Of a DNA stretch of 64,000 nucleotides, positions 1 to 64,000 are shown one piece after another. A model generated the notes under the pieces. The model worked only from the letters and a program-made list of their open reading frames with translations. It did not search any database and was not told the DNA's origin. The position numbers and the translations under genes are program-made. This DNA is from Diphasiastrum complanatum (taxonomy: Eukaryota; Streptophyta; Lycopodiopsida; Lycopodiales; Lycopodiaceae), in contig CM055111.1 in NCBI GenBank assembly GCA_029204225.1, positions 47,779,594 to 47,843,593 of the forward strand. Reading direction: 5' to 3'. How positions within the stretch are numbered: position 1 is the first letter of the stretch; each line of letters starts with the position of its first letter.

Positions 1-1230
1 CCCAACAGCTTGCTCCCCCCCAAGAGCAACTACAAATTTACGAAATAGAGAATACGCGCCTGGGGGCAAAAGTCAAAGTTCTACAAAGTGAAAAGCTCAT
101 CTGGCTAGCTCAACTTGCACCAGACTCAAGACCGCTATCTGAAAGATGAATCTCTTTAGAAGTCAGGTGCAGGTATATAGTCAAACATTAAACAGTTACC
201 AGATAGAGTACGATAAATACCGGGCAAGCGCAACTCATGAGCTCAGCCAGGCCAAGCAAGCCCTCAAGGCTTGCCAACAGTACATGGAGAAGAAGGCCCA
301 GTTCGAAGGCCAAGACCAAGAAGCAACAGATACGTTTCAGCGAGACCAAGGCCAAGGCACAGGTCCTGGCCAAAGCCAAGAGGAAGGACATGCAATATCA
401 TCCAGAGGTTCGCGCACCATATCTGCCAGCTGGGCCTTCCGAAGACCAAAGTCCATGGAGGAAAAAATAAACGAATTCCTAGCAAAGTATCCCCACGAGT
501 CATCAAGAGGCGGCTGGCAGATATCAAATTCAGCTCAGACAATAAAGGGCAAGGAGCTGCAAGCATTACCCACCCTCCAACCACAACCAGAGTGGCATCA
601 ACAGCTTTTTGAAAGAGATCCTACAGCCATCAGGGCCTATGTGACAAGTCTGCAACAACTACAGGTGAATGTGCACTTCCTGCCATGCACACGATGATCC
701 AAATGGGCGGAATGCAATACCCCTTTGCACAAGATCACCATTCAAAATTTTAATTGGCCGACCATTCCATCATAGCATGGTTGGGATACGGATGTAGATG
801 CCAGAAGGGCTCTCACTATGTTTGCCAATAACTATTTCAACTGCCCTGATCCAACAATCCACGCGGCAGCCACTTATGCCCGGGACTTAGAGCATTTAAT
901 GAGGATTGAAACTAAATGGGACAATTTTCTCCCCCCCATATTTTTTGATCCTAATAAGGTGCTAGCTTTCGACAAAGTCGAAGATCAGCTGCCAGTCGCT
1001 CGTGTCTATTACTGAGCTGCCTTCCTCAGTGATCCTTGGACGCACAGATTCTAAGCATGGGTCGACCAGGATTGGTTGACAAGAGACGCCAAAGGACTTG
1101 AAGAAACTGAACCGCATCAATTTTATGGAAAACGTCACAGGCTACATGATCCACCAGAGGTGGGCAAAGAAGACGCTTTACTGAACCGGCAAAGTGCTGA
1201 GGGACCGGCACTACTTCAGGCCGTGGGTCC
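1..1230 (+). pseudogene. Gypsy post-integrase ORF (copy A), truncated by window start
   Basis: Decayed ORF directly upstream of an LTR and homologous to the minus-strand region 35189-36762 of the large gypsy element, where it lies between integrase and 3' LTR. Readable pieces are at 146-697 (Gln/Lys-rich, probable coiled coil, ending in an LQQLQVN stretch) and 818-1015 (motifs FANNYFNCPDPTIHA, LPPIFFDP, VARVYY), continuing in frame past stops to about 1230. Two stops compare directly with the 35-kb copy: TGA at 1013 where that copy has CGA, and TAA near 1051 where it has CAA. No domain is recognised and no membrane segment or signal peptide is visible. By position it resembles the env-like or extra ORF of Athila/Tat gypsy elements; its function is unknown. 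Confidence 0.75.
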
Positions 1231-2046
1231 TGTTGGGGGTATTCCCGATAAATTGTAAATAAATAAAATTGACCAATAAAATGTGTTGCGAGGGCATGGC
1301 ATCCTGCGCGTATAAGCCCATGGCCCAATGAGCACGCAAGCTAAGTTGTAATTAAAATAATAGGCTTGGGACCTTTGTAAGTAAAATAAAACTTGAGGCC
1401 CAAAGTCAATTTTAAACTTAGAGATTACTTTTTTAGAGTTGACTCCAATTTGGGACTCACATGAATCTTGTGAATTTCAATGTACTTTTTGTGGACCCTT
1501 GGATCAAGTTGGGTCCAAGATTAATGGATAGGATCAATGTAAATATTAGCCAATAGGATTTTGGGGCAAGGGCCTTCCCCATTTTATAAACAGACGCCAT
1601 TTGTACTCTATTTCCATGCTTAATAGAGAGGAGGAGACTCTATCATTTTGAGAGCTCAAGCATCCTCATTTGCTAATCACTCTTGTTTATGCTATTGTTG
1701 TGGTTTGCTTGTTATTTCCATTTCCCATGCTTTTTGTTTATGCTAGTTAAGGTTTTTCCATAAGCAATGAAATTGAGCATTTGAGCTAACTTCCATCTCA
1801 TCTCTCTCTCTTTCTCTCTTCTCCTTTTTCTTCCTCTTCTATTCTATCCTTTCTCTTCACCAACAATCATGATGAAGTTAGTTAGGGGAGTAGAGTTAGT
1901 GTGAGTAGTGTTAGGGGAGGTAGACTTAGACAAAAAGTAGATACTAACTAAAAGTAGCATCTATGTATAGTTAGGTGCCTATCCAATGAACTAACCCTTG
2001 TTGACAGACGGGAGGGCTATTACAACGTCGGATCAAAGACCCTACA
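1231..2046 (+). repeat. Gypsy 3' LTR (copy A)
   Basis: 816-bp LTR starting TGTTGGGGGTATTCCC and ending GACCCTACA. It matches, in reverse complement, the LTRs at 34373-35188 and 53704-54520. It holds a CT-rich tract around 1795-1860 and a TATA-like TTTTATAAA near 1580. The upstream end of this element is outside the window, so no target duplication can be tested. Confidence 0.9.
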
Positions 2047-2474
2047 ATGACAAGCCACAACATGACCATAATACAATTTACAAGCAACATGACCAAAATT
2101 GGTCATTAGGGCCCTTTTTGGACTCAAAAAGGGCCTCTTCCTTGCCTAAACAAGTTTTCTAATCATAATTAATTTAGTGCTAATCAATCCTACGTGGCAC
2201 CTTTACCTTGGGTTACCATACAAGGTGAGCAAGAGTTAAGGCCTAAATGTAGCTCTCATTTTCATAGACTATTGTAGGTTATTTGCATAGACTATAATAG
2301 GCAACTAATAGGTAAGTTACAAATTACAACTAGAGTAGGGTTAGTATAGGACGACCTTTCATTGTCCTAACTACAATAGGACCCTAGGGATGGAAACTAG
2401 TATATGCCTAATAAAGCTTATATCATGGTTAGTTCACATTGAACTTTGACACCATTTGATTAAGGTATATTGTA
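2047..2474. other. Non-coding spacer with repeat debris
   Basis: No ORF worth calling. Bases 2047-2108 recur in inverted orientation at about 31137-31203, so this is dispersed repeat. It also contains the hairpin at 2110-2135. Confidence 0.6.
2110..2135. repeat. Perfect 11-bp hairpin
   Basis: Arms GGCCCTTTTTG and CAAAAAGGGCC flank the 4-base loop GACT. The pairing is exact. Function unknown; it could be the end of a small inverted-repeat element. Confidence 0.75.
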
Positions 2475-2990
2475 ATGTTCTACATAGATTCTTTTGGAAA
2501 ATTTGACATCTTCAAGATGACAACCAAGTATCACTTACATGTGAAGTTAGAGAAGAATTATGCGACCACCAAAGCCGCATGGCGTGTTAACTTAAATCCG
2601 TATGACATGCATTGTTGGAGATTAGAAGGAAAAAAACATATTGACCTATGGGTATGAGGTGATTTATACCCTCATAATCCATTAGTAGATGCTTCTCCTA
2701 AATTTTCTGATGTACATAGTTTGTTAAGGTTCATTGGGGATGGTCAGAATGGACTGCTTGGCTATTGTCAAGCAATGGATTCTCGAAGAATTCAAGCTGA
2801 GACATTGGCAAATACGGCAAACATTCATATATTGAGTATGAATGACAATTTAAGTCATTACATGGAATAAATATGAAATTGGAGCAGGAGATAAATGGTT
2901 TGAAAATAGAGCTTGCCAGTTCTGTTGCAAAAATTTCTGATATGGTGACATTAGCAGAAGAGCTTTAGGACGTGGCTAATCCACCACTCT
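2475..2990 (+). pseudogene. Decayed relative of the coiled-coil gene at 16527
   Basis: The translation shares a diagnostic string with the gene at 16527-17518: YHLHV, then EGKKHIDLW, then a DLYP..P segment and GLLGYC. The aligned gene has EGKKNVDLW, DGTLYPQDP and GLLGYC. A stop at 2655 interrupts the frame, and near 2868 the frame shifts into a coiled-coil-like tail (LEQEINGLKIELASSVAKI). No domain is recognised. Its existence shows that the 16527 gene belongs to a dispersed family. No terminal inverted repeats were found around this copy. Confidence 0.65.
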
Positions 2991-3392
2991 TGTAATCCAT
3001 GATTAGTTATAGATGTTTAATCTGTCTAATCAGGAATGTTACTCGAAGTGATACAAAAAAGTTCACGAAATATATACATTTTGCTAGATGTATCAAATAC
3101 ATATAGATAGACAAAAAATACAAAATATAAGTCCGCCTGTGAGCGAGACAATTTTTTTTTTGTATGCAAGATTCACAGAGATCCAAGAAGTCCGCTATTG
3201 AGCTTTTCTGGGTCCATGAACATTTCTTCTTTATGTTCGGGTATCCTTCAGTCAACGAACGTTCGACTGTCATCCTCGGGTCTTCACTCCTTGAAGCTTT
3301 GGTCTTCGCATCTAGGCAGCTCCCTTGTGTTTCTGCAGAATGGAGCTCTAAATTTAGTAGAGCTTTGTGGCTCGAAACAAATTGTTCCTTTA
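2991..3392. other. Non-coding stretch
   Basis: AT-rich sequence with a T-run near 3151; short overlapping ORFs show no recognisable motif. It ends where homology to copia II gag begins at about 3393. Confidence 0.5.
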
Positions 3393-3638
3393 TACTCTTA
3401 CCACCTCTTTAAGGAGTTCATTGGTAACATTCATCATTATCATGTGTAGAGCCTTTTTAGCTCTCTTGTCATACCTCCCTTGATCTTGTTGTTCCATGGG
3501 CCTTTCCTCCACACCTAAAAAAATATCTAACAAGTCATTCATTTCAAGAAGTGATTCCATCCTCACCTTCCACAATGAATAGTCGCTTGAGGTAAGTCTA
3601 TCATTGCCTTCCAACATAAAACCACGTGACGTAGCCAT
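3393..3638 (-). pseudogene. Copia II gag N-terminus, truncated
   Basis: Minus-strand ORF starting MATSRGFMLEGNDRLTSSDY and containing YSLWKVRMESLL, the typical copia Gag N-terminus, then YDKRAKKALHMI. It matches the plus-strand fragment at 28322 closely until about 3393, where homology stops. Gag would normally continue for about 250 more residues with a CCHC zinc knuckle, so the 3' part of this element is lost. Confidence 0.85.
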
Positions 3639-4224
3639 GTTGCAATGACCTGATCTTCTCTTTCAACATGTTCCAATGCACAAATCACTCTTTTGAATAA
3701 CAACAAATGTTTTTAAAAATAAATCACAAAGATATGGAACCTCTCAATTCTCTTCTAGCACTATAACTAGCAAATCAACACATTGAATGAAGAAATTCTG
3801 ATCAACCTATGATCCACCTACAATCTAATGAATCTTGCCACTTTCTAATATTGAAACACACTCTATTGAAGTACAGCAACCTCAAAAAATAGAGATCCAA
3901 TAAAAAAATAAGATTTTGAAAAAATCACAAAAAATTGAATATTTCAAATTCTACATGCAATTGTGAAAAACTTGATATAGAATCTAGTAGCCTCTAATGA
4001 AGCTTTCCTAATGCATCAAAAATTGTCCAAATACAGTAAGCCATGTGTGAAATTAGAATTCTTTAAGTTCATAAACCTAAATTTAGTTTTGACCTACAAA
4101 AGATCAATTCTACATATGCAAAATGCTTGATTTTTGAGTAGAAATCAATCTAGCACACTCTAGAATTGATAACTCCTCCAAATCTTTGATAAATGTGGCT
4201 TTTTTATTCATAATCTACAACGCA
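3639..4224 (-). other. Copia II untranslated leader
   Basis: Sequence between the gag start and the primer-binding site of the minus-strand copia II remnant. It is homologous to the plus-strand leader at 14594-14890 and has no coding potential. Confidence 0.7.
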
Positions 4225-4236
4225 AGCTCTGATACG
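4225..4236 (-). promoter_or_regulatory. Primer-binding site, copia II
   Basis: On the minus strand it reads TCGTATCAGAGC, one base from the initiator-Met tRNA site TGGTATCAGAGC used by many plant copia elements. It abuts the LTR end (...ATTCACA) directly. Confidence 0.8.
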
Positions 4237-4543
4237 ATGTGAATATTTTGTCAATCATTAAGATCCAACATCACCTATTGATCTTTGGTTAGAAAAACAA
4301 CATTATTTACACCATTTGCAATATAGAAAATCAACATCTACTTGATGAAAGAGATGCAAACTCAACAAGATCTTGATCAAACATCAAACTTATGATAAAA
4401 TGAAGTTGTTGTCCATACAAAAATAGTAAGCTCCTATATTTCACACGTGTGGATCCGAATATCAACTAAACAATACATTCTACACACAAGATTGCAAGAT
4501 ATCACCAAGATAGTGCACCAATGGATAGATGAATCCAAGAGAA
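4237..4543 (-). repeat. Copia II 5' LTR, internal part (split by insertion)
   Basis: R/U5-side part of the minus-strand copia II LTR, homologous to 14280-14581. It is interrupted at 4543 by the copia I insertion and resumes at 10328 after the duplicated GAGAA. Confidence 0.8.
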
Positions 4544-5281
4544 TGTGAAGAATTGAAAAAAGATTATCTATGTTAGATATAGGGGTCTTATGTTTTTTAC
4601 ATCAAGCATCTAGATGTAGGATGCTGATAGGAATAAATTTGGCATAGATGGCAAATTATGCATTTCCACTTGTAATGCCACTATTGAGCCAAAATAGAGT
4701 AAGAGGCTAAACACTTGCTAATTAGAGTGTAGACAAGTGTAAAGTTTTTGTTTGATGAATTCCAAGAGGTCCAATAGGATTTAGAGGTGGAACCTTGTGA
4801 GGTCCAATAGGAAATTGAGGTGTGCTTGAATATAGTCCAATAGAATCAAGAGGTGCATAGATCAATGATCCAATAGGATCAAGAGGTGACAAAATATGGT
4901 CCAATCATAGTTAAGCATAGTGGTAGCTCGTGGACCTACTAGTATCATTGTACTCCTCATTTTGAAATCAATTGATTTGGTGATTTCATGAATTTTGTGA
5001 GTTATTGGATTTCTAGCTTTCTCTCTCTACCCGAGAGCTCATGATGCATTTTCTCTCTCTACCTGAGGAGAGCAACTTGTTTTTACTTAGATTATTTTTT
5101 GAATACTTCCCACACGTGTGAGTGAGAGTTGGAAGTGATTGAATGCATGTAGTAGCGTGTTTTTGCCAGAGGATTCAAGATTGATCTTGAATCTCAATCT
5201 AGTCTTGATTTTGGTGCATCTACACACCTTAGGAGATCACAAGTACATGTAGTGGACAGTCCACACGTGTGAAATTCAACA
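4544..5281 (+). repeat. Copia I-a 5' LTR
   Basis: 738 bp from TGTGAAGAATTG to AAATTCAACA. It contains the palindromic CACACGTGTG near 5110 and ACACGTGTGAAA at the 3' end, and a CCAAT array at 4771-4905. Confidence 0.95.
4771..4905 (+). promoter_or_regulatory. Array of five evenly spaced CCAAT boxes in the LTR
   Basis: CCAAT starts at 4771, 4804, 4837, 4870 and 4901: spacings of 33, 33, 33 and 31 bp. The array lies in the U3 half of the LTR and recurs in the 3' LTR and in the copia I-b LTRs. Because 33 is divisible by three, the reverse strand reads as an 11-residue repeat (PLDPIGSLIYA, PLDSIGLYSST and so on), which I take as a by-product. A role as NF-Y-type promoter elements is inferred. 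Confidence 0.6.
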
Positions 5282-5294
5282 TGGTATCAGAGCC
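5282..5294 (+). promoter_or_regulatory. Primer-binding site, copia I-a
   Basis: TGGTATCAGAGCC, the initiator-Met tRNA primer site, directly abuts the 5' LTR. Confidence 0.95.
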
Positions 5295-5984
5295 TACCTA
5301 AGGTTACCATGCATTTTGATCCATCTAAGTGAAAAAATTTCCATCAATCTTGAGCTATAAGTTGTCAAGGCCCATTTTCCTAGCTATCTTGTTCAATCTT
5401 GGATCAAAAGAGATCAAAAGGACATTGATTGGGTCTGACCTGGTACTGTACGGAATCAGGTGCTCAGACACGTGTGAGGAACATCCAATTTCAGTTTGAA
5501 AATTCTCTCTCATGTTTGATCCATTTATCTTGCTTGATAGCTTGTTTTGAAGCTATTTTTGTCTAGTTTCTGTTGCAATCAGTTTTATTCCATTTGGTTG
5601 AGCCAATCAAAAGTTATAAGCTTTTGAAGAAGGTTAGGTAGGGCACCTAGACCTGGGTGGACACATTTGGTTTGTTCAAGAGATTGCTTGGTTGATCCAA
5701 AATCACAGTTGTATGCTTGCCAATCTCATCTATATGTGATCTAGGCACTGTTTTGAGATCTTAGCCATTTTGTTTCATGCAATATCATTGTATTTGAGTC
5801 AAATTTGGTTTCTTAGTGTATTTCACACGTGCTAAGAGTGTTAGATCCTAACTTTGCCTATACTCCATCATTTGATGTGAAACAGATCTTGTTTTAGAGA
5901 GATTTGAGTAGCTAGTGAGAATCAATTCACAAATTGTTGTAAGATCTTTCATAGGAGGAGATAGTACTCAATTATTGGATCCTA

Positions 5985-8900
5985 TTGAAAGTGTGTAACA
6001 ACATTTATTGTTCATCATTTGAGTTTTCTTCACTTCAAATGTCTTCAATGGGTTCATCCTTGTTGGAACCAAGTGAAAGATTGACCACTTCAAATTATTC
6101 AATTTGGAAAATGAGGCTGGAGTCCATCTTGATTCTTCAAGACGTGATGGACATAGTTCTTGGCCTTGAAGAAGAACCACAAGTTCTTCAAGAGGTTCAA
6201 AAATACAAAAAGAGAGCTAGGATGGCTCTCCACTACATTAAGATGAATGTCTCTAATGAGATATTGAGGGAGATAGGTACTTGTACAACAGCCAAAGAAG
6301 CTTGGGATTGTCTCAAGACTATCTATGAGGCTAAGAATACCTCTAGGCTTCTCACTCTTAGGAATCAAATCTTTCAAAGTAGCCAAAAGAGTGATGAGAG
6401 TGCATCTAGTTATGTTTTGAGAGTAAAAGATATTCATAGAAAGCTTGTTTGCATTGGTGATTCCATCAATCAAAATGAGCTAGTTCAAGTCATTCTCAAT
6501 GGCTTGATAAGTGAATTTGATAACCTTGTCCAATCCTATGCCATTAAGGAGGAGCTACCAAGTTTGGAGACTCTCCAAAGTGTGCTAATTTCAGAAGAAT
6601 CAAGACAAGAGTACAAGCACTTGAGGATGGACAAGCTTTCTCTCACTCATAATGATGGCAAAGCTCTCTTTGCCAAGGATAAGCACAAAGAGAGGAGCAA
6701 GAACCAACATCAACAATCCTCAAGCAAGGACAAAGTCAAATCCAAAGACAAAGATGAGGAGGAAGATGATTCCTCTAATGCTTCATCATCCAAGCTCAAG
6801 AAGAAGAAGAAGATCAAGTGCTTTTATTGTGGCAAGAAAGGTCATTATGCCACCAATTGCTTCAAAAAGAAGAATCAACTCAAGCAAGCCAATATTACCA
6901 ATGAGAAGGAAGATACTATTGCAAGTGATGGAGAGGGATCTCTTATGGTCTCTAGTTTCTCATCTACTCCTTTCAAGAAGGACGGCCTATGGTATATTGA
7001 TAGTGGATCCTCTTCACATATGTGTAGCTTCAAGGACTCTTTCTCTTCTATTGCACCTTATGATGGAGTGAGGAAATCAATATACACTACAAATGATTTT
7101 GAATGTCCTATTGAAGGCATAGGGAACATTCCCTTGAAGCTTGCATCCTCTAAAGTTCTTTCTCTCTCTAGAGTTCTTTATGTACCTAAGCTTACCAAGA
7201 ATCTTATTAGTGCTGGCCAATTGCTTGATAATGGCCTTGATGTAGAATTCAATGTTGATACTTGCACTATCAAGAAGAATGATGAGATACTTGCATTAGG
7301 ATCTAGATTTGGTGGCATCTATAAACTAGATCCAAATGAGTATGTGAATGCTTGTAATGTTGCTCTTGTGAACAAGCTCTCTATGGAGGAATTATGGCAT
7401 AGGAGGTTGGGACATCCCAACTACAAATCCATGCTCTCTATGATCAAAGAGACCAAAGCTATTGGTTTGCCAAAGTCATTCTCCAAGAAGATCAAGCCTT
7501 GTGAGGCTTGTGCTGTTGCTAAATCTCACAAAAAGCCATTTACAAGATCTTCTATCAAAAGCAAGCATCCTTTGGAGTTAATCCACTCGGATGTGCATTT
7601 CTCATCAACTACAAGCAAGGGAGGAGCCACTTGTTTTGTTACTTTCATTGATGATTACACAAGATTCACTTGGATATATCTTCTTGCTTCAAAATCTATG
7701 GTGTTTTATCATTTCCTTATTTTCAAAGCTTATGTAGAGAAGCAATTCTCATTCAAGATTAAAGATCTTAGAAGTGATAAAGGTGGTGAATATATCTCCA
7801 ATAAATTTCAAGATTTTTGTGAGCTTGAAGGCATTAAAAGAGAGTTTTCTTGTGCCTACTCTCCATCTCAAAATGGAGTGGCCGAGAGAAAGAATAGATC
7901 TCTATGTGAATGTGCAAAATCTATGATAATTGAGGCATCTTTGCCCAAAGATTTTTGGGGAGAAGCCATCAATTGTGCAAATTATCTTTGCAATAGGCTC
8001 CCACATATAGCTCTTGGAGGAAAGTCACCATATGAAATCTTTTTTTTTAAGAAGCCTAAGGTTGATCACCTTAGAGTTTTTGGATGCTTATGCTTTGTCC
8101 ATATTCCCTTGGAAACAAGGAAGAAGGAAGATCCTAGTGCATGCAAAGGGATCATGGTTGGATACTCATCCACCAAGAAGGCCTATAGATTCTTTATACT
8201 CTCTACTTCTCAAGTTGTTGAAAGTAGAGATGTTGTCTTTCATGAAGATCAACACTCATCATTTGAAGAGGCCGAGATCAAGAAATCTATGAATGCATCA
8301 TCAATTATTGATTTTGAAGACAATCATGATGTGATGGGGTCGAGATTTGAAGAAGACTCTCCTCGGATTTTTTCACCAAGAAGATCCATGAGAGATAGAT
8401 CCGAGCCTAAGAGGCTCTCATATGTTGACAAAGGCAAACAAGTGGATCTTGATTCCACTAATTATGTTTTTTATGTCTCTCATGAAGAGCCAAAGAATGT
8501 ACAAGAGGCACTCAATACCAAGGAGTGGTATGATGCCATGAAGCAAGAGTATGATGCATTGATCACCAACAATACTTGGGAGCTTGTGGATCCTCCATCC
8601 AACAAGCATGTGATTGGTTGCAAGTGGGTATTTCGGATCAAGTTCAATCATGATGGCACCATCAACAAGCATAAAGCAAGATTATGTGCCAAAGGATTTG
8701 CTCAAATCCATGGTCTTGATTATGAGGAGACCTTTGCATCCGTTGCAAAGATGGTGACAATAAGAATTCTTATATCTCTTGCTTGTTTTTTCAATTGGAA
8801 GGTGTTCCATTCTAAGAGCATAGATACTCCAATGGAGCAAATTGTAAAAGATCCTAATAAAGGTGATGAAAGATCCTTTGAGGACATCACACTTTTTAGG

Positions 8901-9572
8901 AGTCTTGTAGGCTCCTTGATTTGGCTTACCATTACTAGGCCCGATCTTAGTTTTTGTGTGCACAAATTGAGTCAAGTTATGCAAGATCCTAAGATCCATC
9001 ATTGGAAGATGGCCAAGAGGATTCTAAGATATGTATCTTCATCTTGTGATTATGGTCTACTCTATAAAAGTGAAGATCTATCCATTATTGGCTACTCGGA
9101 TTCGGACTTTGCAAGTGACAAGATGGATCGAAAGTCTATTAGTGCATACACTATCTTTCTTGGAGGCAATCTAATATCTTGGCTTTCCAAAAAGCAAGAT
9201 ACTATATCTCTCTCTTCATGTGAGGCCGAGTACAAAGCACTCACTACAACTACCAAAGAAGTGCTTTGGATCAAGAGGATATTAATGGAACTAAAGTGCA
9301 TCAAGGAGGATGATCTACCAATGATCAAGTGTGATAACATCTCGGCCCAAGCTCTTGCCAATAATCCCATATTTCATGCAAGAAGCAAGCACATAGAAGT
9401 GGCACACCATTTTGTGAGAGAAAAGCTTATTGGAGAAGAAATCTATTTGGAGCATGTCAACTCGTCCTCTTGTATTGCCGATCTACTCACCAAGCCTTTG
9501 AGCAAAAGTGCTTTCATCAAGCATAGATCTAATCTTGGAGTTATATCAAGATCAATGTTCAAATCTTCATAG
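5985..9572 (+). CDS. Copia Gag-Pol polyprotein lacking RT core
   Basis: Single open frame of 1195 codons. The likely real start is the Met at 6039 (MSSMGSSLLEPSERLTTSNY), matching Gag of related copies. Domains in order: Gag; CCHC knuckle CFYCGKKGHYATNC near residue 279; aspartic protease DSGSSSHM near 338; integrase HHCC (HRRLGHP...CEACAVAKSH) near 470-510 and catalytic D, D, E in HSDVH, SDKGGEY and GVAERKN near 535, 597 and 632; N-terminal RT motif KARLCAKGF; RNase H GYSDSDFASD near 1036 and LSSCEAEY. At about residue 942 roughly 153 residues, including the YVDD active site, are missing compared with the copia I-b copy, and the deletion is in frame. The protein could supply Gag, protease, integrase and RNase H but not polymerase. 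Confidence 0.93.
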   Translation: MKVCNNIYCSSFEFSSLQMSSMGSSLLEPSERLTTSNYSIWKMRLESILILQDVMDIVLGLEEEPQVLQEVQKYKKRARMALHYIKMNVSNEILREIGTCTTAKEAWDCLKTIYEAKNTSRLLTLRNQIFQSSQKSDESASSYVLRVKDIHRKLVCIGDSINQNELVQVILNGLISEFDNLVQSYAIKEELPSLETLQSVLISEESRQEYKHLRMDKLSLTHNDGKALFAKDKHKERSKNQHQQSSSKDKVKSKDKDEEEDDSSNASSSKLKKKKKIKCFYCGKKGHYATNCFKKKNQLKQANITNEKEDTIASDGEGSLMVSSFSSTPFKKDGLWYIDSGSSSHMCSFKDSFSSIAPYDGVRKSIYTTNDFECPIEGIGNIPLKLASSKVLSLSRVLYVPKLTKNLISAGQLLDNGLDVEFNVDTCTIKKNDEILALGSRFGGIYKLDPNEYVNACNVALVNKLSMEELWHRRLGHPNYKSMLSMIKETKAIGLPKSFSKKIKPCEACAVAKSHKKPFTRSSIKSKHPLELIHSDVHFSSTTSKGGATCFVTFIDDYTRFTWIYLLASKSMVFYHFLIFKAYVEKQFSFKIKDLRSDKGGEYISNKFQDFCELEGIKREFSCAYSPSQNGVAERKNRSLCECAKSMIIEASLPKDFWGEAINCANYLCNRLPHIALGGKSPYEIFFFKKPKVDHLRVFGCLCFVHIPLETRKKEDPSACKGIMVGYSSTKKAYRFFILSTSQVVESRDVVFHEDQHSSFEEAEIKKSMNASSIIDFEDNHDVMGSRFEEDSPRIFSPRRSMRDRSEPKRLSYVDKGKQVDLDSTNYVFYVSHEEPKNVQEALNTKEWYDAMKQEYDALITNNTWELVDPPSNKHVIGCKWVFRIKFNHDGTINKHKARLCAKGFAQIHGLDYEETFASVAKMVTIRILISLACFFNWKVFHSKSIDTPMEQIVKDPNKGDERSFEDITLFRSLVGSLIWLTITRPDLSFCVHKLSQVMQDPKIHHWKMAKRILRYVSSSCDYGLLYKSEDLSIIGYSDSDFASDKMDRKSISAYTIFLGGNLISWLSKKQDTISLSSCEAEYKALTTTTKEVLWIKRILMELKCIKEDDLPMIKCDNISAQALANNPIFHARSKHIEVAHHFVREKLIGEEIYLEHVNSSSCIADLLTKPLSKSAFIKHRSNLGVISRSMFKSS

Positions 9573-9582
9573 ATAATTTTTT

Positions 9583-9590
9583 AGGAGGAG
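9583..9590 (+). promoter_or_regulatory. Polypurine tract, copia I-a
   Basis: AGGAGGAG immediately precedes the 3' LTR and is conserved in copia I-b; expected plus-strand primer. Confidence 0.9.
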
Positions 9591-10327
9591 TGTGAAGAAT
9601 TGAAAAAGATTATCTATATTAGATATAGGGGTCTTATGTTTTTTACATCAAGCATCTAGATGTAGGATGTTGATAGGAATAAATTTGGCATAGATGGCAA
9701 ATCATGCATTTCCACTTGTAATGCCACTATTGAGCCAAAATAGAGTAAGAGGCTAAACACTTGCTAATTAGAGTGTAGACAAGTGTAAAATTTTTGTTTG
9801 ATGAATTCCAAGAGGTCCAATAGGATTTAGAGGTGGAACCTTGTGAGGTCCAATAGGAAATTGAGGTGTGCTTGAATATAGTCCAATAGAATTAAGAGGT
9901 GCATAGATCAATGATCCAATAGGATCAAGAGGTGACAAAATATGGTCCAATCATAGTTAAGCATAGTGGTAGCTCGTGGACCTACTAGTATCATTGTACT
10001 CCTCATTTTGAAGTCAATTGATTTGGTGATTTCATGGATTTTGTGAGTTATTGGATTTCTAGCTTTCTCTCTCTACCCGAGAGCTCATGATGCATTTTCT
10101 CTCTCTACTCGAGGAGAGCAGCTTGTTTTTACTAAGATTATTTTTTGAGTACTTCCCACACGTGTGAGTGAGAGTTGGAAGTGATTGAATGCATGTAGTA
10201 GTGTGTTTTTGCCATAGGATTCAAAATTGATCTTGAATCTCAATCTAGTCTTGATCTTGGTGCATCTACAAACCTTAGGAGATCACAAGTACATGTAGTG
10301 GACAGTCCACATGTGTGAAATTCAACA
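9591..10327 (+). repeat. Copia I-a 3' LTR
   Basis: 737 bp, closely matching 4544-5281, and followed by the GAGAA target duplication. Confidence 0.95.
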
Positions 10328-10540
10328 GAGAACTCATGTATAAATATGAAATGAGATGAGAGAGAGAATGCTTCTCTTCCCATGAGTTTACATCTATTTA
10401 TAACAGGTCCATGTCTCATTAATGATCTTGGTTTCCCTCCATAACAAAAACCCTACTATTAATGTGGACTAGATTCAATGAACAAGATATTCAAATTTGA
10501 ATCATCCAAATTGGACCTCCTACATTTTCCCTTGATATGG
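10328..10540 (-). repeat. Copia II 5' LTR, outer part
   Basis: Continuation of the LTR split by copia I-a. On the minus strand it contains TTATAAATAG (TATA-like) and a CT-rich run also present at 14230-14260. The outer limit is uncertain; a TGTAGGAGG near 10533 on the minus strand is a candidate start. Confidence 0.55.
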
Positions 10541-12224
10541 TTTAAGTTTGGATCAATTTCACCATGTAATCTGGCGCCATGCAACATTGTATTCTCTCAA
10601 TGTTTTAAAAAGACTTTCCAAGTCTGTAAAACATTATAAGATAATTTATTGTTAAGGTTTTTAGCCTTGAGTAGGCCCAACAAGTCGTACATGGGCCCCT
10701 AGAGGCAATTTCACATACTTCTAGCTTAATGTTGGAATTTTGTCAATTTTGCATGTAGAAGAGGGTGCATTTTTCCTAGTGTGGAAACCTGTGGACCAAG
10801 GCAAATCATGCAAAGACTCATTGCATGTAGAGAGAATGTGAAAACCCATGCATAAAAGTGCATGCTTGAGACTTAGCATGTGGGACACGTACTTTGACAC
10901 TTGGAAGCCATGTACATCACATATTATTTGTTTCTTATCTATAAAAGAGACCTGCTAGTGGGTGCACTTTTGATGGAGAGATATTTCTTACATATGCTAT
11001 AGTGTTTTGCTCTCTTGTGTGGTAGATTTCTTGCTCATTAATGATAGTGTTATGCTCTCCATATGGTTTCTTGAATGGTGTTTAGTTGGATCTTGTTTCT
11101 TTCATTGTATCTTGCTAATGTTATGTTCTTCATGCTGGAAATTTGTGGACAACAAGTATTTGAGATCCATTTGGCCTAATTGAAGGAGCAATATCAAAGA
11201 TTAATGATGCTAGAATGCTCCCTACAACACACACTATCATTCTAGATAATGAAGCAAGTTTCTTTCATGAGTATTTTGTAATTTTCTGCTCACATCCTCT
11301 TCATCTTCTTAGTTGTCCACCATAGCTGGGTAGATCCAATCGCTTCATAAGTATGATCAATTAATCGCATGTCAACAAATTTACAATTTGCTAGCAATTT
11401 ACTTTTGCATGTGCAAGTATTAGTCCATGCATGTTGCATGCATGTCTCTTGATTTTTTCAGATTGCTTGCATGTTGCCATATATGCTTGCATGTCGAATG
11501 CATGTTAGTGGTTTTAATCTATTTTGAGTTGTCGAAGACCATCAAGGTCTCCTAGATTGGTAAACCTTGATTCAAAGATTCTTTCTATCTCTATTCTCAG
11601 TTTTACAACATCCCTCACTTTCTAAAAATGGTAATTCAAAAACATTTGAACTAAAATAACTTTGAAATGTTAATCTCTAAGTCTAAAATGTTAAATAAAC
11701 AAATTATGACCAAACTTGACTAAACTAGTTGAAATCTCTCACAAGTTTTACTATGATCCTTTGTGTACGCTACAAATGAATCTTTGCTACAAATAGTAAA
11801 AATATTTTTTTTAATGTTTTGCTAAGATCTCACATTATAAGAGAGATCATATGTCATTGGTTCCCTCACCGGTACCCCAACGGGTGTTGTCTACCATGGA
11901 GTGTGCAGAGATTGCAAAGCATTGGAGTGGAATACACTCATTGACAAAGACATCCACCTCTTTAGAGTGGCATCTTGACGTACAATGCATTGGCCCTTTT
12001 GGATAAAGATGTAATTGTTGTATACACATATGACAATATTAGAATTCAAGCACAATAGTACTTCAACATGACAAATGAGATTGAATTTGGAGGCCAATGA
12101 AAGGCCAATTTTTTTTTATCTAGTCCACTTTATAAAAAAAAGGTGGTCTTTTCTAAGTCCAATAATAAGTTTGATTGTATTTTTGGCACAATCAATGGAG
12201 TGGCATGTCAAGAATTGATCAACA
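10541..12224. other. Long AT-rich stretch without a recognised gene
   Basis: Only short unsupported ORFs. TGCATG-type repeats occur around 11405-11505 ('catgca', 'gcatgt'). No LTR, terminal repeat or RNA gene was recognised. Confidence 0.5.
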
Positions 12225-13052
12225 AATAGACAAGTAATTAGTCGCGAAGAGCAGACAGCCAGACAAAACATAGAAAAGCATTGCAGTATTGACACAAATC
12301 TGAACGTAGAACCCAGCAGGTTTTGTAATCAGATTAAGTATAATGAAATATACAAGCCAATATTGCAGGCGAGCACAAAACAATAGCGGACGTGACCGTG
12401 TGCTTCTCAAAGCTAATCACAATTTGTAAAGGTTATGAACCTATTACTGACAATCTATCTAAAAGAAAGAATCAATGCGCGAAGGCATCTACAATGTCTG
12501 TCTCTGAATTACAAATCATGTTTAGTTCTATCTTCTGTTGTTTAAATACTAAGATGGTATTCAATATCTACATAAATTTTATAGCTGTGCAGATGAAGAA
12601 GGTACAAAAGTGGTTGTGTTGTCTGTGGGAGATCGTGGGTGGTTGTTGTTGTTGTCAATTTGATTGCACAGTGCATAGAACGAGCGTGAGGAGGCCGCAA
12701 CGTCGGGCTTCGCTAAATTTCATGCTGGTGAAAATGCGAAAATTGCAACACTCTGTCCAATGCCTTAGAAAATGATTTGCAAGGTACCTTCGCCTTTCTA
12801 TAAGGGCACCTTCGGCTATTGTAGGGCACCTTCGGCATTTATGTCTTCGCAAAAAATACAAAGGTGAAACTTTGTCGCATTTTTCGCCTATCTTATTTTA
12901 CGTGTAAATATGCAAATTGTGGTGACTGCCGCATTTTTCGCCTGTCTTATTTTACATGTAAATATGCAGACTGTGCGACAACACAAGTAAAAATACAGCA
13001 ACATGAATGGAAGTAGATTAACATAGGATTTAAGAGAGTAGAGAAGATAAAT
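12225..13052 (+). repeat. Dispersed repeat, inverted copy at 60615-61395
   Basis: About 0.8 kb with clear reverse-complement similarity to 60615-61395. Shared landmarks include a run near the TTGGATTTATC end, GCGAAAAATGCGACA-type motifs, a CACGCTCGTTCTATGCACTG string and a TTAGTCGCGAAGAGC unit. No plausible protein is encoded. It may be part of an LTR or of a non-autonomous element; neither end shows a decisive terminus. Confidence 0.75.
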
Positions 13053-13335
13053 CCAACAATGCATACATGAAGAAGGTGGTTCTTCTACATTCTTTTGTGA
13101 TGAGTCCAAGAAAGTCATTTTTGCATCAAGTGGAGTCACATATTTTCATAAAGAGAGTAGATCAAATGGTTCCATCATGAGACTTGGTGAGGGAGGTAAA
13201 CACAATTCAAGAAGAAGAGAAGTATTTGAAGAGTTCAAAGTAGGGTGTACTTTGAATGATGTCCTTGTGAATGATAGTGAGAAATAATCATCATCATATT
13301 AGTCATTACCTAAAACATTTAATAGAAGTTCTTGT

Positions 13336-13850
13336 TTGAAAAAAGAGAGTACTTCAATCGTCCTTATGTTGAAGGTACTGATGATTTTTATCATGGCTTC
13401 TAATGTTTTTGAGATTTCTACTTCTTATGATGCAATCATTAAGAGGAAGTCTTATGAAGGAAAGAGCAATGGAAGATCCAAGGCATGGATCTCACATCTC
13501 TTCATCAACTCAAAGGATTCTATGATTATGAATTAATCACTCATGATCGAGATGGAAAAAGGTTGGTTGGAGAAGACTACATGGAGCAAATCGAGAGGCA
13601 ATTTCTACAAGGCAAGGGAGATCTCATTGGTGAGCTTATTGAGGTTCCTTATGGACTCAAGAAGTCTGGATCTATTAGGTTTGATACTCATCTTCACCTA
13701 CTCTACTTCATGTTCGATGAAAAGTTTGGAATCTATCTTTTGCTTTATGATGGTGGCATTGTTTTCACTAACCTTTGTGGAAATTCAAAATCAGACATTG
13801 ATGAGATCTTGTTGGATCTAGATCATATGTTTGAGAGAGAAAATTTTTAG
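13336..13850 (+). CDS. Unrecognised ORFs upstream of copia II LTR
   Basis: Two overlapping ORFs (13336-13536 and 13485-13850). The longer encodes about 120 residues with GEDYMEQIERQFLQGKGDLI and IEVPYGLKKSGSIRF. It is acidic towards its C-terminus and has no recognised domain. It ends 290 bp before a polypurine tract and LTR, so it probably belongs to the 3' internal region of a copia II-related or non-autonomous element rather than to a host gene. Confidence 0.35.
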
Positions 13851-14149
13851 AGGTTCAGGTCTGAAGATATTGATATATTTGATATCTTTGACGATCAAGA
13901 GAAAGGTAAGCAAGTGGAAGTGACACTCTTTGTTTTACTCACACGTTTGGAGAATCTTCTTCCGTAGATGATGCTATGCAAGTAAATATTGGTATTCATG
14001 GTTTTACATAAACTAAAGGATTTGTAAAGGAGATCTTAGTCAATGAATTTGATGGTCAAGTGGAAGATCAAGAATTTGATCTCAAAGGGCTTCAACAACA
14101 CAAAAGGGAAAGCGGGAATTCGGAACTAGTCAAGAGCATCAAAGGAGGG

Positions 14150-14581
14150 TCATTTTTAAAGGTGTTTTGGATCCATTTTTGTAGAATGTGTCATGGATCT
14201 ACTATATATAGCTATACACATGTGTGAGGAGAAGCATTCTCTCTCTCTCTCATCTCATTTCATGCTTATACATGAGTTCTCTTGGGTTCATCTAGCCATT
14301 GGTGCACTATATTTGTGATATCTTGCAATTTTGTGTGTAGAATGCTCATTAAATGTTATAATCGGATCCACATGTGTGAAAAATAGTAGCTTACTATTTT
14401 TGTATGGACAGAAACTTCATTTCATGTTTTGATTTATGTTTGATCAAGATCTATTAGAGTTTGCATCTCATTCATAGAATAGATGTTGGTTTTTCTACAT
14501 TGGCAAGGTTGGTGATTTGTTGTCTTCTAACCAAAGATCAAAGGGATGATTTTGGATCTTAATGGTCTGAAATTATTCACA
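14150..14581 (+). repeat. Copia II LTR flanked by internal sequence on both sides
   Basis: A polypurine tract AAAGGAGGG (14141-14149) precedes this LTR and a primer site TAGTATCAGAGC (14582-14593) follows it. It contains TATATATAG near 14202, CACATGTGTG and a CT repeat, and ends ATTATTCACA, matching the minus copy at 4237. LTR start is approximate. Internal-LTR-internal is the expected product of unequal recombination between tandem elements. Confidence 0.7.
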
Positions 14582-14894
14582 TAGTATCAGAGCTCTTGTG
14601 TTTTAGGTTATGAAGTAAGCAATCACATTTATCAAGAATTTGGAGGAGATATCAATGCTAGAGCATTAATGATTAACTTCTACCCAAAGATTGAGTTTCT
14701 TGCATATGTAGATTGGATCTTTTGTAGATCAAAACTCAAATTAGGTTACAATTCCAATTATACACTTCACATATTGGATTTGGTCAATTTTTTTTTGAAT
14801 TAGAAAAGCCTAAGTGGTAGCTACAAGATTGCATATCAACTTTTAAGCAATTGCATGTAGAAATTGAAATATTCGATTTTTTGTGATTTTGTCT
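14582..14894 (+). other. Copia II primer site and leader, truncated
   Basis: A degenerate initiator-Met primer site at 14582-14593, then a leader matching the minus-strand 3900-4224 leader (shared GCATGTAGAA..TTGAAATATTC). Homology ends at about 14890, next to a perfect hairpin. Confidence 0.7.
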
Positions 14895-14921
14895 GTTCAC
14901 AGATTCACTGAATCTGTGAAC
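14895..14921. repeat. Perfect 13-bp hairpin with 1-base loop
   Basis: GTTCACAGATTCA and TGAATCTGTGAAC flank a single C. It lies exactly where copia II homology stops, so it may mark a breakpoint or the end of another inserted element. Confidence 0.8.
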
Positions 14922-16001
14922 ACGGTTTTAGAATTTCTTTTACTTCTTCTTCGTTCTTCTGTAGTTACGGTTCTTATGGTTCTTCTTCTTATTAGAACAG
15001 TTACAAAACAACAGTGTTACTTAGATTGCAACATGTATTTCATAGCCTGTCAGTGGGAGTCGCGGTTCCGATACTCAGCTACGTGCATAAACCAGCCATT
15101 TAACCAGATATACCTCAAGAGGATCAACGTTCTGGAACGGGGAGCAATCCTACCACTATCTACCAATTCAAAAAACAATCAAGAACAAGATTAACTACTG
15201 AAACAAGAAAAAACTAGATTCCTTACAGCATTTTAACAGTCTAAGAATCAAGAAACACTCATTTCTTGAAGCTTAGATTACTCAAGAACAATCAAGAACT
15301 GGACTGTAAGAAAGTATGCAAGATCTACACCACAAACCAGCCTATTTAGTTTACTTGAATGCTGATTTCTACCTTATTTCACAAGCAAGAAAATGAATCC
15401 TAATCCGTAACTAAGCAAGAGACAAGAAAGCAAGAACCTAGTTAATCCACAGTAGCATGCTCATAGAAACTTCACTCAAGAACATTGCCATTAACAAGGA
15501 GCTTAGCAATCATCAAGAACTCGTGGAGGATCCTCTTTATTTGCTCAAGAGAATTTGATAATACATTCAAAGCTCCCTCACAAGAGAGGGGGGCCCTTAA
15601 ATAAGCAAGAAGGCTGCCCATGTAGAGCCCAAGTGGCAATTCCACCAAATTAGAAATTACATGTGGAATTTGCCCTTTCACTAAAGGTCGCCATCAAAAG
15701 GTGGCTCACTCTAACTAATTTAAGGGGGGTCTACATTTATTTACAATGCCTAGGAAATATTGCTACCTCCTACATGGTCGTTCCTTCTCTGGGATACACC
15801 ATGTAGGCTCACATAGATATTTTACTGTCATTCTAGCTAGTAATTTCTCGGCTCTCATGCTCGGCTCTCAACTTCTTCTGCTCTCCTCCTTCTGAGACCT
15901 CCTCGGTCATGGGTGAGAGATATTTTGTGTCTTCAACTTGGCTTGACATCTGGGGATTCTCCGAAATCTGCTAACATTATCCTCCCCTAATCTGTTGCAG
16001 G
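14922..16001. other. Unassigned repeat-like sequence
   Basis: No convincing gene. On the minus strand near 15580-15610 there is TATTTAAGGGCCCC followed by leader-like sequence, which could be an LTR promoter. A short minus ORF (15472-15681) has no known domain. GGCTCTCA/CGGCTCTCA repeats occur near 15850-15870. Confidence 0.4.
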
Positions 16002-16036
16002 CATTAGAGGAGTTCTTAATATCAAAAAGACCCTTT
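16002..16036 (+). repeat. Left terminal inverted repeat
   Basis: 35 bp beginning CATTAGAGGAGTTCT and ending AAAAAGACCCTTT. It matches the reverse complement of 23251-23285 at 34 of 35 positions (one T/C difference). Confidence 0.8.
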
Positions 16037-16526
16037 AAGAAATGCCATGTAGGATATACAAAAATATCAAAATAAATAAAACAATATTGTTTGTTTGCTT
16101 GCCCACACCACTCCCAAGGCCTCCCCAACTCTCAATGATCTAACCACAGTGTCTATAGTCACAGTTAAGAACTGTTAATAGTTCGCAGTATAACTTGACT
16201 AAATTCAAAAATATTCCCTCCATTGGTTACGAAAAGGACAATATTTTCACTGGATCTAGAATATGACCGCCATCCCCAAATTTGAATCAGAAAAAATTGC
16301 AAAATGTTTACATATGCATTCCTTCCACAAGAATGGAAATATGAGCGCCAACTACCTATTGGAATGAAAAAATGAGCGGCATTTCCAAATTTGAATCAAG
16401 CATACAAGCATGGAGATTGGATTGATCGTACATAGTATATAATATAATCAAAGATGAGTATTTTGTTTTGCTTCATAGAATCTGGTCATAGTACTTTGAT
16501 GCAAGTGATTACTCTATTTTTTTTTT
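16037..16526. other. Left subterminal non-coding region
   Basis: AT-rich sequence with two similar blocks containing 'tttccaaatttgaatca' / 'ccccaaatttgaatca' near 16270 and 16383 and 'atgagcg' motifs. It probably contains the promoter of the 16527 gene. No binding site can be named. Confidence 0.5.
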
Positions 16527-17518
16527 ATGATGACATTATATCATCTACATGTGGATATCCCTGTTGATTTGGCACCTTTGCAGAGAAGAGGAGGCAAAGG
16601 AGTTCAAATATCTACTGAAGATCGTTCTCGTTACAGGGCAGAAGGAAAGAAAAACGTGGATTTGTGGACAGATGGAACATTATATCCACAAGATCCAAGC
16701 ACTTTGACACATCCCACATTCTCTTCAATAACTCATTTAGTTACATGGATATGCAATGGGCATAGTGGATTACTAGGATATTGTGAAAGATTGCAAAACC
16801 ATGGAAAACAACTTTATATGAATAAAGTTCACTTTTTAGAAGGTGAGTTAATTCAGATATCCTCTTATTGTCAGAATAGAGATTGTCATCTCCAAAAGAC
16901 GTTAGAAGAAAATGAACAACTTAAAAAAAATCATGAATCATTATAGAAGATAGCAATCAATATCAAATCAAAAATAGAGCAAATGCAATCAGTCTTACAG
17001 TCTATTCGTATTGAAAACTTGCAATTACTGAAGGATGTGGATTTAGTAAAGAAGAAGGCTGAAAGTAAGAAGCGAAAGCGACAAAGTTGCAAGGATATTC
17101 AAACGCTTTCAAAAGGAGGTTATCGAAATAGAAGGATCTGTGCATTCAAGTAAGCATATTCTAAATTTTGTAAGTTTTTCAATGACATTTGGATTTTAAT
17201 TTCAGCTATGGTGATATTCTGCTAACTATCTATTTTTTTTTGCAGATCTGCATTAGTAGCTCCTCGGAATATTAAAGACAATGCTTCACTAGGAATGTCA
17301 TTGGGCACAATATTGACTTCAAATCCATTGAGCGTATCATGATGAACAATAGGATTTCAAATGTAAAGTTTAAAATAGCAGAGTCTTTGATGGTGGACAT
17401 TCAAAATATTTTAGATAAGACTATAGTTCAGGGTGCTTGTGATTTTGTAGGTATTAGTAGGGAAGCATATGCAACAATATTTAAACTAAAGAAATTATCT
17501 GCTAGCGTATGCATCTAA
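16527..17518 (+). pseudogene. Coiled-coil nuclear-type protein of the TIR element
   Basis: Exon 1 runs 16527-17149 and exon 2 from 17246, with GT at 17150 and a T-rich acceptor ending TTTGCAG at 17245. Exon 1 has one in-frame TAG at 16944 and otherwise reads through. The product has an N-terminal block (YHLHV, EGKKNVDLW, DGTLYPQDP, SGLLGYC) shared with 2475-2990, a charged coiled-coil middle, and KKKAESKKRKR as a likely nuclear localisation signal. In exon 2 the frame shifts by one near 17290 and continues through KSIERIMMNNRISNVKFKI to GISREAYATIFKLKK. Its stop at 17516-17518 overlaps the end of the minus-strand neighbour by 24 bp, tail to tail. No known family is recognised. Confidence 0.6.
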
Positions 17519-18737
17519 TAGATGTGCATTATCCTTATTTCCACTAAGCTCAATATAAGTGGAATACAATGAATAATGGGATCTCCTTAAAGGAACATTC
17601 CCATCAGTAAAGCCTAAAATGTTCAAAACATAAGATCTTTTGACAAAAATGATCTTATTTGTCTTAACAAATTTATGTCCTCCTAAATAAAATGATAAAG
17701 CTTTAACTGCCATTATAAGACTCTCCCCGACTGGGCTCAGCTTGGAATGAGCAATACAGATCTCACTCTTCAAGAAATGCCGAAGATAGTGGCCCAGTCC
17801 ACTGTCCCTCTGGAACAAGGATGCGTGTTGTCTGAAACCACCTCGTCTCACAGAAAAATCATCTATTATGAGAGCATTTTGCAATAGGAAATATGTTAGC
17901 GAAAATACATTCAGTGATTGAAAACATTCAAATGCAAGGAAGATTAAACACTTACACATTCTTCATCATCAGCAGCAACCAGATCAGGATGATCAATATA
18001 ATGACCATGTATTGAAGTGGAATCATCAGTGAAATGCATTAATGATGGACGAAGGAAGCCCATCTGGGATTGAAATGCCGTGAATTCTTCATCGGATGGT
18101 CTGCCTCACCCATCCTCAGCTATATTTGATAAAGGCTTATTCAGGCATTCTTCACCGGTCATAAGACCCTCCTCATCATCAAAATCAATACCAACAACAA
18201 TGTCATCTGTCTCAAAATCTACAAAGTCGGAGAATTCGGAAATTGTGCCGGATAATAAACATAGAACCTCGTCCTCACGATAGTCAAATAATTTACATAA
18301 ATCAGCAGTAGTAAAATATACATTGTCATTAATATAATATACAAGCAAATTGAAAAGACATTTCGAATCCTCCATAGATTTGGATTCATCATCAGATGTA
18401 TTTTGGCCAGTGAAAGAATCCCGGAGAACATCAGTATTTAAATCAATGAAGTCACTTTCTTTATCAGGAGTGTCGATAAGAAAGTGACTGATATCCCTAA
18501 TGGCTGATGAACAGAGGAGGGTGCAAAAGGAGAGTCAGCAACAAGAAACTCATCATCATCTGGGATCTGAACTAAAAGAAAAAGTACGAAACCACTCTGA
18601 TATTCAACCAATTGACATTTCTTGTTGCAATACGAACACATAGAACTACTTTTGAAAAGATCAAACAATTTGGTGAACATTCTATCCAGTCTATGTCTAA
18701 AAGCTGGGAAGAAATGAACAAGATCAGTATAATGCAT
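17495..18737 (-). pseudogene. Acidic multi-exon protein of unknown function
   Basis: Minus-strand gene in at least two exons. 18737 to 17956 holds an N-terminal piece with FRHRLDRMFTKLF and CSYCNKKC (possible metal site), then a strongly acidic piece (DFVDFETDDIVVGIDFDDEE). It ends at a GT donor followed by AAG. The last exon, 17862-17495, reads FSVRRGGFRQHASLFQRDSG through HSKLSPVGESLIMAVKALSF to DAYASR and stop. Lesions: one frameshift near 18490 and TGA in the EDG-stop-GRPSDEEF context. Splice phases do not join cleanly, so the model is tentative. It diverges from the H3-Ulp1 gene across a shared upstream region of about 0.8 kb. Confidence 0.5.
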
Positions 18738-19003
18738 GTACTGGAGTTGACCTATGGAGGAAATAGGCTTCTAAGTATATCCCTGAATCTGACATAATGT
18801 TTATAAAATACGTCAGAATTTGGTTATACAGTCCTGAAAACATGTAGATATGAAATGAGCATGCACAAAAGCGATATGTCGCGAATTTCGAGAACGCAAA
18901 AGGTAAAAAAATATTCGGTTTTCGTGCCATTTATATTAAATTTTCGCACATGGTCAACGGACTTATGACACATGTCTACTTTCAATTCGACAACAGGCGC
19001 AGG

Positions 19004-19204
19004 CACGTGTGAGATGACACCTGCACATGTGTGAAATGACACCTAGACACGTGTCGCGTGTTCATTCGAGTGCTTATAAACACGTGTCGCTCTCACATTC
19101 GATCGTACAAATCCCACACGTGTAGTGTGACAGAGTGACACGTGTCGCTCTCGCATTTGTCCGTACAACTCCCACACGTGTGACAGGACGTTCTTTCGCA
19201 CGTG
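19004..19204. promoter_or_regulatory. Cluster of seven CACGTG boxes, partly a 58-bp tandem duplication
   Basis: CACGTG occurs at 19004, 19048, 19081, 19117, 19139, 19175 and 19199. Four of these come from a tandem duplication with 58-bp period (19081-19138 and 19139-19196). CACGTG is the plant G-box/ABRE core bound by bZIP and bHLH factors. The cluster lies between the divergent genes starting near 18737 and 19533, so a shared promoter is likely. Confidence 0.7.
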
Positions 19205-19532
19205 CAAACCCCGATATAAAATCACAAATTTCGATGAATTTTTTTCACTTTTTTCTCGCTTCGCATATCGCATTTGTGCGCGTCCTTCACGATCAAAATT
19301 CCTCCTACTACCTTCCATGCGCACAGGTCTGATACATCTTCCTACGTGTCACCCCATATCGCACTTGTGCGTCTTTCCTCAAATCTAATCGTTCTCTCTG
19401 ATATTCGGCTCGCATAGGTCCGATATACCGTACATTCTGTCCGTACATAGTGGTCCTCTGCGAGTCCTTTATCATCCCTTCCTTGTCATCCTAACCTTCA
19501 CGCACAAGTCCGCTATCACACAGTTCACGCCC
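19205..19532 (+). promoter_or_regulatory. Upstream region of the H3-Ulp1 gene
   Basis: TC-rich, with repeated 'cgcacaagtccg' / 'cgcacttgtgcg' / 'cgcataggtccgat' words between 19260 and 19515 and a TATAAAA-like GATATAAAATC at 19212. No coding sequence was recognised. Confidence 0.4.
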
Positions 19533-21247
19533 ATGGATAGGAGAAAGCAGACAAGGAGAGACTTCTTCTCTCCTGGCTGATCCTCATCTCCTACGGTTGC
19601 CATCACACCCCCTGCTAGACCTAGAACGCGCAACCGCAGCAGGTGGCTCTCTGAGATACGCAAGTATCAGAGGTCAACAGCTCTGTTGATCCCAAGAGCT
19701 CCATTCTACTGTGCTATCCGAAACATAACAAGAAATGATCTCGGATAGCACGTTAGATTCACACCGAGTGCTCTTCAGTGCCTTCAGGAGGCTGCTAAAG
19801 ATTATATTAGCCTTTTTTTTTAGGATTCTTTTTTGCTTGCCATCCATACCAAGAGGGTTACCATAATGCCCAAGGATTTTCAGCTTCTGATGAGAATGAG
19901 GGATAGGTACTATAGGTTACATGTATCTCAGCCTGCTGCTCCTAGACCAACTCCTGTAGATAGGACTCATCTTCCTACAAAGCGTCCTAGGAAGCAGACA
20001 GCCCCCAAGCATGCTCCTAAGAAAGTGAAGCCTATCCCAGAATCCATTGTAGATAATGCTGTAAATATAGCTACCTCTGTTTTGGATACTCCTAATATTG
20101 CTGTAGATACTACACTTCCACCTCCTCCTCCTCCTCCCAATTTCTATACATATATAGATTCGCATGATTATCTTAAATTTGAGAAAGACATATCGGATGC
20201 TATAGATACAATTGGTACTCCTTTTTGTTTTAGACTAGAAGAACTTGATTTTAGTATTGATTTTAGAGTTCTAGATTGTCTGGATCTCAAAGACAGATGG
20301 GCTTCTATCATTGATCCTGTGATAGATTCCGGACTGACACTCTTGCAATTTGACATTGCAAGAGATTCATCAAACGAGTTGCTGGTGCTGAGTAACTTTC
20401 GGCTCCAGGCCTTCAAGGAGAATAATGACACATTGTCACAGTGTCTGACAAGTGGATTCACACCAGCAACAAAGTATCTGGTCATTCCTTATCATACCAA
20501 ATAAGATATATTAAGTGCTTCTTCTTGTTTTATGCATTAACATTGACATTTTCAATTTAAATAGTTCTCAGAATTGCCGCTAAAGTACTTTCAATCTTAT
20601 TTTGCAGTGACCACTGGAGTTTAAACCTGATCTCTATTAAGAGATCTGTAAATAATATTACTAAATGTTCTTGTGTCAAGATGAATTCGGCGAGAAATAC
20701 GCATAAGGATGTAGATATATTCATTCCATATCTAAGTAAATATATTCCTACAGACGTTCCCCATTCCGTGGACTGGCAGATCGTCAGCTTGGAGGTAAAC
20801 TCTTCTTTCTTAATAGCATTTTGAAATCAGTATTCTAATGAAATATTTTCAATCTAATTCATTCTGTTTCATAATTGATTTCTTGTGTGCTGAATTATTT
20901 TGCAGTCACCCTAGCAAAATGATTCATTCAACTGTGGGTGGTACACATTGTACAATGCCAAGCTGTTTTTTGAGTGGTTCATCCTTCAACAAGATGTTGA
21001 TATTTCTAAGGTAATAAATTCTGTTTATTCTTATTTTGGAATCATGATTAGTTTTCTATTCTGGTGATGTTATTGGCCATTACTAATGCATAAATGTTCT
21101 ATTTTGCAGTTTACACTTCCAGAGTACACATCAAGCCAGGTGTACAGATTTAGACAAGAAATTATCCTGAGTATACTGGCTCGGGCAAGGCTTCAGCCTC
21201 CCGTTATTGATGATGGTGCAAAAGATGATGTAGTTGTACTAAATTAA
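19533..21247 (+). pseudogene. Histone H3 fused to Ulp1-type C48 cysteine protease
   Basis: Four exons: 19533-20500, 20608-20794, 20906-21010 and 21110-21247; exact phase agreement gives 466 codons. The N-terminus MDRRKQTRR resembles the H3 tail. Codons 39-123 align with the H3 fold: EIRKYQRSTALLI, RFTPSAL, LQEAAKDY and AIHTKRVTIMPKD. A basic then proline-rich linker (TLPPPPPPP) and an acidic region follow. The C-terminal domain has LVIPYHT, HWSLNLISI with the expected catalytic His, and Q389..NCG with Cys395 (Q-x5-C-G, the C48 signature). A catalytic Asp is not evident. Lesions: TGA at 19578, TAG at 19746, 19821 and 20912, and intron 1 starting AT (20501) where GT is expected. There is no frameshift, suggesting recent inactivation. 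The histone part may target chromatin while the protease cleaves SUMO-like modifiers; that is inference. Confidence 0.8.
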
Positions 21248-21793
21248 AATCAGAAACAATATAGATAGCATAGAACCAAAATACATGTATAGACTTCATA
21301 GAAAAATATACATTGATATATCAAATGTTGCTCCAGTTTATGAATTTGGGAGCACAAAATACATGTACAGATGCCCAACTTGGGCTTTCATTTATTGAAT
21401 GAAAGGGTGTATACACAGATTTTTACCAAAGTTTATTTGAAACTATTGTTCTCCCACAATGGTGATTGTTGTAGGTAGATCTTTGCAGCACGTTATCAGC
21501 TCCTGTCTTTTTCGCATCTATGACATGGCAAATATTAGTGAATGTGTAATTGTAAATGATGACATTTTCTATTATTTTGTTCTATTTTGAAATGGCAATA
21601 AACATAAAGTACTTACGAGTCTTCCGTTGATGATAAATCTGAAATATGTTGGTAGATTGGTTTGTAATAGCATCAGCTCTGTTCTGATAAAATCAAGCTT
21701 TTAGTGCTCTTCCACCTCAACCATAGTCAAATATTCCTCATTGTAGATAATGCTTATCTCCATTCAGTTTGTGTGACCATTTAGTTCAAAGTC
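21248..21793. other. Convergent intergenic region
   Basis: Lies between the 3' ends of the H3-Ulp1 gene and the minus-strand gene. AT-rich with no recognised gene; 'acaaaatacatgta' is repeated near 21281 and 21355. Confidence 0.5.
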
Positions 21794-22817
21794 TTAATCC
21801 AGTGGTAGCCATGTACCTTCAATTTTCTTGTATCTCTGGTAGCTAAATGTGAGACTGAGCATTTGCTTTTCGATATAATATTGAAAGATCATTGAGTACT
21901 TTTTAATCCTGAATTCTATGCCATTATTTGTTTTACTATCCCAGCCTTGATCCATGAGATCTGACAAAGTCTCATCTGATAAATCCTTGCAAACAAATAA
22001 AGTTGGTGTCCTACAAACACTAGCACTCGAGAAAAAATCAACAAATGTATGCAATGAGATAAACCAACTTAGGTGAACAATTTTTGAGCTTGTGCTTATC
22101 TTCATAGCATTTTTAATATCAATGAGTAGCTTGCATCTCAAGGATTCAGAAACAATGTTGTCAGGAGTAGGCCACTCATCACTTTGAAAACTAGGCAATG
22201 GAATTGCTTCGAGCTTGCCAAAACCTCCATCTGTTTGTGGCGTATATAAAGATTCATAAAAATAGATACCACAATCTGCAAGTTCCTTTGGACTTCTTCC
22301 TCTGTATTGTAGCTTTCCAACATCAGAGTGAATCATGTCTAATATTCCTGCAAGTGATTGTGCGGGCTCCCATTCACTTATGCATAATGGATATAAATCC
22401 GAAAAAAAAAAAAACAATGTTGAAGCATTTAAATCATAATCTGAAGAGCATCAATAAAGGAAATCACCTATGATTGCTGTAGAGTGCATATGTTTTGATA
22501 TACTTACAATTACATTTTTTATGATCATGAGGATTGATATCATGTACTTTGATTTCTGAATGCATATATACATGTTGCACTAAGACTTCGGATATCGATT
22601 AACCTCCCAGGGTAGTCTTAAATCCCAAAATTTTTGCTTTCCAATAAGATTTGTAAGTCATTTTTGCTCTTTTCTTTTGTCGAAAATTGCCTTTTGATGA
22701 TGGATGCAGCAATACCCATGAGTTCTTCGTATATTTTGTTGGCTTCTAGTTATCAGCTTCATCTTTCTCATTGTAAAGAATCACATAATCGATTGTAGAT
22801 CTGGGTCTCCTCACCAT
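21794..22817 (-). pseudogene. Unrecognised two-exon protein of the TIR element
   Basis: Exon 1 (22817-22604) starts MVRRPRSTIDYVILYNEKDE, has TAG within DN-stop-KPTKYTKNSW, and ends at a GTTAAT donor. The main exon (about 22370-21794) is an uninterrupted frame of roughly 200 residues: SEWEPAQSLAGILDMIHSDV, then GRSPKELADCGIYFYESLYT, SDEWPTPDNIVSESL, and ending KKIEGTWLPLD before the stop. It contains no cysteine-rich, helicase or DDE-like motif that I can name. The intron acceptor is not certain. It lies tail to tail with the H3-Ulp1 gene, and the long intact frame suggests it was under selection until recently. Confidence 0.55.
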
Positions 22818-23250
22818 TGCTATTTTCAAAGCTTGGGCGCCAAAAATCTCTCTGATATGTTACTTGGTTTTAATTTTTCGTATCACATTTAATCTAATGT
22901 GAATGCCAACATAGTCACAATTACTGCGTATACCATATTTTATGTAACTGTACATACTTTATTTCTATAACCGTAACTAGTATAGTTAGAAAATTTCATT
23001 ATACTAACTAGCATAGTAAAGTAAATTTAACTTGAGATATTGACGTCGGGCATATTAGCATGTGTCGAGCAGGAAAAAGAAACCAATGGGATACGTACAT
23101 GTTGCCCGGACAAAATTTTAAATTTCGCTATATTGCATTTTTATTTTTTAGTCAATTTGAACTACGTTACGTAGATTTCAAATCTGTGCATTTTGATTGG
23201 ACCTGGTGACGGTCGAAACTGAAAAAAATAAAAAATAAAAATATCTATAC
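22818..23250. other. Right subterminal non-coding region
   Basis: AT-rich sequence upstream of the minus-strand gene, with 'taactagtatagtta' and 'tactaactagcatagtaa' words near 22975-23020. No gene recognised. Confidence 0.45.
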
Positions 23251-23285
23251 AAAGGGTCTTTTTGATATTGAGAACTCCTCTAATG
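23251..23285 (-). repeat. Right terminal inverted repeat
   Basis: Reverse complement of 16002-16036 with one mismatch. The flanking bases outside the two repeats (AGG to the left, ACC to the right) do not form a direct duplication. Confidence 0.8.
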
Positions 23286-23304
23286 ACCCACTACAACACC
23301 AGTA

Positions 23305-25114
23305 ATGTCTTTTCGCTTGGCACTTGGAAAAGCGTGGATCTTCATTCGCTTCCGTAAAACCAGGAGCTTATTATCTGCAAAACTTATTCTTCAAAATTGG
23401 AAGTCTCTCAATTGGCCGCTACATTCCAGCCCTGTTGAGAGCTTTTTGCGAGTCCTGCTCGCCTCGTCATCGTGCTGTTTGCTTTCTCTCACTCATCTTT
23501 CGCCCCAGGGCTTCAAAAACTTGGAAGCGGAGCTTACTTCCAAAATTGAGGGGCCCCAGGTATTCTCTTACCTTTTCAACAAAGCCCATTTCTTGCCAGT
23601 CCTCCACCATGGTCACATAGCATGATGACATGAAAGCCGCTCTGTAGTATAGCTTGGCCATCATCTCATGGTCTTCTTTCGACTGGAGAGCTACATTCAG
23701 GTTGATCTTGATGGGATCCAAGCCTCGATCCCAGAAACAATCTTTGGGTTGGGTACTGATCTGGAGTGTGGGATGGTGAGGCTAAACCAAAAAATAACCG
23801 TTGTGTTAGAGCTGAAAATGGAGGTGGAGGTGGAGGTGGAGGAAGTGGAGGGATGATGTTAGTAACTGTTGTAGTGGTGGTGGTTAGTGGAGGGGTCATA
23901 CTTCTTCTTGGCTGCTTCCCCTTTTCTGTCTCGTCGTCGTTTATTTTCATCAAGTCCGCGGCATCAAAATATTGCAATGTGTCCAATGTGTGGACTTGTT
24001 GGGCCTGTGGTTGTTGGTCGTGTGGTTGTTGAGCCGCCTCTGTGTCCTAGGGACTAGATATCCCCACTCGTCCCCTCCCCAAAACTTGTGTCGGTGCTGA
24101 TGTTGGTGGCGTTGGTGTAGTAATCAGTGTGGGTGGAGTGGTGACTCTATCTGGCTGACCTGTGACTTGAGATACTGTTGTGTCAGGTGCCGGTGTGGAG
24201 GTAGTTGCTCCATCACCCCCGTTGATGACATGTGAGGGTGATGAGTGTTGTTGTGATGACATGGATGAGCTTCCATCATCTGAGGCAGAACCATCTGAAA
24301 CTGATCCCACTGGTGAGGTGCTCCCAACTTGAAGCTACTTTTGCATCATTTGTTGTCATGTGTTTGGCAACTGGGCCTTGGAGGTATCGGCCTCTTGAGC
24401 TTCGGAGGTTGCAGTGATTTGTTGATCTTGCTTCTGTACCAGAGGGAGAATACTGGTGTGGACTCGTTTATCTTGGGATCCTGATAGGGAGGTAGCTCGT
24501 GATCGTGCACGCTTGGACTTTTTTTGCTCGATGGGAATGTCCCATGCCTTGTTCGCAAGCTGCAAGTGGTGTTGAAGCTTTGGCCCGTTCTAGACTTGGT
24601 GGAGGGTGATATCTGTCAAGAGATATCTGAGTATTGTTATTGGCTACTTGTTCTTAATGCACTCATGAAGGCAGTTCAAAACAAACTGTGCCCAATCATA
24701 GAGATTCTGAAAATGCAGTCGTGAATCTGCCATCATGTGAAACATGGACATGGGTACACTCTGCAACTTGGTTCTTGGTCATTGTGTGCACTTTGTCAAG
24801 TACACACATGTCGCTTGTAGTTGTGAGTCATTGATTGCTTCGACTCAATACCCATCCTTGTTTTCTCACTTGGCCATGGATGGGTCAATGAATTTAAAAT
24901 ATACTGTCTGCTTGATCTTTTTAAGTGTTCTGGTGACAGCATTGGGTCCTCCTGGTAACCCAAAAGGTTGCAAGTCAGCCGATGCAAATGATATGTTGTA
25001 AACATAGTTCCTCACAGGAGGAACTATTAGCTGGCACAACCTTGCTGAAGCATTGTAGTTGGCAGATATCATATGCACGAGGTACAGGCTTTGATACCTC
25101 ATCAAGACTGGCAT
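23305..25114 (-). pseudogene. Post-integrase ORF of gypsy element Gy2, decayed
   Basis: Minus-strand pieces downstream of the Gy2 pol. From 5' to 3': 25114-24866 (VPPVRNYVYNISFASADLQP, GPNAVTRTLKKIKQTVYFKF); 24565-24346 (LANKAWDIPIEQKK); a Ser/Thr/Pro-rich section 24310-24047; then a Pro-tract (PPLPPPPPPPP) and a conserved end, EDHEMMAKLYYRAAFM (23721-23467). That last motif parallels EDQLPVARVYYRTAFL in the homologous region of Gy1 and copy A. Several stops and frameshifts separate the pieces. Function unknown; its position matches the extra ORF of Athila/Tat-type elements. Confidence 0.6.
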
Positions 25115-25325
25115 CTGGAACTCAATGGCTTGAAATAAGGACGCTGCTTATTGGTACCAGTGTTGCATTTCAGTAATATCCAATTTGGACAATTGGATGT
25201 CGAGCTTATTGGCATCAGGATCATCAAAACTAGAGGCAGGGTTGGTAGACATGATGAAAAACTGGGAAAGAAGAATCTAGAAAAAATGGTGTCAGTTGAG
25301 ATTTCAGACAGGGTTAACAGGCGTT

Positions 25326-25500
25326 GGTTGAGATTTGATCGGAGGGTGTTGGCTGAGATGGGAGCGGAGGGCGTCGGTTCAGATGGGAGCGGAGGGCGTC
25401 GGCTGAGATGGGAGGGGAGGGCGTCAGCTGAGATGTAATAGAAAGGCGTCGGCTGAGATGTAATGGAAATGTGTCGGTTGAGATGTAATGGAAAGGCTGG
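25326..25500. repeat. 25-bp minisatellite A, seven units
   Basis: Units start at 25326, 25351, 25376, 25401, 25426, 25451 and 25476, an exact 25-bp period. The core is GGYTGAGATG with GGAGGGCGTC or ATGGAAAGGCGTC between cores. Confidence 0.85.
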
Positions 25501-26188
25501 CTGAAGGGAGTGATGGCGGGAAAGGAATGGACTGTGAGGAACTGAGGTTGGGAAGGAAGGTGTGTGAAAGTGGAGGCGTTGTGGATAGAAGGGTATGGAG
25601 GATGTGTGGAAAATGAAGTATGGTGTGAACAATGGAAAGTAGAAGTTCCGAAAAAGAAGATGTTGATATATGTTTGTGACTAAGCGAAAGGGATGAAGAT
25701 ATTGGGAGATGTAAAGAAAGTAGCTTTCGGTGAAAACGGGTGTTTGGACAGGATGAAAGAAAAGTGTGTAAGATTAAAAGGTGATACTCAATAGTGTAAC
25801 GGAAGTGTGTTGAAGGCTTGCATGACACTACCCCTCAGCGTGCGAAATGTTTCAAATGCTTTGTTCTCCACTGGCAATATAAGGTTTGGAGATGGTTTGT
25901 GATGGCACTCTCAATGGGAAACACACTAGGATGGCTGATATTGGGTGGAGATGGTGTGGAAGCAATGACTGATGCACCGGACGAGAGAGCGCCAAGATCG
26001 TGTAGGAGAGCCAGAAACTCACCAACAGATTGTCATCAGAGAGCTCCAGAGTTCGCACTTTGCTGAAGTGTGAATGGCGTTGAAGTGATGGCATTTATGG
26101 TCGTCGTCGGCTAGGTTCGGGCGCGATGGGACGTGTCTGTTCGTTGGATTTTGAATGAGAAGTGTCAAGATTTGATGAAAATCCATCA

Positions 26189-26388
26189 GTTGAGATTCGG
26201 GCGGATCCCGTCGGTTGAGATTTGAGCGAATCTCGTCGGTTGAGATTTGAACAGATCCCGTCGGTTGAGATTTGAACGGATCCCATCGGTTGAGATTTGA
26301 GCAGATCCCATCCGTTGAGATTTGAACGAATCCCGTCGGTTGAGATTTGAACGGATCCAGTCGGTTGAGATTTGACAAAATTCCAATA
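26189..26388. repeat. 25-bp minisatellite B, eight units
   Basis: Units start every 25 bp from 26189 to 26364. Consensus is GTTGAGATTTGA then RCGGATCCCGTCG. It shares the GGTTGAGAT core and the exact period with array A 0.7 kb away. As 25 is not a multiple of three, the reverse strand cycles through three frames. Confidence 0.9.
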
Positions 26389-26793
26389 TGAAGGAATTGA
26401 TCTATTTTCTGCAAGTGAAGAACTTCAAGGGAAAACATGACTGTGGCTCAGAGTAGAAGCTCTTACGAAGAAGGTGTATCTCCAGGAATGTTTGTATGCC
26501 TGAGATACCAGTCAGACGAAGATGAGGTGGCTAAAGTGTGAGAATCACTTCCTATGGTGTAGCCTATCATTTGTTGATCTAGAACATCCATGACCCATGA
26601 GTATGTACAGAAAAAAGAAAATGCATAGATAGTACATAAGAAATGGTATGAAGTATAAACAAGGAATGAGGTGAACAACAGGCATGCAAAACGAGAATTA
26701 CAAACAAGGAAATAAAATAAAAAGTAATAGAATGAATAAAAAATAACACAAAAAATAAAAATAAAATGTAGAATATATACGAGAGAAAAGATG

Positions 26794-28321
26794 TTAAATT
26801 GGGTCAACAAAGAACAACTCTTCGTAATACCGTCGTAGACGACCACCGTTTACGACAGTGTCTAGGAGTATCCCGTCAAGTGTTTGTAACTGGACTGCAC
26901 CATTAGGAAAGATTTTACTAATAACATACGACCCCTCACTTCTGAATTTCAATTTGTCAGGGTGCTTCTTTGATGTATAAAGAAGCACCTGGTCACCTAA
27001 GTGTAGATCTTTATTGCGTAGGTGACAGTCATGCCAGGCCTTTTGGCGTCATTTGTTAACCAGTTGTGCGTGGTAAGATATAAGTTGTGTCTCGCATAAC
27101 TGGGCTAACGTAAATAGTCTGGTTTTGACTTGTTGTTCGATTGCAGCTTTTTCACAGAGATCTGTTGAAAAAGCTTCCATGACTCTTAGCGAAGGTACTA
27201 AGAATTCTACGGGCATTACCGCCTCTTGACCATATACTAAAAGTGGAAAGGGGTAACCCACCCAGTGGCTTTCTTCGGGGTGGTGCGGTAAGCCCAGACA
27301 GCTGAGAAAAGTTTTGTTTCCCAATCAGAGTGACTAGTTTCAACTATCTTGGTCAAAATGTTACATAACGTCTTGTTAGTTGATTCAGCCTAGCCATTAC
27401 ATCTAGGGTAGTACGGTAGACTTTTTCTGTGAACGACAAGGTAATGGCATAGGAGGTTATCAACAACAGCATTTAAAAAATGCATGCCGTGATCACTAAC
27501 TAGCTCTATGGGATAGCCAGAACGTGTACTAATGTTTTTCTAAAGAAAACGCGCGACTGTCTTTGCGTTGGCGTCCTTTGTTGCTCGAGCCTCAACTCAC
27601 TTAGTGGCGTATTCGGTGGCTATGAGGATGTAACGAGCTTGCGTATGTTTTGCGACTGAACTGATTGGTCCAACAAAGTCAATTTCCCATTTATGGAAGG
27701 CTTCGCCTTCTATAATGGGAGTCAGTGGTGTGAAGTCTGCTTTGGTATTTCTCTTTGCTCGTTGACAGACATCACACGCTTTAATGATAGCAAACGTGTC
27801 CTTAAACAAAGATGGCCACCACAATCCTGCTCGAAGGATAATCTTCATTGTGGCTTCAGCAGAATAGTGGCCACCTCCAATGCCCTCATGAGTCTAAGAT
27901 ATGATAGGTTGTATTTGAGATCCATAAGCACATCGACAAATGATACCGTCAATGCCCCTTTTGTAAAGTTGTCCCGCAATTAACTGAAAGGGCACTACTT
28001 TTAGTAAAAAATTTCTTTTTGCCGCCGTACTTGGGCCTTCTTTGAGCCTACCTGTTGTTAGAAACTAAGTGATCTCCTCAGCCCATAAGGGTGTAGCATC
28101 AATCCGAAAAAGGCATGCATAAGGGAGATCATCGTTGACTGGTGCAGTTGCTTTTTCAGCACTTGGTAGTCGGGAAAGGTGGTCCGCCATGAAATGTTGG
28201 GTCCCTTTCCGAACGACTACGCGAAAATTGAATTCCTCTAAAATCAACAACCATCGAGCTATGCGTCCCATTTTACAAGATTTATTAACGATATATAGAA
28301 GGGCTTGATGGTCTGTGTAGA
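26794..28321 (-). pseudogene. Gypsy Gy2 pol: RNase H end and integrase, truncated
   Basis: Minus strand, 5' to 3': RNase H C-terminal part from TDHQALLY through HFMADHLSRLP (28321-28065); integrase zinc-finger end CDVCQRAKRN and catalytic core (27848-27400) with D in EIDFVGP, D in SDHGMHF and E in AESTNK; then the C-terminal part with YGQEAVMPVEFLVPSLR (27324-27049) and a DGILLDTVVNGGRLRRYYEE end (26988-26794). Stops within the core include TGA where Trp precedes VEAR in the related element and TAG before AESTNK. The element is cut inside the TDHQ motif at 28321, where copia II gag begins, so reverse transcriptase, protease and gag are missing. Confidence 0.88.
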
Positions 28322-29288
28322 ATGCAAGACCAAGTGAGGTATGACAAGAGAGCTAAAAGAGCTCTACATATGATCAAGATGAATGTTACCAATGAACTTC
28401 TCAAGGAAGTTGGTAAGAGTACTTCATCAAAGGATGTTTGGGATTCTTTAAAGAAGCGTTATGAATCCAAGTCTACTTCTAGAGTGTTGATTCTAAGAAG
28501 ACAAATCTTTCAATGTTTGCAAAAGAGTGAAGAAAGTCCGAATACTTTGGTTTTGAGAGTAAAATCTTTGAATGATGAGTTGGCTTGCATTGATGAGAGC
28601 ATTAAGGAAAGAGAGCTTGTTCAACTTATTATTAATGGTTTGTTGGATGCTCATGCTAACATTGTACAACGTCTTTCCATTCAAAGAACTTTTCCAAGTT
28701 TGATTGATCTTCAAGAGATCTTGATCAATGAAGAATATAGGCTTCAAGCAAGAGGTGGATCTTCACAAACATCTCAAGTTGGAGAAGAGGCTATGTTCAT
28801 CAAGGGCAAATTCAAGGGAAGATGCAAAAGCAAGTGGTCTAAAGGGCAAGATCAAGGGGAGTTCAAATGAAAAAAAGAAAGATAGGTCAAAGCTCAAGTG
28901 CTTCTATTGTGGCATCAAAGGACACTTTGCAAGTGAGTGCTACAAAAAAAAAAAAGATCAAGGAGACAAGCAAGGTAATCTAACTCTTGATGAGGATGGT
29001 TTGGATGTTCAAAATGAGGATGCTTTTGTGATGTCTTCATGTATGCTTGCTAATGATGGAGATCTAGATCCATGGTGGATTGATAGTGGAGCAAGTTCGC
29101 ACATGACTATAGAGTACTTCACTTCTTTGTTGGCATATGGAGATGACAAGAGGGTGATCTATATTGCCAATGATGATGAGTGTGCAATCAAAGGGATTGG
29201 CACAATTCTTATTTTTCTCTCTACAAATAGGAACATTTGGAAGATGTTTTGTTCATTCCATCCATTACCAAGAACACTTAATGTGAGT
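28322..29288 (+). pseudogene. Copia II Gag and protease start, truncated
   Basis: Begins inside Gag (MQDQVRYDKRAKRALHMIKM), homologous to 3393-3638. It continues through RQIFQCLQKSEESPNTLVLR, shifts frame near 28860, then has the CCHC knuckle CFYCGIKGHFASEC and protease motif WWIDSGASSHMT near 29082-29110. It decays after GIGTI at about 29210. Both ends are abrupt: the left abuts gypsy RNase H sequence, the right a GC-rich segment at 29289. Confidence 0.85.
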
Positions 29289-29609
29289 TGATAGGAGAAA
29301 ATTCCCGACGGGGGGTTTGGTCTCGCCAGGTTGCCCTACAGGGGAAGGGCCCACACTAACCTTACGCAAGTGATTGAGGGATGTCGCTTCCAATCCCGAG
29401 GGCCGTCTAAATCACCCCGTGCTCCCCAGTCGATGGGGGTTTTCCAGGCCCCAAGAGGCACGACTGTAGGGAGGTGTAATTGCAATCTCAGTCCTATCAG
29501 TCTTGATGCCTAGACTGCTCGTCCTCTAGATTGTCCATCCCTCTATATAGAAGTCTATAGAGGGGTCATTGCTACTGGTTTCATCTCTCTTTGTTTCTAG
29601 TGGATCTAA

Positions 29610-29915
29610 TTATGGGGGTCTGTTAGTACTGCCAGTTGGTTCGGGTGACTGCGCTGGCGATCCAAATGGTATGAAAGGCTGCGTGGGTTTCGTGTAATCG
29701 GTGGAAACGGCGTAAGTCAGATGCCAGAACCCATCAATATTGAGCTCATAGGTTTCGAAGTTATTATAACCCCCGCAATGTTGTACTCTAAATATAGTAT
29801 CTCCCGCCCGTAGGTGAGGGTGGAGTGCCGGGGTATAGACATAGTAGTGTATGGCTCCTTCTCGGATTAATGGACAGACATCCCCTAATGTAGGGTGGAA
29901 CTGATTCTCATCCAT
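29610..29915 (-). CDS. 101-codon ORF of unknown origin
   Basis: Begins MDENQFHPTLGDVCPLIREG, continues IHYYVYTPALHPHLRAG and ends in a Pro/Thr/Ser-rich tail. Its composition looks coding, but there is no domain I can name, no supporting neighbour and no second copy in the window. It could be a fragment of a retroelement, a captured gene or chance. Confidence 0.3.
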   Translation of the reverse strand: MDENQFHPTLGDVCPLIREGAIHYYVYTPALHPHLRAGDTIFRVQHCGGYNNFETYELNIDGFWHLTYAVSTDYTKPTQPFIPFGSPAQSPEPTGSTNRPP

Positions 29916-30798
29916 TATGTTTAAGGGTCCAACCCCCCACGAGGACGGAAGTTGTTTGGCGCGTCCCCCATCCTAGGTCTCTAGAGGCACCGACTATTGT
30001 CAAGACGAGATCATATCTATAACTCGAGATACTATTCTGAGTAGTTTTGCTCATGCCAGTGTTTCTGGTACTTCACAATGGTCGAGGTTCACGGCTCGAG
30101 GCCACCCGAGTGTAATTACTTCCAAATGCTATAGAGGTTTCCATAGGGGTGCTCAATCATAGGTCAAATGAAATGGAGCCATCGTCTGTTGCTTGTTACT
30201 TACTTGGAATGCGTCACTAGAGTGTCCAACTGATCAGGGTGAGATAAGCAAACCGTTCTCAGATAATTATGCTACGATATGTCATGATTAGTTTCGTGCA
30301 GTGTGAGGGTGTCAATTATACGTGTCGCCTTGTTTGTTAGGCGTCGGTATTTTGCAAAACATCAGGCCTAGATATTTCGCTAGGCAGTTCCAACAATGGA
30401 GGTGACTATGATGACCCCTAACCGAGGTGGGGTATTTCAACCACATACGGTGACGACCCGTTCTTCTATTTCAAAGAGGTCGGGCCAGTGACTTAAGTAC
30501 ACACAGAACATCTCATTTCCAAATACAACATCAAACTGAGTCTTATAACCTAAGCATAATAAGCGTAGAGATTTTAACTTTGGATGATTGTGAGCATACT
30601 CTGAGGAGACACGACTAGCATGCTATCTAATTTTATCATCGTCAAGCAAACCCATACCAAGGTAACAATACTAATTCATAATCAAAGTCAAGCTAGAGAG
30701 CCACGCCAAATCCAAGTTGTGCTAAGCAATGCCCACAAAATTCCAAGGATGACATTATATTTCATCGACATATGAACTTACGAATGGAAAGATACATG

Positions 30799-30878
30799 CT
30801 TTAACAAGGAACTGAAAACTATAGCTTATGTGGAAACGCTTTAACAAGGAACTGAAAATTATACCTTATGTGGAAACG
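30799..30878. repeat. 40-bp tandem duplication
   Basis: Two adjacent units beginning GCTTTAACAAGGAACTGAAA and ending TTATGTGGAAAC (30799-30838 and from 30839), with about three differences. Confidence 0.8.
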
Positions 30879-31136
30879 GGGGACCGGAGTGCCCTTGGAC
30901 TCCCAAAAATCATGAGTTCACACCATTTCCGATTGATGCCATAAGTCTTGGTACGAGATTCGTTGGTCTTTTGGATGGTCGTATTCATAGCTCATCTTGG
31001 CCTCGTTGGTCGTTCTTTCTAGCCTCTCCGGAGGTCGTGTGACTTTGAGATGTCGTAGCTGCTGGTCAATTTGCAGTTATGCTTCAGGTGGGCGTGTCCA
31101 GATGTTGACTGTTAAAATTTCACAATTCTAGCTTGA

Positions 31137-31962
31137 CCAATTTTGGTCATATTGCTTGTAAATTGTATTATGGTCATGTTGTGGCTTGTCACACGTGCCA
31201 AATAGCATAGGATACTCTTTGTAAGTCTCATTACTAACCTAGCATAGGAGTGGCACCTTTGGAATGAGTCCAAATAGTGCTTTGATAGGCTAGAGAGATT
31301 CTGGAGCTAAAAATAGCATGTTTTTCATTGTTTTGGGATCTCGAGATCTTGACCCCTAATTAGGGTGGATCAAGTGGATATTTAGGTTAGATGTTAGGGT
31401 TAGGTTATGATGAATGCATAGAAGCCCTGATATGCTCAGATTTGGGCTCTATAGGTATAAATATGTGATGGGATTTCCATCCAATTATGAGCAAAATTGA
31501 AATTTTCCTTATTGACTAGTTTGAGTCTATGATTTGATTGATGAATGCTATTGGCATATGATTTTTTGTGATGATTGAATGAGTTTGGAGTTGTAGGTAT
31601 AGTACATAGGCAGCAGCAGGCCGTATTCACACGTGTAAAGAGTTTTGGAGCTAATTCATGGAGTTCAAGCCAAGATAATCTAGGAATCAATGCATTGATT
31701 TAGTAATCTAGCTTCTAGATCTTGTTTGGATCTTAAGCAGGTGCTTTCTCCATCATTTCTAGGATCAAATGGGAAAAATTTTGCTATATTTGTATCAGTT
31801 CTTGACTATCATCATATTCAAGCTCTATGATTCTAGTCGTGGCATCATACTTTTAAAGTCTTAAAGTTAATAGGACTTTCTCATGTAAAACAAATTATAT
31901 AGTCTATGTGATAATGAGAGTACCAAATTGTGCTCTATGTGACAATCCATGTATCAAACCAT
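31137..31962. other. Non-coding left flank of copia III
   Basis: 31137-31203 is the inverted counterpart of 2047-2108. 31800-31870 (TTGACTATCATCATATTCA, ATTCTAGTCGTGGCAT) recurs inverted near 55660-55725 on the other side of the nest, so the nest sits among older repeats. No gene recognised. Confidence 0.5.
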
Positions 31963-31967
31963 CATTG

Positions 31968-32242
31968 ACTTAGAATTTGCTTCAAATAGGAACACAATTC
32001 ATGCTACACAGTAACACAGACAGAAAACACTCTCCACACCAAGCTCTCTTAACAACTGTATTTCTCAAAATAAAATTACACTGTACAAATAGTTCTTCAC
32101 TCAGGCAACTCATGCATGACCCATGTTGTTGTTGGCGGGACACGTGTCCTGTCGACTCTCCTCGTGGCAAGGCCAACTGATCCGATATCGACTGATAGGA
32201 CCCACAGTACAGTAGCATAGTGATTCTACTTTAATTCTAACT
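31968..32242 (-). repeat. Copia III 3' LTR
   Basis: 275 bp, closely similar to 55003-55276. In element sense it begins AGTTAGAATT and ends AATTCTAAGT, lacking the usual TG...CA. The boundaries are fixed by the adjoining polypurine tract, the primer site of the other LTR and the CATTG duplication. Confidence 0.85.
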
Positions 32243-32251
32243 CTCTCCCTT
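32243..32251 (-). promoter_or_regulatory. Polypurine tract, copia III
   Basis: AAGGGAGAG on the minus strand, immediately upstream of the 3' LTR. Confidence 0.8.
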
Positions 32252-33287
32252 AAAGTAGAGTCTACTCTTTATACAGTCATATACATAGCTTTAAAGTCAA
32301 CAAACTTTCTTTGATCTAAACTTATTAAAATTTTCTCTAACAAGTGGCTTAGTAAAAATATCAGCTAGTTGTTCTTCCGTACTAGAATGAACAACATGAA
32401 TTTCATGACTCAATAGCCTCTCACGTATAAAGTGATACTGAATCTCAATGTGTTTGGTTCTCACATGGAACACTGGATTCTTTACAAGCTGAATGCCACT
32501 CTGACTGTCGCTATGTATAGTTGTGGGATTTTTCTACTTCATGCCAACTTCTTCCAAGATTTGTCTCAACCATATAGCTTCCTGTGCTGCACTACACATT
32601 GCCTTATACTTTGTTTCTATGGTGGATAGAGCAATTGTACTTTGCTTCTTACTAGACCAAGAAAAGCAACTGCCACAAAGCTGGAATAAATACCCTGTGG
32701 TGGATCTACGATCATCATAGTCACCTCCACAATCCGCATCCACATAGCCACACAACTCAGGTAAACCCTCATGCTTCTTGTAAATCAAGCCATAATTTAA
32801 AGTGCCTTTGACATAATGCAAAATGCGCTTAGATGTTTTCCAATGTATTTTCGTAGGTGCTGCCATAAACTGACTTACAATACCAACAGCATAGCATATA
32901 TCCGGTCTAGTCGTGGTAAGGTAAATCAAGCTCCCTACTAACTGCCTATATAGCGTAGCATCAAATGGCTATGACTCATCAAGCTTAGAAAGCTTTTTAC
33001 CTGGTTCAATAGGAGTATTCATTCGTTTGCAATCCTGCAACTTGAACTTGTGCAACAACTCTTTGACATACTTCACCTGTGTTAAACCCACTTTGTGTCG
33101 TTTTTGCCACACCTCTACTCCAAGGCAATAATGCATCAGACTGAGATCTGTCATCTCAAATTGTTCCATGAGGTCTTTCTTGATCATGTCTATCATCTCT
33201 TGATTATTTCCCGTAATAATCAAGTCATCAACATAAAGAGCAATCAAAGCAACCATACCATCAAAGCATAAGACATACAGACGGATT
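32252..33287 (-). pseudogene. Copia III reverse transcriptase C-terminus and RNase H
   Basis: RT piece 33287-32969 includes ALYVDDLIITGN (YVDD active site) and MTDLSLMHYCLGVEV. The RNase H part, 32929-32534, has IYLTTTRPDICYAVG, CGYVDADCGGDYDDRRSTTG and STIETKYKAMCSAAQEAIWL. A short decayed connector lies between. The 3' end has DIHYVRERLL-like sequence in other frames down to 32252. Integrase and the N-terminal half of RT are absent: at 33287 the sequence jumps directly to gag. Confidence 0.85.
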
Positions 33288-33295
33288 TGACGTCT

Positions 33296-33600
33296 CGAAC
33301 TGCTCTTTTAGCACATCTTATGTCTATTTGGGTGTAACAACATCACAAATGTGGGTAATGATGTGATCCTTCATTGACAAGTTAATGAAGGTCAAAGTTT
33401 TCCTCACCTTCTTGTCGAACACTTTGATGTCCACTTCATTTGGCAGCCTTCTCTCATCACCTGTGATGACTTCTCACACGTCTTTCTCCATCAAAATTGT
33501 TTTTTATTTTGAATTTTCACACTGCATAAATGGAAATCCCGTTCAATTTGTTACTTTCACTCAAAATGGACTCTCCCATGTTTATCATCCCAAAATTGCT
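33296..33600 (-). pseudogene. Copia III Gag fragment
   Basis: Minus-strand translation across frameshifts gives KLNGISIYAV-stop-KFKI, a typical copia Gag start with a stop where Trp is expected. It continues FDKKVRKTLTFINLSMKDHI and VVTPKQT-stop-DVLKEQFETS, again with a stop in place of Trp. The fragment then joins the RT piece at about 33288. The two Trp losses are explicable by G-to-A changes. Confidence 0.7.
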
Positions 33601-34372
33601 TGAAACTTCTGCCGTAGGCTAAAAGCAGAAAATAATGACCTGCACTTTTTCCCTTACCAGGCCACCCACCGCTTTTCCAACAAATTGAAAGCCAAATCGG
33701 TGTCGCCTTCCGAAATGCACTTTGTCGTCAACTCCCAACTACGTGCCCAATGGAATGGCAAAATCACTTTTGGCGCACTCTGAACACTTTCTGCACTGCA
33801 ATCACTCTGTTTTGTTCTACCGTACTTGTAGGTATAGTCCGGGTACCCTTCGTTTGGAGTCTTTAGTCTTTCGTTTGGTTCAAAACAAATAAAGGAGGCA
33901 AAATTAACAACTTTTTCACTTTTTGAACTAATTCTTCAATTTGAAGAGAGTTCAACTTTCAGTGAATTTGGACCCAACTCAACTTTCAATATGAAGATTT
34001 TTATTGAAGTTGAAGCTTATTTTTCCTTTCAACACTCTTCAGGCCCTCTTCAAACCAATCCAATGGTTTTTGCAAGTTAGATGGCCCAGATTTCTCCTTG
34101 AGGACATTATCTTGGCCCTTGATTTATTGGCCTTTCATCCTACGGTGATGCACGATCTGGCACGCTAATGGTAGTCCCTCCAACCGCTGGCCCACCTAAG
34201 CATACTACTTGTCTCTTCCGGTTGACTACGCACAACCTGTCTGCACCTTCTCCACGAGCTTCCTATGGCCGCCCTCTGAAAGGCTGATTCAGCTCCTTGC
34301 TGCTCCTCGTGCTCTCTATGGCTAGTCACGGCCTTATGTCTACTAGGTCACCCTCCTATTGCGCCCAGCTAT
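33601..34372 (-). other. Copia III leader, proximal part
   Basis: Non-coding sequence between copia III gag and the gypsy insertion. It ends with the GCTAT target site at 34368-34372. Confidence 0.6.
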
Positions 34373-35188
34373 TGTAGGGTCTTCTATCCGACATTGTAAT
34401 AGCCCTCCGGCCTTTCAACAAGGGTTAGTTCACTAGATAGGCACCTAACTATGCATAGATGTTACTTTTAGTTAGTTCTCTACTGTTTGTCTAACTCTAC
34501 CTCCCCTAACACTACTCACACTAACTCTACTCCCCTAACTAACTTCGTCATGATTGTTGGTGAAAAGAAAGGGTAGAATAGAAGAGGAAGAAGAAGGAGA
34601 AGAGAGAAAGATAGAGAGATGAGATGGAGGTTAGCTCAAATGCTCAAATTCATTACTTATGGAAAAACCTTAACTAGCATAAACAAAAAGCATGGGAAAT
34701 GGAAATAACAAGCAAACCACAACAATAGCATAAGCAAGAGTGATTAGCAAATGAGAATGCTTGAGCTCCCAAAATGATAGAGTCTCCTCTTCTCTATTAA
34801 GCATGGAAAAAGAGTACAAATGATGCCATTTTATAAAATGGGGAAGGCCCTTGCTGCAAATCCTATTGGCTAATATTTATATTGATCCTATTTATTCATC
34901 TTGGACCCAACTTGATCCAAGGGTCCACAAAAAGTACATTGAAATTCACAAGATTCATGTGAGTCCCAATTTGGACCCAACTCTAAAAAAGTAATCTCTA
35001 AGTTTAAAATTGACCTTGGGCCTCAAGGTTTATTTTACTTACAAAGGTCCCAAGCCTATTATTTTAATCACACCTTAGCTTGCGTGCTCATTGGGCCATG
35101 GGCTTATACTCGTAGGATGCCATGCCCTCACAACACATTTTATTGGTCAATTTTATTTATTTACAATTCGTTGGGAATACCCCCAACA
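34373..35188 (-). repeat. Gy1 3' LTR
   Basis: 816 bp, TGTTGGGGG...CCTACA on the minus strand, homologous to 1231-2046 and 53704-54520. Confidence 0.93.
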
Positions 35189-36762
<1,574 letters not shown>

Positions 36763-39568
36763 AATGTCATGTGGCCCCTTGCATTTGTACCCTAAGTAAA
36801 ATTTGAAATGCTTGGCAAATTCAATTGCAATCGAGTGCTTTGAGAACCCAATTTAAGATTAGGGTTCTAGGTCCAAATTTTTTACATAAGTGCGGCTTCG
36901 TTACATAGCTAGTCATTATATATGCCTTGGCAAATTTCAAGTGTGACTGATTGCTTGTTGAGAAGCCCTAAGTTTTTAGGGGATTGGAGCTAAAAATTGA
37001 ACATGAAATTGGGATATGAAACAAGAAATAAAATTTAGCTTTGATGGTGAGAACCATAGTCTCTATGTTTGTCATTGTTGCATTTTTTTTTGTAATGTCA
37101 TGAGCACATGTGGATTTTTTTGCCCAGTTTTTAGACTCCTTAAAAAGCAAAATGTACAAACACTAATCACACCATGACAGAGGAGAGAAAAGAAAATTCT
37201 CTTTTCTAGATGACGAATCGATTTCACAATGGTTATAAAAAAAAAATGCTCATTATGCAAAGGAAGGAAGCAAGCAGAATGTCTTCCATAATACATTATT
37301 AGTCAAAAGTTGGGTGAAGACTTTAATATGATCTACAATGGCTTCTTGCTATCTCTATAAATGTTAGCATTCTTGTCATGGGTCAACATTACTTCATTTG
37401 CAGGTTAATGACAACATAACAATTTAATGGGTTAATGGGTTGCATATGAGAATGACATTTGTTTATGCCAAATGAGCTTGGCAAAAGTAAGAAAATGTAC
37501 AAATGAAGAGGACTATTCATTTCCTTGTTGAGGGAGCCACAACCTCTTGCTACTAGAAAGATTAGTTCTTATTACAAACTTGATTTGCAGGAGCGATTGC
37601 TTCAAGGCTTCTTGCATTCATGAAATATTTTCCTCTAGAAGACATAAAGTATACATCTCAAGTTGGAGCAATCTTTTGTACTTTCTATGTGTGCACATAT
37701 TTCTTCAAACACAAGCATTGCTCAAGTAGGCTAGAAAAGATCATTTATGAAAGACTTTGTTCATATTGGAATAGTATTCTAGTAGTTTGCACTAATGGAA
37801 TAGTAAAATATGTCATCAACTCGAGCACTGCTCAACTAGGAGTATTTGTTCAAACTATGATGGTTTTTTGAAAATTCATTAGTAGCAAAGTCATTTGTTC
37901 AAATGTGAGCACTTCTGGAGTAAGATAGAAAAATTGAACTCGACATAGCTTTGAGCCTTCATGTCAAAATTTTGACTAGTCACATAATTATTATTTTTCT
38001 GATTGGAGCTTGGATCTTTTCTAAGTGACCACCAAAGTTGATCAATGCTCGAGGTGACAAAAGGTTTGATCAAAGTTTTTGCCTGATGATGGGAGATGGG
38101 CTGACGGTCACCGGACATAATGCCAATGGTGACCATCGAGTTTGTGTTAATCCTGACCTTGTACGTGGTACCTTGGTACAGGAAATGGAAGTGTGTCTTT
38201 GAAGTGTCCCAAGTGGCGTAAGCGTGAAGGGCAAGGCCCATGTTAATCTCAGAATGGAAAAGCGCTAGAAAAAAATCCATTGCCTCAAGAAGTGGGCCGG
38301 CTGTCTGAAGTCATGGTTGAATCAGAGCGTTAGAGGGTAAGGGCCAAATCTATGTGGCTAAGGGGATTTCACGTCGGATCACCTGCTTGGTGCCAGAGTC
38401 ATGAGAAGGCCATGTTAGCAGTGATAGTTAAAGGGCAAAAAAGTAGAAAAAATTGTAGAAAAGATAAAAACGTGTGGAAACGACAAAAAAATGTGAATAA
38501 CGAGTGTTGGATGGCTAGAACTATAGTTCAGAGCGCAGATCTGTATTCAGTATAAGCAGATGATAGCTTGTAGGAAGTTTGGTCTCAAACAGAGAACTTG
38601 AAAATTTTAGTGAAAATTTGAATAAAGTTTCGCCAGCAAAGGTGACAAATGACTCGAAATCAGCCCTTATATAGCGAAATTTAGAGTGCGTATTAGGTCA
38701 AATCCACTTTCCCTTATTCAGTTCCACCCAAATTTTGGCTGGGACTTTCTTCACAAAATTCTAAGACCTCAGGGAAGTCTGCGAGAGTTCAGAAGGTGAT
38801 TTGACTGCCCTGCGAAGGTTTTGTGAGGGTTCAACTCTCGTAGGAAGTCATCTCTCGCACAACATATTCATGTGATTGCATTTTCAAGATCAGAACATGT
38901 AGGCAGACTAATTTCACTGCTCTAATTCCATTTAGACACCTTGCGAGGGTTTGTAGGATGATCTTGATGCTCTGCGGGGGTTTTGAAGATTCAGCTTTTG
39001 AGAACCCTCGCACACACTAAAAAATGATGATTCCTCCATCAGGAACTATCACGGATATGTTTATAGATGCATCTGGGTCAAATCTAGTGACTGTCCAAGT
39101 TTCAAGAGCTATCTCCCAGGAGGTCTCCAAAAATCATGAAAAACGTGCTCTTGTAGAGTGTTTTTTGACGAGATCTTGAGATTTTCTGATTCTTACTTTT
39201 ACAAACTGGTAATCAGCTTCATCCATGCTTGATTTGACTGTTGGTAGTTCTCTAAAAGTTCTGATGGATATTTGATAGCAGATCCATCAGTTATGGTTGA
39301 ATTTGCCCTTAATTTGCCATAGTTACTGAGATCGAGGTCCCTGATCTACAAATTTAGGAGCCTTATTGGCATAATCTGATGATCTGCTTCCTTCTTGATC
39401 CCATTTGGATCTGGATTTCCCTTGGACCCTGATGGATTTCCCTGATCTTGCCAGATCTAGCCGAATTTTGATGGATCTAGCTTGATTTGAGTTAATCTTC
39501 CTAGATCTAGTGGTGATGGTCTATCAGAATAGCTTTTTGTAACGTGCCACCACCAATCTGGATCTATC
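36763..39568 (-). other. Gy1 spacer between integrase and extra ORF
   Basis: 2.8 kb without a convincing gene. 38700-39030 carries repeated GCGAGRGTT words in both orientations (for example TGCGAGAGTT, TGCGAGGGTTT and ACTCTCG), also abundant in the leader at 52680-53400. Confidence 0.6.
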
Positions 39569-40790
39569 TCACTGTGGTGGCCGGTACTTGTGCAACCGGC
39601 TGTCATTGATGGGTGTATTGAATGGTGTCCCATCTAGCTTCTCTAAATTCACATCTCCATGATTATGAATTTCCTTGATCCGATAAGGACCTTCGCCTGT
39701 GAATTTTAATTTTCCCTTGATCACCTTGGTTTTATACATCAGGACCAGATCTCCAGAGCGAAGATTCTTCTTTTGTAACCTGCGATCGTGCCATGCTTTG
39801 CATCTTTCTTTTTCAACTGCCAGTGCACGCACAACTAGTAAGCGTGTTTCACAGAGTTTATGCAGAGCTTCGTGGTGTAGTTGTAGAGATTTGGATTCAT
39901 TAAGTCGTTGTGTTGTGGCAATCCTTAATGAAGGGACTAAAAACTCTACTGGCATCACAGCATCCTGACCATATTCCATTGGAAAGGTGCTTGATCAGTA
40001 CTTCCCTTATATGTTGTCCTGAATGCCCACAGAGCAGCATGCAACTTATGTTCCCAATTTGATCTGCTAGCATCAACTGTTTTTGTGAGCACACTACACA
40101 GGATCTTATTGGATGATTTTGCTTGTCCATTTCCATGAGGATAATAAGGCGTACTGGTTCTATGGATCACGAAGAATTCCTCCAATAGGACCTTGATGGT
40201 CTCATTGACAAAATGACTTTCGCTGACTAGCTCCATCGAGCATCCAAAGCATATTTTTATAAAGGAACTTGGCAGTGGTCCTAGCATCAGCTACTCTTAC
40301 TGCCTTGGCTTCGACCCACTTGGTGAGATAGTCGGTAGCTACGATTATGTATTGAGCATCGGTACTTCTTGCTGTAGGGTGAATTGGACCGATGTAATCC
40401 GATTCCCACTTTTTGAATGGTGCTTGGGCTAAGACCAGGTGCAGTAAGTCATAATTCAATCTCGTTGGTCTCCTCGCCCTTTGGCACACATCGCACTTTC
40501 TCAAGTATTCCTCCGTATCCTTATGAATCGTTGGCCACCAACATCCTGATTGCAGGATCTTGCGAACTGTAATGTCGGATGCAAAATGGTCTCCACCCAT
40601 GCCTTCATGTGAAAGCAAAATGATTTGGGTGGCCTCATGAGGGAGAATAGACCGCCGAAGAATCCCATCTAGTCCTCTTCGATACAACTGGCCGACAATC
40701 AGTTGATAAGGTCTAGCCTTCAGGATCAATTTTCGTTGATCCGCCTTTGGTAGTGATTTATCTAGCTGAATCTTGATGGATTTAGCTTGA
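39475..40790 (-). pseudogene. Gy1 distal integrase copy (tandem duplicate, decayed)
   Basis: Repeats 40780-42080 at a period of about 1.31 kb. It encodes the zinc-finger region (GMGGDHFASDITVRKI, CDVCQRARRPTRLNYD), SDYIGPIHP with the first catalytic Asp, then a frameshift near 40250. The second Asp motif is degraded (VSESHF where the other copy has SDCGSHF), and the catalytic Glu motif reads QAKSSNK instead of QVESSNK. The C-terminus continues to 39569 with EFLVPSLRIATTQRLNESKS. This copy cannot be active. Confidence 0.88.
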
Positions 40791-40985
40791 TTTGGCTTGA
40801 TTTTCTTAGATCTAGCGGTGATGGCTGAGTAGATTAGCTTTTTGTAACGTGCCACCCCCAATCTGGATCTGTCTCACTGTGGTGGCCAGTACTTGTGCAA
40901 CCAGCTACCGTTGATGGGTGTGTCAAATGGCGTCCCATCTAGCTTTTCTAAGTTCACGGCTCCATGATTAAGAATTTTTTTGATC

Positions 40986-42143
40986 CTATAAGGACCTTCG
41001 CCAGTGAATCTTAACTTCCCCTTGATTGCCTTGATTTTCATACATCAAAACCAGATCTCCTGAACAAAGATCCTTCTTTTGTAATCTGCGATCATGCCAA
41101 GCTTTGCGTCTTTCCTTTTCAGCTGCCAGTGCATGCACAGCTAGTAAGCGTGTTTCACAGAGTTTATGCAGAGCTTTGTGACGTATCTGTAGAGATTTGG
41201 ACTCATTAAGACATTGCGTGGTGGCAATCCTTAATGAAGGAACTAAAAACTCTACTGGCATCACAGCATCCTGATCATATACCAATTGGAAGGATGTTTG
41301 ATCAGTGCTCCCTTTATATGTTGTCCTGAATGCCCACAGTGCAACATACAACTTGTGTTCCCAATCTGATCTACTAGCTTCAACTGTTTTTGTGAGCACG
41401 CTACACAAGATCTTATTGGATGATTCTACTTGCCCATTACCCCGAGGATAATAAGGCATACTGGTTTTGTGGATCACGAAGTATTCCTCCAATAGGACCT
41501 TGATGGTCTTGTTGATGAAATGGCTTCCGCAATCACTGACTAGTTCCACCGGGCATCCGAAGCGCACAATGATATTTTCATACAGGAACTTGGCAGTGGT
41601 CCTAGCATCAGCTACTCTTACTGCCTTGACTTTGACCCATTTGGTGAGGTAGTCTGTGGCTACGATTATGTATCGAGCCTGGGAACTCCTTGCTGCAGGG
41701 TGAATTGGACCAATATAATCCAATCCCCATTTTTCGAACAGTGCTTGGGCTAAGACTGGGTGCAGTAGATCATAGTTCAATCTCGTTGGTCTTCGTGCCC
41801 TTTGCCAAACATCACACTTTTTCAAGGATTCCTCCGTATCTTTATGAATCGTTGGCCACCAACATCCTGATTGCAGGACCTTGCGAACTGTAATGTCAGA
41901 TGCAAAATGACCCCCACCCATGCCTTCATGTGAGAGCGAAATGATTTGGGTGGTCTCATGAGGAAGAATACACCGCCAAAGAATTCCTTCTTGACCTCTT
42001 CGATACAACTGGCTGGCAATCAGCTGATAAGGTCTAGCCTTCAAGATCAATTTTTGTTGTTCCGCCTTTGATAGTGATTTGTCTGGTTGGCCATGCATTA
42101 GATATTCAACAATGTCGGCAGCCCATTCTGGTACTGTGTCCAC
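40986..42143 (-). CDS. Gy1 proximal integrase
   Basis: Open frame of 385 codons starting within the end of RNase H (MDTVPEWAADIVEYLMHG). It contains the zinc-finger region GMGGGHFASDITVRKV with CDVWQRARRP, where the second Cys is Trp. All three core acidic residues remain: D in LDYIGPIHP, D in SDCGSHFINK and E in QVESSNK. A C-terminal segment SLRIATTQCLNESKS follows. The expected CxxC of the zinc finger reads CDVW, so activity is doubtful despite the intact frame. The C-terminus runs into the duplicated copy. Confidence 0.88.
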   Translation of the reverse strand: MDTVPEWAADIVEYLMHGQPDKSLSKAEQQKLILKARPYQLIASQLYRRGQEGILWRCILPHETTQIISLSHEGMGGGHFASDITVRKVLQSGCWWPTIHKDTEESLKKCDVWQRARRPTRLNYDLLHPVLAQALFEKWGLDYIGPIHPAARSSQARYIIVATDYLTKWVKVKAVRVADARTTAKFLYENIIVRFGCPVELVSDCGSHFINKTIKVLLEEYFVIHKTSMPYYPRGNGQVESSNKILCSVLTKTVEASRSDWEHKLYVALWAFRTTYKGSTDQTSFQLVYDQDAVMPVEFLVPSLRIATTQCLNESKSLQIRHKALHKLCETRLLAVHALAAEKERRKAWHDRRLQKKDLCSGDLVLMYENQGNQGEVKIHWRRSL

Positions 42144-42206
42144 GTAAAATAAGGCAGCATCGGCCAGTTGATAGTCGGGTTGGGTTGCAACCTCCTTTTT
42201 CTTGAT

Positions 42207-43504
42207 TCACGACACATGATCTGCCATGTAGTGTTGTTTTCCCTTGCAGAATACTATCCGAAAATAAAACTCCAACAACACAAGTAGCCATCTGGTGATT
42301 CTCCCAATGTTGCAAGTTTTGTTAACGAGATAGAGCAAGGGTTGATGGTCCGTATAAAAAGCGAAATGTGTAGCCATCAAGTAGTGCCAAAATTTCTTAA
42401 CCACATAGATCATCACCAGTGCTTCCCGCTCTGTGGTTGAATAATTCATTTCTGTATCACTGAGTTGTCAGCTTGCAACTCGGATTGGAAAATCCTTTTT
42501 GTGTTCTCCTGGCTAGGTTAAGACTGCTCCAACTGCATACTTCGATGCATCTGTATGCACATGAAACTCAATGGACCAATTGGGTGGACGTAAGATTGGT
42601 GCTGAAACCAATGCATTCTTAAGCTTTTGGAAAGCCTTCAGGGCTTTCTCGTTCCAATGTAGATTCGTTGTGAGTTTGTAAATTGGTCGGGCTAACTCCA
42701 CAAAATAAAAAATGAAGATCCTATAATAGTTAGCATGACCCATGAAAATGTAGACTTCACGGATCGTTTCCGGTGGTGGTAGATCAACAATGATCCTGAT
42801 ATTTGATAGGTTTGTGGCGATCCCGTGTCTTGACACTATATGGCCGAGAATCAAGCCATGTGTCACCCAAAATTGACATTTTTTTGAATTCAAGGAGATT
42901 TGGAAGTTGCGACATTTTCATGCACGCACAGATCGTCCAAGAAAATTTTCAGAAATTTTTGCAAATATTATTTGAATGCCACCTGCATGACACGCTGGAA
43001 GGTGCTTGGGGCATTGCAAAGTCCAAATGGCATCACTTTATAGGCATAGGTTCCCCATTCCGTGGCAAATGTTGTCTTGTGTTGGTCTTGGGGGGCTATT
43101 TTCACCTGGTTGTAGCTGCTGAAGCCGTCTAGAAAACTGTAGGCTTCGGCGCCAGCTACTCTGTCGAGGACACTTTCTGTAAATGGTAAAAAAAAATGAT
43201 CCCTTTTGGTGACTGCATTTAGCACCTTTAGATTCACACAAATCCGTATTTTTCCTTTCTTCTTGGGTACTATAACTATTGGCGATACCCATTCCGTGTG
43301 CTCGATTTCATAAATGAAATTTGCATCCATCAGCTTCTGCAACTCCTGCTTGATTAGCTCTATGTAGTTCGGATTGCAGCGGTAGTAACGACTCACCTTG
43401 GGGACTACTCCATCCACCAAGGGTATGGTGTATTGGACTACTGTTGGTGGAATGCCCTTAAGATCACTATAACTCCAAGAAAAACAGTCTCTATACACCA
43501 CCAC
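42207..43504 (-). pseudogene. Gy1 reverse transcriptase and RNase H
   Basis: RT is at 43504-42893: VSRYYRCNPNYIELIKQEL, SPIVIVPKKKGKIRICV, YSFLDGFSSYNQVKIAP, YKVMPFGLCNAPSTFQRVM, then FLDDLCVH (active-site DD) after a frameshift. Connection and RNase H are at 42893-42207: KCQFWVTHGLILGHIVSRHG, LSNIRIIVDLPPPETIREV, HVHTDASKYAVGAVLT, TEREALVMIYVVKKF, YTDHQPLLYLVN and KGKQHYMADHVS. Frames are broken between the three pieces. The motif order is typical of Ty3/gypsy. Confidence 0.9.
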
Positions 43505-44304
43505 AATGATCGTAGTCTCTTGAACTGTGTGGGCGTTAACTGCTCTCCCACATGCACTATATTTTCTTCTTCACCTGGCTCGGCAAGGTTCATCGACTGT
43601 GTTCGCACAAGTCCCTCGAAGACTTGTTTCGTTGGTGCCTGATTTTGATTAGATTCTTGTTGGGCTTGCGACATCATAATTACCACGTCGTCCAAGGTAT
43701 AATTTTTGAAAGTCTCAGGCATATTGTGAACTGCAGCTCGTCGAGATTCCTCTTTCAACATATTGATCTTAACCCGACTGGCCATCTTTTGGTTTTCTAT
43801 CATCGGTATAGAAGATGACGCTGTATCTGAGTCCATCTTGATTGACTTCAAGGAATCCAACACCTTCTTTTTGTCCTTTTTTGTCATTTTGGTGGATTCG
43901 TCCTTGTTGTCTTTCATCAGAACTGCCGTGACATTCGCCTCGTGGTTGCGAATATCAACATCCACTGTAGTTATCACCTCTTCGGATAGATCACTCCATC
44001 CGATCACCTGGTTGTAGCGTTGCTTCAACTGATTCTTCTTATTCGTAGGTGCCTTGGGTGAATCGATCCTTGAGACTTTCGCCATAGTAGACTTTTGCGG
44101 TGGTTGAGCTGGTACTTTCTTGATTCCGTAACGATCTAGGTCCATGTGGTGTAGGACCTGATCATCAGTGAGCTCAATCTCCTTATTATAAGTTAGAACA
44201 TGTTGCCAAGGGACTAAATCATCGTCCACTAGGTTCTCAATAGGTTCCGCTGACAACCATGCTACGTTTATCATATTCACCCCAAATGTGATTGGTGTGT
44301 CCAT
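43438..44304 (-). pseudogene. Gy1 protease-RT linker region
   Basis: 288-codon frame between protease and RT. It starts MDTPITFGVNMINVAWLSAE and contains NLVDDDLVPWQHVLTYNKEI, a Lys-rich central part and DDVVIMMSQAQQESNQNQAP. It ends inside the RT start in another frame. No catalytic motif is recognised. Confidence 0.6.
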
Positions 44305-44343
44305 AGTGTGACACTTGGGTGACGATGAACTGGGTTCAAGATC

Positions 44344-45225
44344 TTATTCATATTGACATGTCCGACAGTCAATAGTTGCTAATGCATCTGTCCATCTCAC
44401 GACATTTGTCTCTGAATCATAGTGACCTCCCTTGGCTGGCCTTGGGCGATCAATTGTGTGATCTGTCGTGGATGATCCGTCATCAGCTTTGGGTGCAATA
44501 GGTTTCACCGCCCATGTGGTTGGATCAACCTTTACAACCTGCTCCATGTTCTCGAAGGTGAGTTTCCCCGTACTCCAATTGTGTACTACTTGCGTAGTCC
44601 TCAACCATGGTCTTCCTAGTAACACACGATATGCAGTTGGAGATTCAGGTATATCCATGACTACAAAAGTGATCACAAATTGCATGCCTACTATGTTTAC
44701 AGGGATATCGGCAACTACACCTTTTGGTTTCACATAGGATTGATCCGCCAGCTTGATGGCGAATCTTGCTGCCTTCAACCCTTGTAAACCCCATTTTTCA
44801 TATAAAGTAGTGGAGATCAAATTGACACCTGATCCTCCATTTACTACTGCTGCCTCGTCCTCGTATCTCTTGTGTTTGATTGGCAAAGTGATGTTGTGTT
44901 TCTCACTTTCCCATGCTGTCCCGATGTGGAGGAGGTTACTTGTTTCTTCATAGCCCATACAATATATGGGCTCAGGTGCTACTAGCTCCTCTTCCACTTT
45001 GGCCCATTTAGCTAGAAGGCTTTTCACTTGTGGTGCAATCTGCAGGAGTTCCCTGAGTGGTAAACTAACATGGCTTGGTAATAAAAGTGTGAGCCTTTCA
45101 GTGCGTGATTCATCAGGCTCCACCATGTGAAAAGCTAGTTCATGCTGGTGCAACCGATCATTCTGATCAGTGCACAGTGGTGAGTCCGCTTGCGGTTCCC
45201 GTTCGCTGCCAACTGGAGACTCCAT
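44344..45225 (-). pseudogene. Gy1 aspartic protease
   Basis: 293-codon frame with a retroviral-type protease fold: AAVVNGGSGVNLISTTLYEK (active-site region), IPVNIVGMQFVITFVVMD, and VLLGRPWL near the end of the domain. The catalytic Asp expected in D-G-G-S-G is Asn here (AAT), a G-to-A change, so the enzyme should be dead. Confidence 0.82.
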
Positions 45226-45392
45226 GGGATTGTCCCCTTCCTGCTCTTTTTCCTCCGCTTCTGCCCTCTGTACCCAATGTCATATTTTCTGGTACTGTCT
45301 TCTTTCTTCTCTCACATTCGGATATGGTGCTGAAGTTGAGGGTTGGTCGTTAGTGACCGAGGGTGGTGTTGAGGGAGCCACTCCTTCCTCTT

Positions 45393-46627
45393 CTATGCTC
45401 GCGTGACGGCTAACACAGGAGCATGGAGCTGTTGTCTTTTCGATGGCATCCCTGCTGGAACTGCTGGTTGTTGTATGGCAATGAAATTGAGAGGTGCACT
45501 GGTTCCAGGTCTCAATGGACAATTCTTGAAACAGTGTCCATAACCGCATTCTCGACAGAAGGATGTATATTGTCCCTTGTAGGGACATTCCGCAATTCTG
45601 TGTCCTTCGCCACATTCGTAGTAGCCGTAGTTTCTCCTGCCTTGACGCTGAGTTTGAGCTGCATAGGCTGCAACATATTCATTTATGGAAGGATCCATAA
45701 ATGGTTCATCTGGTCCGTACCATTGTTGCTGCTTAGGTTGAGGTGGTACTTGCATCTCTAGTTCCGCTGCTGTTAGGTTTACATGGGCCACTTGTTGATT
45801 GGCTGGCCCTGGTGGTGCAGGTAAGGCCATATGCTATTGTTGATTCGGTGCGCCATACCTCGGTGTCGCAGTTGGTGCCTCTTGATGATATGGATAAGAA
45901 GTCTAATAAGGACTTCTATTTTGTTGAACAATCCGAGGGTTAAACGGGCAAAATCTCGTATTGTGCGATGTTGCATTACACAAATGGCAAAATTTATGTG
46001 TTAGTATCAGATTTTGCTTTAGGACTGGACACTCGTTCGTTGTATGGTTTTACGTGCATACTGAACACCATACATTCTCCCGTCGTGGATACTGTAGCTG
46101 GGGTTTCAGTTCTCTTCTGATGCTTCGTGGTAGTCTGGCTAGGAACCACATGATCACTACATGATCGGGAGTTAGGGCTACACTACACTCAGATCGTAGA
46201 TGTTTGACCCATTCAATATAGTCCGTGACCCTTTCTCGTTTTCCCATCTTGACTTTACTCAGCAAGAGAAACAGGTCTTCAAGGAACTTTCTTGGTATAA
46301 AGAGCGTAATGAGAGCCGCCTTAACCGCTTCCCAGGTGGATTTTTCTTCCTCTAACAGGTTGAAAAACCAATCTTGAGCCACTACCAATAAGGACATGGG
46401 AAACAACATCAACTATTCCGCAGGTGTCCGTTCGCCGTAGATTTTACAAGCTTGCTCATAGATCTGGATCTGATGATCCGTCGTATTTTGGTATTTCCAT
46501 CCGTGGTGCTCTCCGGACTGCTTGCAAGGGAGCGACAGGTACGGGTTGGCCCATTGGTTCCATTGGTGCTGGTTCTGGTTCTGCCTCTTGTTGTGCAACT
46601 GCTAATCTAGGAAGGTGTGATGCTTGA
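45393..46627 (-). pseudogene. Gy1 Gag
   Basis: 46412-46050 encodes a Retrotrans_gag-type domain (MSLLVVAQDWFFNLLEEEKS, KVKMGKRERVTDYIEWVKHL, LARLPRSIRRELKPQL). 45830-45393 is a Pro/Gln-rich segment, DPSINEYVAAYAAQTQRQGR, then two knuckle-like motifs: YECGEGHRIAEC and CRECGYGHCFKNC. The second has C-x2-C-x3-H-x4-C spacing, one residue short of the usual x4, and the first lacks its first Cys. Frames are broken between the parts. Confidence 0.8.
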
Positions 46628-46932
46628 TTTTCTAATCTCCGTGCTATTGATCATCCCGATCTCAGATTCATCCGATGGTGGATTCCAAAGTAGTTGGATC
46701 TTGCTTGTACAGTGGGATGCAGTCTGGATCTTAAGGATCTGATAAATCTGATCAGTCTGAAGTGAAATTTAGGCCTTTTATGGTGGTTTTTCCTTGATAA
46801 CTTCTTACTCCTTGCACTGATTGACCTGCGATTTTGACAGTAGCTGGATCTGGTGCAGATCTTTTCACTGATCTAGTATGCGAGGGTTGGTCATGCGAGG
46901 GTACTTTAGTTGTTTTTGCACATAAAAAACTT
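46628..46932 (-). other. Gy1 leader, proximal part
   Basis: Non-coding leader between gag and the nested copia, with two TGCGAGGGT words near 46878 and 46893. It ends with GATAT (46933-46937), the target duplication. Confidence 0.7.
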
Positions 46933-46937
46933 GATAT

Positions 46938-47674
46938 TGTTGAATTTTACACGTGTGGATTGTCCACTACATGTACTTGTGATCTCCTAAGGTGTGTAGA
47001 TGCACCAAGATCAAGACTAGATTGAGATTCAAGATATATCATTGATTCTATGGCAGAAACGCACTACTACATGCATTCAATCACTTCCAACTCTCACTCA
47101 CACGTGTGGGAAGTATTCAAAAAATAATCTAAGTATAAACAAGCTGTTCTCCTTGGGTAGAGAGAGAAAAAGCATCATGAGCTCTAGGGTAGAGAGAGAA
47201 AGCTAGAAATCCAATAACTCACAAAATTCATGAAATCACCAAATCAAGTATATCCAAAATGAGGAGTACAATGATACTAGTAGATCCACGAGCTACCACT
47301 ATGCTTAACTATGATCGGACCATACTTTGTCACCTCTTGATCCTATTGGACCAATGATCCATTCACCTCTTAATTCTATTGGACTATATTCAAGCACACC
47401 TCAATTTCCTATTGGACCTCACAAGGTTCCACCTCTAAATCCTATTGGACTTCTTGGAATTCATCAAACAAAAGCTTTACACTTGTCTACACTCTAATTG
47501 GCACGTGTTTAGCCTCTTACTCTATTTTGGCTCAATAGTGGCATTACAAGTGAAAATGCATAATTTGCCATCTATGCCAAATTTGTTCCTATCAACATCC
47601 TACACCTAGATGCTTGATGTAAAAAACATAAGACCCCTATATCTAACATAGATAATCTTTTTCAATTCTTCACA
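46938..47674 (-). repeat. Copia I-b 3' LTR
   Basis: 737 bp. The polypurine tract AGGAGGAG (minus strand, 47675-47682) adjoins it. Confidence 0.94.
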
Positions 47675-47692
47675 CTCCTCCTAAAAAATTAT

Positions 47693-49662
47693 CTATGAAA
47701 ATTTGAGCATCGATCTTGATATAACTCCAAGATTAGATCTATGCTTGATGAAAGCACTTCTGCTCAAAGGCTTGGTGAGTAGATCGGCAATACAAGAGGA
47801 CGAGCTGACATGCTCCAAATAGATTTCTCCTCCAATAAGCTTTTCTCTCACAAAATGGTGTGCCACTTCTATGTGCTTGCTTCTTGCATGAAATATGGGA
47901 TTATTGGCAAGAGCTTGCGCCGAGATGTTATCACACTTGATCCAATGATCATCCTCCTTGATGCACTTTCGCTCCATTAATAACCTCTTGATCCAAAGCA
48001 CTTCTTTGGTAGTTGTAGTGAGTGCTTTGTACTCGGCCTCACATGAAGAGAGAGATATAGTATCTTGCTTTTGGAAAGCCAAGATATTAGATTGCCTCCA
48101 AGAAAGATAGTGTATGCACTAATAGACTTTCGATCCATCTTGTCACTTGCAAAGTCCGAATCCGAGTAGCCAATAATGGATAGATCTTCACTTTTATAGA
48201 GTAGACCGTAATCACAAGATGAAGATACATATCTTAGAATCCTCTTGGCCATCTTCCAATGATGGATCTTAGGATCTTGCATAAATTGACTCAATTTGTG
48301 CACACAAAAACTAAGATTGGGCCTAGTAATGGTAAGCCAAATCAAGGAGCCTACAAGACTCCTAAAAAGTGTGATGTACTCAAAGGATCTTTCATCACCT
48401 TTATTAGGATCTTTTACAATTTGCTCCATTGGAGTATCTATGCTCTTAGAATTTTCCATATGGAATTCTTTCAACATAGAGTGAGCATATCTAGATTGGC
48501 ATATAAAGACATGATTTTCATAAAAATTAATTTCTAGGCCTAGGATGTAATGCATCTCTCCTAGATCTTGCATTTTAAACTCACATCCAAGTGCTAGCTT
48601 GGTTTCATCAACTAGCTTGATACAACTTCCACAAAGAATAATGTCATCAACATAAATTAGAAGAATGACAATATTGCTATCAACAAACTTTAGATACATG
48701 GAAGGATCATAGTCACTAAGAGTAAATCCTAGTGAGATAAGAAAAGAATTAAGTCTTGAATACCATGATCTTGGTGCTTGCTTGAGTCCATAAAGACTTT
48801 TAAAGAGAAAACACACTTTGGACTCATCCTTGATGAATCCTTGAGGTTGTTCCATATAAATCTCCTCCTCAAGATAACCATTTAGAAAAGCATTGGATAC
48901 ATCTAATTGGAACGCCTTCCACTTGAAAAAACAAGCAAGAGAAATAAGAATTCTTATTGTCACCATCTTTGCAATGGGTGCAAAGGTCTCCTCATAATCA
49001 AGACCATGGATTTGAGCAAATCCTTTGGCACATAATCTTGCTTTTCTATAGGCCTTCTTGGTGGATGAGTATCCAACCATGATCCCTTTGCATGCACTAT
49101 GATCTTCTTTCTTCCTTGTTTCCAAGGGAATATGGACAAAGCATAAGCATCCAAAAACTCTAAGGTGATCAACCTTAGGCTTCTTCAAAAATAAGATTTC
49201 ATATGGTGACTTTCCTCCAAGAGCTATATGTGGGAGCCTATTGCAAAGATAATTTGCAAATTTAATGGCTTCTCCCCAAAAATATTTGGGCAAAGATGCC
49301 TCAATTCTCATAGATTTTGCACATTCACATAGAGATCTATTCTTTCTCTCGGCCACTCCATTTTGAGATGGAGAGTGGGCACAAGAAAACTCTCTTTTAA
49401 TGCCTTCAACCTCACAAAAATCTTGAAATTTATTGGAGATATATTCATCACCTCCATCACTTCTAAGAGCTTTAATCTTAAATGAGAATTGCTTCTCTAC
49501 ATAAGCTTTGAAAATAATGAAATGATCAAACACCATAGATTTAGAAGCAAGAAGATATATCCAAGTGAATCTTGTGTAATCATCAATGAAAGTAACAAAA
49601 CAAGTGGCTCCTCCCTTGCTTGTAGTTGATGAGAAATGCACATCCGAGTGGATTAACTCCAA
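47693..49662 (-). pseudogene. Copia I-b integrase, RT and RNase H
   Basis: 49662-47977 is a 561-codon frame: integrase core (LIHSDVHFSS, LRSDGGDEYISN, QNGVAERKNRS) running directly from GYSSTKKAYR into KARLCAKGFAQ. The usual integrase-RT linker and RT N-terminus, about 161 residues in copia I-a, are missing in frame. RT then continues complete: QLDVSNAFLNGYLEEEIYME, SLYGLKQAPRSWY and LIYVDDIILCGS. RNase H has GYSDSDFASDKMDRKSISAY. A frameshift near 48080 passes the end to 48082-47693, which has LSSCEAEYKAL and ADLLTKPLSRSAFIKHRS. Confidence 0.92.
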
Positions 49663-49701
49663 AGGATGCTTGCTTTTGATAGAAGATCTTGTAAATGGCT
49701 T

Positions 49702-50228
49702 TTAGTGAGATTTAGCAATAGCACAAGCCTCACAAGGCTTGATCTTTTTGGAGAGTGACTTTGGCAAGCCAATAGCTTTGGCTTCTTTGATCATAGAGAG
49801 CATGGATTTGTAGTTGGGATGTCCCAACCTCCTATGCCATAATTCCTCCATGGAGAGCTTGTTCACAAGAGCAACATTACAAGCATTCACATACTCATTT
49901 GGATCTAGTTTATAGATGCCACCAAATCTAGATCCTAATGCAAGTATCTCATCATTCTTCTTGATAGTGCAAGTATCAACATTGAATTTTACATCAAGGC
50001 CATTATCAAGCAATTGGCCAACACTAATAAGATTCTTGGTAAGCTTAGGTACATAAAAAAAACTTTAGAGAGAGAAAGAACTTTAGAGGATGCAAGCTTC
50101 AAGGGAATGCTCCCTATGCCTTCAATAGGACATTCAAAATTATTTGCAGTGTATATTGATTTCTTGACTCCATCATAAGGTGCAATAGAAGAGAAAGAGT
50201 CCTTGGAGCTACACAATAAATATACCAT
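49702..50228 (-). pseudogene. Copia I-b protease and pre-integrase, broken
   Basis: Two overlapping frames: SSIAPYDGVKKSIYTANNFE (50228-49989) and VNACNVALVNKLSMEELWHR..CEACAIAKSH (50013-49702). A small deletion near 50220 removes the D-S-G protease active site present in copia I-a. A TAA follows AKSH where copia I-a has AAA, just before the integrase frame. Confidence 0.85.
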
Positions 50229-51229
50229 AGGCCGTCCTTCTTGGAAGGAGTAGATGAGAAACTAGAGACCATAAGAGATCCCTCTCCATCACTTGCAATA
50301 GTATCTTCCTTCTCATTAGTAATGTTGGCTTGCTTGAGTTGATTCTTCTTCATGAAGCAATTGGTGGCATAATGACCTTTCTTGCCACAATAAAAGCACT
50401 TGATCTTCTTCTTCTTGAGCTTGGATGATGAAGCATTAGAGGAATCATCTTCCTCCTCATCTTTGTCTTTGGATTTGACTTTGTCCTTGCTTGAGGATTG
50501 TTGATGTTGGTTCTTGCTCCTCCCTTTGTGCTTATCCTTGGCAAAGAGAGCTTTGCCATCATTATGAGTGAGAGAAAGCTTGTCCATCCTCAAGAGCTTG
50601 TACTCTTGTCTTGATTCTTCCAAAATTAGCACGCTTTGGAGAGCCTCCAAACTTGGTAGATCCTCCTTAATGGCATAGGATTGGACAAGGTTATCAAATT
50701 CACTTCTCAAGCCATTGAGAATGACTTGAACTAGCTCATTCTGATTGATGGAATCACCAATACAAGCAAGTTCTCTATGAATATCTTTTACTCTCAAAAC
50801 ATAACTAGATGCACTCTCATCACTCTTTTGGCTACTTTGAAAGATTTGATTCCTAAGAGTGAGAAGCCTAGAGGTATTCTTAGCCTCATAGATAGTCTTG
50901 AGACAATCCCAAGCTTCTTTGGCTGTTGTACAAGTACCTATCTCTCTCAATATCTCATTAGAGACATTCATCTTAATGTAGTGGAGAGCCATACTAGCTC
51001 TCTTTTTGTATTTTTGAACCTCTTGAAGAACTTGTGGTTCTTCTTCAAGGCCAAGAACTATGTCCATCACATCTTGAAGGATCAAGATGGACTCCATCCT
51101 CATTTTCCAAATTGAATAGTTTGAAGTGGACAATCTTTCACTTGATTCCAACAAGGATGAACCAATTGAAGACATTTGAAGTGAAGAAAACTCAAATGAT
51201 GAACAATAAATGTTGCTACACACTCTCAA
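50114..51229 (-). CDS. Copia I-b Gag
   Basis: 371-codon frame nearly identical to copia I-a Gag: MSSIGSSLLESSERLSTSNY (likely true start), YSIWKMRMESIL, RNQIFQSSQKSDESASSYVL and CCHC knuckle CFYCGKKGHYATNC. It ends abnormally after LWYI because of the small deletion at the protease. Gag itself appears intact. Confidence 0.9.
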   Translation of the reverse strand: MRVCSNIYCSSFEFSSLQMSSIGSSLLESSERLSTSNYSIWKMRMESILILQDVMDIVLGLEEEPQVLQEVQKYKKRASMALHYIKMNVSNEILREIGTCTTAKEAWDCLKTIYEAKNTSRLLTLRNQIFQSSQKSDESASSYVLRVKDIHRELACIGDSINQNELVQVILNGLRSEFDNLVQSYAIKEDLPSLEALQSVLILEESRQEYKLLRMDKLSLTHNDGKALFAKDKHKGRSKNQHQQSSSKDKVKSKDKDEEEDDSSNASSSKLKKKKIKCFYCGKKGHYATNCFMKKNQLKQANITNEKEDTIASDGEGSLMVSSFSSTPSKKDGLWYIYCVAPRTLSLLLHLMMESRNQYTLQIILNVLLKA

Positions 51230-51920
51230 TAGGATCCAATAAGAGAGTACTATCTCCTCCTATGAAAGATCTTGCAACTATTTGTGAATTGATTCTCACT
51301 AGCTACACAAATCTCTCTAAAACAAGATCTATTTCACATCAAATGATGGAGTATAGGAAAAGTTAGGATCAAACCCTCTTAGCACGTGTGAAGTACTCTA
51401 AGAAACTAAATTTGACTCAAGTACAATGATATTGCATGAAACAAAATGGCTAAGATCTCAAAACAGTGCCTAGATCACATATAGATGAGATTGGCAAACA
51501 TACAACTGTGATTTTGGATCAACCAAGCAATCTCTTGACCAAACCAAATGTGTCCACCCAGGTCTAGGTGCCCTACCTAACCCTCTTCAAAAGCTTATAA
51601 CTTCTGATTGGCTCAACCAAATGGAATGAAACTGATTGCATCAAAAACTAGACAAAAAATAGCTTCAAAACAAGCTATCAAGCAAGATAAATGGATCAAG
51701 CATGAGAGAGAACTTCCAAACTGAAATTGGATGTTCCTCACACGTGTCTGAGCACCTGATTCTGTATAGTACCATGTCAAACCCAATCAATGTCCTTTTG
51801 ATCTCTTTTGATCCAAGATTGAACAAGATAGCTAAGAAAATGGGCCTTGACAACTTCTAGCTCAAGATTGATGAAAATTTTTTCACTTAGATGGATCAAA
51901 ATGCATGGTAACCTTAGGTA

Positions 51921-51933
51921 GGCTCTGATACCA
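51921..51933 (-). promoter_or_regulatory. Primer-binding site, copia I-b
   Basis: TGGTATCAGAGCC on the minus strand, abutting the 5' LTR. Confidence 0.95.
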
Positions 51934-52662
51934 TGTTGAATTTCACACGTGTGGATTGTCCACTACATGTACTTGTGATCTCCTAAGGTGTGTAGATGCA
52001 CCAAGATCAAGACTAGATTGAGATTCAAGATCTATCTATGGCAAAAACACACTACTACATGCATTCAATCACTTCCAACTCTCACGCACACGTGTGGGAA
52101 GTATTCAAAAAATAATCTAAGTAAAAACAAGCTGCTCTCCTCGGGTAGAGAGAGGAAAAACATCATGAGCTCTCGGGTAGAGAGAGAAAGCTAGAAATCC
52201 AATAACTCACAAAATCCATGAAATCACCAAATCAATTAGATCCAAAATGAGGAGTACAATGATACTAGTAGATCCACGAGCTACCACTATGCTTAACTAT
52301 GATTGGACCATACTTTGTCACCTCTTGATCCTATTGGACCATTGATCCATGCACCTCTTAATTCTATTGGAGTATATTCAAGCACACCTCAATTTCCTAT
52401 TGGACCTCACAAGGTTCCACCTCTAAATCCTATTGGACCTCTTGGAATTCATCAAACAAAAGCTTTACACTTGTCTACACTCTAATTGGCACGTGTTTAC
52501 CCTCTTACTCTATTTTGGCTCAATAGTGACATTACAAGTGGAAATGCATAATTTGCCATCTATGCCAAATTTATTCCTATCAACATCCTACACCTAGATG
52601 TTTGATGTAAAATACATAAGACCCCTATATCTAACATAGATAAGTTTTTTCAATTCTTCACA
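51934..52662 (-). repeat. Copia I-b 5' LTR
   Basis: 729 bp, with the same CCAAT array and CACACGTGTG palindromes as the other copia I LTRs. Confidence 0.94.
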
Positions 52663-52667
52663 GATAT

Positions 52668-53684
52668 CGCTCAGATCTTTGGGAAATAACTCTCTCAAGG
52701 ATCACAGTAGCTGATCTGGGTCAGATCTCACTATGGAAATCTCTACGTGAGTTAACTCTCATATTTAAGTGGAAATTTTAGTGTATGCGAGGGTTCAGAA
52801 CCACTATTTTGGCTTGATCTTCACCAAATCTCAATACTAACTCTCGCAGACTTCATTGCTGATGGAAATTAACATTCTGAATTGATTAACAGGGTCTGCG
52901 AGAGTTCTTACTGGAAGAATTTGCTGGATCTTTATTTTTTAGTGATTTTTTAGCACTTAAACCCAATTTTCTACTCACTATAATCAAACTAACTCTCTCA
53001 AGCTTTTTTGTGTCCCTGTCTCACTGAGATGGAACTTCAAAATCTTCTACAAGAGTTCTTGCCCACTGGAACTGAAAATTTTGATATCTGCGAGGGTTTT
53101 CTAGTACTTTTCCATCTTTTTTTTCACTGAGAACTCTCGCACAAGCACATAGACATCAAACTAACTCTCACAAGCTTTTCTGTATCCCGGTGTCACTGAT
53201 ATAGAACTTCAAAAGGCACTGCGAGGGATCTGGTGAAGATTTGAATTTTTTTGGATTTTTTTTAAGGGTTTTTTGAGTTTTTTATGATTTTTCTCTGATT
53301 TTTGCAATCTACTTGGAACTAACTCTCGCAGGCTTCTATGCAGGTCTGGGACAGTACCCTGGAGCTGCTGCCAATCATGCAAGAATTAATTCTCACTGGT
53401 TTTGGAGATATTGAAATCTGATGAGATTTTAGGCTTTTTTTCCCTCCAAAATGCAGATTGGTGTGTTTTTTTTGGGTTTTTTTGGCTGGTTGGTTTAAGT
53501 TTCAAGCCCTTAGAGGCTGTTCAGGGCCTCCTCTACCCTCTCACACCTCCTCCGCTAGTTGTGAACAGTCCAAACACAAAAAAAATATAGAAAACTAACT
53601 CTAAACTCCCAAAAATCTACCTAAAACTACTCTAAAAAGCAAGAAAATAGCTAAAATGCAACTACACTAGTTAGTCGAAACCTA
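52668..53684 (-). other. Gy1 leader, distal part
   Basis: About 1 kb between the primer site and the nested copia. It is rich in GCGAGRGTT-type words in both orientations (CTGCGAGGGTTTT, AACTCTCGCAG, GTCTGCGAGAGTT), with no gene recognised. Confidence 0.7.
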
Positions 53685-53702
53685 TCCCCGGCAACGGCGC
53701 CA
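53685..53702 (-). promoter_or_regulatory. Gy1 primer-binding site (Asp tRNA)
   Basis: On the minus strand TGGCGCCGTTGCCGGGGA, one base after the 5' LTR. It is complementary to the 3' end of plant tRNA-Asp as I know it, a primer used by Athila-type gypsy elements. Confidence 0.88.
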
Positions 53703-53703
53703 C

Positions 53704-54520
53704 TGTAAGGTCTTCGATTGGACGTTGTAATAGCCCTCCCGCCTGTCAACAAGGGTTAGTTCATTGGATAAGCACCTAACTATGCATAAATGCTACTTTT
53801 AGTTAGTTTTCTACTTTTTGTCTAATTCTACCTCCCCTAACACTACTCACACTAACTCTACTCCCCAAACTAACTTCGTCATGATTATTGGTGAAGAAAA
53901 AGGGTAGAATAGAAGAGGAAGAAGAAGGAGAAGAGAGAAAGAGAGAGAGATGAGATGGAGGTTAGCTCAAAAGCTCAATTTCTTTGCTTATGGAAAAACC
54001 TTAACTAGCATATACAAAAAGCATGGGAAATGGAAATAACAAGCAAACCACAATAATAGCATAAGCAAGAGTGATTAGCAAATGAGGATGCTTGAGCTCC
54101 CAAAATGATAGAGTCTCCTCCTCTCTATTAAGCATGAAAATAGAGTACAAATGGTGTCTTTTTATAAAATGGGGAAGGCCCTTGCCCCAAAATCCTATTG
54201 GCTAATATTTACATTGATCCTATCCATTCATCTTGGACCCAACTTGATCCAAGGGTCCACAGAAAGTACATTGAAATTCACAAGATTCATGTGAGTTCCA
54301 ATTTGGACCCAACTCTAAAAAAGTAATCTCTAAGTTTAAAATTGACCTTGGGCCTCAAGTTTTATTTTACTTACAAAGGTCCCAAGCCTATTATTTTAAT
54401 TACAACTTAGCTTGCGTGCTCATTGGGCCATGGGCGTATACGCGTAGGATGCCATGCCCTCGCAACACATTTTATTGGTCGATTTTATTTATTTACAGTT
54501 CGTCGGGAATACCCCCAAAA
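53704..54520 (-). repeat. Gy1 5' LTR
   Basis: 817 bp. The last plus-strand bases read CCCCAAAA instead of CCCCAACA. It is followed by the GCTAT target duplication at 54521-54525. Confidence 0.92.
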
Positions 54521-54525
54521 GCTAT

Positions 54526-54989
54526 GGATTTTTACAGCTTTAAAAACCATTTTCTACAAGGAGAGAACAATCATTTTCAGACTGTAAACTCTAGCTTCAA
54601 GAAAGAGAATGATTGCTTGAGCTTTGCTCAGACTTTTCTTGAGCTTCTTCTTGTAGTTGCACACCTCCCTCAGGTCGCCCTACTATTGGAAATCTGATGC
54701 TTCAATCCGTTTGTCAAACGGTGTCCGATTGAATGCACACTAACTGCAAATGCCAACTAGCCTTCCATCGGAATTTTAAAATTTTGTTTTGCTAAGGTTC
54801 TGATTCAGCCGACAACTCTTGTCTTCGAATCCTCACACAGTCTCAAGCTCAACAAGCTTTTATGTGCTAGACACTGTGCACCAGTGCTTCTCTTTCCGTC
54901 TTTAACCCGTCGTAAACCCCGAACTCTCAGAAGACTATTCTCCCGAAGCTCTCTTCAACGCAACGTTGTACTGTGTACACTCCCTGTAC
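54526..54989 (-). other. Copia III leader, distal part
   Basis: Non-coding sequence between the copia III primer site and the gypsy insertion point. Confidence 0.6.
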
Positions 54990-55002
54990 GACTCTTATAC
55001 CA
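54990..55002 (-). promoter_or_regulatory. Primer-binding site, copia III
   Basis: TGGTATAAGAGTC on the minus strand, two changes from the initiator-Met site, directly abutting the LTR end. Confidence 0.8.
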
Positions 55003-55276
55003 ACTTAGAATTTGCTTCAAACAGGAACACAGATCATGCTACACAATAACAGAGACAGAAAACACTCTCCACACCAAGCTCTCTTAACAACTGTATTTCT
55101 CAAAATGAAATTACACTGTACATAAAATTCTTAACTCAGGTTATCCATGCATGACCGAGGTTGCCGTTGGCGGGACGCGTGTCCCGTCAACTCGCCTCGT
55201 GGCAAGGCCAACTGATCCTTATCGACTGATAGGACCCACAATATAGTAGCATAGTGATTCTACTTTAATTCTAACT
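55003..55276 (-). repeat. Copia III 5' LTR
   Basis: 274 bp, matching 31968-32242, followed by the CATTG duplication (55277-55281). Confidence 0.85.
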
Positions 55277-55281
55277 CATTG

Positions 55282-56686
55282 TCATGTTAAATAATATCTA
55301 CTTTCAAGGTAAGCGTTTATTGTATTTTTGTGGACACATCTGAGAACCAAATTTTGAGTAAAAACATTATTTAAGAATATTTTTTTCAGCTTCTAAACAT
55401 AGCAGGCGGGTGTGCTTAGTAAATCAGCTAGAATTGTTTTTTGGCAACCTTCAAAGATAGCATGTGGGGGTGCTAAATGAAACAAAACTTTTTTTTGCGG
55501 CGGAATAAGATTTGAAGTAATAGCATAAAAAAGCTAGCACACCATGTGCTATCCTTTTGATGAGTCATGGCAAAAAAGAAACTCGCAAACTCGCAAAAAG
55601 TTTACTCTCAAAATGCCAAGGCCCACTAGAATCATTGCCATTTAGACTTTCAAAGTTCAATGCCACGACTAGAATCATAGACTTCTATAGAAGAGACTCT
55701 TACCATGAATATGATGATAGTCAAGAATAACAACTCAAGATTTTTAGTATCATAGAGAGATGTGATGAGTGGATTTCAAAAAGTTGGTCCATTAAAAAAA
55801 ATTATACGGAATTTATTTGTTTTAGTTTGTTGATGGTTTGCTTGTAGTTTCCATTTCAATTAGGCTATGCATCATATTCGGTTGGACGTCTTTCATTGGA
55901 GGGGAAGTTACCAAACTTCAATTGGCTTGATTGCACCATTATTTATAATCTACACATTCATAACTTTTTATCATAGTGAAAATCTCAATAAGTTGTTCAA
56001 TAGTCATCTTTTGGGCATAAAACTAAGAAGTTCTTAACACAAAACTAAGAAGTTTTGGGCAATAAATATGCATGTTTTTGCTACACTGTTGACAAATAAA
56101 ATCGAGTCATGTAAAATATGGTGGTTGTTGGAAAGCGATGTTGTCAATCTATACTTGGCATAAAGAAGATTAAGATTTACTTTGTCAATTTATGTAGTAC
56201 ATTTGGACAAGATGATATAAAAAGTGCTAAAGAAAATGAGTTTGTGAAGGAAACTCATTATGAAAAAAAAAAATAGGTACGTAAAATGGACCGTTAACTC
56301 TAAGTGATCTTTGTGATCTAAATGAGGGTTCATAAAAAAAAAATTTTAAATTTTTAATGAACCTTGAATTGGATCATTAAGCAGGGGAAGGCCTAAGCCC
56401 CTCAGCCTTCCGTGCAGGTCGGGCCTGGCCTCGGGCTCCCTTCCTCAGGCAAGGGCAATGGCCCTCCCAGCAAAGAGCGCTCCGTCGCGCCCCCCCCCCC
56501 CAAAAAAAAGAAAAAGGAGTTTAGCAGGAATCTCCATTTTCTGCATAATTACACATTCTCTCTCTCGGTTTTTCTTCAATTCATCGATGTTTTTTCCTTT
56601 TCTTTGATCACGATTTTCTGCCAATACACTCCAATCCCTTTCGTTCCATCATCATTCATCCCTATAGTAATTTCTCACCAACTATC
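55282..56686. other. Non-coding region upstream of the receptor-kinase pseudogene
   Basis: 55620-55725 matches, inverted, 31800-31870. 56380-56520 is a GC-rich block ending in C and A runs, resembling a retroposed fragment. The segment 56520-56680 is pyrimidine-rich and probably leader of the kinase gene. Confidence 0.5.
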
Positions 56687-59204
56687 ATGATCAGAAACAT
56701 GAAGCTTGAAAAACGTCGCTGCTCGCTTGCGCAGGCAGCGCTTTATCTCCTCCAGCTATTGCTCATCATGATCACACAATCTTTTAGGAATAGTCATGAG
56801 CAGATTGTTGAGAGCTTGCCCCTAGGATCCATTCTGCAGCCCAACCAGACTGTGGTCTCCAGAAATGGTAGCTTCGCATTGGGATTCTTCCCACTGGCCC
56901 GTGATCGAAACTATTTGGGAGTCTCTTATGCTACAATTCCTAACCGTACACCAATTTGGGTGGCTAACAGACACAAGCCTGCCAAGGATGGTGCATCCTT
57001 GAAATTTTTCGTGGATGGTGACTTGGTCATCTCCAATCCTGATCAAATTATTGTCTGGACGAGTGGTACAAGTGGACAGAACATCAGCTCGATGCTGATG
57101 GAAGAAAGTGGTAATCTTATCCTCAAGCACAACTCAGGAAGAACAATATGGCAAGGTTTCGATCACCCAACAGACACTTGGATGCCAGGCATGAAAGTTT
57201 ATATGGGCTCAAAGATTCTAATTACCGCCTCCAAATCCCTTATCGATTTAGCTGAGGGACGTTATGCACTCTGGGTGCGGCAGACAGGTGAAATTGTGGA
57301 GATCTGGAACGCAACCACAGAATATGCGACCACTGGTGTCTGGACTGGACACACCTTTGCCAATCTTCCAGAGTACTCGCTTTCCAACTGGCCCTTTGTG
57401 AACTGGTCCTTAGTAAACGATTCTGGGCGTCCTTATTACACTGGGAATGGAAAACATAAAATTCTCTTGCATGCAACTCTTGACTATGACGGTGTCACTC
57501 GCGCTCGCATTTGGGACAGTTCTAATGCCATGTGGCACATCATCGCGTTAATACCCAAGAATCCATGCCATGTAGATCATCTTTGTGGCCAGAACGGAAT
57601 CTGTAATAGCGATTCCATACCCCTCTGTAGTTGCCCGCAGGGATTCAAGGCCGTTGATCCTGTGGGATGGAACCACAGGTTGATCCTGTTTCTCTAGGAT
57701 GCCTGGCGAATCTCACGTTGGACTGCAGCAGTAAAAGTACATTTTCCCCTTTGCAAAATACGTATTACGATCAAGGGAGTGGCTCCGCGAGATCTTATAG
57801 TGGCCACGATCAAGCCTGGTGTGAAGCATCTTGCACAATCGATTGTGCCTGCTTGGGGTTTTCTTTCAACGGAGGATCTAGCAACTCTTCACTGCAGTAC
57901 GGGCCTTTCTTCAATGGCAGGTCTTCCCCTGAAATCGGCCAAAATTTCTTTCTACGAGTCAACTCCTCGGAGCAAATTCAAAATAATCAATTATCGCTTC
58001 TGAATGATGGAAAAAAGAAAGGAACAACAGCTAGGAATACTGAATTCGGAGTTGCCTTTGGGTTTGCATTGATGATAACAATTGGGTTTCTTATCTGGAA
58101 ATTTTTTTGGAGAAAACGTATTGAAGAGAAGCAATCCTCAGAATACATATCCGGGGTCCTGAAAAAATTCTCCTACAAAGAGCTACAGACCGCCACCGGC
58201 AATTTCGGTGAGGAGCTTGGTACAGGTGCGTTTGGGTCTGTGTACAGAGGCTCCCTTGCAGATAAAACCATGGTTGCAGTAAAGAAGCTCCGCAGTATGA
58301 GTCAAGGGGACAACGACTTCCGCAGAGAAGTAAGTACTCTCGGAATGATTCAACACGTCAACCTTGTGAGACTTCTAGGCTTCTGTGCTGCAAACATGCA
58401 CAGGCTTCTAGTTTACGACTTCATGCCCAATGGAGATCTGAACAAGCTTCTGTTTACAAAGACTGATGAAGCACACCAGCACACTGTTCTTGATTGGGAC
58501 ACCCGATTCGCCATGCCCTGGGGACTGCACGGGGAATCGTCTACCTGCACGAAGAATGCAGGAGCTGCATCATACACTGTGACATCAAACGTGCGAACAT
58601 TCTACTGGATGCTAATTTTGCCAAAAATTTCAGATTTTGGCCTGGCCAAGTTGATGGGTAGAGAATTCAGCCCGGTGATCACAAACATGCGGGGCACCAG
58701 AGGTTACCTAGCACCGGAGTGGCTTTCCAGCCTACCCGTCAGCCAAAGCTGATGTCTACAGCTATGCTTCTTGGTTTCCAAGGGGAGGCTCGAACCTGAG
58801 ACCAAAGAAACTTTGGATGTCAAGCTAACCAACTAAGACAACCCCGTTGGGTCTACAGCTATGGCATGACTCTCTTTGAGATCATAAGTGGACGAAAAAA
58901 TATGGATACGAATTCTAGCGTGGACAATTGGTATTTCCCACTCCGGGCATGCCAAATTAAAAAGCTCGGCTAGGAGAATTCTCTTCACTGGCAGACATAA
59001 AACTACGTGGGAATTTCAATGAACAACAGCTGGTCAGTTTTGGTTGCCATCTGGTGCATACAAGACGAAGAAATCAACAGGCCTGCCATGGCAAGGGTAT
59101 CGCAGATGCTTGAAGGCACTTTTGAGGTCGTTGATCCACCGTTCCCAAGCTCTCTGAAGCTTTTGGTGGTAGGGAGCAACAATTCTGGGTCAGATGTTTC
59201 GTAA
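56687..59204 (+). pseudogene. G-type lectin S-receptor-like Ser/Thr kinase
   Basis: Intronless-looking receptor kinase of the SD (S-domain) class. Hydrophobic signal segment ALYLLQLLLIMITQSF. Bulb-type lectin domain with VVSRNGSFALGFFPL, PIWVANR and GNLILKHNSGRTIWQGFDHP. S-locus glycoprotein region, EGF-like Cys segment (CHVDHLCGQNGICNS..CSCPQGFK), PAN-like cysteines, TM segment FGVAFGFALMITIGFLIW, and kinase with LGTGAFGSVYRG, VAVKKL, a catalytic-loop HCDIK readable only in a shifted frame near 58570, DFGLAKLMG and GTRGYLAPEW. Lesions: frameshifts near 57690, 58514, 58620 and 58737, and a SINE at 58767. Frames end at 59204 after ARVSQMLEG. Function in the family is plasma-membrane signalling; this copy is dead. 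Confidence 0.93.
58767..58850 (-). mobile_element. tRNA-type SINE inserted in kinase domain
   Basis: 84-bp insert between two copies of GTCTACAGCTATG (58754-58766 and 58851-58863), a 13-bp target duplication. On the minus strand it has an A-box-like TTAGTTGGTTAGC and a perfect B box GGTTCGAGCC, with GGGG and CCCC ends resembling an acceptor stem. It interrupts the DVYSYGM motif of the kinase. No A-tail is seen. Confidence 0.85.
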
Positions 59205-59330
59205 CCATATATCTATAGATGCTTGAAGGCACTTTTGAGGTCGTTGATCCACCGTTCCCAGGCTCTCTGAAGCTTTTGGAGGTAGGGAGCAACAATTCTG
59301 GGTCTGATGTTTCCTAACCATATATCTATC
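59104..59330 (+). repeat. 113-bp tandem duplication over the kinase stop codon
   Basis: 59104-59216 is repeated at 59217-59329 with a few differences (for example TGGTGG/TGGAGG). It covers the last coding residues, the stop and a few 3' bases. Confidence 0.88.
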
Positions 59331-60375
59331 CAACGACAAGAGGAATGGACCACACACAAAAGATCAACCGATCGTCTGTGATGCATCTGACATGCAAAAT
59401 CATCTCCTTATCCAGAACATATACTACACTAGGAGGAAATAGCCTATTAAGACACACGCAATTATTTCCATAGTTGCAGTTCATACGAATACAGATCATT
59501 ACATTTTGGAGTGTCATACACTAATACTATAGTCTATCTAATGAGACGAGAATATATGATGATCTAAAAAGAATGTAATAAGTCCATAGTATTATGATCA
59601 TTGAATAGACTTTTAATATTTGACTTAGTAATGAAAGGAGTACAAAACTGAGATACTAGCATGCCCACATAAGAGCTAGGAATTACAGCTATGAGTCTAT
59701 TTGAGCAATGTGTCATTATACTATAATATGTGTCTACATAGTCTCCCTCCTGATTCTTACTTTAGGTCTTAATCTATTTTTCTATTGTATCTTCTATCTA
59801 GTCTTTTACCTTGTTGATAAGGAACTAATCTGTAATTATTTGTAGTCTCTCATTATTGTAACTAGCTGAACTATTTTGCTAATGCGTCTTGATTCTCAAA
59901 GGGAGTCTTGAACTTGGGACCAAAGAAACTTTGATGTAGTTGAATATATGTTACCACATTCTTTATGCGCAGTGGGCTAGTGCCACCTGTTCTGCCCTCA
60001 TTTTCTATACAACATAACTATGATGCAAATAGCACAACTTGAGATAGATTGGGACTATACAAAGTCTAGTCCAGATATCTATTAATTTGAGACTAATGAT
60101 TTTTGGTTTGAGAAAACATATTTAAAGTCATGTAAATGTTATTCTCTTCTTGAATGAAGGGGATCCTTTTCAAATCTCTTTTCAATAAGTTGGCTCCCGA
60201 ACTCCATATCCTTGTCATCCATAATTAGATTGGTCACACCAAATGTCATTCCCTTTTGACAATGTTCTTAACATGCGGACTACCATTCACTATTTTCTTT
60301 ATTATATTGCTCATATTTTGTTAGTAAAAGTGATCTTATTAATGTTGTTGATAGTCTAGATCATACTTTTGAATG
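59331..60375. other. Non-coding downstream region
   Basis: AT-rich, no gene recognised. It contains the SINE fragment at 59889-59936. Confidence 0.55.
59889..59936 (-). mobile_element. SINE 3' fragment
   Basis: About 48 bp similar to the second half of the SINE at 58767 (shared CAAAGAAACTTTG and GGGAGTCTTGAACTTGGGAC against GGGAGGCTCGAACCTGAGAC). The B box is degraded. Confidence 0.65.
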
Positions 60376-60606
60376 TTATATCAAAGGCTTTGGAACCTTG
60401 CCCTAGTATTTCTTGAACCCGACCTGTGCAATATGTAGCACTACATACTCCTAGATACATTTTGTAGGTGGAGGTGGTGTTTCCAAATCTTTTCATGTAC
60501 TATGTGGTGTCAGACAAGGTTGCCCCCCCTTATCATTGCTATTTGCACTTGCCACTATACCCTTGTTGTACCATTTTGACAATCTTATTACCCATACAAC
60601 TTCCCT
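60376..60606 (+). pseudogene. LINE (non-LTR) reverse-transcriptase fragment
   Basis: Translation contains LCGVRQGCPPLSLLFALATI, the conserved RT motif of plant L1-type LINEs (GVRQGCPLSPLLF in intact members), preceded by a degraded KGFG/STTYS region and followed by PLLYHF. Only about 75 residues remain. The fragment meets the repeat that starts at 60615. Confidence 0.75.
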
Positions 60607-60614
60607 CTTGTGTG

Positions 60615-61395
60615 GTGTTGGATTTATCTTCTCTACTCTCCTAAATCCTATGTTAATCTGCCTCCATTCATGCTGCTGTATTTTTACTTATGTTGTCGCA
60701 CAGTCTGCATAAATACAAGTAAATTTGAATATGCAAAAAATGCGAAAAATGCGACACTGCATTTTTACACGCAATTTATGACAGGCGAAAAATGCGACAC
60801 TACCCTACAAATGCCGACGGCACCCTTATAGAAAGGCGAAGGTACCTTACAAATGATTTTCTAAGGCATTGGACAGGGTGTCGCAATTTTTGCATTTTTA
60901 TCAGTGTCAATTTTAGCGAAGCCCGGCGTCGCGGCCTCCTCACGCTCGTTCTATGCACTGTGCAATCAGATTTGACAACAACAGCAGCCACCCACGATCT
61001 TCCATAGACAACACAACCACTTTTGTACCTTCTTCATCTGCACACCTGTAAAACTTATGTATATATATTACATACCATCTGAGTTTTCAAACAACAGAAT
61101 ACAGAAGACAGAACGAAGCATCATTTGTAATTCAGAGACATACATTGTAGATGCCCTCGCGCATTGATTCTTTCTTTCAGATAGATTGTCAATAACAGGT
61201 TCATAACCTTTATAGATTGTGATTAGCTTTGTGAAGAACGCGGTTACGCCTGCTATTGTTCTTGTATATTTCGTTATACTTAATCTGATTACAGCTCTAT
61301 TTGATTTTGCATTCAAATTTGTGTCAATACTGCAATGCTTTTCTACGTTCTGTCTGGCTATCTAATTGTTTAGTCTGGTTGTCTGCTCTTCACGA
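60615..61395 (-). repeat. Dispersed repeat, inverted copy of 12225-13052
   Basis: Runs from TTGGATTTATC to the TTAGTCG unit, in reverse orientation relative to 12225-13052. Several indels distinguish the copies. A TATATATATTACA stretch lies near 61060. Confidence 0.75.
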
Positions 61396-61488
61396 CTAAT
61401 TATCTGTCTAGCTCTTTGCGACTAATTTTTTGTCTAGCTCTTCGCGACTAATTATTTGTCTAGCTGTTCGTGACAAATTATTTGTCTG
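61385..61488. repeat. 26-bp tandem repeat, four units
   Basis: Units start at 61385, 61411, 61437 and 61463: GCTCTTCGCGACTAATT followed by a T-rich stretch and GTCTA. The 12-kb copy of the surrounding repeat has only one unit. Confidence 0.85.
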
Positions 61489-61665
61489 ATGTTTTGATGT
61501 TTAATGTTTGGCTACGTAATCACTGTACTACTAACGATTTCAAAGTTAGTTACTATCCAATCGAACGTGATTTCTATCACTATTTGAAAAATAAAATGTT
61601 TCTGTTACCAAAGCTCTGCTAGCTCTCAACTCCCAATTTGACGAAAAGACACGAAAGAAAAATAT

Positions 61666-63150
61666 TTGCGAACAGCACGAACAACAGGAGAAAGTCAAAC
61701 GATGCGAAGCGACACGAAACTCTTCGCGACACGAAACCCTTCGCGCTCCAAAGGACCAAGAAGATCAAACAAGTATCATGAAGTACAACTATCTAGCAGA
61801 CCACATAAAGACAAGAGCATTGCATTACCAGAGGGATCTCCTAGAAGATCAACAAGAGAACGAAGAGTGCCAGCAAGATTTGTGCCAAGCAGCTCAGCTT
61901 CTACATCAGAAGAGTTTTGTGGATTCAGTGGAGAACCACAAACATTCGAAGAAGCAATTAAATGTCCAGACAAAGACAAATGGATCCAAGTCATGAATGA
62001 GGAGATGGAATCCATGAAGAAGAATGAGGTATGGACATTGCAGCCATTACCAGATAAGCAAAAGACTATACAATGCAAGTGGGTTTACAAGCTGAAGTAT
62101 GGACCGAATGGAAATATTTCAAAGTATAAAGCCAAACTTGTAGTGAAGGGTTTATCTCAGAGATATGGTATCGACTATGCTAAGACCTTCTCTCTTGTGG
62201 TGAAACATTTGTCCCTACGCCTACTATTTGCATATGCAGTCGTTTATGATCTCAGGATTCACATTGTGGACGAAAAGACAACATTCTTACATGGTGACCT
62301 AGACAAAGAAGTCTACATGGATCAACTTTCACTCTATATTTTGAACTCACTTCCTACTTATGCATGCAGAATACACAAGAGTATCTACGGTCTGAAGCAA
62401 TTAGCGTGACAATGGTATAAGAAGAAAGATCAAGCCCTGAAATCCTTAGGATTCAAGGCACTGATAGCTGATTCCAATATTTATGTAAGAATTACAGATG
62501 GAAAGATCGTAATTGCAAAAGTGAAGAACTTTGCAAAAGTGAAGAACTTATTGTTGAGGTGAAGTACGACATCTCGAAATATTTCGAGATTGCAGACCTA
62601 GGAGAAGCTAGATGTTATCTTGGCTTACAGATTGACAAAGACTATGAGGAAGGGAAATTGTACCTTCATCAGTCTAGATATACCCAGAAGATCTTAGAAG
62701 ATTTCGGGATGATGAATTACAAAAGAGCAAATACTCCAATGCTTACAAGAACAATCTTGACAAATAAAGATTGCTCGAAGACTGAAGAAGATAAGAAAAT
62801 TGATGGAGCATACACCATACAGGAAGCTGATCGGATCACTAATGTGTCTTGTAGATAACACACACCCTGACATTGCTTATGCCGTGTTCAGGATGAGCCA
62901 ATTCAGTACAAATCCAGGCTCGACTCATTGGAAGATCGCGAAACGAATCTTGCAATATCTTCAATTAACGAAGGATTTTGGATTGTGTTATTCTCGTGAT
63001 GCAGGGTTCCAGATGCTTTCATATAGTGATAGTTGGGCATCTCTCAAGGGACAACTGCAAAAGTGTCTCAGGAGGATGTACCATTTCATCAGGAGTAGCA
63101 ATTCTCTGGGTCAGCAAAAAACAGACCATCGTGGCTCAGTCATCCTGTGA
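61666..63150 (+). pseudogene. Copia IV reverse transcriptase and RNase H
   Basis: 61666-62409: basic N-terminal part (RRSTRERRVPARFVPSSS), EEAIKCPDKDKWIQVMNEEM, IQCKWVYKLKYGPNGNISKY, then RT through YGLKQLA and a TGA where Arg is expected before QWY. The YVDD region is lost in a gap around 62520-62560. 62559-62858 has FEIADLGEARCYLGLQID. 62800-63150 has THPDIAYAVFRMSQF and IAKRILQYLQLTKDFGLCYS, and the RNase H end VSKKQTIVAQSSCE in another frame. Different in sequence from the I, II and III families. Confidence 0.88.
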
Positions 63151-63152
63151 AA

Positions 63153-63520
63153 CCATTTAGATCAAGCCATCAATATACTGCTAGAGGATTGTTAGATGTT
63201 GTGCATACAAACATTTGTGGCCTGATGAAAAATCCTTCTCTGAAGGATGTAAAGTATTTCATAACTTTTATTGATGAATTCTCCAGAAAAGGACTATGGT
63301 GTATTTTATCAAGTTGAAATCAGAAGCTTTCAATTGCTTCAGAATCTTCAAGGAGTGTGTAGAAAAAGAGACTGGAAGGACGATCAAGGCCCTGAGTTTG
63401 ACAATGGTGGAGAGTACATCTCTACTAAATTTAAGGAGTACTGCCAGAGCCAGGCATTGAGAATACAAGTTTTTTCATCTGGTCCAAATACTGAATCAAA
63501 TAGCCATGATCGAAAACTTA
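63153..63520 (+). pseudogene. Copia IV integrase fragment, out of order
   Basis: Follows RNase H without a break: GLLDVVHTNICGLMKNPSLK, KYFITFIDEFSRK, then after frameshifts ECVEKETGRTIKAL and FDNGGEYISTKFKEYCQSQA. Integrase lies before RT in a normal copia element, so this piece comes from a rearrangement or a second element in tandem. The first catalytic Asp is Asn (HTNICG for HTDICG). Confidence 0.8.
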
Positions 63521-64000
63521 GTGGAATCTTCCCCTCCTTGACTACAACCCATGAACTCCAAGAGAAAGTTTTGCCCCTCTCCTAGAGCGTATAAATTTAA
63601 TGAATTTTGTGCATGGAATCCATTACTCTCTTGCCCCTCTCAACTTACTTAAAGCTAAATGCATGGCTCACACCCCTATCACATCGATCCTCCATGAGAT
63701 CTCTTGCCCCAACCACATTTCAATTGAATATGTCTAGAGTGCTTAGGATGAGTCAAACACTACGGGAATCTTTTGGTACAATTGTGGGTCGAGGATTCGT
63801 AGACACAAAAGTAATAGCAAGCACCATGATCAAGCATAACTCATGACAGTTGCGAGACTTTCATCGACAACAGTGAAAGAAACATTTCGAATTTGTAGTT
63901 TACTGCATTCAAAGTTGAACTGGAGATGTGGCTGACCTCTTAGTCAGTCTTTTGATTGAAGTGTACTTCACGTATTCTCACTACATGCGATGCATATACA
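63521..64000 (+). other. Degraded tail, possibly copia pol remnants
   Basis: A TGDVADLL-like string near 63915-63945 resembles the copia RNase H C-terminus (..DIADLFTKPL), but the frame is broken and LTR boundaries are not visible before the window ends. Repeated CTCTTGCCCC words occur near 63570-63705. Confidence 0.35.

Follow-up and report, generated by a model that had tools for sequence, protein, structure and literature searches.

Does a plant genome hold, or did it once hold, a gene in which a histone H3 is fused to a Ulp1-type cysteine protease, and to what kind of genetic element would such a gene have belonged? The question arises from a four-exon gene model on the forward strand of a 64-kb window, by which we mean the whole stretch of DNA that was analyzed. 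The initial annotation had read this model as an open gene, and had speculated that its product could combine nucleosome incorporation with deSUMOylation and so let a mobile element edit chromatin where it sits. The pairing of H3 and C48 (Ulp1-like) domains is real and unusual, and it resides in a dead copy.

Two domains in one decayed reading frame

With both strands of the region read, the four exons (19533-20500, 20608-20794, 20906-21010 and 21110-21247) join in perfect phase, as first proposed, to give 466 codons including the final stop. Exon 1 encodes an H3-like tail, the H3 fold, a basic and proline-rich linker and the start of the C48 domain. The next two exons supply the parts of C48 that carry the catalytic His (DHWSLNLISI, exon 2) and the Gln and Cys (QNDSFNCG, exon 3), and exon 4 supplies the C-terminus with the final stop. 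Both domains are recognized in this one model by a Pfam scan of its read-through translation, in which stops were written as X. The histone domain (PF00125, E 1.3e-24) covers model residues 27-123 (19611-19901, forward strand), and Peptidase_C48 (PF02902, E 8.4e-09) covers residues 311-437 with 36 bits against a curated cut-off of 20.7.

The description of the model as an open gene has to be given up. Four in-frame stops interrupt it, at residues 16, 72 and 97 (TGA 19578, TAG 19746 and TAG 19821, all in exon 1) and at residue 388 (TAG 20912, in exon 3), and intron 1 (20501-20607, 107 nt) starts with AT instead of GT. Introns 2 and 3 are bounded by GT...AG, the acceptor TTTTGCAG is identical at all three introns, and the introns have a GC content of 26% versus about 42% in the exons. 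A random sequence of 466 codons would be expected to have approximately 29 stops, far more than the four seen (P(<=4) about 6e-9), and the remaining five frames of the spliced exons contain 30, 43, 14, 18 and 44. Because stops are so few relative to random sequence, and yet four of them lie within the model and the donor of intron 1 is missing, the model is a decayed coding region, neither a chance product nor an intact gene.

The joining of the two domains does not depend on splicing. A single frame of 226 codons without a stop (19824-20501, forward strand) connects the last third of the H3 fold, by way of the linker, with the C48 domain; at the base composition of the window, the probability of such an open frame in any one given stretch is about 4e-7. 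One could suppose that only a short C48 protein was made from this frame, starting at the ATG at 19866 after the last H3 stop, with the H3 remnant serving as leader sequence. The frame is indeed open across this Met, but the Met is simply that of the H3 motif TIMPKD, and the short form is broken as well, because exon 3 has its stop ahead of the catalytic Cys and intron 1 has no GT donor. We consider a short C48 protein to be improbable.

The motifs named in the initial annotation for the protease, a His in HWSLNLISI and a Q-x5-C-G signature, are present and align with Ulp1. Among solved structures yeast Ulp1 is the best match (E 0.0036), and the His (HW), Gln and Cys (CG) fall opposite their counterparts in 1euv_A and 6dg4_A, residues that we take to be catalytic. 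Opposite the third catalytic residue, neither of the two best alignments with Ulp1, both weak (E 0.0036 and 0.0058), places an Asp. With the frame broken and this Asp lacking from the alignments, the proposal that this very locus directs nucleosome incorporation and deSUMOylation is not supported. The linker between the H3 fold and C48 comprises about 185 residues, and a lysine-rich stretch within it, KRPRKQTAPKHAPKKVK, which follows the H3 fold, could act as a nuclear localization signal.

The H3 part, its probable past constraint and the search for relatives

The best match of the H3 part in the PDB is H3.1 (8kcb_F), with 79.4 bits and E 2.4e-21 over residues 21-124, and its core is identical to canonical H3 at 45 of 88 positions (51%). 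An H3 N-terminus had been noted from KQT, and the tail start MDRRKQTRRD does align in register with MARTKQTARK; it retains R2, K4, Q5, T6 and R8 but has D in place of K9, and the alignment becomes gapped and uncertain past residue 9. Of the 40 positions that precede EIRKYQ, one is a stop and just one is a lysine, in the K4 register, and the tail of modifiable lysines that is typical of H3 is not kept. Further into the domain, H113, R116, D123, L126, R129 and R83 are retained, residues to which we ascribe roles in the H3-H3 bundle and in minor-groove contact. R49, R63 and R69, presumably DNA contacts of H3, are lost.

The H3 part belongs to the same histone family as canonical and centromeric H3, and differs by its one tail lysine, a loop 1 that is longer than that of H3 by one residue, and the C-terminal C48 extension. 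A CENH3 identity was considered on account of LLIP, DS and KDF, but the scores do not favor it: alignment gave 200 for H3, 183 for Arabidopsis CENH3 and 178 for human CENP-A, and among the best 60 of 171 structure matches cnp1 (9lrv_E) reached 76.9 bits versus 79.4 for the best H3. A viral origin was also set aside, as 37 IMG/VR stretches with pattern matches to the H3 part yielded no relatives by tblastn.

Whether the H3 part evolved under constraint can be judged from the sites at which it has changed. With nine other divergent H3 sequences as reference, 16 of 20 family-invariant sites are kept, compared with 29 of the 69 remaining sites (Fisher 0.0026). Of the 42 replacement residues, 23 occur in another H3 variant as well; the mean for this share in a neutral simulation is 16%, and none of 2000 runs reaches the observed value. 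When only six database variants serve as reference, 22 of 27 invariant sites are kept versus 24 of 62 others (P 0.00018), and 18 of 41 replaced residues are shared, a number that none of 5000 draws from a BLOSUM-weighted null attains. The variant sets exclude two database proteins, P0001 and P0004, that are canonical H3, and the site test points in the same direction when repeated without the CENH3 sequence.

Measures of overall decay give a different picture. Neutral decay simulated to the same identity leaves a mean of 2.3 stops in the H3 core versus two seen, and both the BLOSUM score (P 0.22) and the share of conservative changes (P 0.56) resemble its outcome. The lack of insertions and deletions in the core is the sole departure from it, at an assumed indel rate, and the longest run of matches in the H3 part, nine residues, is not significant (P 0.06). 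A recent pseudogene of a host H3 was rejected because of the site pattern, even though this coarser test fits neutral decay. Since the replacements tend to occur at positions that differ among H3 variants, the H3 part most probably existed as a variant of H3 until it was broken, to judge from its sequence. This constraint shows past selection on H3 and is no evidence on the fusion.

These results bear directly on the possibility that the fusion is a local accident of this one copy: a gene or fragment of a divergent H3 variant would have landed in frame ahead of a transposon C48 gene, and a joined protein would never have been produced or come under selection. The fit of the overall decay measures to neutral drift agrees with such an accident, as does the fact that the H3 part holds three of the four internal stops. 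Also in line with an accident, no second copy of the segment was found within the 64-kb window, either by blastn of the segment or by tblastn of the model, which finds its own locus only. Against an accident stand the tracking of H3-family constraint by the H3 changes, insofar as it speaks for past selection on H3, and the state of the junction: the 226 codons that span it contain no stop, compared with about 5.9 expected at the divergence of the H3 core (P about 0.003 under the assumptions of the simulation).

The absence of relatives with both domains is also in keeping with a local accident. The initial annotation knew of no histone-Ulp1 fusion, and held that the pairing would be accidental if no other locus shared it. 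Three queries of about 5.8 billion protein sequences, searched by shared 5-residue words, returned no protein with both H3 and C48. A second locus with both domains is thus missing from the protein database, as far as shared 5-residue words can reveal one; distant relatives can be missed because the search depends on such words. The whole model found eight matches at E <= 0.1 among 2774 candidates, through its H3 part, and none of these has a precomputed PF02902. The linker plus C48 found no match at E <= 1 among 1198 candidates from the same proteins, and the H3 part, queried against proteins of 0.55-1.75 times the length of the model, found five at E <= 0.01 among 121, none with both domains. 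Among the matches listed from the open-licence PMC literature, no title or start of an abstract describes a histone encoded by a transposon or a fusion of H3 with Ulp1.

Taken with the evidence on either side, a local accident appears somewhat unlikely. The joined H3-C48 frame is well supported, and a reading frame comprising H3 and C48 is supported as the ancestral state. Selection on the fusion itself is less well supported, and the case for it is that the frame stays open across the junction, without a single stop.

The database matches also yielded some observations on H3 relatives. The best match, P0001 (143 bits), proved to be a canonical H3 in tandem, from Actinidia eriantha, and lacks C48. 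P0002, P0003 and P0005 are H3-like proteins with long N-terminal extensions, and the first two are apparently members of one family.

A putative transposon and its possible use of the fusion

The gene is enclosed by terminal inverted repeats of 35 bp, which a repeat search placed at 16002-16036 (left arm, forward strand, CATTAGAGGAGTTCTTAATATC...) and 23251-23285 (right arm, reverse strand). The arms lie 7.2-7.3 kb apart, begin with CATTA and are identical at 34 of 35 positions, and their similarity ends abruptly on both sides, an arrangement that is not expected by chance. The surrounding segment is most likely a transposon. The link to a mobile element that had been suggested from the outset therefore gains from the inverted repeats, while two other hallmarks did not materialize: there is no target-site duplication, the flanks of the inverted repeats sharing no direct repeat, and no transposase is recognized among the five other open frames (110-218 codons) inside the repeats, all compared with Pfam and four also with NCBIfam. 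The longest of these frames, 218 codons on the reverse strand (21797-22450), matches nothing in Pfam or NCBIfam at E <= 1. Three further frames on that strand (155, 142 and 110 codons, within 17498-18770) and one of 145 codons on the forward strand (16509-16943) show no Pfam match above the curated cut-off, and those of 142, 110 and 145 codons have none in NCBIfam.

The lack of a target-site duplication and of a transposase would also suit a former host H3-Ulp1 gene that decayed in place, with the inverted repeats contributed by unrelated insertions. Such an origin leaves the near-perfect, sharply bounded repeats to chance, and Ulp1 domains have been reported in several plant transposon families, according to the portions of two studies that we cite (PMC13317346, PMC2528002). 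A host gene is, on balance, an improbable source.

In our preferred reading, a transposon once carried an H3-Ulp1 gene of which this locus is a decayed copy; the gene may have encoded an anti-silencing factor comparable to the VANC-Ulp1 proteins of VANDAL elements. Taken jointly with its premise that the host element is a plant DNA transposon bounded by terminal inverted repeats, we put this forward tentatively, as falling just short of an even chance. The nearest precedent for the proposed mechanism, in the excerpts of the literature cited here, is the VANC-Ulp1 genes (KIU) of VANDAL elements. KIU/Kaonashi is described there as VANC with a Ulp1 domain in non-TIR VANDAL MULEs, and VANDALs that carry KIU cause hypomethylation of related elements, although the precise function of the Ulp1 domain is stated to be unknown (PMC13317346). 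Hypomethylation by VANC is likewise described in the cited part of another report (PMC5735166). As in KIU, an Ulp1 (C48) domain is here paired with a chromatin-acting partner in a gene of a probable plant DNA transposon; unlike KIU as portrayed in that excerpt, the partner is a histone H3 and the element has short terminal inverted repeats. With these repeats present and no VANC domain found, the gene falls outside the KIU family as so defined, and DUF1985 has no Pfam match in the locus at E <= 1. The H3-C48 gene may nonetheless have worked as KIU does.

Other known systems share single features with the locus, as far as the quoted parts of their descriptions go. In CACTA-ULP transposons of grapevine and rice, which are also plant cut-and-paste transposons with an Ulp1 domain, Ulp1 occurs with Tnp2 (PMC2528002), whereas the repeats of our locus begin with CATTA rather than CACTA and the tested frames have no Tnp2 match. 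Ginger1 transposases resemble the model in the C-terminal position of Ulp1 in a DNA transposon protein, but combine it with a Gypsy-type integrase (PMC2836005), which is missing from the frames tested inside the repeats. In fungi, transposon-borne TET/JBP dioxygenases offer another case of a captured chromatin-related gene proposed to aid escape from silencing (PMC12730594), although these enzymes, as summarized there, act on DNA methylation and not on a histone.

A mechanism can be envisaged by analogy. Intact relatives of the H3-C48 gene would exist and make protein, and the H3 fold of this protein would enter nucleosomes together with H4. Its tail would keep the K4 register without K9 or K27, so that silencing marks could not be placed there, and the C-terminal C48 domain would strip SUMO or a SUMO-like modifier from nearby silencing factors. 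The net effect might be to free the element from silencing, in the manner of the VANC-Ulp1 proteins of VANDAL elements, a function that we infer. In its most far-reaching form, the proposal is of a plant transposon family that has its own fusion of an H3 variant to a SUMO protease and builds silencing-proof nucleosomes, unmarkable at K9 and K27 and with SUMO removed on site; this version we consider unlikely. An Ulp1 domain tied to histone H3 would point to the nucleosome as a site where transposon proteases could act, and it makes a question testable, namely whether a transposon-encoded H3 that lacks K9 shields its element from silencing.

Upstream repeats and other content of the window

The approximately 200 bp upstream of the gene (19004-19204) contain seven of the 25 CACGTG (G-box) cores in the window, several of them within ACACGTGTC. 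One-mismatch forms also appear in the LTRs belonging to the Copia elements of the window. Two such elements (4541-10327 and 46938-52662) are copies, in opposite orientation and about 95.6% identical, of one Copia-type LTR retrotransposon, and their LTR pairs are 97.3% and 95.4% identical, respectively.

The rest of the window has plant content, including a B-lectin/S-locus receptor kinase, Copia-type polyproteins and an integrase frame, presumably of Gypsy type. The B-lectin, S-locus and kinase frames at 56549-58749 belong to a receptor kinase gene that is likely a host plant gene. Copies of one repeat, with 89-95% identity where they align, are present at 301-2048, 34371-36133 and 53701-54521, and two arrays of a related 25-bp unit (for example AGATTTGAACAGATCCCGTCGGTTG) lie at 25306-25480 and 26143-26417.
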